A DNA stretch of 64,000 bases from Ostrinia nubilalis (taxonomy: Eukaryota; Arthropoda; Insecta; Lepidoptera; Crambidae). Positions within the stretch are counted from its first letter, which is position 1. Each line of letters opens with the position of its first letter. Of this stretch, positions 1-64,000 are shown in pieces. The stretch lies in NCBI RefSeq assembly GCF_963855985.1, contig NC_087117.1:4909001-4973000 (forward strand). Reading direction: 5' to 3'. Position numbers and translations under genes: made by a program. Under the pieces are notes generated by a model, which did not search any database, was not told the origin of the DNA, and saw only the letters and a list, made by a program, of their open reading frames with translations.

Positions 1-89
1 AGCTACCCATCCTTATCGCTCGCGCGTAATTATGTTGCTGTCGCGACTGTGCGACGACAAAATTCTACGTGCTCGGCGACCAGACTATA
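1..89. repeat. Fold-back MITE, copy 1 (cut by window edge)
   Basis: It begins inside the left arm (AGCTACCCATCC) and passes straight to the right terminal segment (AATTCTACGTGCTCGGCGACC), so the middle and most of one arm are missing. It belongs to the family whose complete members are about 215-bp near-perfect hairpins (for example 19426-19641). Confidence 0.75.
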
Positions 90-851
90 GAAACGTTTGT
101 AAAAAATGCAACTGTGTCAACAGGACTATCACACTGTTTGATAGATAGCTTTATTGCATATTAAATAAGGTCCATTTTTGTAGTCTCATTAGATTTAAAG
201 TTTAAACAATTTCTCAACAGATGGCGCTATGTTTAATAACAGCTTCAACAAAATTGCGTTCTAGGAATAGTAACTAAACTTCAACAATGTATTTTTCTAT
301 TAAAATAGCAATAATATTGTGACAGCGTCAATTTTAAATCAATAATTAAATTACTTATTAATTTGAATGTATTTTTAATACAAAACAAATAGTCCGTTTT
401 TTATAAAACTAGTCAAAATTATTTTATTTTAGTCGAATCATTGAAAACTGTCATTGTTTTCATCAGAATAAGGTATAAAATATAGTGACAACTATATTGC
501 CTTGCAAAAACGGCTTTGACTTACCCTTCTTAAAACTAAAGGGGCAACAAAACAATTTAAAAACATATCTCTCATTAATTATGTTTTTAATTCGATTTTT
601 TTTTAACTGGTGGCAAATGCTTAAAATTTTATCTTTTTATTATGCCAGGGCCTCATCTGTCAAACGTCACTGTCACAATGACAGCTGTCAAACGAGCAGC
701 CACAGATTATGTGCTCCGATCGGTATCATTCAACATTTCAACTATAACAATACCATACTATTTGCAAGCGAAGCGTCTTGTAGGCACAATTTAATTTGTA
801 TTTATTTAAATTTTCTATTAAAAATGTCAACAGATCCTTTGACACTTTAAT
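90..851. other. Gene-free, AT-rich sequence
   Basis: This stretch holds no recognisable gene. A 121-codon open frame at 485-850 has low-complexity composition and no motif, so I do not call it. It may be 3' flank or last intron of the minus-strand kinase gene. Confidence 0.5.
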
Positions 852-1239
852 CAGGGTTCGAAATTATCAAGATAATTACGCTTCATGACAATTATCGGAT
901 AATTATCAACAGTATAAGATCAATTTGTCATATTGTTTCATAAGAAATTATGATTGCGAATGTTGCTTTATGTTTTTGGTTGCTGATTGTTGTCAAGTTA
1001 TCCATCGCTAGTCGCATAAAGCTTGGAAAATAGATAAATATTTTGACGCTAGATAACTAGTGATCATTGTGGAGCTAAATAGATAGGTTTTATAACTATC
1101 TATGTTGATTAACGCCCACCACTAGACGTAAGTTCGAAGACTTCGAATACAGTTCATTTTCACGAGCGCATTTTTTTTATATTATCAACCGATAATTATC
1201 CATCTGTTATTATCACGATAATTATCCTTTCGAACCCTG
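852..1239. mobile_element. hAT-like MITE, CAGGGTTCGAA ends (copy A)
   Basis: The 388-bp non-coding element has inverted ends CAGGGTTCGAAA/TTTCGAACCCTG and is rich in GATAATTATC. It is the same element as 42901-43303 in the opposite orientation. That copy has a perfect 8-bp target duplication, which assigns the family to hAT. No clear target duplication is visible at this copy. Confidence 0.8.
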
Positions 1240-1416
1240 CACCTCACATTTATTTGTTCAATTCAAGTTTAAAAACGGCAAATCAACGATTGTCTAGTCA
1301 CGCAACAGTCAGCCTTATGTCTACGGGCGTAGGGCCCAATTCACCTGTCCGCTTGACTCGGTTCCGTGGTAGGGGGCGTGGCGTGGCGTGACGCACTTTG
1401 CTGTTTCTGCTTCAAG

Positions 1417-1766
1417 TCTAAATGGAGGAGGCAGCCGACTGCGCCGAAGTAGCTGGAAATAAACATCGAAATTAGCACCTATTTGCTTTGAGTATAAGGT
1501 CGCTTTTTGACTGCACTAAATAAGTGTTTAGATTAGGTTTAGAGATCTAAATGGAGTCAGCTTAGTGCGCCGAAGTAGCTGGAAATAAATATCGAAATTA
1601 GCACGTATTTGCTTTGAGTATACGGTCGCTTTTTGAGTGCACTAAATGAGACTGTTTTGATTAGGTTTAGAGATCAAAATGGCGTCAGCAGCCCACTGTG
1701 CTGAAGTAGCTGGAAATAAACATTGAAATTAGAACGTAACCGACTAGAGTATACGGTCGCTTTTTG
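1417..1766. repeat. Three tandem copies of a ~130-bp unit
   Basis: Copies start near 1417, 1547 and 1673. Each carries GAAGTAGCTGGAAATAAA, an ATTAGCACGTATTTGCTTTGAGTATACGG-like block and GTCGCTTTTTGA. No open frame runs through the copies. They may be an old transposon or minisatellite. Confidence 0.7.
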
Positions 1767-2090
1767 AAGACAGGATTACTGTTCAGGAAAGAGCAGCAGG
1801 CAGCAAATTCAAATTTCCATATAAAAATCTACTGTTTTTAAAAATAATGATTACCAACATGATATGGTAAAGAACTATGACTATCGTTTGGAAGTGAACA
1901 GGCGACATGACTGACTATAACATCATCATCATCATTATATGCCTATACTAGTAGATTGCTATAAGCTTATAATGATATTGAAGGTGAAGATAGATTAGCC
2001 TCTTTTTAAAGGTTTACAGTCTTTAAAATATACCTAGTTATAAATATTTCTGCAAACTAGGCAGTTAAACATCCCAACTTCTGTACTCAC

Positions 2091-2206
2091 CCTTCGTGTT
2101 CCAAGAAGAGTGCCTTCAATGCGCCTCGCGACCAGTACGACATGGCGTAGGATAGAAGCTTCATTGACAACGGATTCACTCGCAGAAAGTTCCCACAGAA
2201 CACCAC
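2091..2206 (-). CDS. PANK: PANK exon 10
   Basis: The acceptor is CTGCAG|GTGGTG and the donor is GAAGG|GTGAGT. It encodes [11 protein letters not shown]...SMKLLSYAM...LKALFLEHE plus two bases of the next codon, the conserved C-terminal strand and helix of animal pantothenate kinases. The phase-2 end requires a further exon, not visible between here and base 1. Confidence 0.92.
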
Positions 2207-5200
2207 CTGCAGAATTAAATACATAGTTTTATTATCACTCAAAATAAAAAAAATGAATATTTATTAGACATGGGGCGGGTAGTGGTTTTGCCGGGTACCC
2301 TGCACAATTTTTGCCGGGTACCCGGTAGCGCTTACAGGTCGTGTGACGTGCGTCTCGCTTGCCCGCTCGGGCGCAACTAAAAGGAAAAAAAACGAAGCCG
2401 CTTAAATGCTTAAACTCACGCCCGTATTCACAAACGATGCTTGCTTAAGTCAGCAAATCGAACGCACAGCGTTGAATAGAGCTCTGTGATTGGTTCGTGT
2501 GTCACCTTGTACGTCCACGCGTACTCGTGAGACCTCATAGTAATGTTTGTAAATACGGGCGTCAGTCACCTTTGATTACCTCTCTAGCAGGTCCATTTAA
2601 TATCCGATAGAGTAACATATACCTTATTCCTTCGACATAAGGTACAAAATCTCTTACCCTCTCATATGAAACAGATTTTAGCAATGGCGCCGAAGATTTT
2701 GCTAAACTATTATCAACCTTACTCCCCAGACATACAGCACTTACCCTCTCAATATTCTCGTTAGAAGCGCACAGCCTGGCAATGGAGCCGATGTTGTTGG
2801 TGATGGTGACGAGAGTGGCCCTAGCGAGGTCCTCCCGAGACACTTTGGCGCGGCGATCAGCCGACGCCATCTGGCCGAAGCTGGGGACATTAAATACAAA
2901 TTAATAATAATTAATTAGGCCTATAGTCTGGTCGCGCCGAGCACGTAGAATTTTGTCCAATGACCCCAAGCTACCTATCCTTATCGCTCGCGCGTAATTA
3001 TATTGCTGTCGCGACTGTGCGACGGGCGCCCGCAGTGAGTGTGCGAGCGCGACAGCAACATAATTACGCGCAAGCGATAAGGATGAGTAGCTTGGGGTCA
3101 TTGGACAAAATTCTACGTGCTCGGAGACCGGGGTTTAGAGATCTTGCGTTCTCAGAGGGGGTAAATATTACCACCCGTTTTAGATGTGAGGTAAAGCGAG
3201 GTTTAGGTTAGCGATAACATTTGCAGAAATTGACTTGTCATAGCTATTTACGCAGTGGTAAACAGCTTGCGGAATTCAACTTCTGGAAGTTTTATTGCTA
3301 GTCTAAACTTCACTTAATATTAGCATGAACAGGAACACCCTCATCACATTCAAATACAAATATCGAATACACTGGCTACCACCCCTCTTGGTAAAAACGA
3401 ATGTGTGCAAGCGAGACAGAAAGCGCTTGTCAGTAAGACTACGCAAGCCCTCAGCGCGGCGACCGTACTTCTGTTGATCGCTTCAACTCTCGCTTCGTGA
3501 CCTATACCGGGTAATAATGAAGAAATGTCATTACTACTGACAGTGTTGTGGTTGGAATGGAGTGATGACGGCTGTAGTGTGGCAAGGCTAGAGAAGATGG
3601 AATGACACGGCACTATCTGACTGAATGACCTCTCTTTCCCACCGCTGCAACTCCTGTGTAGCCAGGATCTACAGCATGACTGCCAAAAACCCAGCCAGTG
3701 AAGGTCAAGTTTGTGGTCAACCCAACCAAGGAATGACAGTAATTGATGCCATTGCTACTGATGGTGTTTGGAGGACTAGAGTTGAATCATCTCGATCGGG
3801 GGGTCCATGGTCCGGAACTTCGGATGACGATATGACGGGTGAATGTCAGAAGTGTCAGAACGCAATGTCAAATTACCTGCATACAATCTGGCTTTCACGA
3901 CTTCCACTTGTCATTAAAAAGAATCCGGAAAGGACATTGTCAGAAATCGCCTAAAAACCGCCCAAAAACATTAACCCATCATAATTATTTTCTAATTTTT
4001 TTAATACATTAAGCACCCTTTCATTCTAATGGACACTTAAGCATTGAAAAGTTAAATAAATAAGTCTTTTAACGTTTATTCTATAATACTATTACAACTT
4101 CCGGACGTTTTGGTGCGTGGCATGGTCTAAAACCTATCAAGTTCCATAATTTTTGCCGATAAAATCTGTACGAGGCATTACCGTACTTTATTGCTGGGAG
4201 TCCATGTATAGTGATGTTCCTGCGGCCATCATAGACAATAAAATATCGATTTTGAAAATAAAATAAATCGATCAAACTGCTTTGAAGACTAGATTTGCGT
4301 TAAAAGCTAAAAAGATATTGACACTATTACAAGAAGCTATTTAAAGTGTCCAACTGGTCGAAGGTCGTAAATAAAATAAAAATAATTAGGACCATAAACT
4401 GATATTCATGGTATCATAACTGTAAAAGTGTCAGAATCCGATGTTGAATCCAATGCTAGTTGAAGTGAGAGAAACATATATCAACCTAGTATAGTTGCCA
4501 GTCTCTCATAATCTATGCCAATGAGGGTTTTCGCGATTGAAAAATCCGCCAGATGGCAATACGTAGACGTGAGGTCCAAATGCGGCATGATTGGTTATTT
4601 TTGACATGACATTGACAGATATGTCAAAATCCACCAATCATGCAGCATTTGGACCTCGCGTCTACGTATTGCCATCTCGCGGATTTTCCAATCGCGAAAA
4701 CCCTCATTCATAGCACATGTATAATAATAGACCAAATGAACTTTTATAGATTGTGAAAGAGAAGATAAAGATTTTATTATTTTATTAAAATCTTGCCCCG
4801 AGGTAGTTTTTCAGTAGAAACCAGGATTGGATAATCGCTACAGGCAAGTATCAGAACGTTTTATAAATATTTTTAATCGGTTATATCCTTATGAATCGTT
4901 TTAATAAATTGTCATTTTACTTTTTCAATTAAAACTTTTTCAATCCCTAGTCTTGTCAAACTGTCATAATGTCAACAAATTATAAATGTCACGTCAGTTG
5001 ACTCAATTTCAGTCTTCTGTGCGTTTTTATTTCAATGAAATAGTGCTAAAGGGTTAGTACTAAAAAAAAGTAACTAAGTAAAAGTGAAAGCCTTTTTTCA
5101 GAAAGAAAACCAATGTGGTGCCCTTATTATAGATGACCCACGCTGAACTGTCCCACCAAACTCAATGACAGGGGGGCGCTACCATCGTTCAACTATATGG

Positions 5201-8200
5201 TTTCCAACATGGCAAAAATCTGAACCAGCGATCCGGTATTGACGATGGCGCCCCACTGTCAATGTCATCGACAGGACAGTCCAGTATTTTGGAACTATAT
5301 TCATACTGTTTGAAAGTTACAAGTCAGTGATGCAGAGTTGCCGCCCATTATAACTCCTTGGTGATACCATACCAAAGAAGAAGTTTTCCTAAACACTTGT
5401 GTTATTTTTATATGTGATCAAATAAAAAGGATTAATTCTACTGCTCAAATGGAATAACTTATCCCAAGAGACCGAATATAAAAAAAAACCTCTCCATAGA
5501 AATTATCACCATCACGAGGATGTGAATTTTTTTGAGAATTTGATATTGGTCCTGTAAGAAAAGTAGTTATATTTCAGTAGTAGAATCAACCCTTCTTGTT
5601 TCATCAGCAAGAGTAACTATAAAAACGCCCTGTAGGTAGGTATTATTAAGCTGAAGAGTTTGTTTAGTGTCAAAGACTGTCACACAGTGTAACTTAAATT
5701 GGCATATTATGATAATGAACATAAAAACTTAAATAAATATTTATGTTAATATTTTTTCTATTTATTTATTTTCCCAAAGCTTCACAGTGACAGCTGAAAC
5801 AGCAATACTGTTGTAAAACTAAACTTAGAACAAATATTTTACAAATTAAAATAAAACCGCATGTTGCTTTACTTTCTCGTATAGGTAATAAATGTAATTA
5901 ATGGCTAGATTATTAATGTTACTTTGTTACCCTCAATAGTGAGGAGATCTTACAAAATGGTAACCCTGATTTTCATTGTCATTCAAGTGCTCTTTCTTCG
6001 CATAGGCTTCTGTGATTTGGCCAAGGGCCACACACATTGCGATAACATTATGCGACATTGATTTGACAGCAGCGGAGTGAAGTCTTGCGACTATGCAAAA
6101 TTATACCCTGTAATCGTAGCGCATATAGACATAGACGGGGCGGGGCACATAGCTCGTAGAGCTGATGGCCGCTGGGGCAGGAAAGTTCTTGAGTGGCAAC
6201 CACGAGCCGAAAGACGTAGCGTGGGCAGGCCTCCCACTAGGTGGACCGACGATCTGGTGAAGGTCGCGGGAGGTGCCTGTATGCGAGCGGTGCAGGATCG
6301 GTCTTCGTGGAAATCCTTGGGGGAGGCCTTTGTCCAGCAGTGGACGTCTTTTCGGCTGAAACGAACGAACGAACGATACGTATTACCAGTATTTACCAGA
6401 CATTACTATTTATTGTATACTCGCCGGATTATACGTAGGAGCACGCGCGTTACAGCTTCGGCCTTGCATTATTATAAGATCTTGTTCCGCCATTTTTCGA
6501 ACTTCCTCCGTGAGGATATCCCCGCCGAATTCTATGATAAACCTATCAAAAGTCATATTCTGCAATGTCAAAATTAATTTGCCGAAATTCGCCGAGCCAG
6601 CTATGTCAAATAATATTATTAGGTGTCAAACAGGATACGTTCAGAAATTAATATTACGATTTTAAAGATAAGACAAGACAACTTTTTATCGACGAAGTTG
6701 CTGGGACAGCTAGAAACTATTTTTTTTCCGGCACTTTAAGAAAATAATAAATGAATGAAAACGCAGCGTGGGACGTCCACCCACAAGGTGGACCGACGAC
6801 CTGATAAAGGTAGCGGGAAGGCGCTGGATGCAGGCCGCTACCAACCGTGCGATGTGGAAGTCATTGGGGGAGGCCTATGTTTAGCAGTGGACGTCCTGTG
6901 GCTGAAATGATGATGATGATGATGAAATGAATGAAAATGACAAATCTTCGAACGTGTATAATACCGTGCCAAAGTAATCATATAATTTTGGCACCTTAAT
7001 AACTATTGCCGTTTTTGTTGTAAAGATCATGCAGCGCTACTTGCGGATATTATTGGAAAGAAAACTATGTAGGCTCTAGATCTGAAGCCGCTTTAACGAA
7101 CACGAAGTGCTCATACAATGCGGCGTATTTTCTTCCAGTCTTTAGTCAGGACTTTAGTCGAATTAAAACCCCGGTTGAACGTGATATAGCCGCACTAGAA
7201 TACGGTGCTTTTTTGCATAATCGCAAGACTTCGTTCCGGTGTCGACCGAATGTTATCACGATGTATGTGGCCCAGGGGTTACTGTAGCCGCTAAGGTTTG
7301 AAACTTCTTGCTTAAAATATTGTAGTCTTTGGCATAGACTACGACGGTAGTCATGGAGATAGGAGTTTGTTATCTCGTGTCAGATGTAAATGGTGAAAAG
7401 AAAACCCATGATTCGTGTTATTTTTATGCAATATGTAGGTATTTTATAAAAGTGGAATCCCGAGTGATCTCCAAAACCCATTCTATTATTATATACGATT
7501 CGGCTTCGATATCTATAATACTACATATAACAATAGGAGTTTATTTCATGTGTCAGATGACAAGGGTGGAAACAACCTACGATTCATGTTGTTTATTTAC
7601 GTGCAATATGTGGGCATATTATAAAAGTGGAATGCCGAGTTGTATTTCTAAAACTTGTTCTATTATTTTATACTATTTGGCTGCGACTCGGCGTGACGAC
7701 AATACAAAACATTTTTCGCGAATCGGTGTTCATACATTCACACAATACATTAGACGCCATGTTGTCATAAACGACATATTATAAAATCGCTGTGATTTAA
7801 TATTCTTAATCATTAATTTTATGGCAAGTGTCCATCAGGAATCATTGTTCTTACACATAGAATCGTATTATTTCGCTTTCGGGTAGTAATATGTCAAAAT
7901 TGTTGGTTCTTAGGCGAACAATGTATGGAGAACGAACATTGTCCTTTGATGACAATGGGACAGGTGAATGTCAGAAGTGTCAGAACGGACGTCAGAGTAA
8001 GATCAATGTCAAATGAGTGGGGTTCCGTTGCAGTGGGCATTTTGTTGGTGAATGGGTGGCACTGCTCAGTTTACTCTTGTTTTTATTTTTTCTTCTTTTA
8101 TTATTATGTGCCACTGTCATGTCTATGTAATTGCCTGTATTTGTGTGATGTCCATTGTAATAAATGTATCTTTCTTTCTTTCTTTAAATGGCATGAAATC

Positions 8201-11200
8201 TGGCTATCACAATTTCTATTTGACATTGGCACAAATAAACCTGTTAGATGTTTAAATGTTGTCTATAGACTATAATAATAGCTAGAAGAAGAATCCATGG
8301 TTCGGATGATGATATGACAGATGAATGTCAGAAGTGTCAGAACGATGTCCGTGTCAATGTCAAATTACCTGCATGCAATCAGGTCCCCGAGCAACGCTAG
8401 CATTGGCATGCTGGCTCTCCTGGACCGAGCCGCTATCCTGCACTCAAACAGTGTGAGACTCACCACCGGTACCAGAGCCCACCGGGGAATATGCATGGGT
8501 ATTCGCAATAGGGAATATTATTATTTTTTATCTTTGAAAGTGTAAAATTATGCAATGTCAAATTACCTGCATGCAATCTGGTTCTCACGATTTTCATTTG
8601 ACATTAAGAATATGATGATCCGAAATTTTAGACAGGTGAATATCAGAAGTGTCAGAACGGATGTCAGAGTTAATACAATGTCAAATGGCATGAAATATGG
8701 CTATCACAATATCCACTTGACATTGGCACAAATAAACCTCATAAAGAGATTACCACTAAACAAAAGATCATGGTTCGGAATTTCGGATGACGATGACAGG
8801 TGAATGTCAGAAGTGTCAGAACGGATGTCAATGTCAGATTGTCAAATTACTTGATTGCCCATAAACAAAAGAAGATGGGTCCATGGTACGGATTATGATA
8901 TGGCAGGTGAATGTCAGAAGTGTCAGAACGATGTCAGTGTCAATGTCAAATTACCTGCATGCAATCAGGTCCCCGAGCAACGCTAGCATTGGCATGCTGG
9001 CTCTCCTGGAGCGAGCCGCTATCCTGCACTCAAACAGTGTGAGACTCACCACCGGTACCAGAGCCCACCGGGGAATATGCATGGGTATTGCAATAGGGAA
9101 TACTCATATTTTTTAGCTGTGACATAGCACAAGTTTTCTTTAGTTTTTGACTAACTGGCACTGTGTAAATATCCAATAACATTTATTATTGTCAAATCAT
9201 CTATTTTTTATCGAAAGATGTTATTTATTTATTTATTTTATTTATTTATTTAATAACAATCAATCAAACAATCTTAGCTCTAACATTACAGGTTACCCCA
9301 ATGCGATAGAGTAGATTAATTAGTACATATTTAACAATTAAGATTGCCGCTATGGCTATAACATAAAATAAACAATGTAACCTTTGTGAATTTAGTCAAA
9401 GAACAGCTGAATATGTCAACGGTTCTAGCTACTACATTAAGTGTACGCAACTTATATTGTGTTATACTTTCGTGACGTCCCTTGACTCGTTAAAAGCATA
9501 CGCAGCATCCTTTTTATAACGCACGTATTTTTTTTTATTTCCAGACCGATTTCGATATTTTCTTTACAGGTCTTGTAGGACTAACTTAACTGTGTATTTA
9601 TAAAATAAAATTATCATATTTTGAAATCTATGAATATTCCCCATTGCGTCGATTTCAAAATGAAATATTACTTAGTTACCCATGTATATCAGATAGAGAC
9701 CATGTAACCAGATTTCACCAGAAGAGAAGAATCGATCTGAATGAAGCCTTGCACCAACTTCTTTTCCTTATGCCCGTTACCTGCTCACGTAGGTAGGTTT
9801 GACCAAAGTTCCAAATATGCCATCCCTCTCACGCATAGTAAGATGCCTGCATGAGGGACAGTGATAGGTAGACCAGAAATTACTTCCAGGAGTAGCCACG
9901 AAAGAGAAGACGCAAAAGAATCCAATGGACCAAAGAGAACAATGACAATAGACCCCACCAGGAATAGAATGCTAGACCGCAACCAACATGACACCGAAAC
10001 CAACCTTAAACCACCGAGATCAGACCGTTCTGTTGTCAAAATACTCGATTTTTTACCTTTACCAACCATTTTGAGGCCTTTTAGCCGTTTAAAGGCCTTT
10101 ACAAACCGTTTTGGGACAATTCTGCCGTTTTAAGGCCTTTATAAACCGTCTTTGGGCCTTTTTGCCACTTTTAGGCATATACCATGAGGCCTGCTGTTCC
10201 TTTAAGGCCTTTGTAGCATCTAAGTACGAACTAACGCAACACAATTTAAACTTATATTGTAGCCAACAGATCAACTTTTTGTTCTGGATTATCAAAAACT
10301 GAGTTTAAATTATTGCTTTTAAGGTTCAATTTAGGATAATATTTATATTAATTAAGTTGATCTGCTCGCAACTGAACATTATAAAAGTAATAAACAGTCA
10401 GTGAGAATATAATTATAAATCATCATATTTTGAAACAAATAACCCTAAGAAAAAATGCATTACTACAGTCCGTTTAAATGTCTTTTAAAAACAAAATATT
10501 AAACTATGATTGATCAATCAATATGATAATAATATAATGTAAGATAGCCAGTTCCTCTGTGGTTGAGGATTCTATAGTTTTTTGTAACCACGAGCTTTTT
10601 ACTTGTCTCCCCCACCCTCCTTTTTAGCTACTTTCCCTGCCTCCTACTAAATAGTCTACCCTCTCCCCTTAAACCCCTTACACAAGGGGTGAGAATAGTC
10701 CCTCTCCCCTCTTTATAGTCCCACCTACCCCTTAACTCCTCAAATGTACTCCCTGTCTCCCCTAAATAGTCCCCCATCCCCCTAAACCTTAAAAATCTCA
10801 CCTGCTAGCCACCAAATCTCCCGGCAGTCCGAACCTAGCGTAGTCCCCTCCATAGATGTCCCGCACCAGTTTATCCACAGTGGTGTTGTCTCCAGCCGCC
10901 GCGAGTGATATGGATGGATATTGTCTCTCAAACAAATTTTTGCTGCTTCCCAATATTTTATAGGTTTTGGAAGTTGCAAAACTGGATTCTATCCTCACTA
11001 ATCTATACAACACACTAAATACCTAAATGTGTAGTTAAAAAAAATTCACCCGGAGTCATCAACCACAGATGAACTGGCTATTTTACTGGCATTTCTCAGA
11101 GCCTTTATTTGTCACTCCCTAAAGAGAGGTGGGAATAGTCCCATGCCTCTCCACCTCTCTAGTTACATGGGGGTTGCAACCGTGGGAACGAGAGGTGAGA

Positions 11201-14200
11201 ATAGTCCGTCGCCCTCTAAATAGTTCCACCTACCTCTTTACTCCACAAATTACTCCCTTTCTCCCCTTAAATAGTTCCACCTACCTATTAACTCCTCTAA
11301 ATTACTCCCTGTATCCTCCTAATAGTCCCACCTACCCCTTAACTCCTCTAAATTACTCCCTGTACCCCCTAAATATTCCCCCTCCCACCAACCTCTCAAA
11401 TACCCCTTGCCTCTCACCTGCTAGCGACTAAATCTCCCTAACTCCTCAAATTACTCCCTGTATCCCCCTAAATAGTTCTCCGTTTCCCTAAACCCCTCAA
11501 ATTAATCCTTGTATCCCCCTAAGTAGTCCTCCCTTCCCCCAAACCCCTCAAATTACTCCCTGTCTCCCCCTCAAAACCCCTAGTCTCTCACCTGCTCGCG
11601 ACCAAATCTCCCGGCAGTCCGAACCTAGCGTAGTCCCCTCCATAGATGTCCCGCACCAGTTTATCCACAGTAGTGTTGTCTCCAGCCGCCGCGAGCGATA
11701 TAGCCTCTTCGAAACTGCTGCAGCCGGTTAGAAGGCAGCAGAGGCCAAGGAAAGTCCCACCTCCTAAGCTGGAATTGGAGATAATTAAATTAATAAAAGT
11801 TCTAGAGTGGCGACCCCGAACCGACACATTCTAGCAAGAAAAACTTTTGACTTCGAATCGCCATCAAAAGATTTATTATGAAAACTTAGTTAGCGTCCCG
11901 TGTAAACGTGACGTAAAGTACTAAGTTGTAGTATGAGAAATGGTAGCACGAAACTAATTTTAACCATCGAGATCGTCCCGTTATAGTTGAATTCGAAGGC
12001 TGGGTATCGAATTTTGTCATCCTTGGGGGATGCCTTTGTCCAGCAGTGGACGTCATTTGGCTGAAACGACGACGGCGACTATATTTTTTATGGCTCTATC
12101 GGGAACCGAACTGCTCACCTAGTGCCGCTGACGCGGTAATAGTCGTCCGGAGCGTTGACCACCAGCACAGACACGCCGCTCCCGATGTTGACCAGTAGGA
12201 ACGGGTACTAATAATCCCTAAATTATATGTGAAAGTAACTCGTCTGTCTGTCACTCTTTCACGCCTAAACCACTGAACCGATTTTGATGGAATTAGGGAT
12301 AGAAATAATTTGAGTCCCGGGAAAGGACATAGGATAGATTTTAGCCCGTGTTTTGAAACAGGGACGCGCGCGATAAAGTTAATTTATAAATACTATAAAA
12401 AATGATGACTCCACTGGGAACCAAACTGCTCACCTAGTGCCGCTAACGCGGTAACTGGACTTAACTGAGTCAGCCGTTATAAGATAAGATAAGCCGCCTA
12501 AATATAATATCGAGCATCTTTGTAATATTCACCTAGTGCCGCTGACGCGGTAATAGTCATCTGGAGCGTTGACCACCAGCACAGACACGCCGCTTCCGAT
12601 GTTGACCAGTAGGAACGGCTGACTCAGTTAAGCGCTAAAGTCCGGTCGCCGAGCACGTAGAATTTCGTCCGATGATCCCAAGTTACCCATCCCTATTTAT
12701 ATTGCTGTCGCGACTGTGCGACAGGCGGCCGCAGTGAGTGTGCGAGCGCGACAGCAATATAATTACGCGAGAGCGATAAGGATGGGTAGCTTGGGTTCAT
12801 TGGGCGAAATTCTACGTGCTCGACGACCGGACTTTAGACCTATAATATCGAGCATCTTTGTAATATTCACCTAGTGCCGCTGACGCAGTAATAGTCGTCG
12901 GGTGCGTTGACCACCAGCACAGACACGTCGCTTCCGATGTTGACCAGTAGGAACGGGTACTTATAAATAATTTGAAGTCTATAATTTCTTTATGGCTCTA
13001 CCGGATATCGAACAGACGCGGGCGCGTTGATCACTATAGTCTGGTCCGTGAGCATGTAGAATTTCGGCCAATGACCCCAAGCTACCTATCCTTATCGCTC
13101 GCGTGTAATTATATTGCTGTCGCGACTGTGCGACAGGCGGCAGCAGTGAATGTACGAGCGACCAGACTTTAGTACAGACACGCCACTCCCAATATTGGCC
13201 AGTAGGAACATGCACTGTAAGCAATGAGGGCTATCGTTTTAGCGCTCACCAGTTAGCGCCACTGTAGAGTAAGGTCCTGTCACTTGCTAGTAGCGAAGAC
13301 AGTGGCACCAACTGGTGAGCGCGAAAGTGGTAGGAGGACTATCGCATTTGCACTCATCAAGATGGCGCCACTGTAGAGGTCCTGTCAATCGCCAACTGTT
13401 AAGTATAAAAACGATAGCCCTCATTGAATAAGACTATATTTTTTATGGCTCTATCGGGAACCGAACTGCTCACCTAGTGCCGCTGACGCGGTAATAGTCG
13501 TCCGGAGCGTTGACCACCAGCACAGACACGCCGCTTCCGATGTTGACCAGTAGGAACAGCTGACTCAGTTAAGCGCTAAAAGTCCGGTCGCCGAGCACGT
13601 AGAATTTCGCCAATGATCCCAAGCTACCCATCTTTATCCCTCGCGCCTATTTATATTGTTGTCGCGACTGTGCGACGGGCGGCCGCAGTGAGTGTACGAC
13701 AGTAATATAATTACGCGAGAGCGATAAGGATGGGTAGCTTGGGGTCATTGGGCGATATTCTACGTGCTCGGCGACCGGACTTTAGACCTATAATATCGAG
13801 TATCTTTGTAATATTCACCTAGTGCCGCTGACGCGGTAATAGTCATCCGGAGCGTTGACCACCATCACAGACACGCCGCTCCCGATGTTGACCAGTAGGA
13901 ACGGGTACTAATAATCCCTAAAAACTAACTCGTCTGTCTGTCACGCTTTCACGCCTAAACCACTGAACCGATTTTGATGGACTTAGGGATAGAAATAATT
14001 TGAGTCCCGGGAAAGGACATAGGATAGATTTTAGCCCGTGTTTTGAAACAGGGACGCGCGCGATTAAGTTTTTCTGTGACAGACAAAATTTCACGCGGGC
14101 GAAAGCTAGTAATTTATGAATGCTATAAAAAATTATGACTCCACTGGGAACCGAACTGCTTACCTAGTGCCGCTGACGCGGTAATAGTCGTCCGGAGCGT

Positions 14201-17200
14201 TGACCACCAGCACAGACACGCCGCTTCCGATGTTGACCAGTAGGAACGGCTGACTCAGTTAAGCGCTAAAGTCCGGTCGCCGAGCACGTAGAATTTCGTC
14301 CGATGATCCCAAGTTACCCATCCCTATTTATATTGCTGTCGCGACTGTGCGACGGGCGGCCGCAGTGAGTGTGCGAGGGCGACAGCAATATAATTACGCG
14401 AGAGCGATAAGGATGGGTAGCTTGGGGTCATTGGGCGAAATTCTACGTGCTCGGCGACCGGAATTCAGACCTATAATATCGAGCATCTTTGTAATATTCA
14501 CCTAGTGCCGCTGACGCGGTAATAGTCGTCCGGAGCGTTGACCACCAGCACGCCGCTCCCTATGTTGACCAGTAGGAACGGCTGACTCAGTTAAGCGCTA
14601 AAGTCCGGTCGCCGAGCACGTAGAATTTCGTCCGATGCTCCCAAGCTACCCATCCTTATCCCTCGCGCCTATTTATATTGTTGTCGCGACTGTGCGACGG
14701 GCGGCCGCAGTGAGTGTGCGAGCTCGACAGCAATATAATTACGCGAGAGCGATAAGGATGGGTAGCTTGGGGTCATTGGGCGAAATTCTACGTGCTCGAC
14801 GACCGGACTTTAGACCTATAATATCGAGCATCTTTGTGATATTCACCTAGTGCCGCTGACGCGGTAATAGTCATCGGGAGCGTTGACCACCAGCACAGAC
14901 ACGCCGCTTCCGATGTTGACCAGTAGGAACGGGTACGGGCTTGAGAAGTCAAACGGTTTGCGCACGTAGAGACTTAGAGCCGCCTCGGAGTATGGTGGCT
15001 GGAACAAATACAAAATAATTACACATTGTTTTTTATAATTATAATAAGGATTTCTTAAGGAACACTAAAAAAATTAGAACAAAATATTGCACTAAAACAT
15101 ACCAAAATTGAATTGAGAAACGCCTATTGTTGAAGTCGGTCAAAAAGGGATTCCTCACGCTGGCTTTGGCTTTTTTTTCCTACTAATATTATAAATGCGA
15201 AAGTTTGTGTGGATGTTTGTTACTCTTTCACGCAAAAACTACTGAACGGATTTTGATGAAACTTTACAGTATTATTGTTTATAACCCAGAATAACATATA
15301 GGCTATAATTTATGACGATCTGTGACAAACTAAATTTCACGCGGGTGAACGCGGGCCAAAAGTTAGTATTTTTATACTTTTTTACCGTTTTCAAAAAAGA
15401 TTCCAATTCATCTGTATTTTTTAGGGTGTCCGCCAAATCCTCCATTTGCCTCTATCTGGTAAATTATTAAAGGTCGTGCGTACGGTCGTGCCTCTGCAGG
15501 GATGACAAAATGACCTGTTGTTGATGAAAACAATGATAACGATGATAATGAAGGTAATGATGATGTTAATAACGATTATGACAAAAATGATGAAGACTCA
15601 CCGAATCGCCAGGCTGCCTGTGGGCAGGTTACTCATCTATCTGAGCCCTACTAGTAGTACAGAAGACCAAGAAGAAATAAGAAGAAGACTCACCGAATCC
15701 CCAGGCTGTCTATGGACGGGTTGCTTATCAGGCGGCGCCCAGTAGTAGCACTCCTGAGCGTTCATAGCGTCCACGAAGAGAACGCCCGCGATTAATGCTT
15801 CCAACTCGTCTATCCAGAAGACTTACCGACTCGCCAGGCTGACGACAGAGTTGTCCCGAAGAAAAATACGAAGAATCAACAAGACAGTGATCTTCCCGTG
15901 ACGCCTAGTAGGAGCCCAGAAGGATCAAGGCATTAGTGGGTTAGTCATCCAACAGCTTCCAGTAATAGCCCATAAGAAGACCAAAAAGAGAATCCAAAAG
16001 AAGACACCCAATCTGTGGGTTTCTCTTCTGTCAGTCTGCATCCTAGTAGTAACACGGAAGAACAAGAAGAAAGAACACACCGGGTCACCGTGTCACTTAT
16101 CAGGCGAAGTCCAGTAGTAATAGTAGCCCAGAAAAACAAGAAGACTCGCTGAATCATTGGGTTTCTCTTCTGCCAGTCTGCATCCTAGTTATAGCTCAGA
16201 AGAAGAATAAGAAAAATACTTACCAAGTCTTTTTGTGTAGCCTAGTAGGAGCCAAGAAGAAGACTCGCTGAATCTATGGGTTTCTCTTCTGCCAGTCTGC
16301 ATCCTAGTTATAGCTCAGAAGAAGAATAAGAAAAATAATTACCAAGTCATCTGGCGTAGCCTAGTAGGAGCCAAGAAGAAGACTCACCAAATCTGCAGAC
16401 TTCTCTTCTATGTATCTGTCTGCATCCTAACAGCAGCACAGAAGAAATAAGAAGAAGACTCACCGAATCCCCAGGCTGTCTATGGACGGGTTGCTCATCA
16501 GGCGGCGCCCAGTAGTAGCACTCCTGAGCGTTCATAGCGTCCACAACTAAAACGCCTGCGGTCAATGCATCCAGCTCGTCTATCCAGAAGACTTACCCAG
16601 TCGCCAGGCTGACGACAGAGTAGACCCAGAGAAGAAAAGACGAAGAAGAATCAACAAGACAGTGATCTTCCCGTGACGCCTAGTAGGAGCCCAGAAGAAC
16701 CAAGGCATTAGCGAGTCATCCAACAGCGTCCAGTAGTAGCCCATATGAAGACGAAAAAGAAAAACCAGAAGAAGACATCCAATCTATGGGTTTCTCTTCT
16801 GTCAGCCTGCACCCTAGTAGTAACACGGAAGAACAAGAAGAAAGAACACACCGTGTCACTTATCCGGCGACGTCCAGTAGTAATAGTAGCCCAGAAAAAC
16901 AAGAAGACTCGCTGAATCTATGGGTTTATCTTCTGTCAGTCTGCATCCTAGTTATAGCTCAGAAAAAGAATAAGAAAAATACTTACCAAGTCATCTGGCG
17001 TAGCCTAGTAGGAGCCAAGAAGAAGACTCACCGAATCTGCGGGTTTCTCTTCTATGTATCTGTCTGCACCCTAACAGCAGTATAGAAGAAATAGAAGAAG
17101 ATTGACCTCTGTGAGTCTTCTTCCACTGGCGACTCTTCGCCAGGCTGCCTGTGGGCAGGTTACTCATCTATCTGAACCCTACTAGTAGTACAGAAGATCA

Positions 17201-20200
17201 AGAAGAAAGAAGAAGAAGACTCACCGAGTCTCCAGGCTGCCTATGGACGGGTTGCTCATCAGGCGGCGCCCAGTAGTAGCACTCCTGAGCGTTCATAGCG
17301 TCCACAAATAAAACGCCCGCGAGCAATGCATCCAGCTCGTCTATCCAGAAGACTTACCAAGTCGCCAGGCCGACGACAGAGTAGTCCCAAAGAAAAAGAC
17401 GAAGAAGAATCAACAAGACTGGTCTTCCCGTGACGCTTAGTAGCAGTCCAGAAGAATGAAGGCATTAGTGAGTCATCCAACAGCGTTCAGTAGTAGACGA
17501 AAAAGAGAAATCAAAAGAAGACACCCAATCCGTGGGTTTATCTTCTGTCAGTCTGTCTAGTTGTAGCTCAGAAGAAGAATAAGAAAAATACTTACCAAGT
17601 CATCTGGCGTAGCCTAGTAGGAGCCAAGAAGATGACTCACCAAATCTGCAGATTTCTCTGCTATGTATCTGTCTGCATCCTAACAGCAGCACAGAAGAAA
17701 TAGAAGAAGACTGACCTCTGTGAGTCTACTTCCACTGGCGACTCTTCGCCAGGCTGCCTGTGGGCAGGTTACTCATCTATTTGAGCCCTAGTAGTAGTAC
17801 AGAAGAACAAGAAGAAAGAAGAAGAAATAAGAAGAAGACTCACCGAATCCCCAGGCTGTCTATGGACGGGTTGCTCATCAGGCGGCGCCCAGTAGTAGCA
17901 CTCCTGAGCGTTCATGGCATCCACAAATAAAACGCCTGCGATCAATGCATCCAGCTCGTCTATCCAGAAGACATACCGAGTCACCAGGCTGACGACAGAG
18001 TAGTCCCGAAGAAGAAAAAGACGTAGAAGAATCAACAAGACAGCGGTCTTCCCGTGACGCCGAGTAGGAGCCCAGAAGAACCAAGGCATTAGCGAGTCAT
18101 CCAACAGCGTCCAGTAGTAGCCCATAAGAAGACGAAGAAGAAAAATAAGAAGACTCACCAAATCTATGGGTTTCTCTTCTGTCAGTCTGCATACTAGTAG
18201 TAATACGGAAGAACAAGAAAGAAGAACACACCGGGTCACCGTGTCACTCATCCGGCGACGTCCAGTAGTAATAGTAGCCCAGAAAAACAAGAAGACTCGC
18301 CGAATCTATGGGTTTATCTTCTGTCAGTCTGCATCGTAGTTGTAGCTCAGAAGAAGAATAAGAAATAGACTTACCAAGTCATCTGGCGTAGCCTAGTAGG
18401 AGCCAAGAAGAAGACTCACCGAATCTGCGGGTTTCTCTGTCTGCATCCTAACAGCAGCACAGAAGAAATAGAAGAAGACTGACCTCTGTGAGTCTTCTTC
18501 CACTGGCGACTCTTCGCCAGGCTGCCTGTGGTCAGGTTACTCATCTATCTGAGCCCTAGTAGTAGTACAGAAGAACAAGAAGAAAGAAGAAGAAATTAGA
18601 AAAAGACTCACCGAATCGCCAGGCTGCCTATGGACGGGTTGCTCATCAGGCGGCGCCCAGTAGTAGCACTCCTGAGCGTTCATAGCGTCCACGAATAAAA
18701 TGCCCGCGATTAATGCATCCAGCTCGTCTATCCAGAAGACTTACCGAGTCGCCAGGCTGACGACAGAGTAGTCCCGTCACCGTGTCACTCATCCGGCGAC
18801 GTCCAGGTAATAGTAGCCCAGAAAAACAAGAAGACTCGCTGAATCTATGGGTTTCTCTTCTGTCAGTCTGCATCCTAGTTGTAGCTCAGAAGAAGAATAA
18901 GAAAAATACTTACCAAGTCATCTGGCGTAGCCTAGTAGGAGGAGCCAAGAAGAAAACTCACCAAATCTGCAGACTTCTCTTCTATGTATCTGTCTGCATC
19001 CTAACAGCAGCACAGAAGAAATATTTGCCAGGCTGCCTGTGGGTTACTTATCTATCTGAGCCCTACTAGTAGTACAGAAGAAGAAGAAGAAATAAGAAGA
19101 AGACTCACCGAGTCGCCAGGCTGTCTATGGACGGGTTGCTCATCAGGCGGCGCCCAGTAGTAGCACTCCTGAGCGTTCATAGCGTCCACGAATAAAACGC
19201 CTGCGATCAATGCGTCCAGCTCGTCGAGCTTCGATAGACTCATGTTCACTTCCTGGTGGGGACAAAATGATTATTGGTTAGTTGGCGTCATTAGCAAATA
19301 ATTCCATGACACATGTCTAAGGCTGTGCACCAACTTACTCTAACCGTAACTTTAACAATAACCGGTGTTTTTTGTATGGAGTTTGACAGATTTTTGATAA
19401 AACAGCAGGAAAACCCAATTTTCTACTAAAGCCTGGTCCGTGAGCACGTAGAATTTTGTCCAATGATCCCAAGCTACCCATCCTTATCGCTCGCCCGTAA
19501 TTCTGTTGCTGTCGCGCTCGCACACTCACTGCGTGCGCCCGTCGCACAGTCGCGATAGCAATATAATTACGCGCGAGCGATAAGGATGGGCAGCTAGGGG
19601 TCATTGGACCAAATTCTACGTGCTCACGGACCAGGCTTTAGAAAGAGTAATCTAAATTAGGAATAGTACTGGACCGAACATAGTACCTTGATGAAGTCCT
19701 AAAAATGCTTTAGTGGCCCGAGTTTCTTGCGCTGTTTTATCTTAGGAAAAGTCCAAACCACATTACTGTGAGACGTGTAAAAATGCTCTTTAAAATCCAG
19801 TTTATATTTTTATGAGGAATGATGCTGGTTGCTTCCAACCGAGGAATTCCTTCAGCAGTGGACGTCATATGTCTGTAATGATGGTGATGATGAATTACCT
19901 TGATGAAGTCCTCCTCAAATTTGTAAGCGCCGCCGCCGGTCGCGTATATAGTGTTGACCAGGTCGGCCATGCCTTTGGACCGGGCCAGCTGCAGGAAGGC
20001 ACCCACTTCGGACGTAGGGAACCGTATGAAGTGGAGGGTGGGAAAATAAATATCTACATTCTATCTACACTAGGAACAGTACTGGTCCGAACATAGTACC
20101 TTGATGAAGTCCTCAAACTTTAAAACACCGCAACCTATCACCTATAACGCATTGTCTACAGTGTTACTAGATGCAGAAGATTCATAACGTGTTGCCAAAA

Positions 20201-23200
20201 CTAGCCTAAAACTGCAGGAAAAACCAATTTTCTGCTATGAATAGTAATTTACACTAGGAATAGTACTGGTCAAAAGATAGTACCTTGATGAAGTCCTGCT
20301 AAAACTCAGGCAGCTTCATAATACAATAGATACCTACCATTGTGGGCTGTTAACTAGCTTCACTGTGGGTAAAATAATCTACAAGAAAAGTTATTTACAC
20401 TAGGAATAGTACTGGTCTGAACATAGTACCTTGATGAAGTCCTCCTCAAACTTGTAAGCGCCGCCGCCGGTCGCGTATATAGTATTGACCAGGTCGGCCA
20501 TGCCTTTGGACCGGGCCAGCTGGAGGAAGGCACCCACTTCGGACGTAGGGAACCGTATGAAGTGGAGGGTGCCGCGACGACCGCGGATTTGGACGTTGTC
20601 CATCTGTGGGTAAAAAAATAAATAACTTTATTGACACACACAACAAAAAAGTTAAGAAACGCAATAACAATAGGAAATGTGAATCGAGAGGACTGACGCT
20701 TCGTTTTAGACATCATGATCTGACACTGATCTGTGTTTGCCTCACGCAGGACCTCTTCTTAAGTTATACAGGGTGTTGATTTCAATCCTCGCCATATTTA
20801 TTTAGGTGATCTATTATGACTTACATAAACGCATTCGTTCGTTCGTTTCAGTCAAATGACGTCCACTGCTGGACAAAGGCCTCCCCCAAGGTTTTCCACA
20901 TAAACGCATTATCCACCAAAAAAAATTTACAAACGAAAGTGGAATTTTTAGCGAATATTTTCCGTGCGACCAACTGTATTGTGGCTCGCAATACTGTAAT
21001 AATAATGTTTACACTGCGGCACCATCGAGCTACGCGGATTGCTCGCTTATCATGTCGGATAGCCTACTGAAGGAAGCCAAGTAAAGTAGGTAGTGTAAAT
21101 AGGTATTTTTCTTTGACTGACTAAAGTTAAAGATCGTTTTAATTTTTTTTCTAAGCCAATTTTTTACTGATTCGTGATCAGATTATGCTACTTAATCAAT
21201 TCCCTAGATATGGCGAGGATTGAAAGCAACACCCTGTATAGGGATTATTTAATTACTTTTAGCAACAAAGCACACCGGTTTTATAGGCGTCAAAAATATA
21301 ATCAAAGATACAACAAAACACAAAAGAGTAAATTAATAGCTAAAAGGATGTGCGTTTTGCACAGCCAGTATGGTGAGTTTTCCATCGTAATCACTATCTA
21401 CGTAATCATAGTTAGCTTGAGAATGAAGAATAGTAGTGGAAATAACGAGTCAGGGAACATTACAACGCCATCTATTGACACATGTATTGAACATCGATTC
21501 TTTAATAAACTCCACCGCGATTCAGAGTACACACAGCGCCATCTCTTACTATATTAAGGAATAACTTTTCAAGTACGGTACTAATAATTCCTACCTGCAG
21601 ATGCACGTCTCGCCGGCCAGTGTTTCCATAAGCCGCGTTCCTGGTGAGGTACCGGCGGATGTTCTTGAGCACCTCCGTTTCCTTGTCGATCTCCTTGCGG
21701 TACATCTCTAAAGTCCGGTCACCGAGCAGATAGAATTTCGTCCAATAACCCCAAGCTACCCATCCTTATCGCTCGCGCGTAATTATACTGCTGTCGCGAC
21801 TGTGCGACGGGCGGCCGCAGTGAGTGTGCGATAAGGATGGGTAGCTTGGGGTCATTGGACGAAATTCTATCAGCTCGGCGACCGGACTTAATTCGATGGT
21901 TTCGACTGTCGATAGTGAGACTATATGTACCTGTAGATGCACGTCCCGCCGGCCAGTGTTCCCATAAGCCGCGTTCCTGGTGAGGTACTGGCGGATGTTC
22001 TTCAGCACCTCGGTTTCCTTGTCGATCTCCTTGCGGTTCGTCTCTAGTCGATGGTCCCGACTATCGATAGTGAGACTAATGATTCCAAACTATTGATAAT
22101 AAAGACGATAATGTAACTATTGCTGGTTCCGATTATCGACAGTGAGACTATCAATGGTTCGGGCTATCAATAGTGACACTATCGACATTTACGACTATCA
22201 ATAGTCAAATTATCGACATTTCCGACTATCGAAAGAGAGATTAACGATGTCGATGGCAATAACTATCAATAGTGAGACCATCGACTTTTCCGACTATCAA
22301 AAGAGAGACTATCGACTTTTCCGACTATCAAAAGAGAGACTATCGACATTTCCGACTATCAATAGTGAGACTATCGATAATAACTATCGATGGGTCCGAC
22401 TATCAATAGTGAAGTGAAACTATCGACATTTCTGAATATCGATAGACAGTTTTACTATCAATAGTGAAGTGAAACTATCGACATTTCTGAATATCTATAG
22501 ACAGTTTTAACTTTAAATAATCGTGATAAATACCTGTAGATGCACGTCCCGCCGGCCAGTGTTGCCATAAGCCGCGTTCCTAGTGAGGTACCGTCGGATG
22601 TTCTTGAGCACCTCCGTTTCCTTGTCGATCTCCTTGCGGTTCGTCTCTAGTCGGTTTAGATACAACCATCGACAGTGAGACTATCGACATTTGTGACCAT
22701 CGATGTTAGTAACTATCAACAGTGAGACCATCGATGGAATATCGAAAGTGAGACTTGATAGTTCCGACTATGGATATAGTCTGGTCCGTGAGCACGTAGA
22801 ATTTTGTCCAATGACCCCAAGCTACCCATCCTTATCGCTCGCGCGTAATTATGTTGCTATCGCGCTCGAACACTCACTGCGGGCACCAGTCGCACAGTCG
22901 CGACAGCAATATAATTACGCGCGAGCGATAAGGATGGGTAGCTAGGGGTCTTTGGACAAAATTCTACGTGCTCACGGACCGGGCTTTAGTGAGACTATAT
23001 TATTATGAACCTGCAAATGCACGTCCCGCCGGCCAGTGTTGCCATAAGCCGCGTTCCTGGTGAGGTACCGGCGGATGTTCTTCAGCACCTCCGTTTCCTT
23101 GTCGATCTCTTTGTATTTCGTCTCTAGTCGATGGTCCCAACTATCGATAGTGAGACTCTAATGATTCCGACTATCGATAATGTAACTATTGCTGGTTCCG

Positions 23201-26200
23201 ATTATCGACAGTGAGACTATCAATGGTAGTAACTATCAATAGTGAGACCAGCATCGACTTTTCCGACTATCAATTGTCAAATTATCGACATTTCTGACTA
23301 TCGAAAGTGAGACTATCGATGGTAGTAACTACCGATAGTGTGACTATCGACATTTCTAACTATAGACAGTGAGACTATCAATGGTTCGGGCTATCCATAG
23401 TGACACTATCGACTTTTCCGACTATCAATAGTCAAATTATCGACTTTTCGGACAATCGAAAGTGAGACTACCATTTCTGACTATAGACAGTGAGACTATC
23501 GATGGTAGTAACTACCGATAGTGAGACTATCGACATTTCTGACTATCAAAAGAGAGACTATCGACTATCGATAGTGAGACTATCGATGGGTCCAACTATC
23601 AATAGTGAAGTGAAACTATCGACATTTCTGAATATCGATAGACAGTTTTAACTATAAATACCTGCAGATGCACGTCCCGCCGGCCAGTGTTCCCATAAGC
23701 CGCGTTCCTGGTGAGGTACCGGCGGATGTTCTTCAGCACCTCCGTTTCCTTGTCGATCTCTTTCTATTTCGTCTCTAGTCGATGGTCCCGACTATCGATA
23801 GTGAGACTCTAATGATTCCGACTATCGATAATGTAACTATTGCTGGTTCCGATTATCGACAGTGAGACTATCAATGGTTCGGGCTATCAATAGTGACACT
23901 ATCGACATTTCCGGCTATCAATAGTCAAATTATCGACATTTCCGACTATCGAAAGAGAGACTATAGATGGTAGTAACTATCGATAGTGAGACTATCGACA
24001 TTTCTAACTATAGACAGTGAGACTATCAATGGTTCGGGCTATCAATAGTGACACTATCGACATTTCCGACTATCAATAGTCAAATTATCGACTATCGATG
24101 GTAGTAACTATCAATAGTGAGACCATCGACTTTTCCAACTATCAATAGAGACTATCGACATTTCCGACTATCGATAGTGAGACTATCGATGGTTTCGACT
24201 ATCAATAGTGAAGTGAAACTATCGACATTTCTGAATATCGATAGACAGTTTTAACTTTAAATAATCGTGATAAGTACCTGTAGATGCACGTCTCGCTTGC
24301 CAGTGTTCCTATAAGCCGCGTTCCTAGTAAGGTACCGGCGGATGTTCTTGAGCACCTCCGTTTCCTTGTCGATCTCCTTGCGGTTCGTCTCTAGTCGATT
24401 TAGATACAACCATCGACAGTGAGACTATCGACATTTGTGACCATCGATGTTAGTAACTATCAACAGTGAGACCATCGATGGAATATCGAAAGTGAGACTT
24501 GATAGTTCCGACTATGGATATAGTCTGGTCCGTGTCCGCGTCTGTGCGACGGGCGCCCGCAGTGAGTGTTCGAGCGCGATAGCAACATAATTACGCGCGA
24601 GCGATAAGGATGGGTAGCTAGGGGTCATTGGACAAAATTCTACGTGCTCACGGACCGGGCTTTAGTGAGACTATATTATTATGAACCTGCAAATGCACGT
24701 CCCGCCGGCCAGTGTTCCCATAAGCCGCGTTCCTGGTGAGGTACCGGCGGATGTTCTTCAGAACCTCAGTTTCCTTGTCAATCTCCTTGCGGTTGGTTTC
24801 GCGTGGTTCGAAGTATACCAGCTTGGTTAATGTGCCGCCGATGTCCATGCCGAACCAGGGCATTGCTGGAAGGAATTGTAAATATTGGATTAACTGGAAC
24901 TGATTTTAATGGGTCTATTTGAACTAGAGGAAGGTTGAAGGCACAGGTGTGGATTGATCAGTGTGCTTAGTGCAAGTTTACATTCAAATCACAAACCACA
25001 GCTCTGCAATAAGGGCTATCGTTTTTATACTTAACAGTTGGCACCCCTGGCGATTGACAGGACCTTACTCTACAGTGGCGCCATCTTGATGAGTGCAAAT
25101 GCGATAGTCCTCCTACCACTTTAGCGCTCACCAGTTGGCGCCACTGTCTTCGCTACTAGCAAGTGACAGGACCTTACTCTACAGTGGCGCCAACTGGTGA
25201 GCGCTAAAACGATAGCCCTCATTGGATTACCTAGCTACTTACTAACGAAAAACATAATGATTAGATTGAACATCATTGCTAGCGACTGCGTAAAAATAAT
25301 ATGAAATGTATGACAGATTGTACAGTAGTAGATACTTTCAAGTACTAAAATCTTTTAGATTTTTTTGCGGCACTCGCTAGCTATGTTAGATGATTTTAGT
25401 TCTTGGAAGTAACCTATAGGTTTTTGTCATTTTTTTACGCAGTCCTTAGCGATGACGTTTGGTGTGAACTCGCACTTAGCCCACGGATAGTAAGCACACT
25501 GGTCAAAACCGAACCCAATGGTCCATTCTACGAAACTACAAGAAAGGTTGCAATACGGGAGGAATGGCGATATAATTGTACTTCATCATCATTTCAGCCA
25601 CAGGACGTCCACTGCTGAACACAGGCCTCCCGCAATGATTTCCACAATGAGCGGTTGGTAGCGGCCTGCATCCAGCGCCTTCCTGCTACCTTTATGAGGT
25701 TGTCTGTCAGGTCTACCTTGTGAGTTGACGTTTTACGCTGCGCTTTCCGGTACGTGGCCTCACTCCAGACTCTATACAATATACTTACGAGGTGCATTAT
25801 TGTCTGGAGGCGTTGGAGGCGCGGGCTCCGCCATCTTGGCAGCGCTATTGTCTTTGCTCATCTTCGGGGGCGAGTAGGGGGAGCGTCTCGCACGTTTTAG
25901 AAGTTTACTCCTGAAATATAATACAATAAATTAAGAATTAATGAATAAGTAAATCTTCAAATGGGTCTGACGCAGAATGTGCACTTCGGAAAATACGCAT
26001 TATACAAATGTTAGGCTCAGTTTCCAAAGAGGCGGAGTAGTGCGGAGATGTGCGGCGAAGCTGGCAGGCTATTTCCACCAAAGCCGAGCGGAGAAGAGTG
26101 AAGCGTTGCGGAGACGAGATGTGTGAACTGTGCGTAGCTGTCAGCTGTCAGTCTATTGCTATCTATGAAACACCGCACGGATCCGCACATCTCCGCACTG

Positions 26201-29200
26201 CTCCGCTCTTCTTCAACCCTTCTCCGCATCCAGCCGCGCCGAAGCCGCTTTATGCCAAATAAACCACTATGGTATTTTTACGCAAACATCACAATTACTC
26301 AATACAGTTTCCTTGATTAAATAACGATTCAAGATCTGGTGAGATATAAATAGCACGTAACGGATAATTCATTTCCCTGTAGACTAGTGTTGTCCATAGC
26401 ACAGTATCGATAGTCGAAGAAAAACTAGGAGACGTAAAACGTCTTGGTATCGATAGTCAAAACGAAAGTAGGAGATGCAAAATAAGAGATTTCAAACTTT
26501 GACATCTTGCTAGATATCTACTATCGGCATTTTCGAGGTCTTGCTTGGGTATACTGTTTAAACAAAAGTAATACGTAAATCGTCCGCATAATTCAACCTG
26601 TGTAGTGAAAAGCGACAGGGGTCATCCATAAAGTACTGTTGTGACATAATTTATGTGTTTCGTGATTTATTTAACGTTCTCCAGTCCTTGTCATTTTCAT
26701 TTTCTTGTCAGTGTGACGTAACATATTTTACAATTTGACATCCAGAAATTATTGAATTAAAACAGCAGTTCCAAAATAGTATCTTATATCACTAACAGCT
26801 GTCTATATTAAGAATTTATTTTGAGTTAAAGCACATCTTTTCATCGTGACATTTTCGTACTATAATCGATGAATGGTTTATAACATTTTCAGCGACATAT
26901 CTATCGATACTCAAACTATCGATAACAGCCACATCACTACTGACAATGGGGCTGTGATGCAAGTCATTTTATAGGCCGCACGATGTCATAACGCATCGTT
27001 GATAAGAAATAAACCATAAAAAGTAGATATCGAATCATGTAAGTATTTTTTATTGTAAGTTCGTGAAGTTTGCTCATTATACTCTATTTTATTTTGGTAA
27101 TTTATCTACACTAATATTAATATTTTATTGAACACGTCTAAAAACGCTACAGACAGTCGCTTTGAAAGAGCTTATTGGACTTTCATATTTCATAAAATAA
27201 TATGACTTTTGATGAAATATGAAAGTCCAAAATTATTGTGACAGGGGGTGGATATGATGTCAATTGTTTAATTTCCTCACGGATATTGAACCTCATTATC
27301 CCTAAGATAATGGTATAAAATAAATAAGGGAAATTCAACTTCATACCTTAAACGTTAAAGTTTAATATTAATTTGGTTCTCTATTGTGGCAGGTTCATTT
27401 ATGATGTCAATTGTTTTAGAATTAATTTCCTCAATGGATTTTGAATTTCATATCCTCAAGATAAAAATGGTAAAATTTTTAAATAATAGATTTTATTTAA
27501 CAATTAACAAAACATTCAAGTCCAAAATCTACTTGGCATTTATGTACTGCAGATTGGTAATGCCAAGTAGATTTTGATTTTTGAAACAATTGACAATTCA
27601 ATTGTATCAAGACACAATCACAAATGCATTTTGAACTCTATACCCTTGACATATAGTTCGATTGCGCAAATTTTGACAACATGCGTTCATTTAATGTCTT
27701 CCAGACTGCAGAAAAGAGGGTAAGGTTGTACAAACCTGGTCAAAGTGGGTAAATCTCACTTATTTGTTGAGATGCAGTCAATTGTTTTCCAAATGAAATT
27801 TGAACTCCATGCCTTTGACATAAATAAGTATTCCCGACTGCAGTAAATGAGGGTAATGTTGTACATACCTGGTCAAAGTTATAAAATTATAAATGCGAAA
27901 GTAACTCTGTCTGTCTTGCTTTCACGCCTAAACCACTAAACCGATTTTATTGAAATTTGGCATAGACATAGTTTGAATCCCGGTAAAGGACATAGGATAG
28001 TTTTTATCCCGGTTTTTGAAACAGCGCGACAAAGTTTTTCTGTGACAGACAAAATTCCACGCGGGCGAAGCTGCGGGCGGAAAGCTTGTAAACTATAGTC
28101 TAGTCCGTGAGCACGTAGAATTTTGTCCAATGACCCCAAGCTACCCATCCTTACTGCTCGCGCGTAATTATGTTGCTATCGCGCTCGCACACTCACTGCG
28201 GGTGCCAGTCGCACAGTCGCGGGGTCATTGGACAAAATTCTACGTGCTCACGGACCGGGCTTTATAAGTATTAAATTCCCGACTGCAGTAAAGAGGGTAA
28301 TGTTGTACAAACCTGGTCAAAGTGGGCAGCGGCGCCGCGGGTGCACGTCGCCCGCACGCCGCGAGACACCCCTCACAACGGTGCAAACGCATCTGTGGAC
28401 AAAACAGTCATCATCATCATCATCGTTGTGAAGAAGTATAAGTTGACGCCCGTTTGATGTAGTCAGCAGACCCCTCTTTCCCAATGGACACTTCGGGCAC
28501 GTGCCCAGGGCATCGCGACCGAGCCTCCCCTTGATCCTTAAGTGTCCAGGGCCCCCAAGTAGGTTAAAGACGGCCCTGGATGTAGTCGGTTGCCAGGTCC
28601 AAAAACACAAAAGCCGGACTCGGTGCTTAATATTTGGCCGGTAATTTTACCCTAAAGCCGGTATAAATACTCTTTTTTCCTTGAAGTCAGAAATTTGATA
28701 TCATCATTTAATTTTTTTTAATTTTCATACAAAATAAATTTAATAAAATCCGATTTGTATGAAAATGAATATAATTAAAATGAAGATATCAATTTTCTGA
28801 CTTCACCATACCATTTATATGCCCATGTTAACATGGGCTAGTGTCGGCTCATATACCCATTTACCTAACACCCTGTAGATTTTGTGGTAGCAATTTTTTT
28901 TGTCTTTTTGGTGCCCCCAAACACTGCCCTAATTTTTTTATTAATTTGCAAGTTAGGTTATTGACACTGAAAACCTATTTTTTTCTATTTCTATTTATAG
29001 AGCCGGAACAACCAATGAAAATGGAGTCATGAGTGACGTTTAGTCTTCAATTTCACGATAACTGTCACTATACCGACTGACACACCAAACTTATCGTGTG
29101 CAATTTTTGATAAGATAATTTCTGCCACAAATACGGACACGATTATCTAAATCATATCCTCATAGGGGATCGCCGTTAGTCAATGAGGATTATGGTATAC

Positions 29201-32200
29201 TTAACACTTAGGCGCACGGTGAAATGCAACTGCAACGTCTAGTTACTTTTGAGTTGCATCTAAGTTTCTACCATAGCGTCCGTTGAGAGACTGCAGTTTC
29301 GTTGCAGTGGCGTTTTACCGTGTATTCTGGGCCTAACACTTGGCAGGTTATGCGCTGGACCGACCAAGTGAAATCGGCAGTGGGAGACGACTGTGACTGC
29401 ACCAGACAGTCTGCCAACAGAGAGACGGCGGGAGATCGTGCGGAGAGTTGTATCCGCCTCTACGACCGACGTGAACAACGCCTCAACGTGACTACGACCG
29501 CTCTGCTAAGAGTGAAACGAATAAGAAGAACAGTTGGCACCTGGCACTGACGTGTGACAGTACCTCACTCTACAGTTGCGCCATCCTGATGAGTGCAGAT
29601 GCGATGGTCCTCTTATTGCTTCAGCTCTCACCAGTTGGCGTTACTCTCTTACGGGACTATTCCCACCTCTCGTTCCCACCGCTGCAACTCCTGTGTAGCC
29701 AGGATCTATAGCTTTCCCGCCAATAAAAACCCGACCAGCGAAGGTCAAGTTTGTCCCAGGGGAAAGTTAAACTTGTCATTGGTCCCGCGAACGGAGTTCG
29801 AAGTTAAGGTTCGACTTCCCTCCATTGCAAAGCGGTTGACAAGTGACAAATAAAGGTTTAGTAACTTTTAAGCCTGTCTGGCGCCACTGTCTTAGCCACT
29901 AGCGAGTGACAGGACCTTTCTCTACAGTGACGCCTACTGATAAGGAAAAATACGATAGATAGCCCTTAATGGGATTCATTTTATGAGGTATCAAAACGCT
30001 GTTTCTCTATAACGTATGGAAATAAATTACAAAGTTTGACGCAACTTGTAGGTTCTGTTGTTTAAAGGCACCCACTGAAAACCAGTGTCTTGGCACTTAG
30101 CAGTAAAATGTCAACTGTCAAGATGATACTGAGTGGGTGACCTCTTTGGCAACATTTTTTTTTCGCCTCATTGTTTTTGTGCTTTTTAGTTGTCAAATAA
30201 ATAATTTTTCTTTCTTTCTTTCTTTCTTAAAGTCCACTAAATTATCACCATCAGGTAAGATAGGGTCGTGCTCATGCAGTGGATACTAAATGACCTGCTG
30301 ATGATAATAAAAAGTACGCCAGCTGACTGGCAGTGACAACTGCCCAATTAAGCAGTTAAAGATAATACATCGTGAACTTATAAACAAACGAACACGAGGT
30401 CAAATCGTCGGTTAATTAAAAATCACGGTAAGCAACGGTGGCCTAGAAGGTAATAATGAATGATAACGGTAAAATCAAATTATTAACACGTTTGTAAACA
30501 ATTATTTTTATTTGGATGATTTGTTGCTGGCCAGTTTCTGCAAGTACGGTTAGTCTATCCCTCTTTTTGATAAAAAAAGGCTACACCCATGTTGATCAAG
30601 AATTTAAAACGTCATATCCATAGTTTAAACTGATTTCTAACCTGTGTGACTTATATTAAAGAGGAGCAAGCACAAAATCTTTCCTCTTTACAATATTAGT
30701 GTAGATGTAAAATAGCGTGTTACGTTACAATTGATGGTATCGAATTCGGTCAATGGGTGTTATGAGCGACCCGCCAAACTGGTTCGAGCAGTTAAATCGC
30801 GAACTTTAAGTGGCCCACCAACCGGTTACACTAACTGTTCGTACGAACGAACCACTTTTACTAAAGGAGCTACGTATTTAATAAAGAGGACCTTTATCCA
30901 TTGCTGGACTAAGGACTTCCTTCCTCAGACTCGTTACTGCGGTGCCAAAATTCAGGCGTTTTCCACAACCTTCAACAGATCGTCGTTCCAACAAATGTTT
31001 AAATAAGATGTAGGTACTAAGGACAATCTGTTCAGGTGGGGATTCACTAATGGTTCAAACTTGGAGTGCAAATGTGGTTATGTTCCCCAGTCAATGAAAC
31101 ACATGATATCGTGCCCTGCGTGCCCAAATAACAGCACGCAGGAAGACTTAATGAAGGCTACTGACAACGCCCCTCTTGTAACAGAGTTTTGGGCTGACAG
31201 TGTAAGAAAATAAAGATGTCCACTGCTGTACTAAGGATTTCCTCAGACTCGTCCGTGCAGTGCCAAAATTCAGGCGTTTCCCACAACCTTCAACAGATCG
31301 TCGGTCCACCGAAAGGGTCTACATTACTTCTTCGTCAACATTAATTATCATTTCAATGTGAAGCTCTAGGCTAAGTGCTAACCCAGAGGTATCTTAACCC
31401 AGCGATGGTAATGTCAAAATTGATAGATTACAAAGAAGTTATCCTGTGTTGCATAAGAAAATCAGTGTATAAATCAGAGATGTCAACCGCATTATTGTTG
31501 TGTTGAGGAAAGAAGATATAGTTCCTCTGCGGTTGAGGATTCTCTTTAGCAACAGAATTTGTCTACTAAACAAACTTTGACATTCACTGGTTGGATTTTT
31601 ATTGGCAGTCAACGTCAAGCTGTAGATCCTGGCTACACAGGAGTTGCAGCGGTGGGAACAAGAGGTGGGAATAGTCCCGTACCTACTGTACTTTATTTAG
31701 CGTTCATCAACTTTCACTCCCTTAAATAGTGGTCATACTTCAAGTGATGCTTGTTGAATACAAATACTAGCTTCTTTAACTTCGCATACTAATTATTAAT
31801 TAACGCGGATTCACCTGCATACATTTTGGTTCGCTTCAGAAAACTTTCATCACGCAAGTAAGTGGTTTCAAGATCCGGTATTATCCAAAAATATTATTTA
31901 TTTCTTAAAAATTTTCAGTGCGCGAAGACGCGCTGAAAAGAGTAACAAATCATAAACCCTTACAAACTTTCGCATTTATAGTATTAGTAGGAAATACAGG
32001 AATTTATAGTACATAATTAACTGTCAGTATAACGCGGGAAGGTCCTCTGACCTTGTCACCTATAAGACCTGCGCAGTCCACTAGAAACGTTTATAAGTAT
32101 AAACAATATGCAAATCTTCCGCCTTGAGGCCGCCACACTCGTACGGAACCTTGGCAACGAAATTATGTAATTAACCTGTTATTACTCAAGTTGTTTTAAT

Positions 32201-34336
32201 GTAGATCCCTTTTATTATAATGCTCTAGATTTTTTAGTAGGTCATAATAAGGGAAGAAATAAATGGTGGACGCACAGGGTGACAAATAAACCAATTACAG
32301 AGTTCTATTCATTCGCTGTGCGTTCGATTTGTTGCTTCACTTAAGCAAGAATCGTTTGTGAATACGGGTGTCATTATTGAGTATGTATTTTTAAACAAGC
32401 GCCTTTACCTTGTCCTATTTGTCAATATTTACGCCTGTGGTCTTAACAACAAAAATATCGTTCAGCCAAATGACGTCCACTGCTGGACAAAGGCCTCCTC
32501 CAAATCTTTCCACAACAACCGGTACTGCGCTGCCCGCTTCCGGGTGCTTCTCGCGACCTTTACCAGATCGTCGGTCCACCTAGTGGGAAGCCTACACACA
32601 CTACGTCTTAAGGTGGCTTTTCAGCTCCAGCGGCCATCAGCTCTAAGAGAGATAAGCCCGGCCTGATGCCACATAAAAAAATATCATATAGAAGAAATAA
32701 TGTCCATATTTTCCCAATTTAAAAAAAACCGACACTTCCAGTTTTTTTTTCATGCAAATCAATTTGTAAATCAAAAATCTTGCCTTAGAGACTCATTGAC
32801 AGCATACATATTAATTAAACCCAATTCTTTGAAAGGAAGAGGTTAATCGACAGTTCATTGAATAATAACTACGTAATATTGAATGGGCAATTTGAATACA
32901 GTTGACAACGCGTCAAACGACCACAAAATGACATACTTCGAACCTTAGAACAAAGATTTTAAGCTTCAATATCCATTGGGGAAAATAAATGTTGGTTTTA
33001 TTTGCTGTTGACTGTACGCAGACACATTAAATTTTAAGTATAGTTCGCGTCAATAGTCTGTGTCCATACAGCAAACCATTTAAGGACATAGCAGACTTAT
33101 CAACTCGGAAATGGATCAACGTATCGCCTTTCGGGAGCTGTCATCGCCTATCGCACGCTGTCAATCGCGAGGCGAGGCGTTTACGGTGCGGATAAGTGTG
33201 CGTTTCAGTATAGAGTATCATCAAAGAATACCTACTGACCGCCTTACCGATCCCTTTCCGGGTTGATAAGTGTGCTACGTCCTTTAAATTTTAAGTATAG
33301 TTCGCAATAGTCTGTGTCAATATAGCAAACCATTTGGTTTGACAACCATTGACATAGCATTGTGGTTCCGGCATAGTCGAAACGTAGGTATAGTCCCACG
33401 ATTCTGAAACGTCAAGTGGCAAAAATCGAAACTAACCCAGCAATGATAGTAGCGCCCTCCTATTAAATCTTACTAATATTATAAATGCCTAAGTTTGTAT
33501 GGATGTCTGGATGTTAACATGTTTGTTACTCTTTCACGCAAAAACTACTGAACGGATTTTGATGAAACTTTACAGTATTATTGGTTATAACCCAGAATAA
33601 CATATAGACTATCAATTATGACGATCTGTGACAAACTAAATTTCACGCGGGTGAAGCCGCGGGCAAAAGCTAGTACCAATTATATTATTGACATCATGAT
33701 ATCAATTTAACATTGTATGTGCTTTATGTGTTTTATATCATTTTTGTCCTATCTCTGTTGGGCAATTTGGCATAGCAACGTATATCCTTAAATAAATAAA
33801 ATAAAATAAATAAAATAAAAAAATATTTCTTTTTATTTACATTTATCAGTCGAAATTGTTTAGATTACATACAAAGAGACTCTACATATTTAATTTATTT
33901 TTTGGGTTCCATGAGAATAAGAACTAAATGACTTAATTTTAAAGGAGCTGATTGATTAATTTTCATGATTTCAAAGTAATAGCAGCAATGGGTTTGCGGG
34001 TTTTTGAGATATTTTTTTTAAGTTGTGTAACTGAAATTATCTCTATCACTACATAGGATAAAACAAAGTCGCTTCGCTGTCTGTCTCTATGTATGCTTGT
34101 ATGCTTAGATCTTTAAAACTACTCAACGGATTTTGATGCGGTTTTTTTAATAGATAGAGTGATTCAATGGGAAGGTTTATAATATAAAAACATATTATGA
34201 ATAAAACATGCATATTATAGAAGAGAAAAGCCCAGAAATTTCACCGTGCAAAGCTGGGGCGAGCCGCTATTGTAAACAATATAAATCGAAAAACACTTAC
34301 TTGATGAATAGTAATTACTCCGGTCTGTTGGGTCAT
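2091..34336 (-). CDS. PANK: Pantothenate kinase (PANK/fumble), 10 exons, 3' end outside window
   Basis: The enzyme phosphorylates pantothenate with ATP, the first and regulated step of coenzyme A synthesis. Ten minus-strand exons join in phase: 34336-34301, 28392-28313, 25910-25789, 24865-24687, 20603-20430, 19252-19109, 14998-14847, 11768-11592, 2880-2745, 2206-2091 (about 438 codons so far). Family landmarks in order are [16 protein letters not shown] (exon 4), [12 protein letters not shown] with the catalytic glutamate in the FEED stretch (exon 5), [17 protein letters not shown] (exon 6), [14 protein letters not shown] (exon 7), [15 protein letters not shown] and [12 protein letters not shown] (exon 8), [20 protein letters not shown] (exon 9) and [20 protein letters not shown] (exon 10). 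The final exon of animal PANKs (normally beginning YFGAVG) is not seen and should lie left of base 1. Exons 3-10 are secure from family similarity; exons 1-2 rest on splice sites and phase. Six exons are followed by truncated tandem copies. Confidence 0.93.
2415..2565. mobile_element. MITE with CGCCCGTATTCACAAAC ends
   Basis: The ~145-bp element has inverted termini CGCCCGTATTCACAAA / TTTGTAAATACGGGCG and lies in PANK intron 9, about 180 bp from exon 9. Other copies are at 39389-39525, 52925-53071 and 62831-62967, with a half copy at 32265-32370. Confidence 0.8.
2745..2880 (-). CDS. PANK: PANK exon 9
   Basis: The acceptor is TCCCCAG|CTTCGG and the donor is GAGAGG|GTAAGT. It encodes [20 protein letters not shown] then [17 protein letters not shown] and ENIER (45 residues). 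[22 protein letters not shown] is a strongly conserved block of animal PANKs. The first base completes a serine codon begun in exon 8. It is a single-copy exon. Confidence 0.95.
2921..3138. repeat. Fold-back MITE, copy 2 (complete)
   Basis: Two ~95-bp arms (TTTTGTCCAATGACCCCAAG outward, rich in CGCTCGCGCGTAATTATATT) face each other across a short GC-rich centre, giving one long hairpin. It lies 40 bp upstream (in PANK orientation) of the exon 9 acceptor. Confidence 0.88.
3139..4520. other. PANK intron 8 sequence, no gene
   Basis: 3625-3954 is a mosaic of two dispersed repeats. 3630-3720 matches the 'GCAACTCCTGTGTAGCCAGG' repeat also at 29655-29870, 31555-31680 (reverse) and 40595-40810. 3810-3950 matches the 'GTGAATGTCAGAAGTGTCAG' repeat of 7960-9100. 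Nothing else is recognised. Confidence 0.6.
4521..4707. mobile_element. 187-bp palindromic MITE, ATGAGGGTTTTCGCGATTG ends
   Basis: The arms ATGAGGGTTTTCGCGATTG / CAATCGCGAAAACCCTCAT continue inward through CAATACGTAGACG and TGGACCTC blocks, so nearly the whole element folds into one hairpin. No coding sequence. Confidence 0.85.
4708..6129. other. PANK intron 8 sequence, no gene
   Basis: No exon-like sequence is seen. 5125-5290 contains facing blocks (CTGTCC...GACAGG.GG / CCCCACTGTC...GGACAG) that look like a decayed inverted-repeat element. The rest is AT-rich. Confidence 0.5.
6130..6375 (+). mobile_element. RTE-type LINE 3' end fragment
   Basis: An open frame encodes the end of an RTE-like ORF2: [16 protein letters not shown], then [20 protein letters not shown], followed by the A-rich CTGAAACGAACGAACGAACG tail. 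Only the last ~80 codons remain. The fragment is antisense to PANK intron 8. Confidence 0.85.
6765..6912 (+). mobile_element. RTE-type LINE 3' end fragment
   Basis: It carries the same ORF2 tail as 6130-6375 ([18 protein letters not shown]..., [15 protein letters not shown]) with a stop where QQW is expected, then an (ATG)n-like tail. It is a short dead copy. Confidence 0.8.
7350..7685. repeat. Two tandem ~170-bp units forming a 143-codon open frame
   Basis: Unit 1 (about 7350-7510) and unit 2 (about 7520-7685) share ATAGGAGTTT, CGTGTCAGATG, GTGCAATATGT(A/G)GG, TATTATAAAAGTGGAAT and CTATTATTATAT-like blocks. The open frame 7353-7784 results from the duplication. Its translation has no recognisable domain, so it is listed as a repeat. 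Confidence 0.6.
7960..9100. repeat. Cluster of dispersed repeats around GTGAATGTCAGAAGTGTCAG
   Basis: The core (ATGACAGGTGAATGTCAG, AAGTGTCAGAACG, AATGTCAAATTACCTGCATG) recurs at about 7965, 8320, 8635, 8800 and 8905. Two ~150-bp stretches, 8345-8500 and 8930-9090, are nearly identical. 8012-8183 is shared with 55447-55621 and ends in (CTTT)n, as a SINE or LINE tail would. Confidence 0.75.
9117..10059. other. PANK intron 8 sequence, no gene
   Basis: It contains a (TTTA)n tract near 9225-9250. Overlapping short open frames on both strands at 9785-10133 have no recognisable domain. Nothing is supported as a gene. Confidence 0.5.
10060..10215. repeat. Degenerate ~30-bp tandem repeat
   Basis: Units of the form AAGGCCTTTATAAACCGTTT follow each other about five times with decay (for example 10090, 10125, 10145, 10200). 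It lies in PANK intron 8. Confidence 0.7.
10590..11590. repeat. C-rich minisatellite between exon 8 and its truncated copy
   Basis: The region is built from CCCCTAAATAGTCCCACC, TACCCCTTAACTCCTC and AAATTACTCCCTGT blocks repeated every ~50 bp. The array is continuous with the intron start of exon 8 and carries the truncated exon copies at 10802-10911 and 11418-11438, so it seems to have grown with them. On the PANK transcript it reads as a G-rich tract. Confidence 0.8.
10802..10911 (-). pseudogene. Truncated copy of PANK exon 8
   Basis: About 110 of 177 nt are present: [20 protein letters not shown] through GLPGDLVAS followed by the donor CAG|GTGAGA. The 5' 67 nt (LGGGTFLG...) and the acceptor are missing, so it cannot be spliced in as a normal internal exon. 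A further 21-nt scrap with the same donor lies at 11418-11438. Confidence 0.9.
11592..11768 (-). CDS. PANK: PANK exon 8 (complete copy)
   Basis: The acceptor is AATTCCAG|CTTAGG and the donor is AGCAG|GTGAGA. It encodes [15 protein letters not shown], then [20 protein letters not shown] and [19 protein letters not shown] (58 residues plus shared codons). [16 protein letters not shown] is the glycine-rich nucleotide-binding segment conserved in animal PANKs. Confidence 0.95.
12018..12070 (+). mobile_element. RTE-type LINE 3' scrap
   Basis: CTTTGTCCAGCAGTGGACGT plus CATTTGGCTGAAACGACGAC matches the extreme 3' end of the RTE family. Confidence 0.65.
12210..12380. mobile_element. Lep1-like Helitron fragment
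   Basis: It reads GTAACTCGTCTGTCTGTCAC, TTTCACGCCTAAACCACTGA, ACCGATTTTGATGGAATTAG and ...CCCGGGAAAGGACATAGGAT, a very common lepidopteran Helitron-like repeat. It lies inside the exon 7 array; a second, longer copy is at 13912-14113 in an equivalent position. Confidence 0.75.
12635..12837. repeat. Fold-back MITE, copy 3
   Basis: It is a complete hairpin with CTAAAGTCCGGTCGCCGAGC / GACCGGACTTTAG ends, between two truncated exon 7 copies. Confidence 0.85.
13033..13172. repeat. Fold-back MITE, copy 4 (one arm mostly deleted)
   Basis: The left arm is intact (TATAGTCTGGTCCGTGAGCA...), while the right arm is reduced to GAGCGACCAGACTTTAG. Confidence 0.8.
13223..13427. mobile_element. MITE with CAATGAGGGCTATCGTTTT ends
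   Basis: Inverted ends CAATGAGGGCTATCGTTTT / AAAACGATAGCCCTCATTG flank internal blocks GCGCTCACCAGTTGGCGCCA and GTAAGGTCCTGTCACTTGC. A second copy in the opposite orientation is at 25010-25222, and an older copy broken by insertions at about 29187-29975. Confidence 0.85.
13575..13785. repeat. Fold-back MITE, copy 5
   Basis: It is a complete hairpin in the exon 7 array, at the same place in the unit as copies 3, 6 and 7. Confidence 0.85.
13912..14113. mobile_element. Lep1-like Helitron copy
   Basis: It reads from AACTCGTCTGTCTGTCACGC to TTTCACGCGGGCGAAAGCTA/GTA, the typical 3' end of the family. It lies within the exon 7 array. Confidence 0.78.
14266..14467. repeat. Fold-back MITE, copy 6
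   Basis: It is a complete hairpin between truncated exon 7 copies at 14164 and 14502. The right end is changed to GACCGGAATTCAG. Confidence 0.85.
14598..14813. repeat. Fold-back MITE, copy 7
   Basis: It is a complete hairpin just downstream (PANK sense) of the complete exon 7. Confidence 0.85.
14847..14998 (-). CDS. PANK: PANK exon 7 (complete copy)
   Basis: The acceptor is TTGTTCCAG|CCACCA and the donor is CACTAG|GTGAAT. It encodes [20 protein letters not shown], then [18 protein letters not shown] and [12 protein letters not shown] (50 residues plus AG, which joins the C of exon 8 to give Ser). It is the only one of nine copies with an acceptor and the 5' half. Confidence 0.94.
15180..15370. 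mobile_element. Lep1-like Helitron-type repeat
   Basis: ACTAATATTATAAATGCGAA, TTACTCTTTCACGCAAAAAC and ...AAATTTCACGCGGGTGAACG identify it. Sister copies lie at 33474-33675 and 37990-38175 (the latter truncated). Confidence 0.78.
15590..19108 (-). pseudogene. Array of five truncated PANK exon 6 copies in a donor-rich minisatellite
   Basis: Clear truncated copies are 18728-18612, 17960-17844, 17341-17225, 16580-16464 and 15810-15694. Each starts mid-exon at [20 protein letters not shown] and runs through [11 protein letters not shown] to QPGDS plus GTGAGTCTTC. Between them the DNA is a decayed ~75-bp minisatellite that itself resembles the exon's 3' end plus donor (for example 15600-15660 and 17145-17215). 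I count about 24 sites matching GTAAGT, GTGAGT or near variants on the PANK strand, spaced about every 75-150 bp. The coding halves of the copies stay open and nearly identical. Confidence 0.88.
19109..19252 (-). CDS. PANK: PANK exon 6 (complete copy)
   Basis: The acceptor is TCCCCACCAG|GAAGTG and the donor is GACTCG|GTGAGT. It encodes [20 protein letters not shown], then [20 protein letters not shown] and VHRQPGDS (48 residues, phase 0 at both ends). The LDELDxLIxGxLxVD stretch is typical of animal PANKs. Confidence 0.95.
19426..19641. repeat. Fold-back MITE, copy 8 (complete)
   Basis: It is a near-perfect hairpin with CTAAAGCCTGGTCCGTGAGC / GCTCACGGACCAGGCTTTAG ends, in PANK intron 5. Confidence 0.9.
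19687..20297 (-). pseudogene. Truncated copies of PANK exon 5
   Basis: One large copy (20040-19899, 142 of 174 nt, from LHFIRFPT to FEEDFIK) has a weaker donor, GTAATT. Three scraps keep only the last ~15-20 nt, the donor AAG|GTACTATG(T) and the following intron CAGTACT(A/G)TTCC: 20284-20297, 20100-20120 and 19687-19700. All lie downstream of the complete exon 5, spaced ~150-210 bp. Confidence 0.9.
20430..20603 (-). CDS. PANK: PANK exon 5 (complete copy)
   Basis: The acceptor is TTTACCCACAG|ATGGAC and the donor is ATCAAG|GTACTA. It encodes [20 protein letters not shown], then [20 protein letters not shown] and [14 protein letters not shown] (58 residues, phase 0). The FEED glutamate matches the catalytic base position of animal PANKs. 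Confidence 0.95.
20847..20905 (-). mobile_element. RTE-type LINE 3' scrap
   Basis: TTTCAGTCAAATGACGTCCA + CTGCTGGACAAAGGCCTCCC is the reverse complement of the RTE 3' end. It lies in PANK intron 4. Confidence 0.75.
20906..21594. other. PANK intron 4 sequence, no gene
   Basis: A 127-codon plus-strand open frame (21174-21557) has no motif and no splice or promoter context. I see nothing further. Confidence 0.5.
21708..21890. repeat. Fold-back MITE, copy 9
   Basis: The hairpin has the CTAAAGTCCGGTCACCGAGC left end and is shortened at the centre. It directly abuts the last truncated exon 4 copy. Confidence 0.85.
22048..24518. repeat. ATCGAT-rich minisatellite with TATCGATA sites
   Basis: Units of ~25-30 bp such as GACTATCGACATTTCCGACT + ATCAATAGTGA fill the gaps between exon 4 copies (22048-22530, 22651-22776, 23128-23660, 23779-24275, 24395-24518). 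I count 12 exact TATCGATA octamers (near 22070, 22372, 22436, 23144, 23170, 23575, 23634, 23794, 23824, 23977, 24169, 24238) and many CGATA pentamers. In Drosophila TATCGATA is the DREF site and CGATA the BEAF-32 core; binding here is only inference. Confidence 0.85.
22777..22989. repeat. Fold-back MITE, copy 10
   Basis: It is a complete hairpin between truncated exon 4 copies. Its junctions (GACTATGGATATAGTCTGGT and GGGCTTTAGTGAGACTATAT) recur at copy 11, so both derive from one insertion that was later duplicated. Confidence 0.88.
24519..24665. repeat. Fold-back MITE, copy 11 (left arm deleted)
   Basis: It keeps TATAGTCTGGTCCGTG and the right arm, and lacks most of the left arm. It lies 22 bp from the donor of the complete exon 4. 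Confidence 0.85.
24687..24865 (-). CDS. PANK: PANK exon 4 (complete copy)
   Basis: The acceptor is TTCCTTCCAG|CAATGC and the donor is TTGCAG|GTTCAT. It encodes (P)[20 protein letters not shown], then [20 protein letters not shown] and [19 protein letters not shown]. [16 protein letters not shown] is the N-terminal ATP-binding motif of eukaryotic PANKs. It is the only one of seven copies with the acceptor and the motif. Confidence 0.96.
25010..25222. mobile_element. MITE with CAATGAGGGCTATCGTTTT ends (second copy)
   Basis: It is the reverse-oriented relative of 13223-13427, with the same internal CAGTTGGCGCCACTGT and GACAGGACCTTACTCTACAG blocks. It lies in PANK intron 3. Confidence 0.85.
25585..25785 (-). 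mobile_element. RTE-type LINE 3' end fragment
   Basis: The minus strand encodes [20 protein letters not shown] then [19 protein letters not shown] and a stop, the terminal part of the RTE-like ORF2. It ends only a few bases from the exon 3 donor. Confidence 0.85.
25789..25910 (-). CDS. PANK: PANK exon 3
   Basis: The acceptor is TATATTTCAG|GAGTAA and the donor is GCACCTC|GTAAGT. Read in phase 2 it encodes [16 protein letters not shown], then [20 protein letters not shown] and NNAP. The last base joins exon 4 as a proline codon, leading directly into [10 protein letters not shown]. The two methionines at 25861 and 25834 are alternative starts. If translation starts at 25861 the upstream exons are leader. 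The basic, Ser/Pro-rich N-terminus is unlike the catalytic core and is probably a variable regulatory or targeting extension. Confidence 0.85.
26010..26270. mobile_element. Palindromic MITE with GGCGGAGTAGTGCGGAGATG arms
   Basis: TTTCCAAAGAGGCGGAGTAG + TGCGGAGATGTGCGG faces CCGCACATCTCCGCACTGCT + CCGCTCTTCTTC across ~110 bp. Mirror-image 70-codon open frames on both strands are by-products. Confidence 0.8.
26271..27735. other. PANK intron 2 sequence, no gene
   Basis: It holds two short hairpins: 27175-27232 (arms TGGACTTTCATATTTCAT) and 27519-27575 (arms AAAATCTACTTGGCAT). TATCGATA occurs at 26405, 26452 and nearby CGATA sites. No exon is recognised. Confidence 0.55.
27736..27879 (-). pseudogene. 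Scraps of PANK exon 2 (end plus donor), two copies
   Basis: Two short copies keep the exon 2 end ACTTTGACCAG and its donor: 27736-27748 followed by GTTTGTACAACCTTAC, and 27869-27879 followed by GTATGTACAACATTAC. Both continue into the same intron sequence (CTTACCCTCT...CTGCAGTC) as the complete exon. They lie downstream in PANK sense, as in the larger arrays. Confidence 0.7.
27885..28090. mobile_element. Lep1-like Helitron copy
   Basis: It runs from ATAAATGCGAAAGTAACTCT through CCCGGTAAAGGACATAGGAT to CCACGCGGGCGAAGCTGCGG / GCGGAAAGCTTGTA, the characteristic 3' end. Confidence 0.82.
28093..28265. repeat. Fold-back MITE, copy 12 (shortened)
   Basis: It has the left arm and the right terminal part (GGGGTCATTGGACAAAATTC), with the inner right arm missing. 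It lies in PANK intron 2, 48 bp from the exon 2 donor. Confidence 0.85.
28313..28392 (-). CDS. PANK: Candidate PANK exon 2 (GC-rich, Cys/Arg-rich)
   Basis: The acceptor is TTTTGTCCACAG|ATGCGT and the donor is TGACCAG|GTTTGT. It encodes [20 protein letters not shown] then PLPTLT and AG. The 80-nt length converts phase 0 (end of exon 1) to phase 2, exactly what exon 3 needs to stay open; direct joining of exon 1 to exon 3 would stop at once. It is far more GC-rich than its surroundings, and its end plus donor is duplicated downstream like the other amplified exons. It contains its own in-frame ATG, so it could also hold the start codon. No motif is recognised beyond the three cysteines. Confidence 0.6.
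29187..29975. mobile_element. Nested old MITEs in PANK intron 1
   Basis: Remnants of the CAATGAGG...CTATCG family (29187-29215, 29530-29650, 29878-29975) are interrupted twice. 29215-29335 is a GCCCAGAA.AGACGGTGAAA family MITE plus other sequence. 29655-29870 is the GCAACTCCTGTGTAGCCAGG repeat. Confidence 0.65.
29976..31017. other. PANK intron 1 sequence, no gene
   Basis: It includes a (CTTT)n tract at 30205-30230. Repeat pieces near 30890-31000 (CATTGCTGGACTAAGGACTT) recur at 31215-31320 and flank the LINE fragment 31022-31213. No exon is seen. Confidence 0.5.
31022..31213 (+). mobile_element. LINE ORF C-terminal fragment with zinc-knuckle-like motif
   Basis: A 63-codon frame ending in TAA encodes [20 protein letters not shown], then [15 protein letters not shown] and [14 protein letters not shown]. 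The CxCG...MxHxxxCPxCP pattern is the usual C-terminal cysteine/histidine segment of non-LTR retrotransposon ORF2. It is flanked by two copies of an RTE-like 3' sequence. Confidence 0.65.
32265..32370. mobile_element. Half copy of the CGCCCGTATTCAC MITE
   Basis: It ends with AAGAATCGTTTGTGAATACGGGTG, and its other terminus is missing. Confidence 0.65.
32462..32668 (-). mobile_element. RTE-type LINE 3' end fragment
   Basis: TCAGCCAAATGACGTCCACT + GCTGGACAAAGGCC to GATCGTCGGTCCACC is the reverse complement of the RTE ORF2 end (WTDDLVK...QQWTSFG). Confidence 0.82.
32670..33473. other. PANK intron 1 sequence, no gene
   Basis: Two copies of TTAAATTTTAAGTATAGTTC + GCGTCAATAGTCTGTGTC are found near 33028 and 33285, about 257 bp apart, suggesting a local duplication. 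No gene is seen. Confidence 0.5.
33474..33676. mobile_element. Lep1-like Helitron copy
   Basis: It is complete at both ends: ACTAATATTATAAATGCCTA to TTTCACGCGGGTGAAGCCGC / GGGCAAAAGCTAGTA. Confidence 0.82.
33677..34300. other. PANK intron 1 start, no gene
   Basis: It is AT-rich with a (TAAA)n tract at 33795-33830 and a short Helitron-like piece near 34110-34150 (AACTACTCAACGGATTTTGA). No exon is seen. Confidence 0.5.
34301..34336 (-). CDS. PANK: Candidate PANK exon 1 coding part
   Basis: An ATG at 34336 in the context CCAAAATGA, the common insect start context, begins [12 protein letters not shown] and reaches the donor CATCAA|GTAAGT in phase 0. It joins candidate exon 2 in frame. CHMP7 in this window uses the same CCAAAATG context. 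No protein similarity supports these 12 residues. Confidence 0.5.
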
Positions 34337-34650
34337 TTTGGTATAAAAAAATCACTAAACTAATATCACAGGTTGAATAAATATTTTGTCACCACAATAT
34401 CACATTACTAATCTAAATCCAAGTCCCACAAACTCGCTAGGCGTTCCAGATAATATTCTATCACAGTGTCGATTATTTTGTAGAGAAACAAATTGTAGTA
34501 GAGTAATATACACGCGTATTCGATTAGTATTCTGAAATCGTATAACATTAAGCGCGACACGTCCGCTCGGTGACTCGGTCGGGCCGAGAGTGATGATTGA
34601 GTGTTCAAAACACGCGAATGGGTGCGCGTACGCATTTGATAAGCGCAATG
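34337..34650 (-). promoter_or_regulatory. Probable PANK 5' leader / first-exon region
   Basis: Upstream of the ATG at 34336 the minus strand is unique (non-repetitive) sequence. It contains a 75-codon open frame (34635-34408) and an overlapping 82-codon frame (34648-34400), either of which would be upstream ORFs if transcription starts near 34650 or beyond. I see no TATA box and cannot place the start site. Confidence 0.35.
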
Positions 34651-34767
34651 GAGGGATAGGGAGTGGGCTTGCTTCGTATAAACGTGTGCTACTTCAAAAT
34701 GAAAGATATGGAATCAAATATTTTTTATTCGAATAATTTTGGGGCAGAAACGTTTTCGAGGGGTGAC

Positions 34768-34910
34768 CAAAGACGTAGCAGACCCCCGGTGAATCGACGA
34801 TCTGGTGAAGGTCGCGGGAACAACCTAGATGCGGGCGGCGCAGGATCAGTCGTTATGGAAATTCTTGGGGGATGTCCAGCAGTGGATGTCATTTGACTGA
34901 AACGAACGAA
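34768..34910 (+). mobile_element. RTE-type LINE 3' end fragment
   Basis: Remnants of AGACGTAGCAGACCCCC...GATCTGGTGAAGGTCGCGGG and GTCCAGCAGTGGATGTC, then CTGAAACGAACGAA. It lies ~120 bp upstream of the PANK leader region. Confidence 0.78.
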
Positions 34911-35099
34911 TTCAGTTTTGACTTTAGGCGCATTTGTGGACGTCCTTTAGCTAAAATGATGATGATCATAGTGTCATCACTATGAACCAAATAAACAAGG
35001 GTAGCTCTTAATGGGCTCTGTGATTTTTCCTTATCCATCGCTTCGAGAAAAAGGAAATGAAACGCTGGAACAATTTCAGTCACCACTGGTAGGGCAAGC

Positions 35100-35690
35100 T
35101 ATATTTGGGACGTGTATAAGCGCTATGCAAAGGGCCTAAGTACTTAATAAAAGCTTTGAAGCTAGTTGACAGTTATATTTGAGAAAAGCAAGCAAATTAA
35201 GAGGTAGGTACATTCAAAATCTGCAGACAGATATGACCTTGCAGTTTCATTCTTGTCATCAAAAGATTTTGCGCCTTATCATGTTCTGAATATGGAAAAA
35301 TATTGCTTGCATTAAAAAAGTCATGCCTGATTCACACAGCCAACACGCGAGCATGTATGGTCATATCGTGATTCAACACATGGATAAATTAGTGGAATAT
35401 AGAGAGAGGAAGATTTTACTGTCACTGACAATAAAATCTTTTTAATGCACTCTTATATTAGTCATATTACTTTTGCAGATGCCTGAAAAGGTATTAAATC
35501 TAGTAATTAAGGGAAGGGTCTAAGATACTATTATAAACTCTCGAAAAAGAGGCTGTAAATAGTGACTGTGTTTCTAGCGCTGCTTCTTCTCAGCTCTGGC
35601 CTAACTTCTCAGCACTGGCCCACATTGTTGTCGCGAAGCTGTTAAAAATCTTATACTGGGACGTGCAATCTTTAAAAGCAGACTTATTTA
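35100..35690. other. Intergenic, nothing recognised
   Basis: AT-rich sequence with no open frame or known repeat that I can support. Confidence 0.5.
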
Positions 35691-35900
35691 TCATCATCAT
35701 TAGGTCATTTAGTCTCCACTGCAGGAGCACAACCCTCTAATTCACCAGAGGCAAATGGAGGTTACGCTAGCCAGACTGCTTGGGGAGGCCTGATGTTCGC
35801 ATATTTCTCCCTGATCCGCCTATACTCCCTACGCTAGGCAGACTGGTCGGGAATTTCTCCTAGTCACATATTTCTCCCTAAATCGACTCGAATGGGGGGT
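35690..35900. repeat. Dispersed repeat: GTCATTTAGTCTCCACTGCA family
   Basis: It is shared with 38640-38950, about 41970-42115 and 60560-60660, with blocks AGGAGCACAACCCTCTAATT, GAGGCAAATGGAGG and GGGAGGCCTGATGTTCGCAT + ATTTCTCCCT. Probably a LINE or SINE tail. Confidence 0.65.
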
Positions 35901-35960
35901 AGTCACATTCTACCATGCAAGAACCACCCAGCTAAGCAGCTATGCAAAAGCAGGCTTCAT

Positions 35961-36095
35961 TCGTTTCAGCCAAATGACGTCCACTGCTGAACAAAGGCCT
36001 CCCCAAAGATTTCAACAATGACCGGTCCTGCGCTGCCCGCATGCATAAACTTCCCGCGACCTTCACCAGATCATCGGTCCACGTAGCGGTTCAAA
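35961..36095 (-). mobile_element. RTE-type LINE 3' end fragment
   Basis: TTCGTTTCAGCCAAATGACG + TCCACTGCTGAACAAAGGCC to AGATCATCGGTCCACGTAG is the reverse complement of the RTE 3' end. Confidence 0.82.
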
Positions 36096-36099
36096 CTTG

Positions 36100-37205
36100 C
36101 TGATAATAAATTGACTTTATTCTTTATCAAGATCACGCTCGAGCATACTGCGTCTCTATCAACTATGTGATGATAATAGAGATAGCAAGCGACCGGAGGG
36201 TCAACCGGCGAGAAATTGCAATTAGCCTGAACTCTGGTTTCCTCGTGATACGATAATGACCGCAGTGATTTATCTGTAGTAGGTTTATAGGTCTGGATGT
36301 AGACTTGAGTCCAAGACTGATGGACTTATACCTAGCTTTTGACCGCGATTTCGCCTGCAGGAATTTCGGTACAGAAAATTTATTAAGATATTCTTCAAAG
36401 CTTCTTTGTCGTTATGGGTTTTTTTTCTTCATTTTCTTTGAGGCGCACCTAATGAAGCGCACTTAAACTATTCCTCGAAGCGCACCTATCTTTACTAAGG
36501 TGAATAAAATGCACCAGGGAAACATAAAATAGGTGCGCTTCGAGGAATACCTAGTTTATCGAGAGCGTGTCCCCTTTCCAACCCCCTCTCTTCCCGTCCC
36601 TATCAGCATTATTTTGATGTTTTATGTCCTCTTCTTGAGAAATGATTTGTTTCCCCAAACAAACTTGCACACGGGGAGTGTGGATCCCTCAGGGCATAAT
36701 TTTTGGTCCATAACAAATTTCATCCAAATCAGTTCACCGGTTATTTATGCTCCATACTTTCATCCCCTTAAAGGATAAAATCTGGGATAAAATCTTTCAT
36801 CGATCATTGATGCCCCATACAAACTTTCAACAACTTAAATGATGATTTCTGGGATAAAAAATATCCTATGTAATTGTCTGGGACTCGAAACTTTTGTTGG
36901 TCTCTCTCTACATAAGAAATATCAGATTGTTTTTCTTATTAAGTTCTTACAACAAAAGAACTAACTTTACCCTTTGGCTTTATAATATTACTTAATATGA
37001 TGACCTCCGACGTATGAAATCTGACACCTAAGTATGACGTCAAACTAAACATTTACTGTGAATTATGGTTGTTTTAAGCCATCAGTAAGTAAATAAAAAC
37101 CATTAAAATAACGTCTAGAACAAAAAAACGGAAAAACACTGGACTATGTTTCTAAATGTTTAAAATAAACTTTAAATACATTAAAAAAACTAGTGACGTC
37201 ATAAG
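36100..37205. other. Intergenic, no gene
   Basis: An inverted pair AGGAATAGTTTAAGTGCGCTTCATTAGG-like / GAAGCGCACCTATTTTATG-like occurs around 36440-36550. 36640-36900 resembles decayed Helitron-type repeat (TGTCTGGGACTCGAAAC). No exon is seen. Confidence 0.45.
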
Positions 37206-37211
37206 CTTGTC

Positions 37212-37380
37212 TTTTCCTTAAGCCTAGGCATATACCACCGATTTTTTGTCGGCCGATAGTTTAGTCGGGCAGTTAATCAGTATGGGCATGTATGGAAGTG
37301 CGCACATTACACAGTTTGATTCTTCATACAAATTAGAATCGGGGCCAACAATCGGCCGACCAAAAATCGGTGGTCTGTTT
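37212..37380. mobile_element. MITE with CACCGATTTTT(G)GTCGGCCGAT ends
   Basis: The ~170-bp hairpin-forming element has ACCACCGATTTTTTGTCGGC facing GGCCGACCAAAAATCGGTGG. A diverged, reverse-oriented copy is at 42515-42665. Confidence 0.8.
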
Positions 37381-37989
37381 TCAAAGAATTACTTTCAAAA
37401 TGGCGTATGTATTCTAAGAAATTGATCTTAGACTAGGACCAATGTGTTAATCAGTGTGTTTTCTAAAATCTATTATTGATCTTTAAATTCGTAAACATTT
37501 AATCCATAGTTGACAAGCATGTGTTAATTTCGTTAGCAACAGGTGTGGTGTTGTTATGGAGACGTATAATCATCATCATCATTTCAGCCATTGGAATAGG
37601 ACATCTACTGATGGGCTTTGTTTTGTCTCCTGTCATCCGCTTTGCACGGGAAGAAAATCGAACCGGAACTTCGAACTGTCAATGTTCTTCTGATTAATTT
37701 CGTTGCGGGTCCAAAGACAGTTTTGACAGCAGACCCCAGATCAACGAATGTTAAGTTTTTTTTAAAGAAATGTTAAAATTTTCTCTTATTCAAAATAAAT
37801 CATTTTAACATTATTCTAATTCCAGCCTTAGGGCCTCGTTGACGTCATAAAATAAATAAATTACAACGCATTATAAACAAAACACTTGCATATGCAAATA
37901 TTGATGCAATAGCGTCAGAGCTTATTTATTTTATTACTAACTATATCTTGGTCGCTTTGGCAGAATAATCATATTTATATCCTACTATC

Positions 37990-38215
37990 CTACTAATATC
38001 ATAAAGGCGAAAGTTTGGATGTCTGGATGTCATGATGTGTCTGGATGTTTGTTACTCTTTCACGCAAAAACTACTGAACCGATTTTGTTGAAACTTTACA
38101 GTATTATTGTTTATAACCCAGATTAACATATAGGCTATAATTTATGACGATATGTGACAAATAAATTTCTTACAATAAATAAACTAGCTGACCCGGCGAA
38201 CTTCGTACCGCCAAT
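37990..38215. mobile_element. Helitron-like repeats, truncated
   Basis: 37990-38175 is a Lep1-like copy (CTACTAATATCATAAAGGCG ... GACGATATGTGACAAATAAA) without the CGCGGG end. 38186-38215 starts another lepidopteran family (ACTAGCTGACCCGGCGAACT), whose 3' end appears at about 54810-54995. Confidence 0.7.
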
Positions 38216-38639
38216 TAAAATTCTTGTTTTCTTGTCGCTTGAGTTTAAACATCGCACTTTCTAGTTTTATCATAATAGTAAACAATTTATTTCAACCTTC
38301 AAACTATCTAATTATTTTAATTTGCGCAATAGAACTATCTTATCAGGTAGGTTATCTATCAGATATTTGATCCAAAATATACCTACCTCCATTTGTGTCA
38401 AGTGCACAGAAAAAATCGCTTAGGATTATGACAATTTCAATATTGACTTGGCCAAGGCATCTTCTTCTTGCAGTGTCGACAACAAACCTACACAGTGTCA
38501 GCCCAAAACTCCGCTACAAGAGTGGCGTTGTCAGTAGCATTCATTACATCTTCCTGCGTGCAGTTGTTTGGGCACTCAGGGCACGACATCATGTGCTTCA
38601 TTCAGGTCATTTAGGTCAATTTGGCCAAAGCTTGGTCAT

Positions 38640-38950
38640 CGTCAGGTCATTTAGTCTCCATTGCAAGACACGACCCTCTAATTTACTAGACGCAAATGGA
38701 TTTGTTTGTTTCTTTACGAGATCGAATCAGAAATGAGGAGATCCGTACACGAATTAATCGCTGACATAGCCCGACGGATTAGCAAGCTGAAGCGGCAATA
38801 CCAACCGGTCAACATGGAAATCATCGGCCCTATGTTCAGCAGTGGACATCCTAAGGCTGATGAAATGATGATGATGAAATGGATTTGGCCTACACTCCCC
38901 ACGCTGGCCAGACGGGTTGGGGAGGCCTGATGTTCGCATGTTAATCCCTT
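38640..38950. repeat. Dispersed repeat with an RTE scrap inside
   Basis: The GTCATTTAGTCTCCATTGCA family is split by ~165 bp of RTE 3' sequence (GGCCCTATGTTCAGCAGTGG then CTGATGAAATGATGATGATG). The parent repeat continues after the insertion with TGGATTTGGCCTACACTCCC. Confidence 0.65.
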
Positions 38951-38952
38951 AG

Positions 38953-39155
38953 GCCTAGAACAGACGGTGAAACGCAACTGCAACGAAACTGCAACTGCTA
39001 GTTACTTTTGAGTTTCATCTAAATTTCTGCCATAGCGTCCGTTGAGAGACCACACATGACGCGACCAGTTTGAAACTTTCAGTTTCATTCATCAGAATGA
39101 TCAGAAAGTTGCAGTTTCGTTGCAGTTGCGTTTAACCGTCTGTTCTGGGCTTAGT
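38953..39155. mobile_element. MITE with GCCCAGAACAGACGGT ends
   Basis: The inverted ends GCCTAGAACAGACGGTGAAA / TTTAACCGTCTGTTCTGGGC extend inward through CGCAACTGCAACGAAACTGC. A related truncated copy is at 53410-53580 and another inside 29215-29335. Confidence 0.82.
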
Positions 39156-39388
39156 CGCCTCTTACGACATCCATGGGAAAAGTGGGAGTGGTCATATTCT
39201 ACTCTATTAAATTTATAGATAGCCTTTCTTTGGAATTATCATAAATAAATGATTTGACTAATGAAAGATATGAAATCACACACTTCCACACGTGATTTCA
39301 GGGTCAGAACTGATAATTCTGATAACCTTGATATATGCAATGAGAAAGCTGGTTGGCGAAGCCTGTGGTTCGCATGTTTGTCCCTTAA

Positions 39389-39525
39389 ACCCGTATTCAC
39401 AAACGATGTTTGCTTAAGTGAAGCAGCAAATCAAACGCACAGCGTTGAATGGAGCTCTGTAATTGGTTCGTATGTGACCCTGTGCGTCCTCATCTTCATA
39501 GTAATGTTTCTGAATATGGGCGTCA
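39389..39525. mobile_element. MITE with CGCCCGTATTCACAAAC ends
   Basis: CCCGTATTCACAAACGATGT faces GTTTCTGAATATGGGCG; the internal GAACGCACAGCGTTGAAT-like block is shared with 2415-2565 and 52925-53071. Confidence 0.78.
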
Positions 39526-39563
39526 GTCGCCTTTTACGACTTCCTAGTGATGTGAAATGAACC

Positions 39564-40086
39564 TACACTCAACATCAAATAAACCGCACCTTCCGCGACG
39601 CGAACTTTAAAGATTTTCTTCTGACACAATCATGGTACCCCAACAATATTGGTGTTATTTGAAAGCCCAATAAATATCCTTAAGGAAAAACACATTTCAT
39701 TTCTAAATAAATGATTAACATATACCATAAATGTGACTTGAAAATAGACCTCACTTTGGGCTCACCTCTGGGATCAATTAGACCAATTTTTATGGTTATA
39801 AATCCAAATAAAGATCTCACGTGTCCTCTTTAACAGATGGATAGCGATTAATCCCAACTTAACAGTTTTATAGTCATAAAAAATGGCTATAGCGTAACTA
39901 CCTATTTTTTGAAGAAGTGATTCTGGATCCTTGTAAAGACACATTTTTGGGGTAAAAACCTTTCCTTTAATGAAATGAAGTTTAGAACTAGGCTTTCAAA
40001 TGGTACCAATGTTGGTGGGAAGTGGGGATGCATACGTTTGATAAGTGCTTGTCGCGGGAGGTGCGATTTATTTGATGCCGAGTGTA
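39564..40086. mobile_element. 523-bp terminal-inverted-repeat element, copy A
   Basis: The ends TACACTCAACATCAAATAAA / TTTATTTGATGCCGAGTGTA are inverted and TA-flanked, consistent with a Tc1/mariner-type non-autonomous element. It is almost identical over its whole length to 53715-54236. No long open frame. Confidence 0.82.
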
Positions 40087-40594
40087 TTCTACATTTTTTT
40101 TTGGTTAAATTCATTAACGGGATCTAACGGGATTTTCAGGGATAAAATTATTGTTAGAATTTGTTGAAGTTTTGTTTCAATCAGAGCAAATTGGGTGGGT
40201 GTTTATTACTCTATCACGCATAACATATTGAACGGAGACTGAAATTCACGCGGGCGAAGCAGCGGGCAATAGTTCGTATACCGTAAAGTACCACAAAACT
40301 AGACATCTGATGGTGAGGTAAGCGCAAGTACAGGCAGACAGCTGTCAATGTCACAGTCAAAGTCGTTGATACGCGTGCCGAGATCAGGGCTGTATCTACC
40401 TTTATTAATATTGGTCTTTAGGGGAGGTCTTTGTCCAGCAGTGAACGTTTTTAGTCGTTTTCTTTCAGTGGCGTAGGTTGCCTTGGTCCTTATAAAGGAG
40501 AGAATTTTAAGTAGGGCCCTAAAGTTAAACGTTTGTGTTACGATTGGGTTCACCACAATAGTCAAGCGGCAGCGGGTCGTACCCGCGTTCCTTG

Positions 40595-40810
40595 GATCAC
40601 GAGTCGGGACTACCCACTTCCCTGCAACTCCTATGTAGCCAGGATCTACATAAAAACCCAAACAGTGAAGGTCAAGTCTATCCCGGGGGAAAGTAAAACT
40701 GTCATTGGACCCGCAAAGAAATTAATCAGAAGAACATAGTAGTTCGAAGTTAAGGTTCGATGTCCCTCCATTGCAAAGCGGATGACAGGTGACAAAGGTT
40801 TAATAACCTC
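40595..40810. repeat. Dispersed repeat: GCAACTCCTATGTAGCCAGG family
   Basis: It aligns with 29655-29870 through CAGTGAAGGTCAAG, GGGGAAAGT, CATTGGACCCGC and GAAGTTAAGGTTCGA...CCATTGCAAAGCGG. Nature unknown. Confidence 0.65.
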
Positions 40811-41840
40811 ACGAGTCGGCCAGTCCGACACCTTCATTGTTCGGCTATCGCTTCAATTTGTCAGACTAAGTGACAGCCCTATCCTACCCTCAATTAACCG
40901 GTTCTCTCGGAGGAAGTGACCCTCCCGCGGTCACATTTGTTGACCCACATATGAGAGGATATTATTATAAATCGTTGATCTAAACTTTGATTGTATTGTT
41001 TTGATAATATTCCGATAGATTGTATAGGCTTATCGCGTAAAATAGATAAAATGGCGTGATAAACGCTTACCGCGGCGCGCATCCTAGGCCTACAGATAAA
41101 TTAAACCCTCAGAGTTCGACAGGGAACTAGCATTGGACTGCTGATCACTCAATGTTAACGAGAAAAGGGTGCTGGAAATGGGATGATGAATTTCTATAAA
41201 ATATCTACTTAATACAATAAATAATTATAAATCTACTCTCTCGAGAACAAGGCTTTTGATCGTTTGAAATATTTCAAAATACGTGTGCTAGTAATAGAAC
41301 TACGAAAACTACTAAAACACAATTTCTTACAAGATTCAGGAATGCGCTTAGAAAAGTATACACAGGCTTGGTTCTCAGGATTTTGGGGGAGGGGACACCT
41401 GCAAGCAAGGATAGGGAACGATTAAAGTAACTGGGTTTCTGTATTTTCTGGTCTAACTGTCACCGTCGCACATGCTGCCAACTCGCTTTGTGTAAGAGGG
41501 ATGGCAACATTCAAAACTTCGGATAACGTTTTTCCGAGTAGCCCCGCTTGTCTGTGCCTGAGGTATGAGGAGCAGCACGGGAGGGTGTTTTAACGTCAAT
41601 CAAACGTCAGCGAGACTTCAGATGGACTTCAGACTTGTATGCTCTGTTACGTCATATGTCACCCGTGCCGCTCCAATACCTTAACTCGGTTATGCGGTAG
41701 ACCTGTGGGTCTAGACAAAGTGCAAATTATAATCGCAATCCAGTCGAAAAGCCCTCGAAAAGTTGTATTGACGGATTCGATTTTCGATTCGATCAAAAAG
41801 TGCATTTTGTCTAGGGGGCTTGTAATGTAATATTCTATCA
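40811..41840. other. Intergenic, nothing recognised
   Basis: Short open frames on both strands have no motif, and no known repeat is identified. Confidence 0.45.
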
Positions 41841-42116
41841 TCATCAGGTGACGAGGCGAAGAAGATCGGCCAGACCTGGAGCGAAATCAAGCGAGAAGCT
41901 CAAGACCGAACGAGATGGAGGACTGTTGTGGACGCCCTCTGCCCCATCTAGGGGACATAGGACCATAAGTCAAGTAAGTCATCAGGTGATAAGGCCATTC
42001 AGTATCCACGTCAGCACGTTTTCTAATTTACTAAAGGCAAACGGAGGATTTGGCTTTCACTCTTCACGCTGGCCAGGCGGGATGGGAGGCTTGATGTTCG
42101 CATATTTCTCCCTTAT

Positions 42117-42503
42117 CTAAATATATAAAAGGAGAAACTGACTGACTGACTGACTGACATATCAACGCACAGCCTAAACGGCTAAACGTAGGCACTTGAA
42201 ATTTGGAAGGGACGTAGCTTAGGTACCGTAGAGGTGCACTAAGAAAGGAATTCCCGAAATGCCCACGGGAATGGGAATTAGCGGGAAAATCCTTTTGTAT
42301 GAAAAATATAAACCGCTTAAGTTAGACGCTTGAAATTTGTCATGCAGGTACCTTAGTAAACTTAAAGCTTAGTTACAACAGGATATTGCAAAATTCCCAC
42401 GGAAACGGGAGACAGCGGGAAAAAACATTTGTATGTAAAAATCTAAACCGCGTAAGATAGATGAACGGGATCCACGCGTACGAAGTCGCGGGCGGCCGCT
42501 AGT
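42117..42503. mobile_element. Helitron-like repeat with (TGAC)n start
   Basis: It runs from AAACTGACTGACTGACTGAC, through GCACAGCCTAAACGGCTAAA, to ACGAAGTCGCGGGCGGCCGC / TAGTTAG. The G/C-rich 3' end followed by CTAGT is the pattern of the lepidopteran Helitron-like families in this window. Confidence 0.65.
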
Positions 42504-42514
42504 TAGCCTATATG

Positions 42515-42665
42515 CAGACCATTGACTTTTAGTTGGCCGATAGTTGGGCCCGATTATAATTTGTATGAAGAATCGGCCGATACCAAATCGGTGTAATGTG
42601 CGCACTTTCATCTCCATACTGATTAATCCCACTAAGCTATTGGTCAACGAAAAATCGATGGTCTG
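42515..42665. mobile_element. MITE, second copy of the CACCGATTTTTGGTCGGCCGAT family
   Basis: It is a diverged reverse-oriented copy of 37212-37380 (GCAGACCATTGACTTTTAGT ... ACGAAAAATCGATGGTCTGC). Confidence 0.72.
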
Positions 42666-42900
42666 CGCCTAGGCTTAGTTTTTAATTCTTTTATTTACTT
42701 ACTTGCTATCGCTGATTGATATTAAATGACAGATTTATACAGATATCAATTTATATCACTTGACTCATTGTGTAAAAATAATTTTACAGAGGCTACGCAA
42801 CCATGACTGGCTGTGGCGCTCATATTTTTGGATCTGTCACTCATGCCAGTATCTTAATATGAGGGAAAAGGAAAGAATACGTGAATTTTAGTATACAAAC

Positions 42901-43303
42901 CAGGGTTCGAAAGGATAATTATTATCTTGATAATAACAGATGGATAATTATCAGTTGATAATAACAAAAAATGCGCTCGTAAAAGTGAACTGTATTGGAA
43001 GTTTTCAAACTCGTATGGACTGTGTGGACGTTATTTAACATAGATAGTTCTGAAACCTATCTATTTAGCTCCATAATGATGACTCGTTAACTAGCGTCAA
43101 AATATTTATCTATTTTCCACAACGCTTTATGCGACTAGCGATGGATAACTTGACAACAATCAGTAACCAAAAACATAAAGCAACATTCTCATCGTAACAT
43201 CAGAATTTCTTATGAAACAATGTGACAATTATGTATCTTACACTGTTGATAATTATCTGATAATTATCACGAAGCGTAATTATCTTGATAATTTCGAACC
43301 CTG
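42901..43303. mobile_element. hAT-like MITE, CAGGGTTCGAA ends (copy B)
   Basis: The 403-bp element is bounded by CAGGGTTCGAAA and TTTCGAACCCTG and flanked on both sides by ATACAAAC, a perfect 8-bp target duplication. This identifies the family (also 852-1239) as hAT. Confidence 0.92.
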
Positions 43304-44289
43304 ATACAAACAGTACAGATTAAATTTTAAAAATCATCATGATTAAAAACAAGCGATCAGTTCTTTTACTTTGAATTGATAAGCACAGAAATCGATTTCT
43401 TTGGGACCTTACCCAACATTTGATAAAGAACACTTTTGTACCTATTTTAAGTCGGTCAATTTTCTTTCAATAGATCAGTTTGAAGAGAAGAATAAAATTG
43501 TTGTGAGTTGGGAACCGCTAAGTTGTAAACAAATAAAGATCACTATCCAGTGGTACAAGGTGCATATTAGTTCATCGACTCGTGCGCAATTCGTCTTGCA
43601 ACTCGCAAACAAGGCAAATGGGGGTCCAAAATCCTTGAGTATAAGGTACATACTGCCGCACAATTTATAAACGCAGTAAGTAACACGTGAACAGTTTCGA
43701 GAAAAACGCGATCAAAGTTGAAATTTTATTTTGGGGTGTCTACAATTAGTTACGCAAATATTTGTAAAAAAAAATATATGGGCTTATAGAGCTAAACTCA
43801 AAGTTTATTTTGATATGAGGTTTTTGTATTTTAATTAATATTTTGTATTTAAAATTATTAAAAAACTGTTTATGTTATGGATTAACTAAGATTTCGTTCG
43901 ATACTTACTACCCATGAATGCAGTATGATTGTTCCTTACTGCGTTTATCAGTAGTTTTCGTTACTTACGGTACATGTGTTAAATGATTAATTTAAATTTT
44001 AGTTCTTACAACGTAATATATGCGCCGTATCTTTACAACTTACTGCATTTATGAGTGGGAGTGTGAATCAAAATAATTTATCAAAACTTTAAATGCGCAG
44101 TAATAATACAATTATACTGCGCTTATCATAAGCCAATAACGCTTTCATGTTGAACTTTCCCATATGACCAAGGGGTAAATGAAACAAGTATTATAAAATA
44201 ATTGCTGAGATCGCTTGTTATTCAATCAAAAATTAAGATATGGCAACCATTTTTAGATCTTAAATATACCAATCTAATAAAATAAAGAC

Positions 44290-44988
44290 TCGGTCGTTCG
44301 TTTCAGCCGAAAGACGTCCACTGCTGGACAACGGCCTCCCCCAAGGATTTCCACAAAGACCGGTCCTGTGCCGCTCGCATACAGGCACCTGACGCGACCT
44401 TCACCAGATCATCGGTCCACCTAGTGTGAGGTTTGCCCAAGCTGCGTCTTCCAGCTCATGGTCGCCACTCAAGAACTTTCCTGCCCCAGCGGCTATCAGA
44501 CAACTCATAGTGTCTCCAACCTTCAGAGGAGTGGGTACAGCACGGCATTTGACATGATTTTTGTCTTGTCCATTAAAGACCCATTTGTTGAGAGGCTCTA
44601 TTGAGGCAATCGAGGATTGAGCTTAGATCCTCCACGTTCTCAGCCATGACTACGATATCGTCCGCGAATCAAAGATGGGTGATGTACTCGCTGATGATAT
44701 TTATGCCCAATCCGCTCCAGTCCAGAAGCTTGAAAACATCTTCCAGAGTGGTAGTGAACAGTTTTAGAAATATGACATCTCCCTGTCTGACCCCTCGCTG
44801 CAACTGAAGTCCTGATCCCGGAGACGGACTGACATTGTGGCCTATTCGTACAAGCCTTTCAACGATTATATCTATAGTAAATTTGGCACCGTTGGAGAGA
44901 CTGTAGCTTGAAGAGAGAAGTCTTTCTCATAGACCACAAATGCCAGACAAAGTTGCTGATTATTCTCCTCACTTTTCTGCCATAGATA
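44290..44988 (-). pseudogene. RTE reverse-transcriptase pseudogene, left arm copy
   Basis: This is the inverted duplicate of the RTE segment at 49215-50200, reading on the minus strand. Its 3' end is AAAGACGTCCACTGCTGGAC + AACGGCCTCCCCC, and the RT core is frameshifted. The pseudogene continues beyond the LINE insertion at 47496-47860. Confidence 0.85.
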
Positions 44989-47495
44989 TCTTATCTTATC
45001 TTATTTTAGGGCCGCGCATGGGCGCAGTGCACGTCGACCCATTGGGATCTTTTGTACTTCCCTATACCTTTATCCCCCCTCATCCACAAAGATCCTATCC
45101 ATATAGTGGATCAAGTGCTTGGGTGAGAAGGACCTATATTCTTCTGGCGTCGGATAAGCCGACCCCAGGAGACCCATTCTAGTTCTAGCTAGCGCGTCAC
45201 ATTCGCAGAGTAGGTGTTTCATGGACTCCGCATGTTCTCCACATGCTCGACAGCTGTCATCCGTAGTTAGGCCCATTTTGTGGAGCATGTGGTTTGTAGT
45301 GTAGTGTCCTGTTAGCGCACCCGTAATCACTCGGGCTTGCCTTCTGTTTCCATTGAGTATGAGCTTTTCCCATGATCTTGTGTTTCCAACTAGGAATAGT
45401 TTGGAGTGGCTCATGCCGTTGGAGCTTTCCCATTCAGCTCTGTGCTTCCTGGATGTATATTGCCTCATGGCCATGTGTACAGTGCTTATAGATAAGGGCA
45501 CTATCGGCTCTGGCCCAATAGGTGCCGCCTCTGACCCTTGTCTCGCTAGACTGTCGGCTCTCTCATTGCCTTCGATTCCAGTATGTCCAGGTACCCACAT
45601 GAGGGTCACCCTGTTGTGCCTTCCAAGTTTATTCAGTGCCAAGATTGCCTCCAAAACGAGTCTGGATCCAACCCTCACTGAGGCAATGGCTTTGAGTGCT
45701 GCCTGACTGTCACTTAATATGTAAATGTCACGCTTTTTATGCGCCTGTTCTATATTCCTTACTGCGCACATGATTATAGCATAGGTTTCAGCTTGAAACA
45801 CTGTTGCAAACCTCCCTTAGCTTTCACTGTGCTCAGATTGTTTGGAGTAGACGCCCGCTCCTGTTCCTGAGTTCATCTTGGAGCCATCAGTATACCAGAT
45901 CAGGCTGTCTTGTTGACGTTTTGGTCCTCTTTTCCAGTCTTCCCTTGTTGGTATAGACACTTTAAAATCCTTGCTAAACATGTACCTAGGCTGCATTGTA
46001 TCACAACCCATGTCCATTATTGCATCTAATTGAGGATCACTCCCCATCCTTGTGTGCTTGGTGCAAGGTTTGGATGTACTCCAAAGTCCCGCCCCCTTCA
46101 GTCTGTGCAGCGCCTTCCTTGCATCTACTTCTAGCGCCAAGTGCAGTGGGGGCAATCCCAGAATAATTTCCAATGCTGCAGTTGGCGTAGTTCTAAACGC
46201 ACTCGTTATTGCTAGGCATGCAGTTCTTTGCAATTTGCCCAGTGCCGTTCTGCACGTCTGTAACCTAATTCTAGGCCACCAGACAATGCTGCCATAAAGT
46301 ATTATTGGTCTCACCATAGTTATATAGATCCACCTCATCACTCTGGGACTAAGTCCCCATGCCTTCCCGTATGCACCACGACACATTCCCAGCACTCTCA
46401 TAGCCTTAGCTATGACCGTATCTTGGTGTTTACGCCATGTAAGTTCCTTATCTAGGATTACCCCTAGATATTTCACTTCATTGGTCCAGGTTATTTGCTT
46501 ACCATAAAGGTAGAGATGTCCTAGCCCTGTTGTATTTCTCATTTTTGTAAATGCAATAGCATTCGTTTTTCCCGGATTCACCGAGAGGTGGTTTTTGTCA
46601 CACCACTCTTCCAGTGTGTTGAGGGCTCTTTGCATGATGTCTGTCACAATAGTTGGGAACTTGCCCCTTACCATAATTACCAAATCATCTGCATATCCAA
46701 CCGTGTAGAGTGGTCCTTTGTTTAGTTTCACAAGTAGTGAGTCCACGACCAGGCTCCATAGCAAGGGTGAGAGTACCCCCCCTTGCGGGCAGCCCTTGAC
46801 AGTCCTTACACTCATGCACTCTCCTTGCAGTTCTGATTGAATAATCCTGCCTTTAAGCATACAGTCTATCCACCGGCATAGAGGTAGTGGTACCCCGTGG
46901 TCAGAAGCAGCAGCTCCTATAGAGCAGAAGGTAGTGCGGTCAAATGCCCCATCTATGTCGACAAATGTCCCAACAGTAACCTCCCTACTCTCAAGAGCCG
47001 CCTCCGCCCTGCCGGTTACATAGTGTAGCGCAGTTTCTGTAGATTTCCCTGCCTGGTATGCACATTGAAGCTCATGTAGAGGAAATCTTTTTAGTGGTCC
47101 TTGTCTTATGTACTTATCTACAAGTTTTTCAAGCGATTTGAGAAGAAAAGATTGTAGACTTATTGGCCTATATGCCTTAGGGTCGTTGTAATCCGGTCTA
47201 CCTGGTTTAGGTATAAAGATCACTTTGACTTCTCTCCATACCTTAGGTATGTATCCAAATGCTATGCAGGCCTTGTATAACCTGCATAGATGAGGAGTCA
47301 GAATGGAGATTCCTTGCTGCAAGAGAATTGGGTAGATCGAATCTGGGCCTGGTGCCTTGTATGGTTCAAAGCTCCCGATTGCCCATCTCACCTTAGTCTC
47401 ATCCACTACTCTCTTAGCCGTAACCCAGTCGAGCTTGTTTGTTGTTCTATTTTGTTCCTCCACGCTGATTGGATCTTGATCATCGTTTAGGACCA
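44989..47495 (-). mobile_element. 5'-truncated LINE inserted in the palindrome
   Basis: The 2.5-kb insertion is flanked by TGCCATAGATA on both sides (44978-44988 and 47496-47506), an 11-bp target duplication. It is cut off at its 5' end and finishes in TAAGATAAGATAAGATA. It carries most of an ORF2 (RT plus RNase H). Confidence 0.93.
45070..47495 (-). pseudogene. LINE ORF2: reverse transcriptase + RNase H, one in-frame stop
   Basis: One frame runs from the truncation point to 45070 except for a TAA at 45817-45819 (after YSKQSEHSES). The RT domain shows KAPGPDSIYPILLQQGI, FIPKPGRPDYNDPKAYRPIS, FVDIDGAFDRT, CPQGGVLSPLLWSLVVDSLL and GYADDLVIMV. The RNase H shows IWYTDGSKMNSGTGAGVY, the AETYAI helix, LSDSQAALKAI and MWVPGHTGIEGNERAD with its acidic residues. 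A Cys/His segment (CRACGEHAESMKHLLCECDA) lies near the C-terminus. RT followed by RNase H places it in the I/LOA-like group, not R1 or RTE. The apurinic endonuclease and ORF1 are missing. The rest of the frame is open, so the insertion looks recent. Confidence 0.92.
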
Positions 47496-47860
47496 TGCCA
47501 TAGATAAGTATGTGGTCTATCGTACTAAAGCCTTATCGGAAACCGATTTGTTCGGGAGGCTAGATGTCGCGTGAAACCATTCATGATGACTCTCAAAAAC
47601 AGAATCAGAAGTGAGATGGGTATAAAATAAATTCTTCAACAAGGTTTTGTTGCCTTTTTTGAAGAAGAGTATCACCACACTTCTGTGCCATGCCGTAGGC
47701 ATTTTTCCCTCAAGGATGACGGAATCGAATAGCTTCTAAAGAGCCTTTAGTACCGGCGTTCCGCCTGATTTCAGAAGCTCAGCCGTGATTCCATCATCGC
47801 CCGGTGCCTTGTTGTTTTTCAGCTGTTTGAGAGCCATTCTAATCTCGTACAGACACGTCC
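47496..47860 (-). pseudogene. RTE reverse-transcriptase pseudogene, left arm, upstream part
   Basis: The minus strand reads the RTE RT start (NNKAPGDDGITAELLKSGGT, then AWHRSVVILFFKKGNKTLLK) with stops and shifts. It is the mirror of 49215-49500. It has about 60 extra bp (47583-47645) absent from the right arm, so this arm keeps the more complete sequence. Confidence 0.85.
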
Positions 47861-48321
47861 GGGATATCTTCGGTATAGTGTCGGGTCAATCTAGCTCTTG
47901 GGTCTTCGGCTACATTTGTCATTTGGACAGGTTTTCAACTTCTTCCAATAACGTAAGAGTCAGCCACTGCGTTCATAACATGTTAAAACCTAGGCAGCAC
48001 TCTGACAATCCTTAGTATGTACGCAGTATAATTGTAATTACTGCATTAATATTAAGTACAAGTCATCTGTTTTTCCTATGGAAACATAATATCAGTGTGT
48101 GTTTAAGTAGAATTACTGCACATATACTATGTGCAAGGTGAACTTAACAATTGTAGAAACATAATAAGAATGATGTAGTTGGCACATACTGCACTATTAC
48201 TGTGTAGCAAATTAAGTAAGCGCGAGTATTCACGTAATATTAAGTTATTATGTGCTCTTACTGCTAACATAGTATGTGAAGAAACCTACAATCTGCTCTT
48301 TACTGCGTTTATGATAATACT

Positions 48322-48500
48322 AGCTTTCCGCCCGCGGCTTCGCCCGCGTGGAATTTTGTCTGTCACAGAAAAACTTTATCGCGCGCGTCCCTGTTTCAAA
48401 AACCGGGATAAAAACTATCCTATGTTCTTTCCCGGGACTCAAACTATCTCTATGCCAAATTTCATCAAAATCGGTTGCGAGGTTTAAGCGGGAAAGCGTA

Positions 48501-48553
<53 letters not shown>

Positions 48554-48588
48554 GTTACTTTCGCATTTATAATATTAGTTGGGATGTA
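48322..48588 (-). mobile_element. Lep1-like Helitron with (CAGA)n tract, inserted in left arm
   Basis: In reverse complement it reads ACTAATATTATAAATGCGAA, a ~60-bp (CTGT)n microsatellite, ...CACGCGGGCGAAGCCGCGGG / CGGAAAGCTAGT. It is absent from the equivalent site of the right arm (around 48765), so it inserted after the arms formed. Confidence 0.88.
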
Positions 48589-49214
48589 TCTTCCGTTCTA
48601 AGATAGATAGAAAAAAACGGGTCTTTGATTCTGCCGCACAATTTATAAACGCAGTAAGTACCACTTACTGCATTTATGATTGTTTTGAATATTCTGAATG
48701 ACATCGCGATCTATAAGAATCAAAGACCCGTTTTTTTCTATCTATCTTAGAACGGAAGATACATGTTCAGTAAAGAGCAGATTGTAGGTTTCTTCACATA
48801 CTATGTTAGCAGTAAGAGCACATAATAACTTAATATTACGTGAATACTCGCGCTTACTTAATTTGCTACACAGTAATACTGCAGTATGTGCCAATTACAT
48901 CATTCTTATTATGTTTCTACAATTGTTAAGTTCACCTTGCACATAGTATATGTGCAGTAATTCCACTTAAACACACACTGATATTATGTTTCCATAGGAA
49001 AAACAGATGACTTGTACTTAATATTAATGCAGTAATTACAATTATACTGCGTACATATTAAGGATTGTCAGAGTGCTGCCTAGGTGTTAACATGTTATGA
49101 ACGCAGTGGCTGACTCTTACGTTATTGGAAGAAGTTGAAAACCTGTCCAAATGACAAATCTAGCCGAAGACCCAAGAGCTAGATTGACCCGACACTATAC
49201 CGAAGATATCCCGG

Positions 49215-50200
49215 ACGTGTCTGTACGAGATTAGAATGGCTCTCAAAGAGCTGAAAAACAACAAGGCACCGGGCGATGATGGAATCACGGCTGAGCTTCT
49301 GAAATCAGGCGGAACGCCGGTACTAAAGGCTCTTTAGAAGCTATTCGATTCCGTCATCCTTGAGGGAAAAACGCCTACGGCATGGCACAGAAGTGTGGTG
49401 ATACTCTTCTTCAAAAAAGGCAACAAAACCTTGAATGGTTTCACACGACATCTAGCCTCCCGAACAAATCGGTTTCCGATAAGGCTTTAGTATGATAGAC
49501 CACATACTTATGGCAGACACATCTATGGCAGAAAACTGAGGAGAATAATCAGCAACTTTCTCTGGCATTTGTGGTCTATGAGAAAGACTTCTCTCTTCAA
49601 GCTACAGTCTCTCCAACGGTGCCAAATTTACTATAGATATAATCGTTGAAGGGCTTGTACGAATAGGCCACAATGTCAGTCCGTCTCCGGGATCAGGACT
49701 TCAGTTGCAGCGAGGGGTCAGACAGGGAGATGTCATATTTCTAAAACTGTTCACTACCACTCTGGAAGATGTTTTCAAGCTTCTGGACTGGAGCGGATTG
49801 GGCATAAATATCATCAGCGAGTACATCACCCATCTTTGATTCGCGGACGATATCGTAGTCATGGCTGAGGATCTGAGCTCAATCCTCGATTGCCTCAATA
49901 GAGCCTCTCAACAAATGGGTCTTTAATGGACAAGACAAAAATCATGTCAAATGCCGTCCTCTGAAGGTTGGAGACACTATAAGTTGTCTGATGGCCGCTA
50001 GGGCAGGAAAGTTCTTGAGTGGCGACCATGAGCTGGAAGACGCAGCTTGGGCAAGCCTCACACTAGGTGGACCGATGATCTGGTGAAGGTCGCGTCAGGT
50101 GCCTGTATGCGAGCGGCACAGGACCGGTCTTTGTGGAAATCCTTGGGCGAGGCCGTTGTCCAGCAGTGGACGTCTTTCGGCTGAAACGAACGACCGAGTC
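49215..50200 (+). pseudogene. RTE reverse-transcriptase pseudogene, right arm copy
   Basis: Frame-shifted plus-strand remnants read ALKELKNNKAPGDDGITAEL, AWHRSVVILFFKKGNKT, RGVRQGDVIFLKLFTTTLED, then FADDIVVMAEDLSSILDCLN and finally the RTE 3' end ending CAGCAGTGGACGTCTTTCGG. A stop replaces the residue before FADD. It is flanked outward by the non-RTE subterminal sequence of the palindrome. Confidence 0.88.
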
Positions 50201-50978
50201 TTTATTTTATTAGATTGGTATATTTAAGATCTAAAAGTGGGTGCCATATCTTAATTTTTGATTGAATAACAAGCGATCTCAGCAATTATTTTGTAATACT
50301 TGTTTCATTTACCCCTTGGTCATTTGGGAAAGTTCAACATGAAAGCGTTATTGGCTTATGATAAGCGCAGTATAATTGTATTATTACTGCGCATTTAAAG
50401 TTTTGATAAATTATTTTGATTCACACTCCCACTCATAAATGCGTAGTAAGTAAGTTGTAAAGATACGGCGCATATATTACGTTGTAAGAACTAAAATTTA
50501 AATCAATCATTTAACACATGTACCGTAAGTAACAAAAACTACTGATAAACGCAGTAAGGAACAATCATACTGCATTCATGGGTAGTAAGTATCGAACGAA
50601 AACTTAGTTAATCCATAACATAAACAGTTTTTTAATAATTTTAAATACAAAATATTAATTAAAATACAAAAACCTCATATCAAAATAAACTTTGAGTTTA
50701 GCTCTATAAGCCCATATATATTTTTTTACAAATATTTACGTAACTAATTGTAGACACCCCAAAATAAAATTTCAACTTTGATCGCGTTTTTCTCGAAACT
50801 GTTCACGTGTTACTTACTGCGTTTATAAATTGTGCGGCAGGATTCTTGTAGATCGCGATGTCAGGATTCAGAATATTCAAAACAATCATAAATGCAGTAA
50901 GTGGTACTTACTGCGTTTATAAATTGTGCGGCAGCATAGTTCATCGACGTATTATGTACTTCGTATTCGAACTGACTA

Positions 50979-51918
50979 TAGATCGTTTCATACACGAAGA
51001 CGCGCCCCACCATTCTTCCGCTGTTTGAGTGTTATCGGTACACGCAGGCCTCCGTCACTCGCCTATGCCGGCCGAGATAATTACCTACAGCGCGCGACAA
51101 CTTCAAGTTGCAAATCAGTCAGGACCGCCACGCGCCGTGACGCGCCTGTGAGCACACGCGTATTTCTATACACGCTCGGTCGATCATCGTTGAAATCAAG
51201 GTTTATTGTTCCAACAGCACTGTTATTCTTCTTTAATGGAAAATCGTAATATTTAGAAATAATAATTAACTGTAGTGATTTAAATAATTTAAAAAACTAC
51301 ACTTTTTGAATAATTTTGAAATACTTATGACAAAAAACTGTAGCAAAAAAAATATTTTACCTAATAAAACCATTAACTTTTACTTTACCGTGTCTATTTT
51401 CCGACACTACACCTTTTAAAACTGTTTGTCCAATTTCGAATTATCGTAAAACTGAAGATTATTAATAGGTACTTTAGAGATGGTACGATTATACAAACAC
51501 CACTAGATTAAAGTTTACCAATCGTAAATACAATAAATGCTTTTTAAAATTAAGTTTTTATTTATTTTACTTTGCTTATACAACCCTGACGCTTGAGCTG
51601 TGAGGTAGATCAATTCTGAACACAAAAAAATAGCGCTCTTGTGAGCGTAGTAGTAAGGTGCGATTTCGAATGCACCATGTGCGTTGGATATTTTGCATTA
51701 TTATTATTACCGTTAAAATGCCGGCATCTGATCCTACACAAAGGAGTGCAATTTCTGTTGCTACTATTATGTATTCTGTGGTACACGCTAAATGATCCAT
51801 GAGTGCACACGCACACTACAATAATGACGCTCGGATTGCTCGGATCAAACTCCCCGCAACCCGCGCTTCTCTCGACCAAAAATTGGTGGGGCGCGTCTTC
51901 GTGGATGAAACGATCTAC
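50979..51918. repeat. Inverted pair flanking ~870 bp
   Basis: TAGATCGTTTCAT.CACGAAG plus ACGCGCCCCACCA (50979-51014) is mirrored by TGGTGGGGCGCGTCTTCGTG plus GATGAAACGATCTA (51887-51917). The interior is unique AT-rich DNA without a recognised gene. The right repeat abuts the element at 51918. Confidence 0.7.
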
Positions 51919-52367
51919 AGGGTGTCCCAAAAAGTAGTGTCAAGCCAAAGCGGCAAAGAGGTAGAGCATCACTAGGGCTATCCAAATCACCCCCATGTAT
52001 GTTCCGCGATTTTTGATAGTTTTCGAGTTATGATTGTTTTAATTTCTGTGCTTAGGCCCTTTTTTGGTCACAGTAGCTGTGGCGCGAATGCGAACGCGAA
52101 CACCTTTTGTAAACATTATGGAAGCAATAAACTATTCAGTATTGAATAGTCAAGTTACATGCCTGATTTTTTTATTATTATTAATTAGATGAATACTAGA
52201 CCTAGCTGATTCAGTAGTATTTACACGAATGTAAACTAAAAACGTTAAAAATGTATGTTATAAAAAAATCATAACTCGAAAACTATCAAAAGTCGCAGTG
52301 ATTCGGGTAGCGCTAGTGATACTCCACCTCTGGGCTTCGGCTTGCCACTACTTTTTGGGACACCCTG
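51918..52367. mobile_element. 450-bp TIR element, CAGGGTGTCCCAAAAAGTAGTG ends
   Basis: The ends CAGGGTGTCCCAAAAAGTAG / CTACTTTTTGGGACACCCTG are inverted and flanked by TA, as for a Tc1/mariner-type non-autonomous element. The inner blocks TTTTGATAGTTTTCGAGTTA also pair. No transposase. Confidence 0.85.
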
Positions 52368-52407
52368 TATATTGACTGAATTTTGAATTTGGAATCATCA
52401 CCAGAAT

Positions 52408-52548
52408 AAATACAAATGAGTAGGTCATCTTCATAGAAACACACCGAGCGCGGTTTGTATGTGAGCGCGCCAATACGTATGCGGTGCGCACGCACAGTAC
52501 GCACACACTGACAAAATTCCTATGAAGATGACCTACTCATTTGTATTT
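52408..52548. mobile_element. 141-bp hairpin MITE
   Basis: Arms AAATACAAATGAGTAGGTCA + TCTTCATAG face CTATGAAGATGACCTACTCA + TTTGTATTT, with a GC-rich loop. Confidence 0.82.
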
Positions 52549-52924
52549 AATCTGTCATCACTTACCCATCAGCATGTCCCAGCGCGGCGAGCGCAGACAC
52601 TGGCTGGCGCGACCATGTCAACCGACAGAGGGCGTAGGTATAAACGTCACCGGGACGACGCCATTGTATCTGTGGACAAAGAATAAATACTTTTTATTTT
52701 TTTGCGAAGGTCACATTTTTATGGCCAAGGAATATTTTCTAATGGACTTAAATTATTTTTTTTTTATTAGTATGTAGGTGATTCGCATGGCACTTATACA
52801 CGTCCCAACATAGCTTGCCCTGCCACCACTTCGGGACAACAATGGGCTGGTGCTGAGAAGTGGCGGAAGAAACTTTGAAAGGAGCAATAAGATCAAAGTA
52901 ATAGTCATGAGACATGTAGACATA

Positions 52925-53071
52925 CGCCCGTATTCACAAACGATGCTTGCTTAAGTGAAGCAGCAAATCGAACGCACAGCGTTGAATAGAGCTCTGTGAT
53001 TGGTTCGTGTGTCACCCTGTGCGTCCACGCGCACTGTGAGACCTCATAGTAATGTTTGTGAATACGGGCGT
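52925..53071. mobile_element. MITE with CGCCCGTATTCACAAAC ends (complete copy)
   Basis: CGCCCGTATTCACAAACGAT faces GTTTGTGAATACGGGCG; the internal TTGAATAGAGCTCTGTGATT + GGTTCGTGTGTCACC block is shared with the other copies. Confidence 0.85.
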
Positions 53072-53409
53072 TAGTCAATTAAACTTTTTCTGACCTGTCA
53101 ACACCATTAATTTTCAGGGTGGTATGGTGGTAACACTATGACTTACTAAGCAGGCGAAGTTGCGGAAACTAGCTTTTTTATAAAACCAGAAGGAATAACG
53201 CAGTGGCCTTCACCTTAGTTACAGAATAATGTAAACTGTCACCTCCTTGACATCATAAACAATAGTAAAAATACTTATTTATATTATTTTACGCAAGTCT
53301 TTCCATTCATATTAAAATTACGTACGTTTACGACGAGTACAGACAAGATTTACGTCCGGGAACGAAGTACAATCAACATCAGACTGTACATTATTGTTTC
53401 AAAACAGTT

Positions 53410-53580
53410 AGGCAAACTGCAACTTTCTGATGATTCTTATGAATGAAACTGAAAGTTTCAAACTGGTCGCGTCATGTGTGGTCTCTCAACGGACGCTATG
53501 GCAGAAACTTAGATGCAACTCAAAAGTAACTAGCAGTTGCAGTTTCGTTGCAGTTGCGTTTCACCGTCTGTTCTGGGCCT
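53410..53580. mobile_element. MITE of the GCCCAGAACAGACGGT family, truncated at left
   Basis: The right end CGTTTCACCGTCTGTTCTGG + GCC and the body match 38953-39155 in reverse order. The left terminus stops at GCAAACTGCAACTTTCTGAT. Confidence 0.75.
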
Positions 53581-53714
53581 TACAGTACCTATTATGTACT
53601 ACAATACATATAACCCGATCGAGCTAAATGCGCACCTCGCTGAATGCGACTCTCCCTCCCACTTACCCGCGTAACTCATGAGAGAGGGTCGAGCTCCTGC
53701 AGTGGAGACTAAAA

Positions 53715-54236
53715 TACACTCAACATCAAATAAACCGCACCTTCCGCGACGCGAACTTTATAGATTTTCTTCTGACACAATCATGGTGCCCCAACAATAT
53801 TGGTGTTATTTGAAAGCCCAATAAATATCCTTAAAGACAAACACATTTAATTTCTAAATAAATGATTATCATATACCATAAATGTGACTTGAAAAGAGAC
53901 CTCACTTTGGGCTCACCTCTGGGATCAATTAGACCAAATTTTATGGTTATAAAACCAAATAATGATCACACGTGTCCTCTTTAACAGATGGATACCGATT
54001 AATCCCAACTTAACAGTTTTATAGCCATAAAAGTTGGCTCAAGCGTAATAGCCTATTTTTTGAAGAAGTGACTCTGGATCCTTCTAAAGACACATTTTTG
54101 GGGTAAAAACCTTTCCTTTAATGAAATGAAGTTTAGAACTAGGCTTTTAAATGGTGCCAATGTTGGTGGGAAGTGGGGATGCATACGTTTGAAAGTGCTT
54201 GTTGCGGGAGGTGCGATTTATTTGATGTTGAGTGTA
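53715..54236. mobile_element. 522-bp terminal-inverted-repeat element, copy B
   Basis: It is nearly identical to 39564-40086 with the same TACACTCAACATCAAATAAA ends. TA flanks fit a Tc1/mariner-type element. Confidence 0.82.
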
Positions 54237-54809
54237 TATTACCATGACTTGACGATGAAGAGCTGCTATTGCAGTGAATCTGTTAAGCTGTGTGCGTTCA
54301 AGGAGCTACCGGAAAACCGGAAAAATTCCCGTCTTTAAAAATACTCCTGGTAATGGCTCAACTCTAGTCCTGTTTGTCCTATGCAGTTTTTTTTAAACTT
54401 GGTGTTTTACGGCTCTGGGCTCAAGCCCTTTTATGCCAATCGTTCGTTATTAATAGATAAAATTATATCTATTTTTAAACAACAACATACCATAAAGATA
54501 ATCTTGAAACGTTATGATATAATCATGAAGACACTTATCAAACAAACTAAATATACAACATTTGATTACGAAACATTCGTTTATTACACCCGTTACGTTT
54601 CTAAAACTCCGCGAAAACAATGTAATTAAATGAAGTGTAATCATAGTTATCACTTCCACACTCAGTTCAGTCTAGAATAATACTGATAATATAGTACGAA
54701 CTGCGAGGAACAATAACTAAGTAAATATGTACTGATATCTTTGCATAAAAAACGTTCTATGATTACTATAGCTGTTTCCGCGACTTTTTACGCGTGAAAA
54801 TAGTTTGAA
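54237..54809. other. Intergenic, no gene
   Basis: AT-rich with short open frames only and no recognised repeat. Confidence 0.45.
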
Positions 54810-54995
54810 TAATATTTCCCGTTTTTTTTTTCTTTACTGCTCCACCCCTATTGGCTGGGCTGTAGAGCGATGTTATAGCCTAAAGCCTTCCTCGATAAAT
54901 GGGCTATCCAACACAAAAAGAATTTTTCCAATCGGACCATTAGTTCCTGAGATTAGCACGTTCAAACAAACAAACTATTCAGCGTTATAATATTA
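54810..54995. mobile_element. Helitron-like repeat 3' end
   Basis: CCTATTGGCTGGGCTGTAGA through TTCCTGAGATTAGCACGTTC to AAACAAACAAACTATTCAGC + GTTATAATATTAGTA. This is the typical far end of the lepidopteran family starting ACTAGCTGACCCGGCGAACT (see 38186). Confidence 0.65.
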
Positions 54996-55119
54996 GTAAA
55001 GTTAAAAAACGTTCAATGATTATGTATTCAGAAACATGTAACTTGTAGATAAGTAAAGTCGACAAACAATAGGAATTTAAAATGAAATTGTAAAGATGGC
55101 TCATTAAGCATCATCATCA

Positions 55120-55440
55120 TTTCACTGAAAACCAGCGCCGCGTGGCCTTCGTCACCGTGGGCCACGGCACAGTAGCGGCGTAAGGGGAGGGCGGTGGGGG
55201 CGGTCCGCCCCGGGTGCCAAGCATCAGGGGGTGACAAGTCGCGCAGATTAGTACTCACTGGCGCATCTGCATGGCAAGTCTGCGGTCTACGTCATGATGA
55301 GGGGGGGGGGCGGGGGGTGCGATTGTCCTTCGAATCGTTAGGTAACCCCAAAAAATCCTGGGGGGTACCAGGGGGTGCCGTAGGACTTATGACGGGGGGG
55401 GGGGGGGTTTATCGCCCCGGGTGCCAACCCAAATATGCCA
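55120..55440. repeat. GC-rich repeat with long G tracts
   Basis: GTGGGCCACGGCACAGTAGC, GTCCGCCCCGGGTGCCAAGC, then G9CG6 near 55302-55318 and a run of about 14 G at 55395-55408. The pattern CCCCGGGTGCCAACC repeats at 55215 and 55415. Probably a fragment of a dispersed repeat or gene-derived insertion. G runs could form quadruplexes. Confidence 0.55.
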
Positions 55441-55446
55441 TGGCAT

Positions 55447-55621
55447 ATGCTGAGTGGGGTCCCATTGCAATGGGCATCTTGTTGGTGAATGGGTGGCACT
55501 GCTCAGTTTACTCTAGTTTTTATTTATTTTTTCTTCTTCCATTATTATGTGCCACTGTCATGTCTATGTAATTGCCTGTATTTGTGTGATGTCCATTGTA
55601 ATAAATGTATCTTTCTTTCTT
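55447..55621. repeat. Copy of the 8012-8183 repeat ending in (CTTT)n
   Basis: It is nearly identical to 8012-8183 (GGGCATCTTGTTGGTGAATG, GTGGCACTGCTCAGTTTACT, ...GTAATAAATGTATCTTTC), which suggests recent dispersal of a SINE- or LINE-like element. Confidence 0.75.
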
Positions 55622-55699
55622 TCAGCCACAGGACGTCCACTGCTGAACATAGGCGTCCACCAATGATTTTCAGACTGTGTACATAGGCGATAGGCCCTT

Positions 55700-56740
55700 A
55701 GGAAGAATGCCCAAGTAATAGCAGGTTATAGTGTATTTTTCAAGTGGATTAGGTGTTTTAACATTGCAATCTTTTTTCAATCTATTTGGTCCTTAATATT
55801 GATAGATTAATGTTAAAAAAGTCAAAAAAGTCGCCCGGCAAGCGAAAGGTTGTGGGTTAGATTCCCGCCTTAGGCAGTTCGTTTTTTTCAAGTTGTTTAT
55901 TTATAATTTAATAATAATATATAATAATAATAAGCCTTTTATTTCCGAAACATTTTTACAATTTAGTCAGTAACATATTTATAATTTAGTCAAAGAAAAA
56001 TTTAAACTACCAGTTGTTTGTTCTTTTTGGTGACGTCAAATTAGGACTCCCTATCTACATAACAATCAAAGATAATATATACTTATTGCACGGTAATACT
56101 ATGATAATATTACCGTGACTTATGTCACGACACTGACGTAGGGACTGACAGAACTTATTTGAATAATAATAAAAATAAAAATGAATGCAACGTTGAATAG
56201 TCTTACGTCTAAGAAGGCAATGACTTCTGACTTTTACTTCTTACGTAATACGATTAACAATAAACAGTTGTCTTATCACAATTCTTTTCATCTTTTTTAT
56301 TGAATAGAGAACTATTTTAAATACAAATACACTAATTTCTAGACTATTTGAGCAATCAGTTAATTTATTAATATATTTTAGATATTTTTAAGTTGTTTCA
56401 ACTAGCATGAATAAGTTATTAAAATGGTAATAATTTCAGTGTGCATAAAACTATTATATTAACATGTTAATACTTTGAAAGTTTTACAGATTGAATGAAA
56501 CCACTCACATTTTATTTCAAAGTAGGAAGCAGTTTTGCATTATTGATTTTTACAGACTAACTATAGTTACAGACATCAACCGTGTGTTGAATGTTGATAT
56601 TTAAACTATAATTTTGAACCCTCAGATTAAGTTTTTTTTGTAGATTTTTTATACAATCAGTCGGCAGACTATAATCAAATGTTTTGAGTGTATTTTTATT
56701 ATTAAAGAGCTGTTGTTTACTTAAATTACATGGTTTCTTT
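55700..56740. other. Intergenic, no gene
   Basis: AT-rich. 55840-55885 (CGCCCGGCAAGCGAAAGGTT + GTGGGTTAGATTCCCGCC) resembles a tRNA-derived SINE B-box region, but no tRNA fold is convincing. Confidence 0.45.
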
Positions 56741-57566
56741 TAGAGTTGCCGCGAATAGTGGCTATAGCGAGTAGTCGAATACCGATTAATCGCCATTCAC
56801 TTTGGCGAATAGTCGAATAACTCGACATTACTATTCGACATAAAAACATTAAAATTATTTCTAATTTCTTCTAAGGTTGTGAGAAAAGAAAACAATAAAG
56901 TTAAAGAAATCTGTTTCATGTTATACATAACTACATATATGTAGTAAATTTTGGGCATGTTTTGAAGAATCATCTATAGAGCAACCTACTGAAGAGCACC
57001 CCAAGAATGCCACTGCTGAAGAAATCGCCCACTACATCGCATTAACAAAGGCTGACAGAAAAATAAACCCATATGAATGGTGGACTTTGAGTATCAATAA
57101 GAATAGATTTCCTATATTAAGTAAGCTTGCTAAACGATACTTAATCACACCAGCAAGCTCTGTTTATTCAGAAAGACTATTTTCCAAGGCAGGCTTAATT
57201 TACGAGGAAAAACGAAACCGACTTGCTCCTGAACGTGCAGAAAAAAATGTTTTTTTGCACCACAATCTGCCTCTGTTGGATTTTAAATATTAATTAAAAA
57301 GCCTAACTAATTTAATTTCATGAATATGATAGGCACAGGTACATATTACTAATAATAATTGATATTGTGTATTGTTTTATTAGGGAAAATAATATAAATA
57401 TGATTATTTTTAACTCATTAGTTTTTTTGTTCACTAAAAGTTTATTTTAGACGACTATTCGCCGAATGCCGAATAATACTAGCTATTATTCGGTATTAGA
57501 CGAATATCAAAAAAATGTCGAGTAATGCCGAATACCGAATAATAGCGAGTATTCGCGGCAACTGTA
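56741..57566 (+). mobile_element. hAT element, internally deleted, with intact ends and target duplication
   Basis: The ends TA(G/C)AGTTGCCGCGAATA are inverted (56741-56757 and 57550-57566). Both flanks carry GTTTCTTT (56733-56740 and 57567-57574), a perfect 8-bp duplication. Subterminal AGTCGAATA/CGAATA motifs are repeated at each end. It keeps only the C-terminal dimerisation part of the transposase. Confidence 0.95.
56949..57293 (+). pseudogene. hAT transposase C-terminal (dimerisation) fragment
   Basis: The open frame reads HYIALTKADRKINPYEWWTL, then RFPILSKLAKRYLITPASSV, YSERLFSKAGLIYEEKRNRL and an ERAEKNVFLHHNL end before TAA. The W(W)..., LA+.YL..PASSV.SERLFS.AG pattern is the hAT C-terminal dimerisation region. 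The zinc finger and most of the catalytic domain are missing, so the copy cannot make an active enzyme. Confidence 0.92.
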
Positions 57567-57574
57567 GTTTCTTT

Positions 57575-58627
57575 TTAGCCTTATAACCATGTTTTAGACC
57601 TCAGATTAAGTTAAGTGATTTTTTATTTGAGCACTGCCATTTCTGACAATATTCTTTCTTATAAGATAGGCCACAATTTGATCAGGGCATTTCTTATTGG
57701 ATTCATTTCTATTATTGATTTAAATTCAACATATTCGTAAATGTATCTACATGACAAACATGTTTCAAATATAGTTGAAATGATAAGTAGGTCACCAGAT
57801 AAGATTGGTTTTATCTAAGAATGTATTGCCAACGCCTTAGTTTTTATAAACATTATGCTTTCTAAATTAGTTAAATAGTACAGTTACAAACATACTTATT
57901 TTGTATGTAATTTATTATACATACTGTAAGCATAAGTATTAAAAAGATTAACTATTTCGTATGAGTGTGTATGATGTTCTGAGTGTTATGTGAATATTTT
58001 AGGTATTCTTCTTAAACTTAGCAGTAGAAAGTTGGAACTACTTGGCAAAACAATCAAGACTTGGGTTTTTAAGAGTACAGTATTATAAGAGGTACATAGA
58101 CATGTGCCAATGACTAAACATCAACTTTCCCTCGCAAAATTAGTGTTTATATAAGTTGTAAAGTAGTGTTAGATAAACATTAGCCCGTGTCTTTACATGC
58201 CCTAGTTAGATTTCACAAGTCATCTCCGCTAACAATTTGTCGGGCTTTACAGCGTACTTTAGCACTAGCGATCCAACGTAAGTGCTGATGATAACACAAA
58301 AAACACTGTCAAGCAAGGACAAGTGTCGAAAATCCGCATAAATTACAGTTTAGATAAAAATCTCATTGAAAACCGTACTGTGAACTAGAAGTATAGAACT
58401 ATATCCTGCTAATACTGGATACGTAGGCTGGATGGGACAAAATAAGGAAGGCTTACTTACCGACACAGTATCCAAGAACGTTTTTGCTGGGTTTAACAAT
58501 GTAATTTATAACTAATTCAATGAGAAAAAATATAAATTCACGACCAAACGAATCACGGAAGCTGCGAAAATGACAGATGGACAGATAAATCAAAACCAAA
58601 GTCAACTTTTCAGAATGCGTTTCGTTC
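57575..58627. other. Intergenic, no gene
   Basis: AT-rich sequence upstream of CHMP7. I recognise no repeat or exon. Confidence 0.5.
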
Positions 58628-58665
58628 TTAGATTAATAAAACCTTAAAAGGTTTTATTAATCTAA
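58628..58665. repeat. Perfect short hairpin (18-bp arms)
   Basis: TTAGATTAATAAAACCTT, two A residues, then its exact reverse complement. It lies ~350 bp upstream of the CHMP7 start codon. Confidence 0.85.
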
Positions 58666-59012
58666 GGTTTCGTTCAAATCTTTGATTTTAATACAAAGAA
58701 GAAAACGAGATTTAAAGAAAATCGCTATATACTCGGTGTAAGTGCATTTAATTTGAACTTTAAAATTAAATAAATGAATCAGTACCTAGACCTACTATTG
58801 AAAATAACTCCAATACATTTCGATTTTAATTTTTAAAGTTACAATCTTAATCGAGATAAAATGTGAAAAACATTTTCAGCACTTCACTACGAAACGTCAA
58901 TCTCGTAAAAAAATCTCGCGCGCCATTGCTCGCGCAAGACATTTTTTCGCGTCTTGAAAAATTATTGTCTTTTTTACCCAAACAACGTTAAATCTTTGAA
59001 AGTAAATCCAAA

Positions 59013-59278
59013 ATGGGTTTACCTGGAATACCGGAGGATAAATTGCCTCCGTGCTGGTCCGACGATGTGCGTATGAATGCGTTATTTGCACCTTTTCGGA
59101 TAAAGACAGCCAACCCCGAATCTTGGGACATGAAGATGAAATTCTGGAGTGATATGTTGAGACAGTGGTGTAAATGTAAAAAGGATCCGATAATATCTGC
59201 GGCGGACGCTAAATTCTCGTTTCAGCGCAAAGGTCGCACGCCAGCGTGCATCGATATTGTTGTTGAAGAATTGTGTCG
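59013..59278 (+). CDS. CHMP7: CHMP7 exon 1
   Basis: It starts MGLPGIPEDKLPPCWSDDVR and ends ...DIVVEELC + CG before GTAAGT. The upstream 150 bp is unique and AT-rich, with a CG-containing stretch TCTCGCGCGCCATTGCTCGC at 58914-58933 that may mark the promoter. Confidence 0.9.
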
Positions 59279-62200
59279 GTAAGTCTATTATTTAATCTTT
59301 ATTATCCCTCCAACAGTCCCTGATGCAATCGTGCAGTAATAAGGAAGTTGAAACAATCGTTAAACTTCATTTAATTGCCGAGTTTAACTATAAAATGACA
59401 TAAGAAAGCAGTGCTGTAAGATAATATTCAATAATATGCAAATATCGGTTGAAGGTCGCAGATGATAGGCGAAAATCTGTGTACTGTCATAAATACACTC
59501 GTTTAAGCGTCGTGGCGAGGATTAGACAAAGGTATTGTGCCTTATTTTTAGTCAATTGAATGTAGAAAACATGTTTCTATAAACACAAATTAATTTAATT
59601 CTTTTTCCCATGCAATATCACACTAATTTATTGCAAATTTATATCCTACTACTTCAGCTACAAAATACTCCTACAGTTAATTGATTTCATATTTAGGTAA
59701 TTAAATAATTTAGACTTAACTCCATAATACTGATTGCTATAGTAACAGTTTGTTCTATAATCTTACTTAGATTATTTCACAATCTTTAATTCTTATAAAA
59801 ACAGATCCTAGATGCCATTCACATATTGCTAGAGAATATAGAAAATGTACCAAATGTAAAAATATACTTAAAAGGTAACAATTTCTGTGTGATCTGTATC
59901 TGGTGTGTGATGTCACATTCATGTCTGTTGTTATGGATGGAATGATTCATTAGAAACTATTGAGTTACAACAACAAGTACATCAAAAACAAAAACATTAG
60001 TTAGAGAAATTCTGGAAGTTACAGAATTAAAACAAGAGTGAACTTCGCACCTTGTCTAGTTCACTCCTGTTTTGAATGTACGTAAAGTCAGACGAAATTT
60101 CATTGTTTGTTTACATCATCTTTAAATATAAATGTGAAAATACTACTTACTGATTAGTCGCGAAATCTCTGAAACTATAACACCTACGTTCCTTATAGGG
60201 TGTAGACATCTGCTAAGAACGGATTTTACGAAACTCCACCCCTAAGGGGGTAAAATGGGGTCCACGCGTACCAAGTCGCTGTTTAAAAGTAGACATCAGA
60301 TACCTTTGCTAAACTAGATAGGTCATCGTCATCAACATCATCATCATCATATCAGCCATAGGACATCCACTGCTAAACATAGGCCTCCCCCAATGATTTC
60401 CATGTTGATCAATTGGTAGCCTGCGTCCAGCGCCATCCTGCTACCTTTATGATGTCGTCGGTCCACCTTGTGGGACGTAAACTTGATAGGTACGATTCAA
60501 TAACAACCAGTTTGAAAAATAAATTTTCCTTAAAAAACAAAGTTGAATAAAACCACACCTCTTATTTCCATCTAGCTATCATGGGGTGAGCAGGCCATAT
60601 CCTCTGTTTGCCTCTGGTAAATTAGGGAGCGTCACGCTCCTGTAGTGGAGACCAAATGAACAGTCAATGATAAAGGCTTCCACAGACCAAATGCGGGTCA
60701 GAAGCAGTGCGGGTCAGTTGCAGCGCGGCTGAGGCACACTGAAAGCAGCGCAGTTTCAAAGTAGTTGCAACGCGGGCGGTTGTCAAAAATTTAAATATTC
60801 GAAAACCGCTTTCAACGCGCTGCTACCGCCCTGCGTCCAGTGTGTCATGCTAATATGGCCGCCATAGTAATACAACAGCGCGGGCCCGCGTTCGCGCCGC
60901 TTCTGTCCCGCACCCGCGCCGCCTCGTTTGTCGTTCGGCAGTTGCAGTGCGGCGCGGTTGGAGCGCGGGCCCGCGTTCATATTTGGTGTGACACACTTCA
61001 AAGAGTTTCTTGTATTACAACTTGCGCGGGCCCGCATTCAAACTGCGCTGCTACTGCCCCGCGTTTGGTCTGTGGAAGCCTTAGATGTACATTTAATTTT
61101 ACAGGAGCGGAGACCTGTCCCCTCTCTCCAAATACCAGCAGATCCTCCACAACGGCCCAGAAGGTTGGGTCCGCTGGGGAGCCCGGCTGGCCTTCAAGCC
61201 AGCAGCGTTCGCTCTGACCGCTGTCTCATCGTTACTGCCTGGTCGACAGAGTTTGGATAATGATGGGCTGCCCAAAGCCAGTATCGATTCTACTCAACGA
61301 TGGGTGGTGGAGAGCGCTGTGAAGGTAGAAATTGAATTTTACTATTTTAATATGCAAATTTAACTAAGGACACTCCCTCTCTTTCTATGAATATCATTAA
61401 AAAAGATAGTTATTGGTTAATTTGCTATTTGATAAATTGTTAAAATTGACAACCAGTTACAAGCAGGGCAGTTTTTGTAATCTTACGTAAGAACTATGAA
61501 GACAGCCTTATAAGAAAAAATAAGACACGGTCGACCCCCCTCCTCCCCTAAATCGTCTTACGTAATAAATGAATGGGCCGCCCAACGGCCGTTTTCACCA
61601 TCAATCCCTATTTTTTAGGTACCCCTACCTATGGTAATAAATAGCAGGAATTTTGTTTTCATAGGGTCACTTAAAAATTAGGGATTGATGGTGAAAACAG
61701 GCATTAGTCTGGCTTTTTAGGTAACTTAAATTGTACTTTTCTTGTATAATCATCCATTCATTTATTGTGTTACAGATTTTTACTACCTGTCAATTTCTTA
61801 AAATGTAATTTGACCAATCATGTATCTTAACCATTATTGTATGCCCATGCGGCGGAACACAGCTGATCTATCATACAAATTTAATGACTTGACTTATGTA
61901 CAGTCGCGGAATGAAAAGGTTCGTCACCTTGTGTCGGTTTTCGCTTGCACTAGGTACTGTAAGAGTCAAAGCTGCCAACATAACAGTGCAAGAAACAGTG
62001 CTGCTAACATTTAAATAAATATGACGTTTGCTAACGAATAAGGTTTTGCTTGTTTATTTTTCTATCCCATCAGTGCAATGCAATGATGACATTGACCAAT
62101 TGACAATAGTTTTTTTTATTTAATAGAAATAATAATGGCAGGTTGAACCAACAAGAAGGTTTTAGTTTATCAATCATAATAATCTTCTTGACAAGATAAA

Positions 62201-63575
62201 TCGTCAAACAACTTTGATCTGAATAATTTTGAACTTTACTGACGAACAGTTAAAGATTATTTTCTCTAACTCGAGATTATTCTGTAACATAGTTTCAAAA
62301 GGTAATAATAATATGTGCTCGCGATTCGTTGAAGGAATCAATTTGAAAACTGACGAACCTTTTCATTCCGTGACTGTACCTGTGATTTCACAATAAATAA
62401 ACACAATTTGAATTCATTTGTCCTCCAATTTCCAGGAGCAAGCCACAGAGCTCCTCAACTCGTACCCTTCTCACGAGGAGCGCATCGGCACCATAGACGA
62501 GCTCATGAAGAACTGCGCCTGGCCGGGCAGCCGGGAGACGTTTGAAGTGCTGCTCGGGTATCTAGTGGCTCAAGGTGCGGCTGTGAAGAAGGATGAGATC
62601 GTTAAGATTGGTGAGTTCTAAACTATAGTCTGGTCGCCGAGCACGTAGAATTTTGTCCAATGACCCCAAGCTACCCATCCTTATCGCTCGCGCGTAATTA
62701 TATTGCTGTCGCGACTGTGCGACGGGCGCCCGCAGTGAGTGTGTAACTGTGTAGCTTGGGGTCATTGGACAAAATTCTACGTGCTCGGCGACCGGGCTTT
62801 AGTTCAAAAAAGTGAGATTCAATACAATAGCGCCCGTATTCACAAAGATTACTATGAGGTCTCATAGTGCTCGTGGACGCACAGGGTGACACACGACCAA
62901 TCACAGAGCTCTATTCAACGCGGTGCGTTCGATTTGTTGCTTCAATTAAGTTTGTGAATACGGGCGTAGGGATGTTTGCTGGGTAAACTTATCAAAAATT
63001 ACTAGACACATATTTTTCACTTTTTCAAACTTATGAAAATTTAAAGAGATAAAGAACGCCAATGTTCAAATGAAGAGGGGTGTGACGTCAAGGAGAGCTT
63101 AAAAGTGTAGAACTTTGTGATGTCACACGGAACTACAACTCGGCATATCTTCGTTTTTTTTTTGTTTGATTCACAATTTACCAGAATGTGACCTGTGGCC
63201 TAATTCACGTATTTTGACGGTCAAGATCTCGCTAACGTTCAGAAGTCGTCCCATTGAAAAACAGTTCTAAATCCGTATTCACAAGGGTCATTTTGTTAGA
63301 ACGATTATTCGATAGGATCGCAACTCAGTGTCTTGTTCTCGTTGAAGTTTTGTTACGTGAATAAGGCTACTGATGATGATGATGACAGTTTGTGTATTAT
63401 TTTTCCAGCACAACCGGACAAGAAAGCAACACCAGTTACGGAGACAGACGAAGCGCTGGTCAAACTGATGACAGCTGAAAGCCGATTGGGGGCGGAGCTA
63501 ACGCGGCTCGCGCGTGACGTCACTTCCGCCGAAAGCGACGCGCGCGCAGCGTTACAATTAGGCAATAAACTTGCT
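59013..63575 (+). CDS. CHMP7: CHMP7, ESCRT-III family protein, exons 1-4, 3' end outside window
   Basis: CHMP7 combines an ESCRT-II-like (winged-helix) N-terminus with an ESCRT-III/Snf7 C-terminus. In animals it is recruited by LEM2 to close holes in the re-forming nuclear envelope and also acts in endosomal sorting. Four plus-strand exons join in phase: 59013-59278, 61105-61324, 62436-62610 and 63409-63575, giving about 276 residues of a family usually near 450. Landmarks are PPCWSDDVRMNALFAPFR and FWSDMLRQWCKCKK (N-terminal winged helix), FQRKGRTPACIDIVVEELCR, GWVRWGARLAFKPAAFALTA (membrane-binding segment region), LLNSYPSHEERIGTIDELMK and LVKLMTAESRLGAELTRLAR (start of the ESCRT-III part). 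The start has the good insect context CCAAAATGG. Identification rests on the match to the animal CHMP7 N-terminal pattern and exon order. Confidence 0.88.
59279..60340. other. CHMP7 intron 1, no other gene
   Basis: Unique AT-rich sequence. 60170-60270 has a weak Helitron-like piece (GGGGTCCACGCGTACCAAGT). Confidence 0.5.
60345..60475 (-). mobile_element. RTE-type LINE 3' end fragment
   Basis: TCAGCCATAGGACATCCACT + GCTAAACATAGGCCTCCCCC to GATGTCGTCGGTCCACCTTG, antisense to CHMP7 intron 1. Confidence 0.82.
60673..61082. mobile_element. 410-bp GC-rich MITE ending 22 bp before CHMP7 exon 2
   Basis: The inverted ends AAGGCTTCCACAGACCAAAT / GTTTGGTCTGTGGAAGCCTT and inner GCGCGGGCCCGC blocks pair. 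The element leaves only ATGTACATTTAATTTTACAG between its end and the exon. Confidence 0.85.
61105..61324 (+). CDS. CHMP7: CHMP7 exon 2
   Basis: The acceptor is TTTTACAG|GAGCGG and the donor is GTGAAG|GTAGAA. It encodes SGDLSPLSKYQQILHNGPEG, then WVRWGARLAFKPAAFALTAV and SSLLPGRQSLDNDGLPKASI ... ESAVK. The first base completes the arginine codon of exon 1. Confidence 0.9.
61590..61703. repeat. Short palindromic element in CHMP7 intron 2
   Basis: GTTTTCACCATCAATCCCTA + TTTTTTAGG faces TTAAAAATTAGGGATTGATG + GTGAAAAC. Confidence 0.78.
61899..62378. mobile_element. 480-bp TIR element, CAGTCGCGGAATGAAAAGG ends
   Basis: TACAGTCGCGGAATGAAAAG + GTTCGTCA faces TGACGAACCTTTTCATTCCG + TGACTGTA. TA flanks suggest a Tc1/mariner-type non-autonomous element. 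It lies in CHMP7 intron 2, 57 bp before exon 3. Confidence 0.88.
62436..62610 (+). CDS. CHMP7: CHMP7 exon 3
   Basis: The acceptor is AATTTCCAG|GAGCAA and the donor is AAGATTG|GTGAGT. It encodes EQATELLNSYPSHEERIGTI, then DELMKNCAWPGSRETFEVLL and GYLVAQGAAVKKDEIVKI. Confidence 0.92.
62623..62802. repeat. Fold-back MITE, copy 13
   Basis: It begins 12 bp after the exon 3/intron 3 boundary of CHMP7. The right inner arm is shortened (GAGTGTGTAACTGTGTAGCT). Confidence 0.88.
62831..62967. mobile_element. MITE with CGCCCGTATTCACAAA ends
   Basis: It is in reverse orientation to 52925-53071, with GTGGACGCACAGGGTGACAC in the interior. Confidence 0.82.
63409..63575 (+). CDS. CHMP7: CHMP7 exon 4
   Basis: The acceptor is TTTTTCCAG|CACAAC and the donor is CTTGCT|GTGAGT. 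It encodes (A)QPDKKATPVTETDEALVKLM, then TAESRLGAELTRLARDVTSA and ESDARAALQLGNKLA, the beginning of the basic first helix of the ESCRT-III fold. The next exon lies beyond base 64000. Confidence 0.9.
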
Positions 63576-63776
63576 GTGAGTCAAATTTGCTATTTTAGAT
63601 TGTGTATGACGTCATTGGTAGCCTATGTATTACAAAATCTATGAGAGAGACGCATTTTGACAGCTCATAAAAATAATTTTAACCAAACCAGTCACAGAAC
63701 CTATACTCAACTCAATTTAAACTCGACAATTGTAAACTGTGGTTCCCAAACCCGAATCATTGCATAAAAAAGAAGA

Positions 63777-63956
63777 CTATAGTCTGGTCTGCGAGCATGT
63801 AGAATTTTGTCCAATGACCCCAAGCTACGCGCTCGCACACTCACTGCGGGCGCCCGTCGCACAGTCGCGACAGCAATATAATTACGCGCGAGCGATAAGG
63901 ATGGGTAGCTTGGGGTCATTGGACAAAATTCTACGTGCTCTCAGACCAGGCTTTAG
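63777..63956. repeat. Fold-back MITE, copy 14
   Basis: The hairpin has TATAGTCTGGTCTGCGAGCA / TCAGACCAGGCTTTAG ends and a shortened left inner arm, in CHMP7 intron 4. Confidence 0.88.
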
Positions 63957-64000
63957 TGGTGTCAATACCATTTTCGTTTTTATTTGGTCGTTCTATGACT

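What the first reader, a model, noticed from the sequence alone, without database searches (positions are those of the whole stretch)
10802..28392. Six PANK exons each followed by tandem truncated copies with the same polarity
Seen: exons 2, 4, 5, 6, 7 and 8 all have extra copies in the intron immediately downstream (2 scraps, 6, 1+3 scraps, 5, 8, and 1+1 scrap). Every copy keeps the exon 3' part, the donor and the intron start; none has the acceptor or 5' part. The complete exon is always first in transcription order. Inference: a tandem duplication whose unit starts inside the exon and ends in the downstream intron gives this layout and leaves the first exon functional. Six independent cases with the same polarity in one gene, with exons 9-10 and 3 spared, suggest a process that starts near 5' splice sites (for example co-transcriptional R-loop or repair-driven slippage), or selection for extra donors. 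I know of no described gene with this pattern.
Basis: partly seen in the sequence, partly recalled or inferred. Interest (0 to 1): 0.92.

Follow-up and report, generated by a model that had tools for sequence, protein, structure and literature searches.

The report
Exon-end repeat arrays in moth genes
In this moth the tail ends of a number of protein-coding exons, each with its splice donor, have been copied repeatedly into the intron just behind them, on that same side in every case found, and many of the older copies still look like protein-coding sequence.

Summary
One intact pantothenate kinase (PANK) gene lies on the minus strand. Exons 2, 4, 5, 6, 7 and 8 each have 5'-truncated copies in the next intron; exons 3, 9 and 10 have none. 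Apart from a few fragments, copies keep the exon's 3' part and donor.

It is not peculiar to PANK. Checks of kinase, helicase and kinesin exons in the same 495-Mb genome gave 16 more arrays in about 15 genes. With PANK: 22 donor-side arrays, no acceptor-side one. PANK models of Mythimna and Plutella also carry a 3'-part copy, of exon 6 and exon 7.

Best reading: tandem duplication starting inside an exon and ending in its intron, then unequal exchange. Copies behind the true donor leave with the intron; copies ahead of the true acceptor would disturb splicing. Whether breaks are also favoured near donors is open.

One result is unexplained. In 10 arrays the copies differ from the exon mainly at third codon positions (81/34/356 at positions 1/2/3), which my neutral and conversion simulations do not reproduce. 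Some young arrays look neutral. No RNA data and no relatives' DNA were available.

The parts
28313..28392 (-). PANK exon 2 (complete)
27699..27879 (-). two short copies of exon 2 end + donor + intron start (27830-27879, 27699-27749)
25789..25910 (-). exon 3 (no copies found)
24687..24865 (-). exon 4 (complete)
21593..24391 (-). array of six exon-4 3'-part copies: 24276-24391, 23660-23763, 22899-23113, 22532-22647, 21828-22044, 21593-21701, with a 31-bp minisatellite between
20430..20603 (-). exon 5 (complete)
19640..20306 (-). exon-5 copies: long 19896-20040; short 20239-20306, 20062-20154, 19640-19700
19109..19252 (-). exon 6 (complete)
15583..18759 (-). exon-6 array: copies' exon parts 18612-18728, 17844-17960, 17225-17341, 16464-16580, 15694-15810, plus older 76-78% scraps
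14847..14998 (-). exon 7 (complete)
12115..14581 (-). exon-7 array: seven copies reaching the donor (exon parts 14502-14581, 14164-14249, 13819-13908, 13474-13557, 12871-12960, 12533-12618, 12119-12208) and fragments 13171-13209 (no donor), 12430-12454; palindromic inserts between
11592..11768 (-). exon 8 (complete)
10716..11438 (-). exon-8 copy 10716-10911 and scrap within 11240-11438 (51/102-bp minisatellite)
2745..2880 (-). exon 9 (no copies found)
2091..2206 (-). exon 10 (no copies found)

Best explanation
These are donor-anchored exon-end tandem arrays. A tandem duplication whose upstream end falls inside an exon and whose downstream end falls in the following intron leaves the complete exon and its donor first and puts a 5'-truncated copy (exon 3' part, donor, intron start) behind it. 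Unequal exchange then multiplies the unit, mobile elements and minisatellites enter it, and old units decay. Shown: the layout, its spread over about 16 genes of this genome, the single polarity in the sample, an intact PANK frame. Inferred: the polarity survives because copies behind the true donor are removed with the intron, the true donor being made first, whereas copies ahead of the true acceptor would offer a decoy acceptor first and damage the mRNA. Also inferred, and weaker: duplications start preferentially around exon ends.
For: Six PANK exons. Kinase exons on C21 (four copies, 163/167-bp units), C2 (13 copies, 181/182-bp units), C1, and C11 (seven copies, mostly 123-bp units). Helicase exons on C19 (ten copies, 12-22-bp spacers), C8, C10, C22 (35-bp unit of exon end plus donor, 13 repeats) and C15. 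Kinesin exons on C4, C20, three places on C1, C18 and C11. Three of these (C11 kinase, C18 and C11 kinesin) were fetched to see whether overlapping matches hid a counterexample; they proved donor-side, and three others fetched for the same reason had no repeats. No acceptor-side array was seen in the 342 listed matches (138+92+93+19; for kinases only 125 of 666 and for AAA 19 of 132 candidates were scored), in 60 loci compared at DNA level with 1.5 kb on both sides, or upstream of PANK exons. In potato RdRp a duplication across an intron-exon boundary made a new intron (PMC4974935, abstract), as the filter idea expects for the acceptor side.
Against: A splicing filter alone predicts many intron-only arrays. 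PANK has six donor-touching arrays and two repeat clusters that touch no exon (7359-9122 in intron 8 and 1427-1767 behind exon 10); the 60 sampled loci had three exon-overlapping and two non-exon repeats at the threshold (one more, L029, at a lower identity). That is fewer intron-only arrays than I would expect, but the numbers are small. The filter does not explain why six of nine placed PANK exons are affected against about 5% in the sampled families, nor the third-position bias.
Confidence: 0.55

Rival explanations
1. Mutational hotspot: breaks or replication/repair slippage start at exon-donor boundaries (for example transcription-linked R-loops), so arrays are born there; selection plays little part in polarity.
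For: 22 of 22 exon-overlapping arrays touch the donor side; two layers of different age lie at the exon 6 donor; donor-touching arrays are not outnumbered by intron-only ones in PANK or the 60 loci.
Against: No break map and no common motif sought by script; copy starts lie 11-145 nt from the donor in different PANK exons, not at a fixed place. The same polarity follows from a splicing filter.
Confidence: 0.3
2. The copies are kept by selection: they are used as coding sequence, either spliced into minor transcripts by weak acceptors or used as templates that renew the exon 3' end.
For: Differences fall at third codon positions (81/34/356 in 10 arrays); exon-copy pN/pS 0.02-0.13 in six multi-copy arrays, 0.05 in L071 and L073; exon parts have 0, 0 and 1.8 gap positions per 100 bp in the e4, e6, e7 arrays against 10.6, 8.0 and 3.3 in aligned intron; GT in 63 of 66 copies. 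Simulated neutral copies with conversion gave 0.45 or more in all 27 parameter sets. An AG stands within 2 nt of the copy start in 24 of 33 copies scanned, not independent and without a chance control.
Against: Acceptors are weak and phases inconsistent; L061 units have 12-22-nt spacers; copies in L061, L071 and L076 carry a stop or frameshift. Young arrays look neutral: L080 exon-copy 1 synonymous to 7 nonsynonymous, L040 pN/pS 0.50, copy-copy differences in L040 and L075 all nonsynonymous. Synonymous sites are about three times more diverged than alignable intron next to them, which simple constraint does not predict.
Confidence: 0.15
3. A mobile element carrying exon fragments inserted them (Helitron-like capture).
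For: Palindromic elements with CTAAAGTCC-like ends sit inside several arrays (by eye).
Against: Copies stay beside their own exon in one orientation; all 13 PF03630 matches of the genome lie in this locus (16 of 16 candidates scored); by eye no such insert in L040, L061, L074, L075, L080.
Confidence: 0.03
4. Assembly artefact.
For: No reads were available.
Against: PANK copies are about 72-98% identical with private changes; contigs of 7.5-19.7 Mb in the loci fetched; 16 other arrays with the same polarity; partial copies in protein models of two other moths.
Confidence: 0.02

Closest known systems
Tandem exon duplication / mutually exclusive exon clusters (Dscam type; PMC6071210, passages seen)
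   Same: Tandem copies of an exon with flanking intron, parent exon intact
   Different: Copies lack the 5' part and the parent acceptor, encode nearly the same peptide rather than variants, and lie behind the parent exon
[quoted passage not shown] PMC4974935, abstract)
   Same: A duplication crossing an exon-intron boundary that duplicates splice signals
   Different: There the boundary of intron 1 and exon 2 (acceptor side) was duplicated and a new intron is used; here the donor side is duplicated and the copies lie inside the old intron
Minisatellites / intronic tandem repeats (recalled)
   Same: Head-to-tail arrays; L059 is a plain 35-bp minisatellite
   Different: The unit contains exon 3' end and donor, one polarity, codon-position signature in older arrays
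Silent cassette systems (antigenic variation, immunoglobulin V pseudogenes; recalled, not searched)
   Same: 5'-truncated silent copies beside an expressed one
   Different: No diversification of the encoded peptide; exchange not shown

Membership tests
Mutually exclusive exon cluster | Each copy has its own acceptor and donor | tested here: not met
   PANK copies lack the parent acceptor; AGs near copy starts have weak pyrimidine tracts and mixed phases
Mutually exclusive exon cluster | Copies encode variant peptides used one at a time | tested here: not met
   Copies encode nearly the same peptide; usage not testable without RNA
Intron gain by tandem duplication | Duplicated boundary creates a new spliced intron | not testable with these tools
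   No transcripts; the PANK frame needs no new intron
Tandem duplication array | Head-to-tail units sharing breakpoints, same orientation, next to the source | tested here: met
Helitron or other capture | Dispersed copies bounded by element termini | tested here: not met
   PF03630 matches only at this locus
Coding exon under purifying selection | dN/dS well below 1 in the copies themselves | tested here: inconclusive
   Older arrays met it, several young ones not, and synonymous sites exceed intron divergence

The most novel reading that the evidence does not exclude
Exon ends in this moth keep giving off silent copies, and parent exon and copies go on exchanging sequence: old copies are spare, coding-competent exon ends that can renew the exon, and array-bearing exons turn over synonymous sites several times faster than their introns. 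It would be a genome-wide, donor-polar recycling of coding sequence, not mere debris.
Probability: 0.2. Interest if true: 0.93.

Novelty: new variant of a known kind. Interest (0 to 1): 0.85.

Why it matters
If about 5% of exons carry such arrays (16 of roughly 311 in the families sampled, a rough figure), this genome offers a large natural experiment on where tandem duplications arise in transcribed genes, which ones splicing tolerates, and how introns grow. The single polarity gives a test between mutation bias at 5' splice sites and selection by splicing order. The codon signature in older copies, if it stands, needs a process that the models I tried do not contain. It also matters for annotation: gene models in Mythimna and Plutella appear to have taken such copies as exons.

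Tried and rejected
Rejected or left unsettled: (1) Copies as complete alternative exons: no inherited acceptor, mixed phases. (2) Exon-internal donor joined to a copy start: looked at by eye in the alignments, no GT at the matching base (in exon 7 a GT lies one base away); not scripted. (3) Snapshot copies decaying neutrally: by my own algebra at most about 0.44 of differences would be synonymous; the four arrays with one long copy (e5, e8, L071, L073) gave 25 synonymous of 28 (P 7.7e-7 against 0.44). (4) Neutral copies with gene conversion: 27 parameter sets of 12 runs, exon-copy pN/pS 0.45-1.13, copy-copy 0.62-0.91; population-level selection was not simulated. (5) Donor GT conservation as proof of donor selection: copies are not independent. 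(6) GC3 of array exons against other PANK exons: 0.61-0.78 against 0.54-0.76, no clear difference. (7) Further insert-bearing PANK proteins: exon 6 insert only in Mythimna among 36 hits; for the exon 7 insert the top 120 of 2698 hits were judged by coverage and identity and only Plutella stood out. (8) Literature: the listings showed nothing describing such arrays; one search was about the Loxostege genome, one search failed. (9) PF00005, PF00063 and PF00118 listings were never obtained.

Dropped before counts: of the 22 arrays, the codon total uses 10; the five kinesin arrays L074-L078 are, L039 (no differences in its four copies) and L040, L080, L079 (identical copy); e2, L059 and L084 were not analysed for codons. 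One search used only 26 of 107 pairs, those with alignable introns, which favours low intron divergence. One overlap of matches (C10:14726145 and 14731457) was not fetched. In one search the script stopped with an error after L080; L079 was redone.
Full report
What is there. The window lies on a 7.5-Mb contig (C30) of a 495-Mb genome in 52 contigs. Its PANK protein is closest to Loxostege sticticalis, a crambid moth (95%), so the source is probably a related moth (inference). Exons 2 to 10 were placed by frame and splice sites; residues 63-426 of the joined frame align with human PANK1, E 4.4e-143.

The arrays. Each exon with flanks was compared with the whole window, and copies were aligned. 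Six exons have copies in the intron immediately downstream, all 5'-truncated, all in transcription order after the complete exon. Exons 3, 9 and 10 have none at E 0.01, and nothing of 18 nt or more is found within 2.5 kb upstream of any exon. The exon 6 intron shows a second layer of 76-78% copies beside the 92-95% ones, so the process recurred at one exon.

Not one gene. The kinase listing (138 matches; 125 of 666 candidates scored) showed three places where the same model segment is repeated next door; all three proved donor-side arrays. The helicase listing (92 matches, 130 of 130 scored) gave three and a DNA comparison of 30 of its loci two more. The kinesin listing (93 matches, 111 of 111 scored) gave five. 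The AAA listing (19 matches, 19 of 132 scored) gave none. While checking this report I fetched six further places where matches overlap by part of the model, as possible counterexamples: three were again donor-side arrays (a kinase on C11 with seven copies, kinesins on C18 and C11), three had no near repeats. The C11 kinase copies are not in the listing, so the listings miss arrays. Total: 22 arrays, all donor-side, in about 16 genes; two of the C1 kinesin arrays lie 24 kb apart and are taken as one gene. The 30 best kinase loci, compared at DNA level, showed none; many of those matches are long and open. The parent exon's acceptor was seen by eye for most, but not located for L059, L061, L074, L079, L080 and L084. 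If both sides were equally likely, 16 of 16 outside PANK has probability 1.5e-5, and 15 of 15 genes 3e-5; PANK itself prompted the search and is left out. Listed matches minus copies are about 311 (135+80+77+19), so 16 is about 5%; this is rough.

Other moths. Of 37 aligned top PANK proteins, two carry an insert that repeats an exon 3' part: Mythimna separata (exon 6 part, same peptide as its own exon) and Plutella xylostella (exon 7 part). Both are gene models, so they point to DNA copies behind those exons, not to use of the copies. Region searches showed no third case within what was listed.

How it most likely works. A duplication from inside an exon into its intron yields this layout in one step; the same start shared by many copies (exon 6 from nt 28 in five of five main copies) fits multiplication of one founding unit by unequal exchange. 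Why the donor side only is inferred: copies behind the true donor are lost with the intron, and the true donor is transcribed first; copies ahead of the true acceptor would present a decoy acceptor first. The potato case of a duplicated intron-exon boundary that became a new intron (abstract) fits. Yet intron-only repeat clusters do not outnumber the donor-touching ones: two against six in PANK, two against three in the 60 loci. So a starting preference near exon ends remains a strong rival.

The puzzle. In PANK the minimum changes among copies are 35 synonymous and 14 nonsynonymous against a neutral share of 0.26 (P 6e-11); counted from that list, all 14 nonsynonymous changes are private to one copy while 16 synonymous ones are shared by two or more sequences. 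In ten arrays of six genes (44 copies) exon-copy differences at codon positions 1, 2, 3 are 81, 34, 356 over near-equal numbers of sites. Exon-copy pN/pS is 0.02-0.13 in the six multi-copy arrays among them and copy-copy 0.08-0.17. Results against a simple story of constraint: stops or frameshifts in copies of L061, L071 and L076; shared nonsynonymous changes in L061 and L041; the young arrays L080 (1 synonymous to 7 nonsynonymous, pN/pS 2.3) and L040 (0.50) look neutral, and copy-copy differences in L040 and L075 are all nonsynonymous; five kinesin arrays are intermediate at 0.08-0.30. In 26 of 107 pairs with alignable introns, intron divergence is 0.076, pS 0.231, pN 0.025: synonymous sites are more, and nonsynonymous sites less, diverged than intron. 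That would be expected if exon parts of copies trace back through a functional exon in a way the intron parts do not, but my simulations of exchange did not reach ratios below 0.45. I leave this unexplained.

Names such as PAK-like, ULK-like, obscurin-like or INO80-like used in my notes are recalled guesses; only the Pfam families come from calls (listings).

Noticed in passing
window 45070-47496, minus strand: Two long open frames resembling a non-LTR retrotransposon (559 aa reverse-transcriptase-like, 243 aa RNase H-like; named by eye).
   Followed up: no
window 1427-1767 and 7359-9122: Tandem or near direct repeats in PANK introns without exon sequence: a 126-bp unit about 320 bp behind the exon 10 donor, and several repeat pairs in intron 8.
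   Followed up: partly
exon 4 and 7 arrays; L039, L041: A palindromic, MITE-like element with CTAAAGTCC...GGACTTTAG-like ends sits in several arrays (by eye).
   Followed up: partly
starts of copies in PANK e4, e6, e7; L041, L072, L073: An AG stands within 2 nt of the point where similarity to the exon begins in 24 of 33 copies scanned, with weak pyrimidine tracts; no chance control was run.
   Followed up: partly
L059 (C22, helicase exon): A 35-bp minisatellite whose unit is the last ~15 nt of the exon plus the donor, 13 repeats.
   Followed up: partly
Mythimna separata P0002, Plutella xylostella P0016: Database protein models appear to include partial exon copies as coding sequence, probably annotation errors.
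   Followed up: partly
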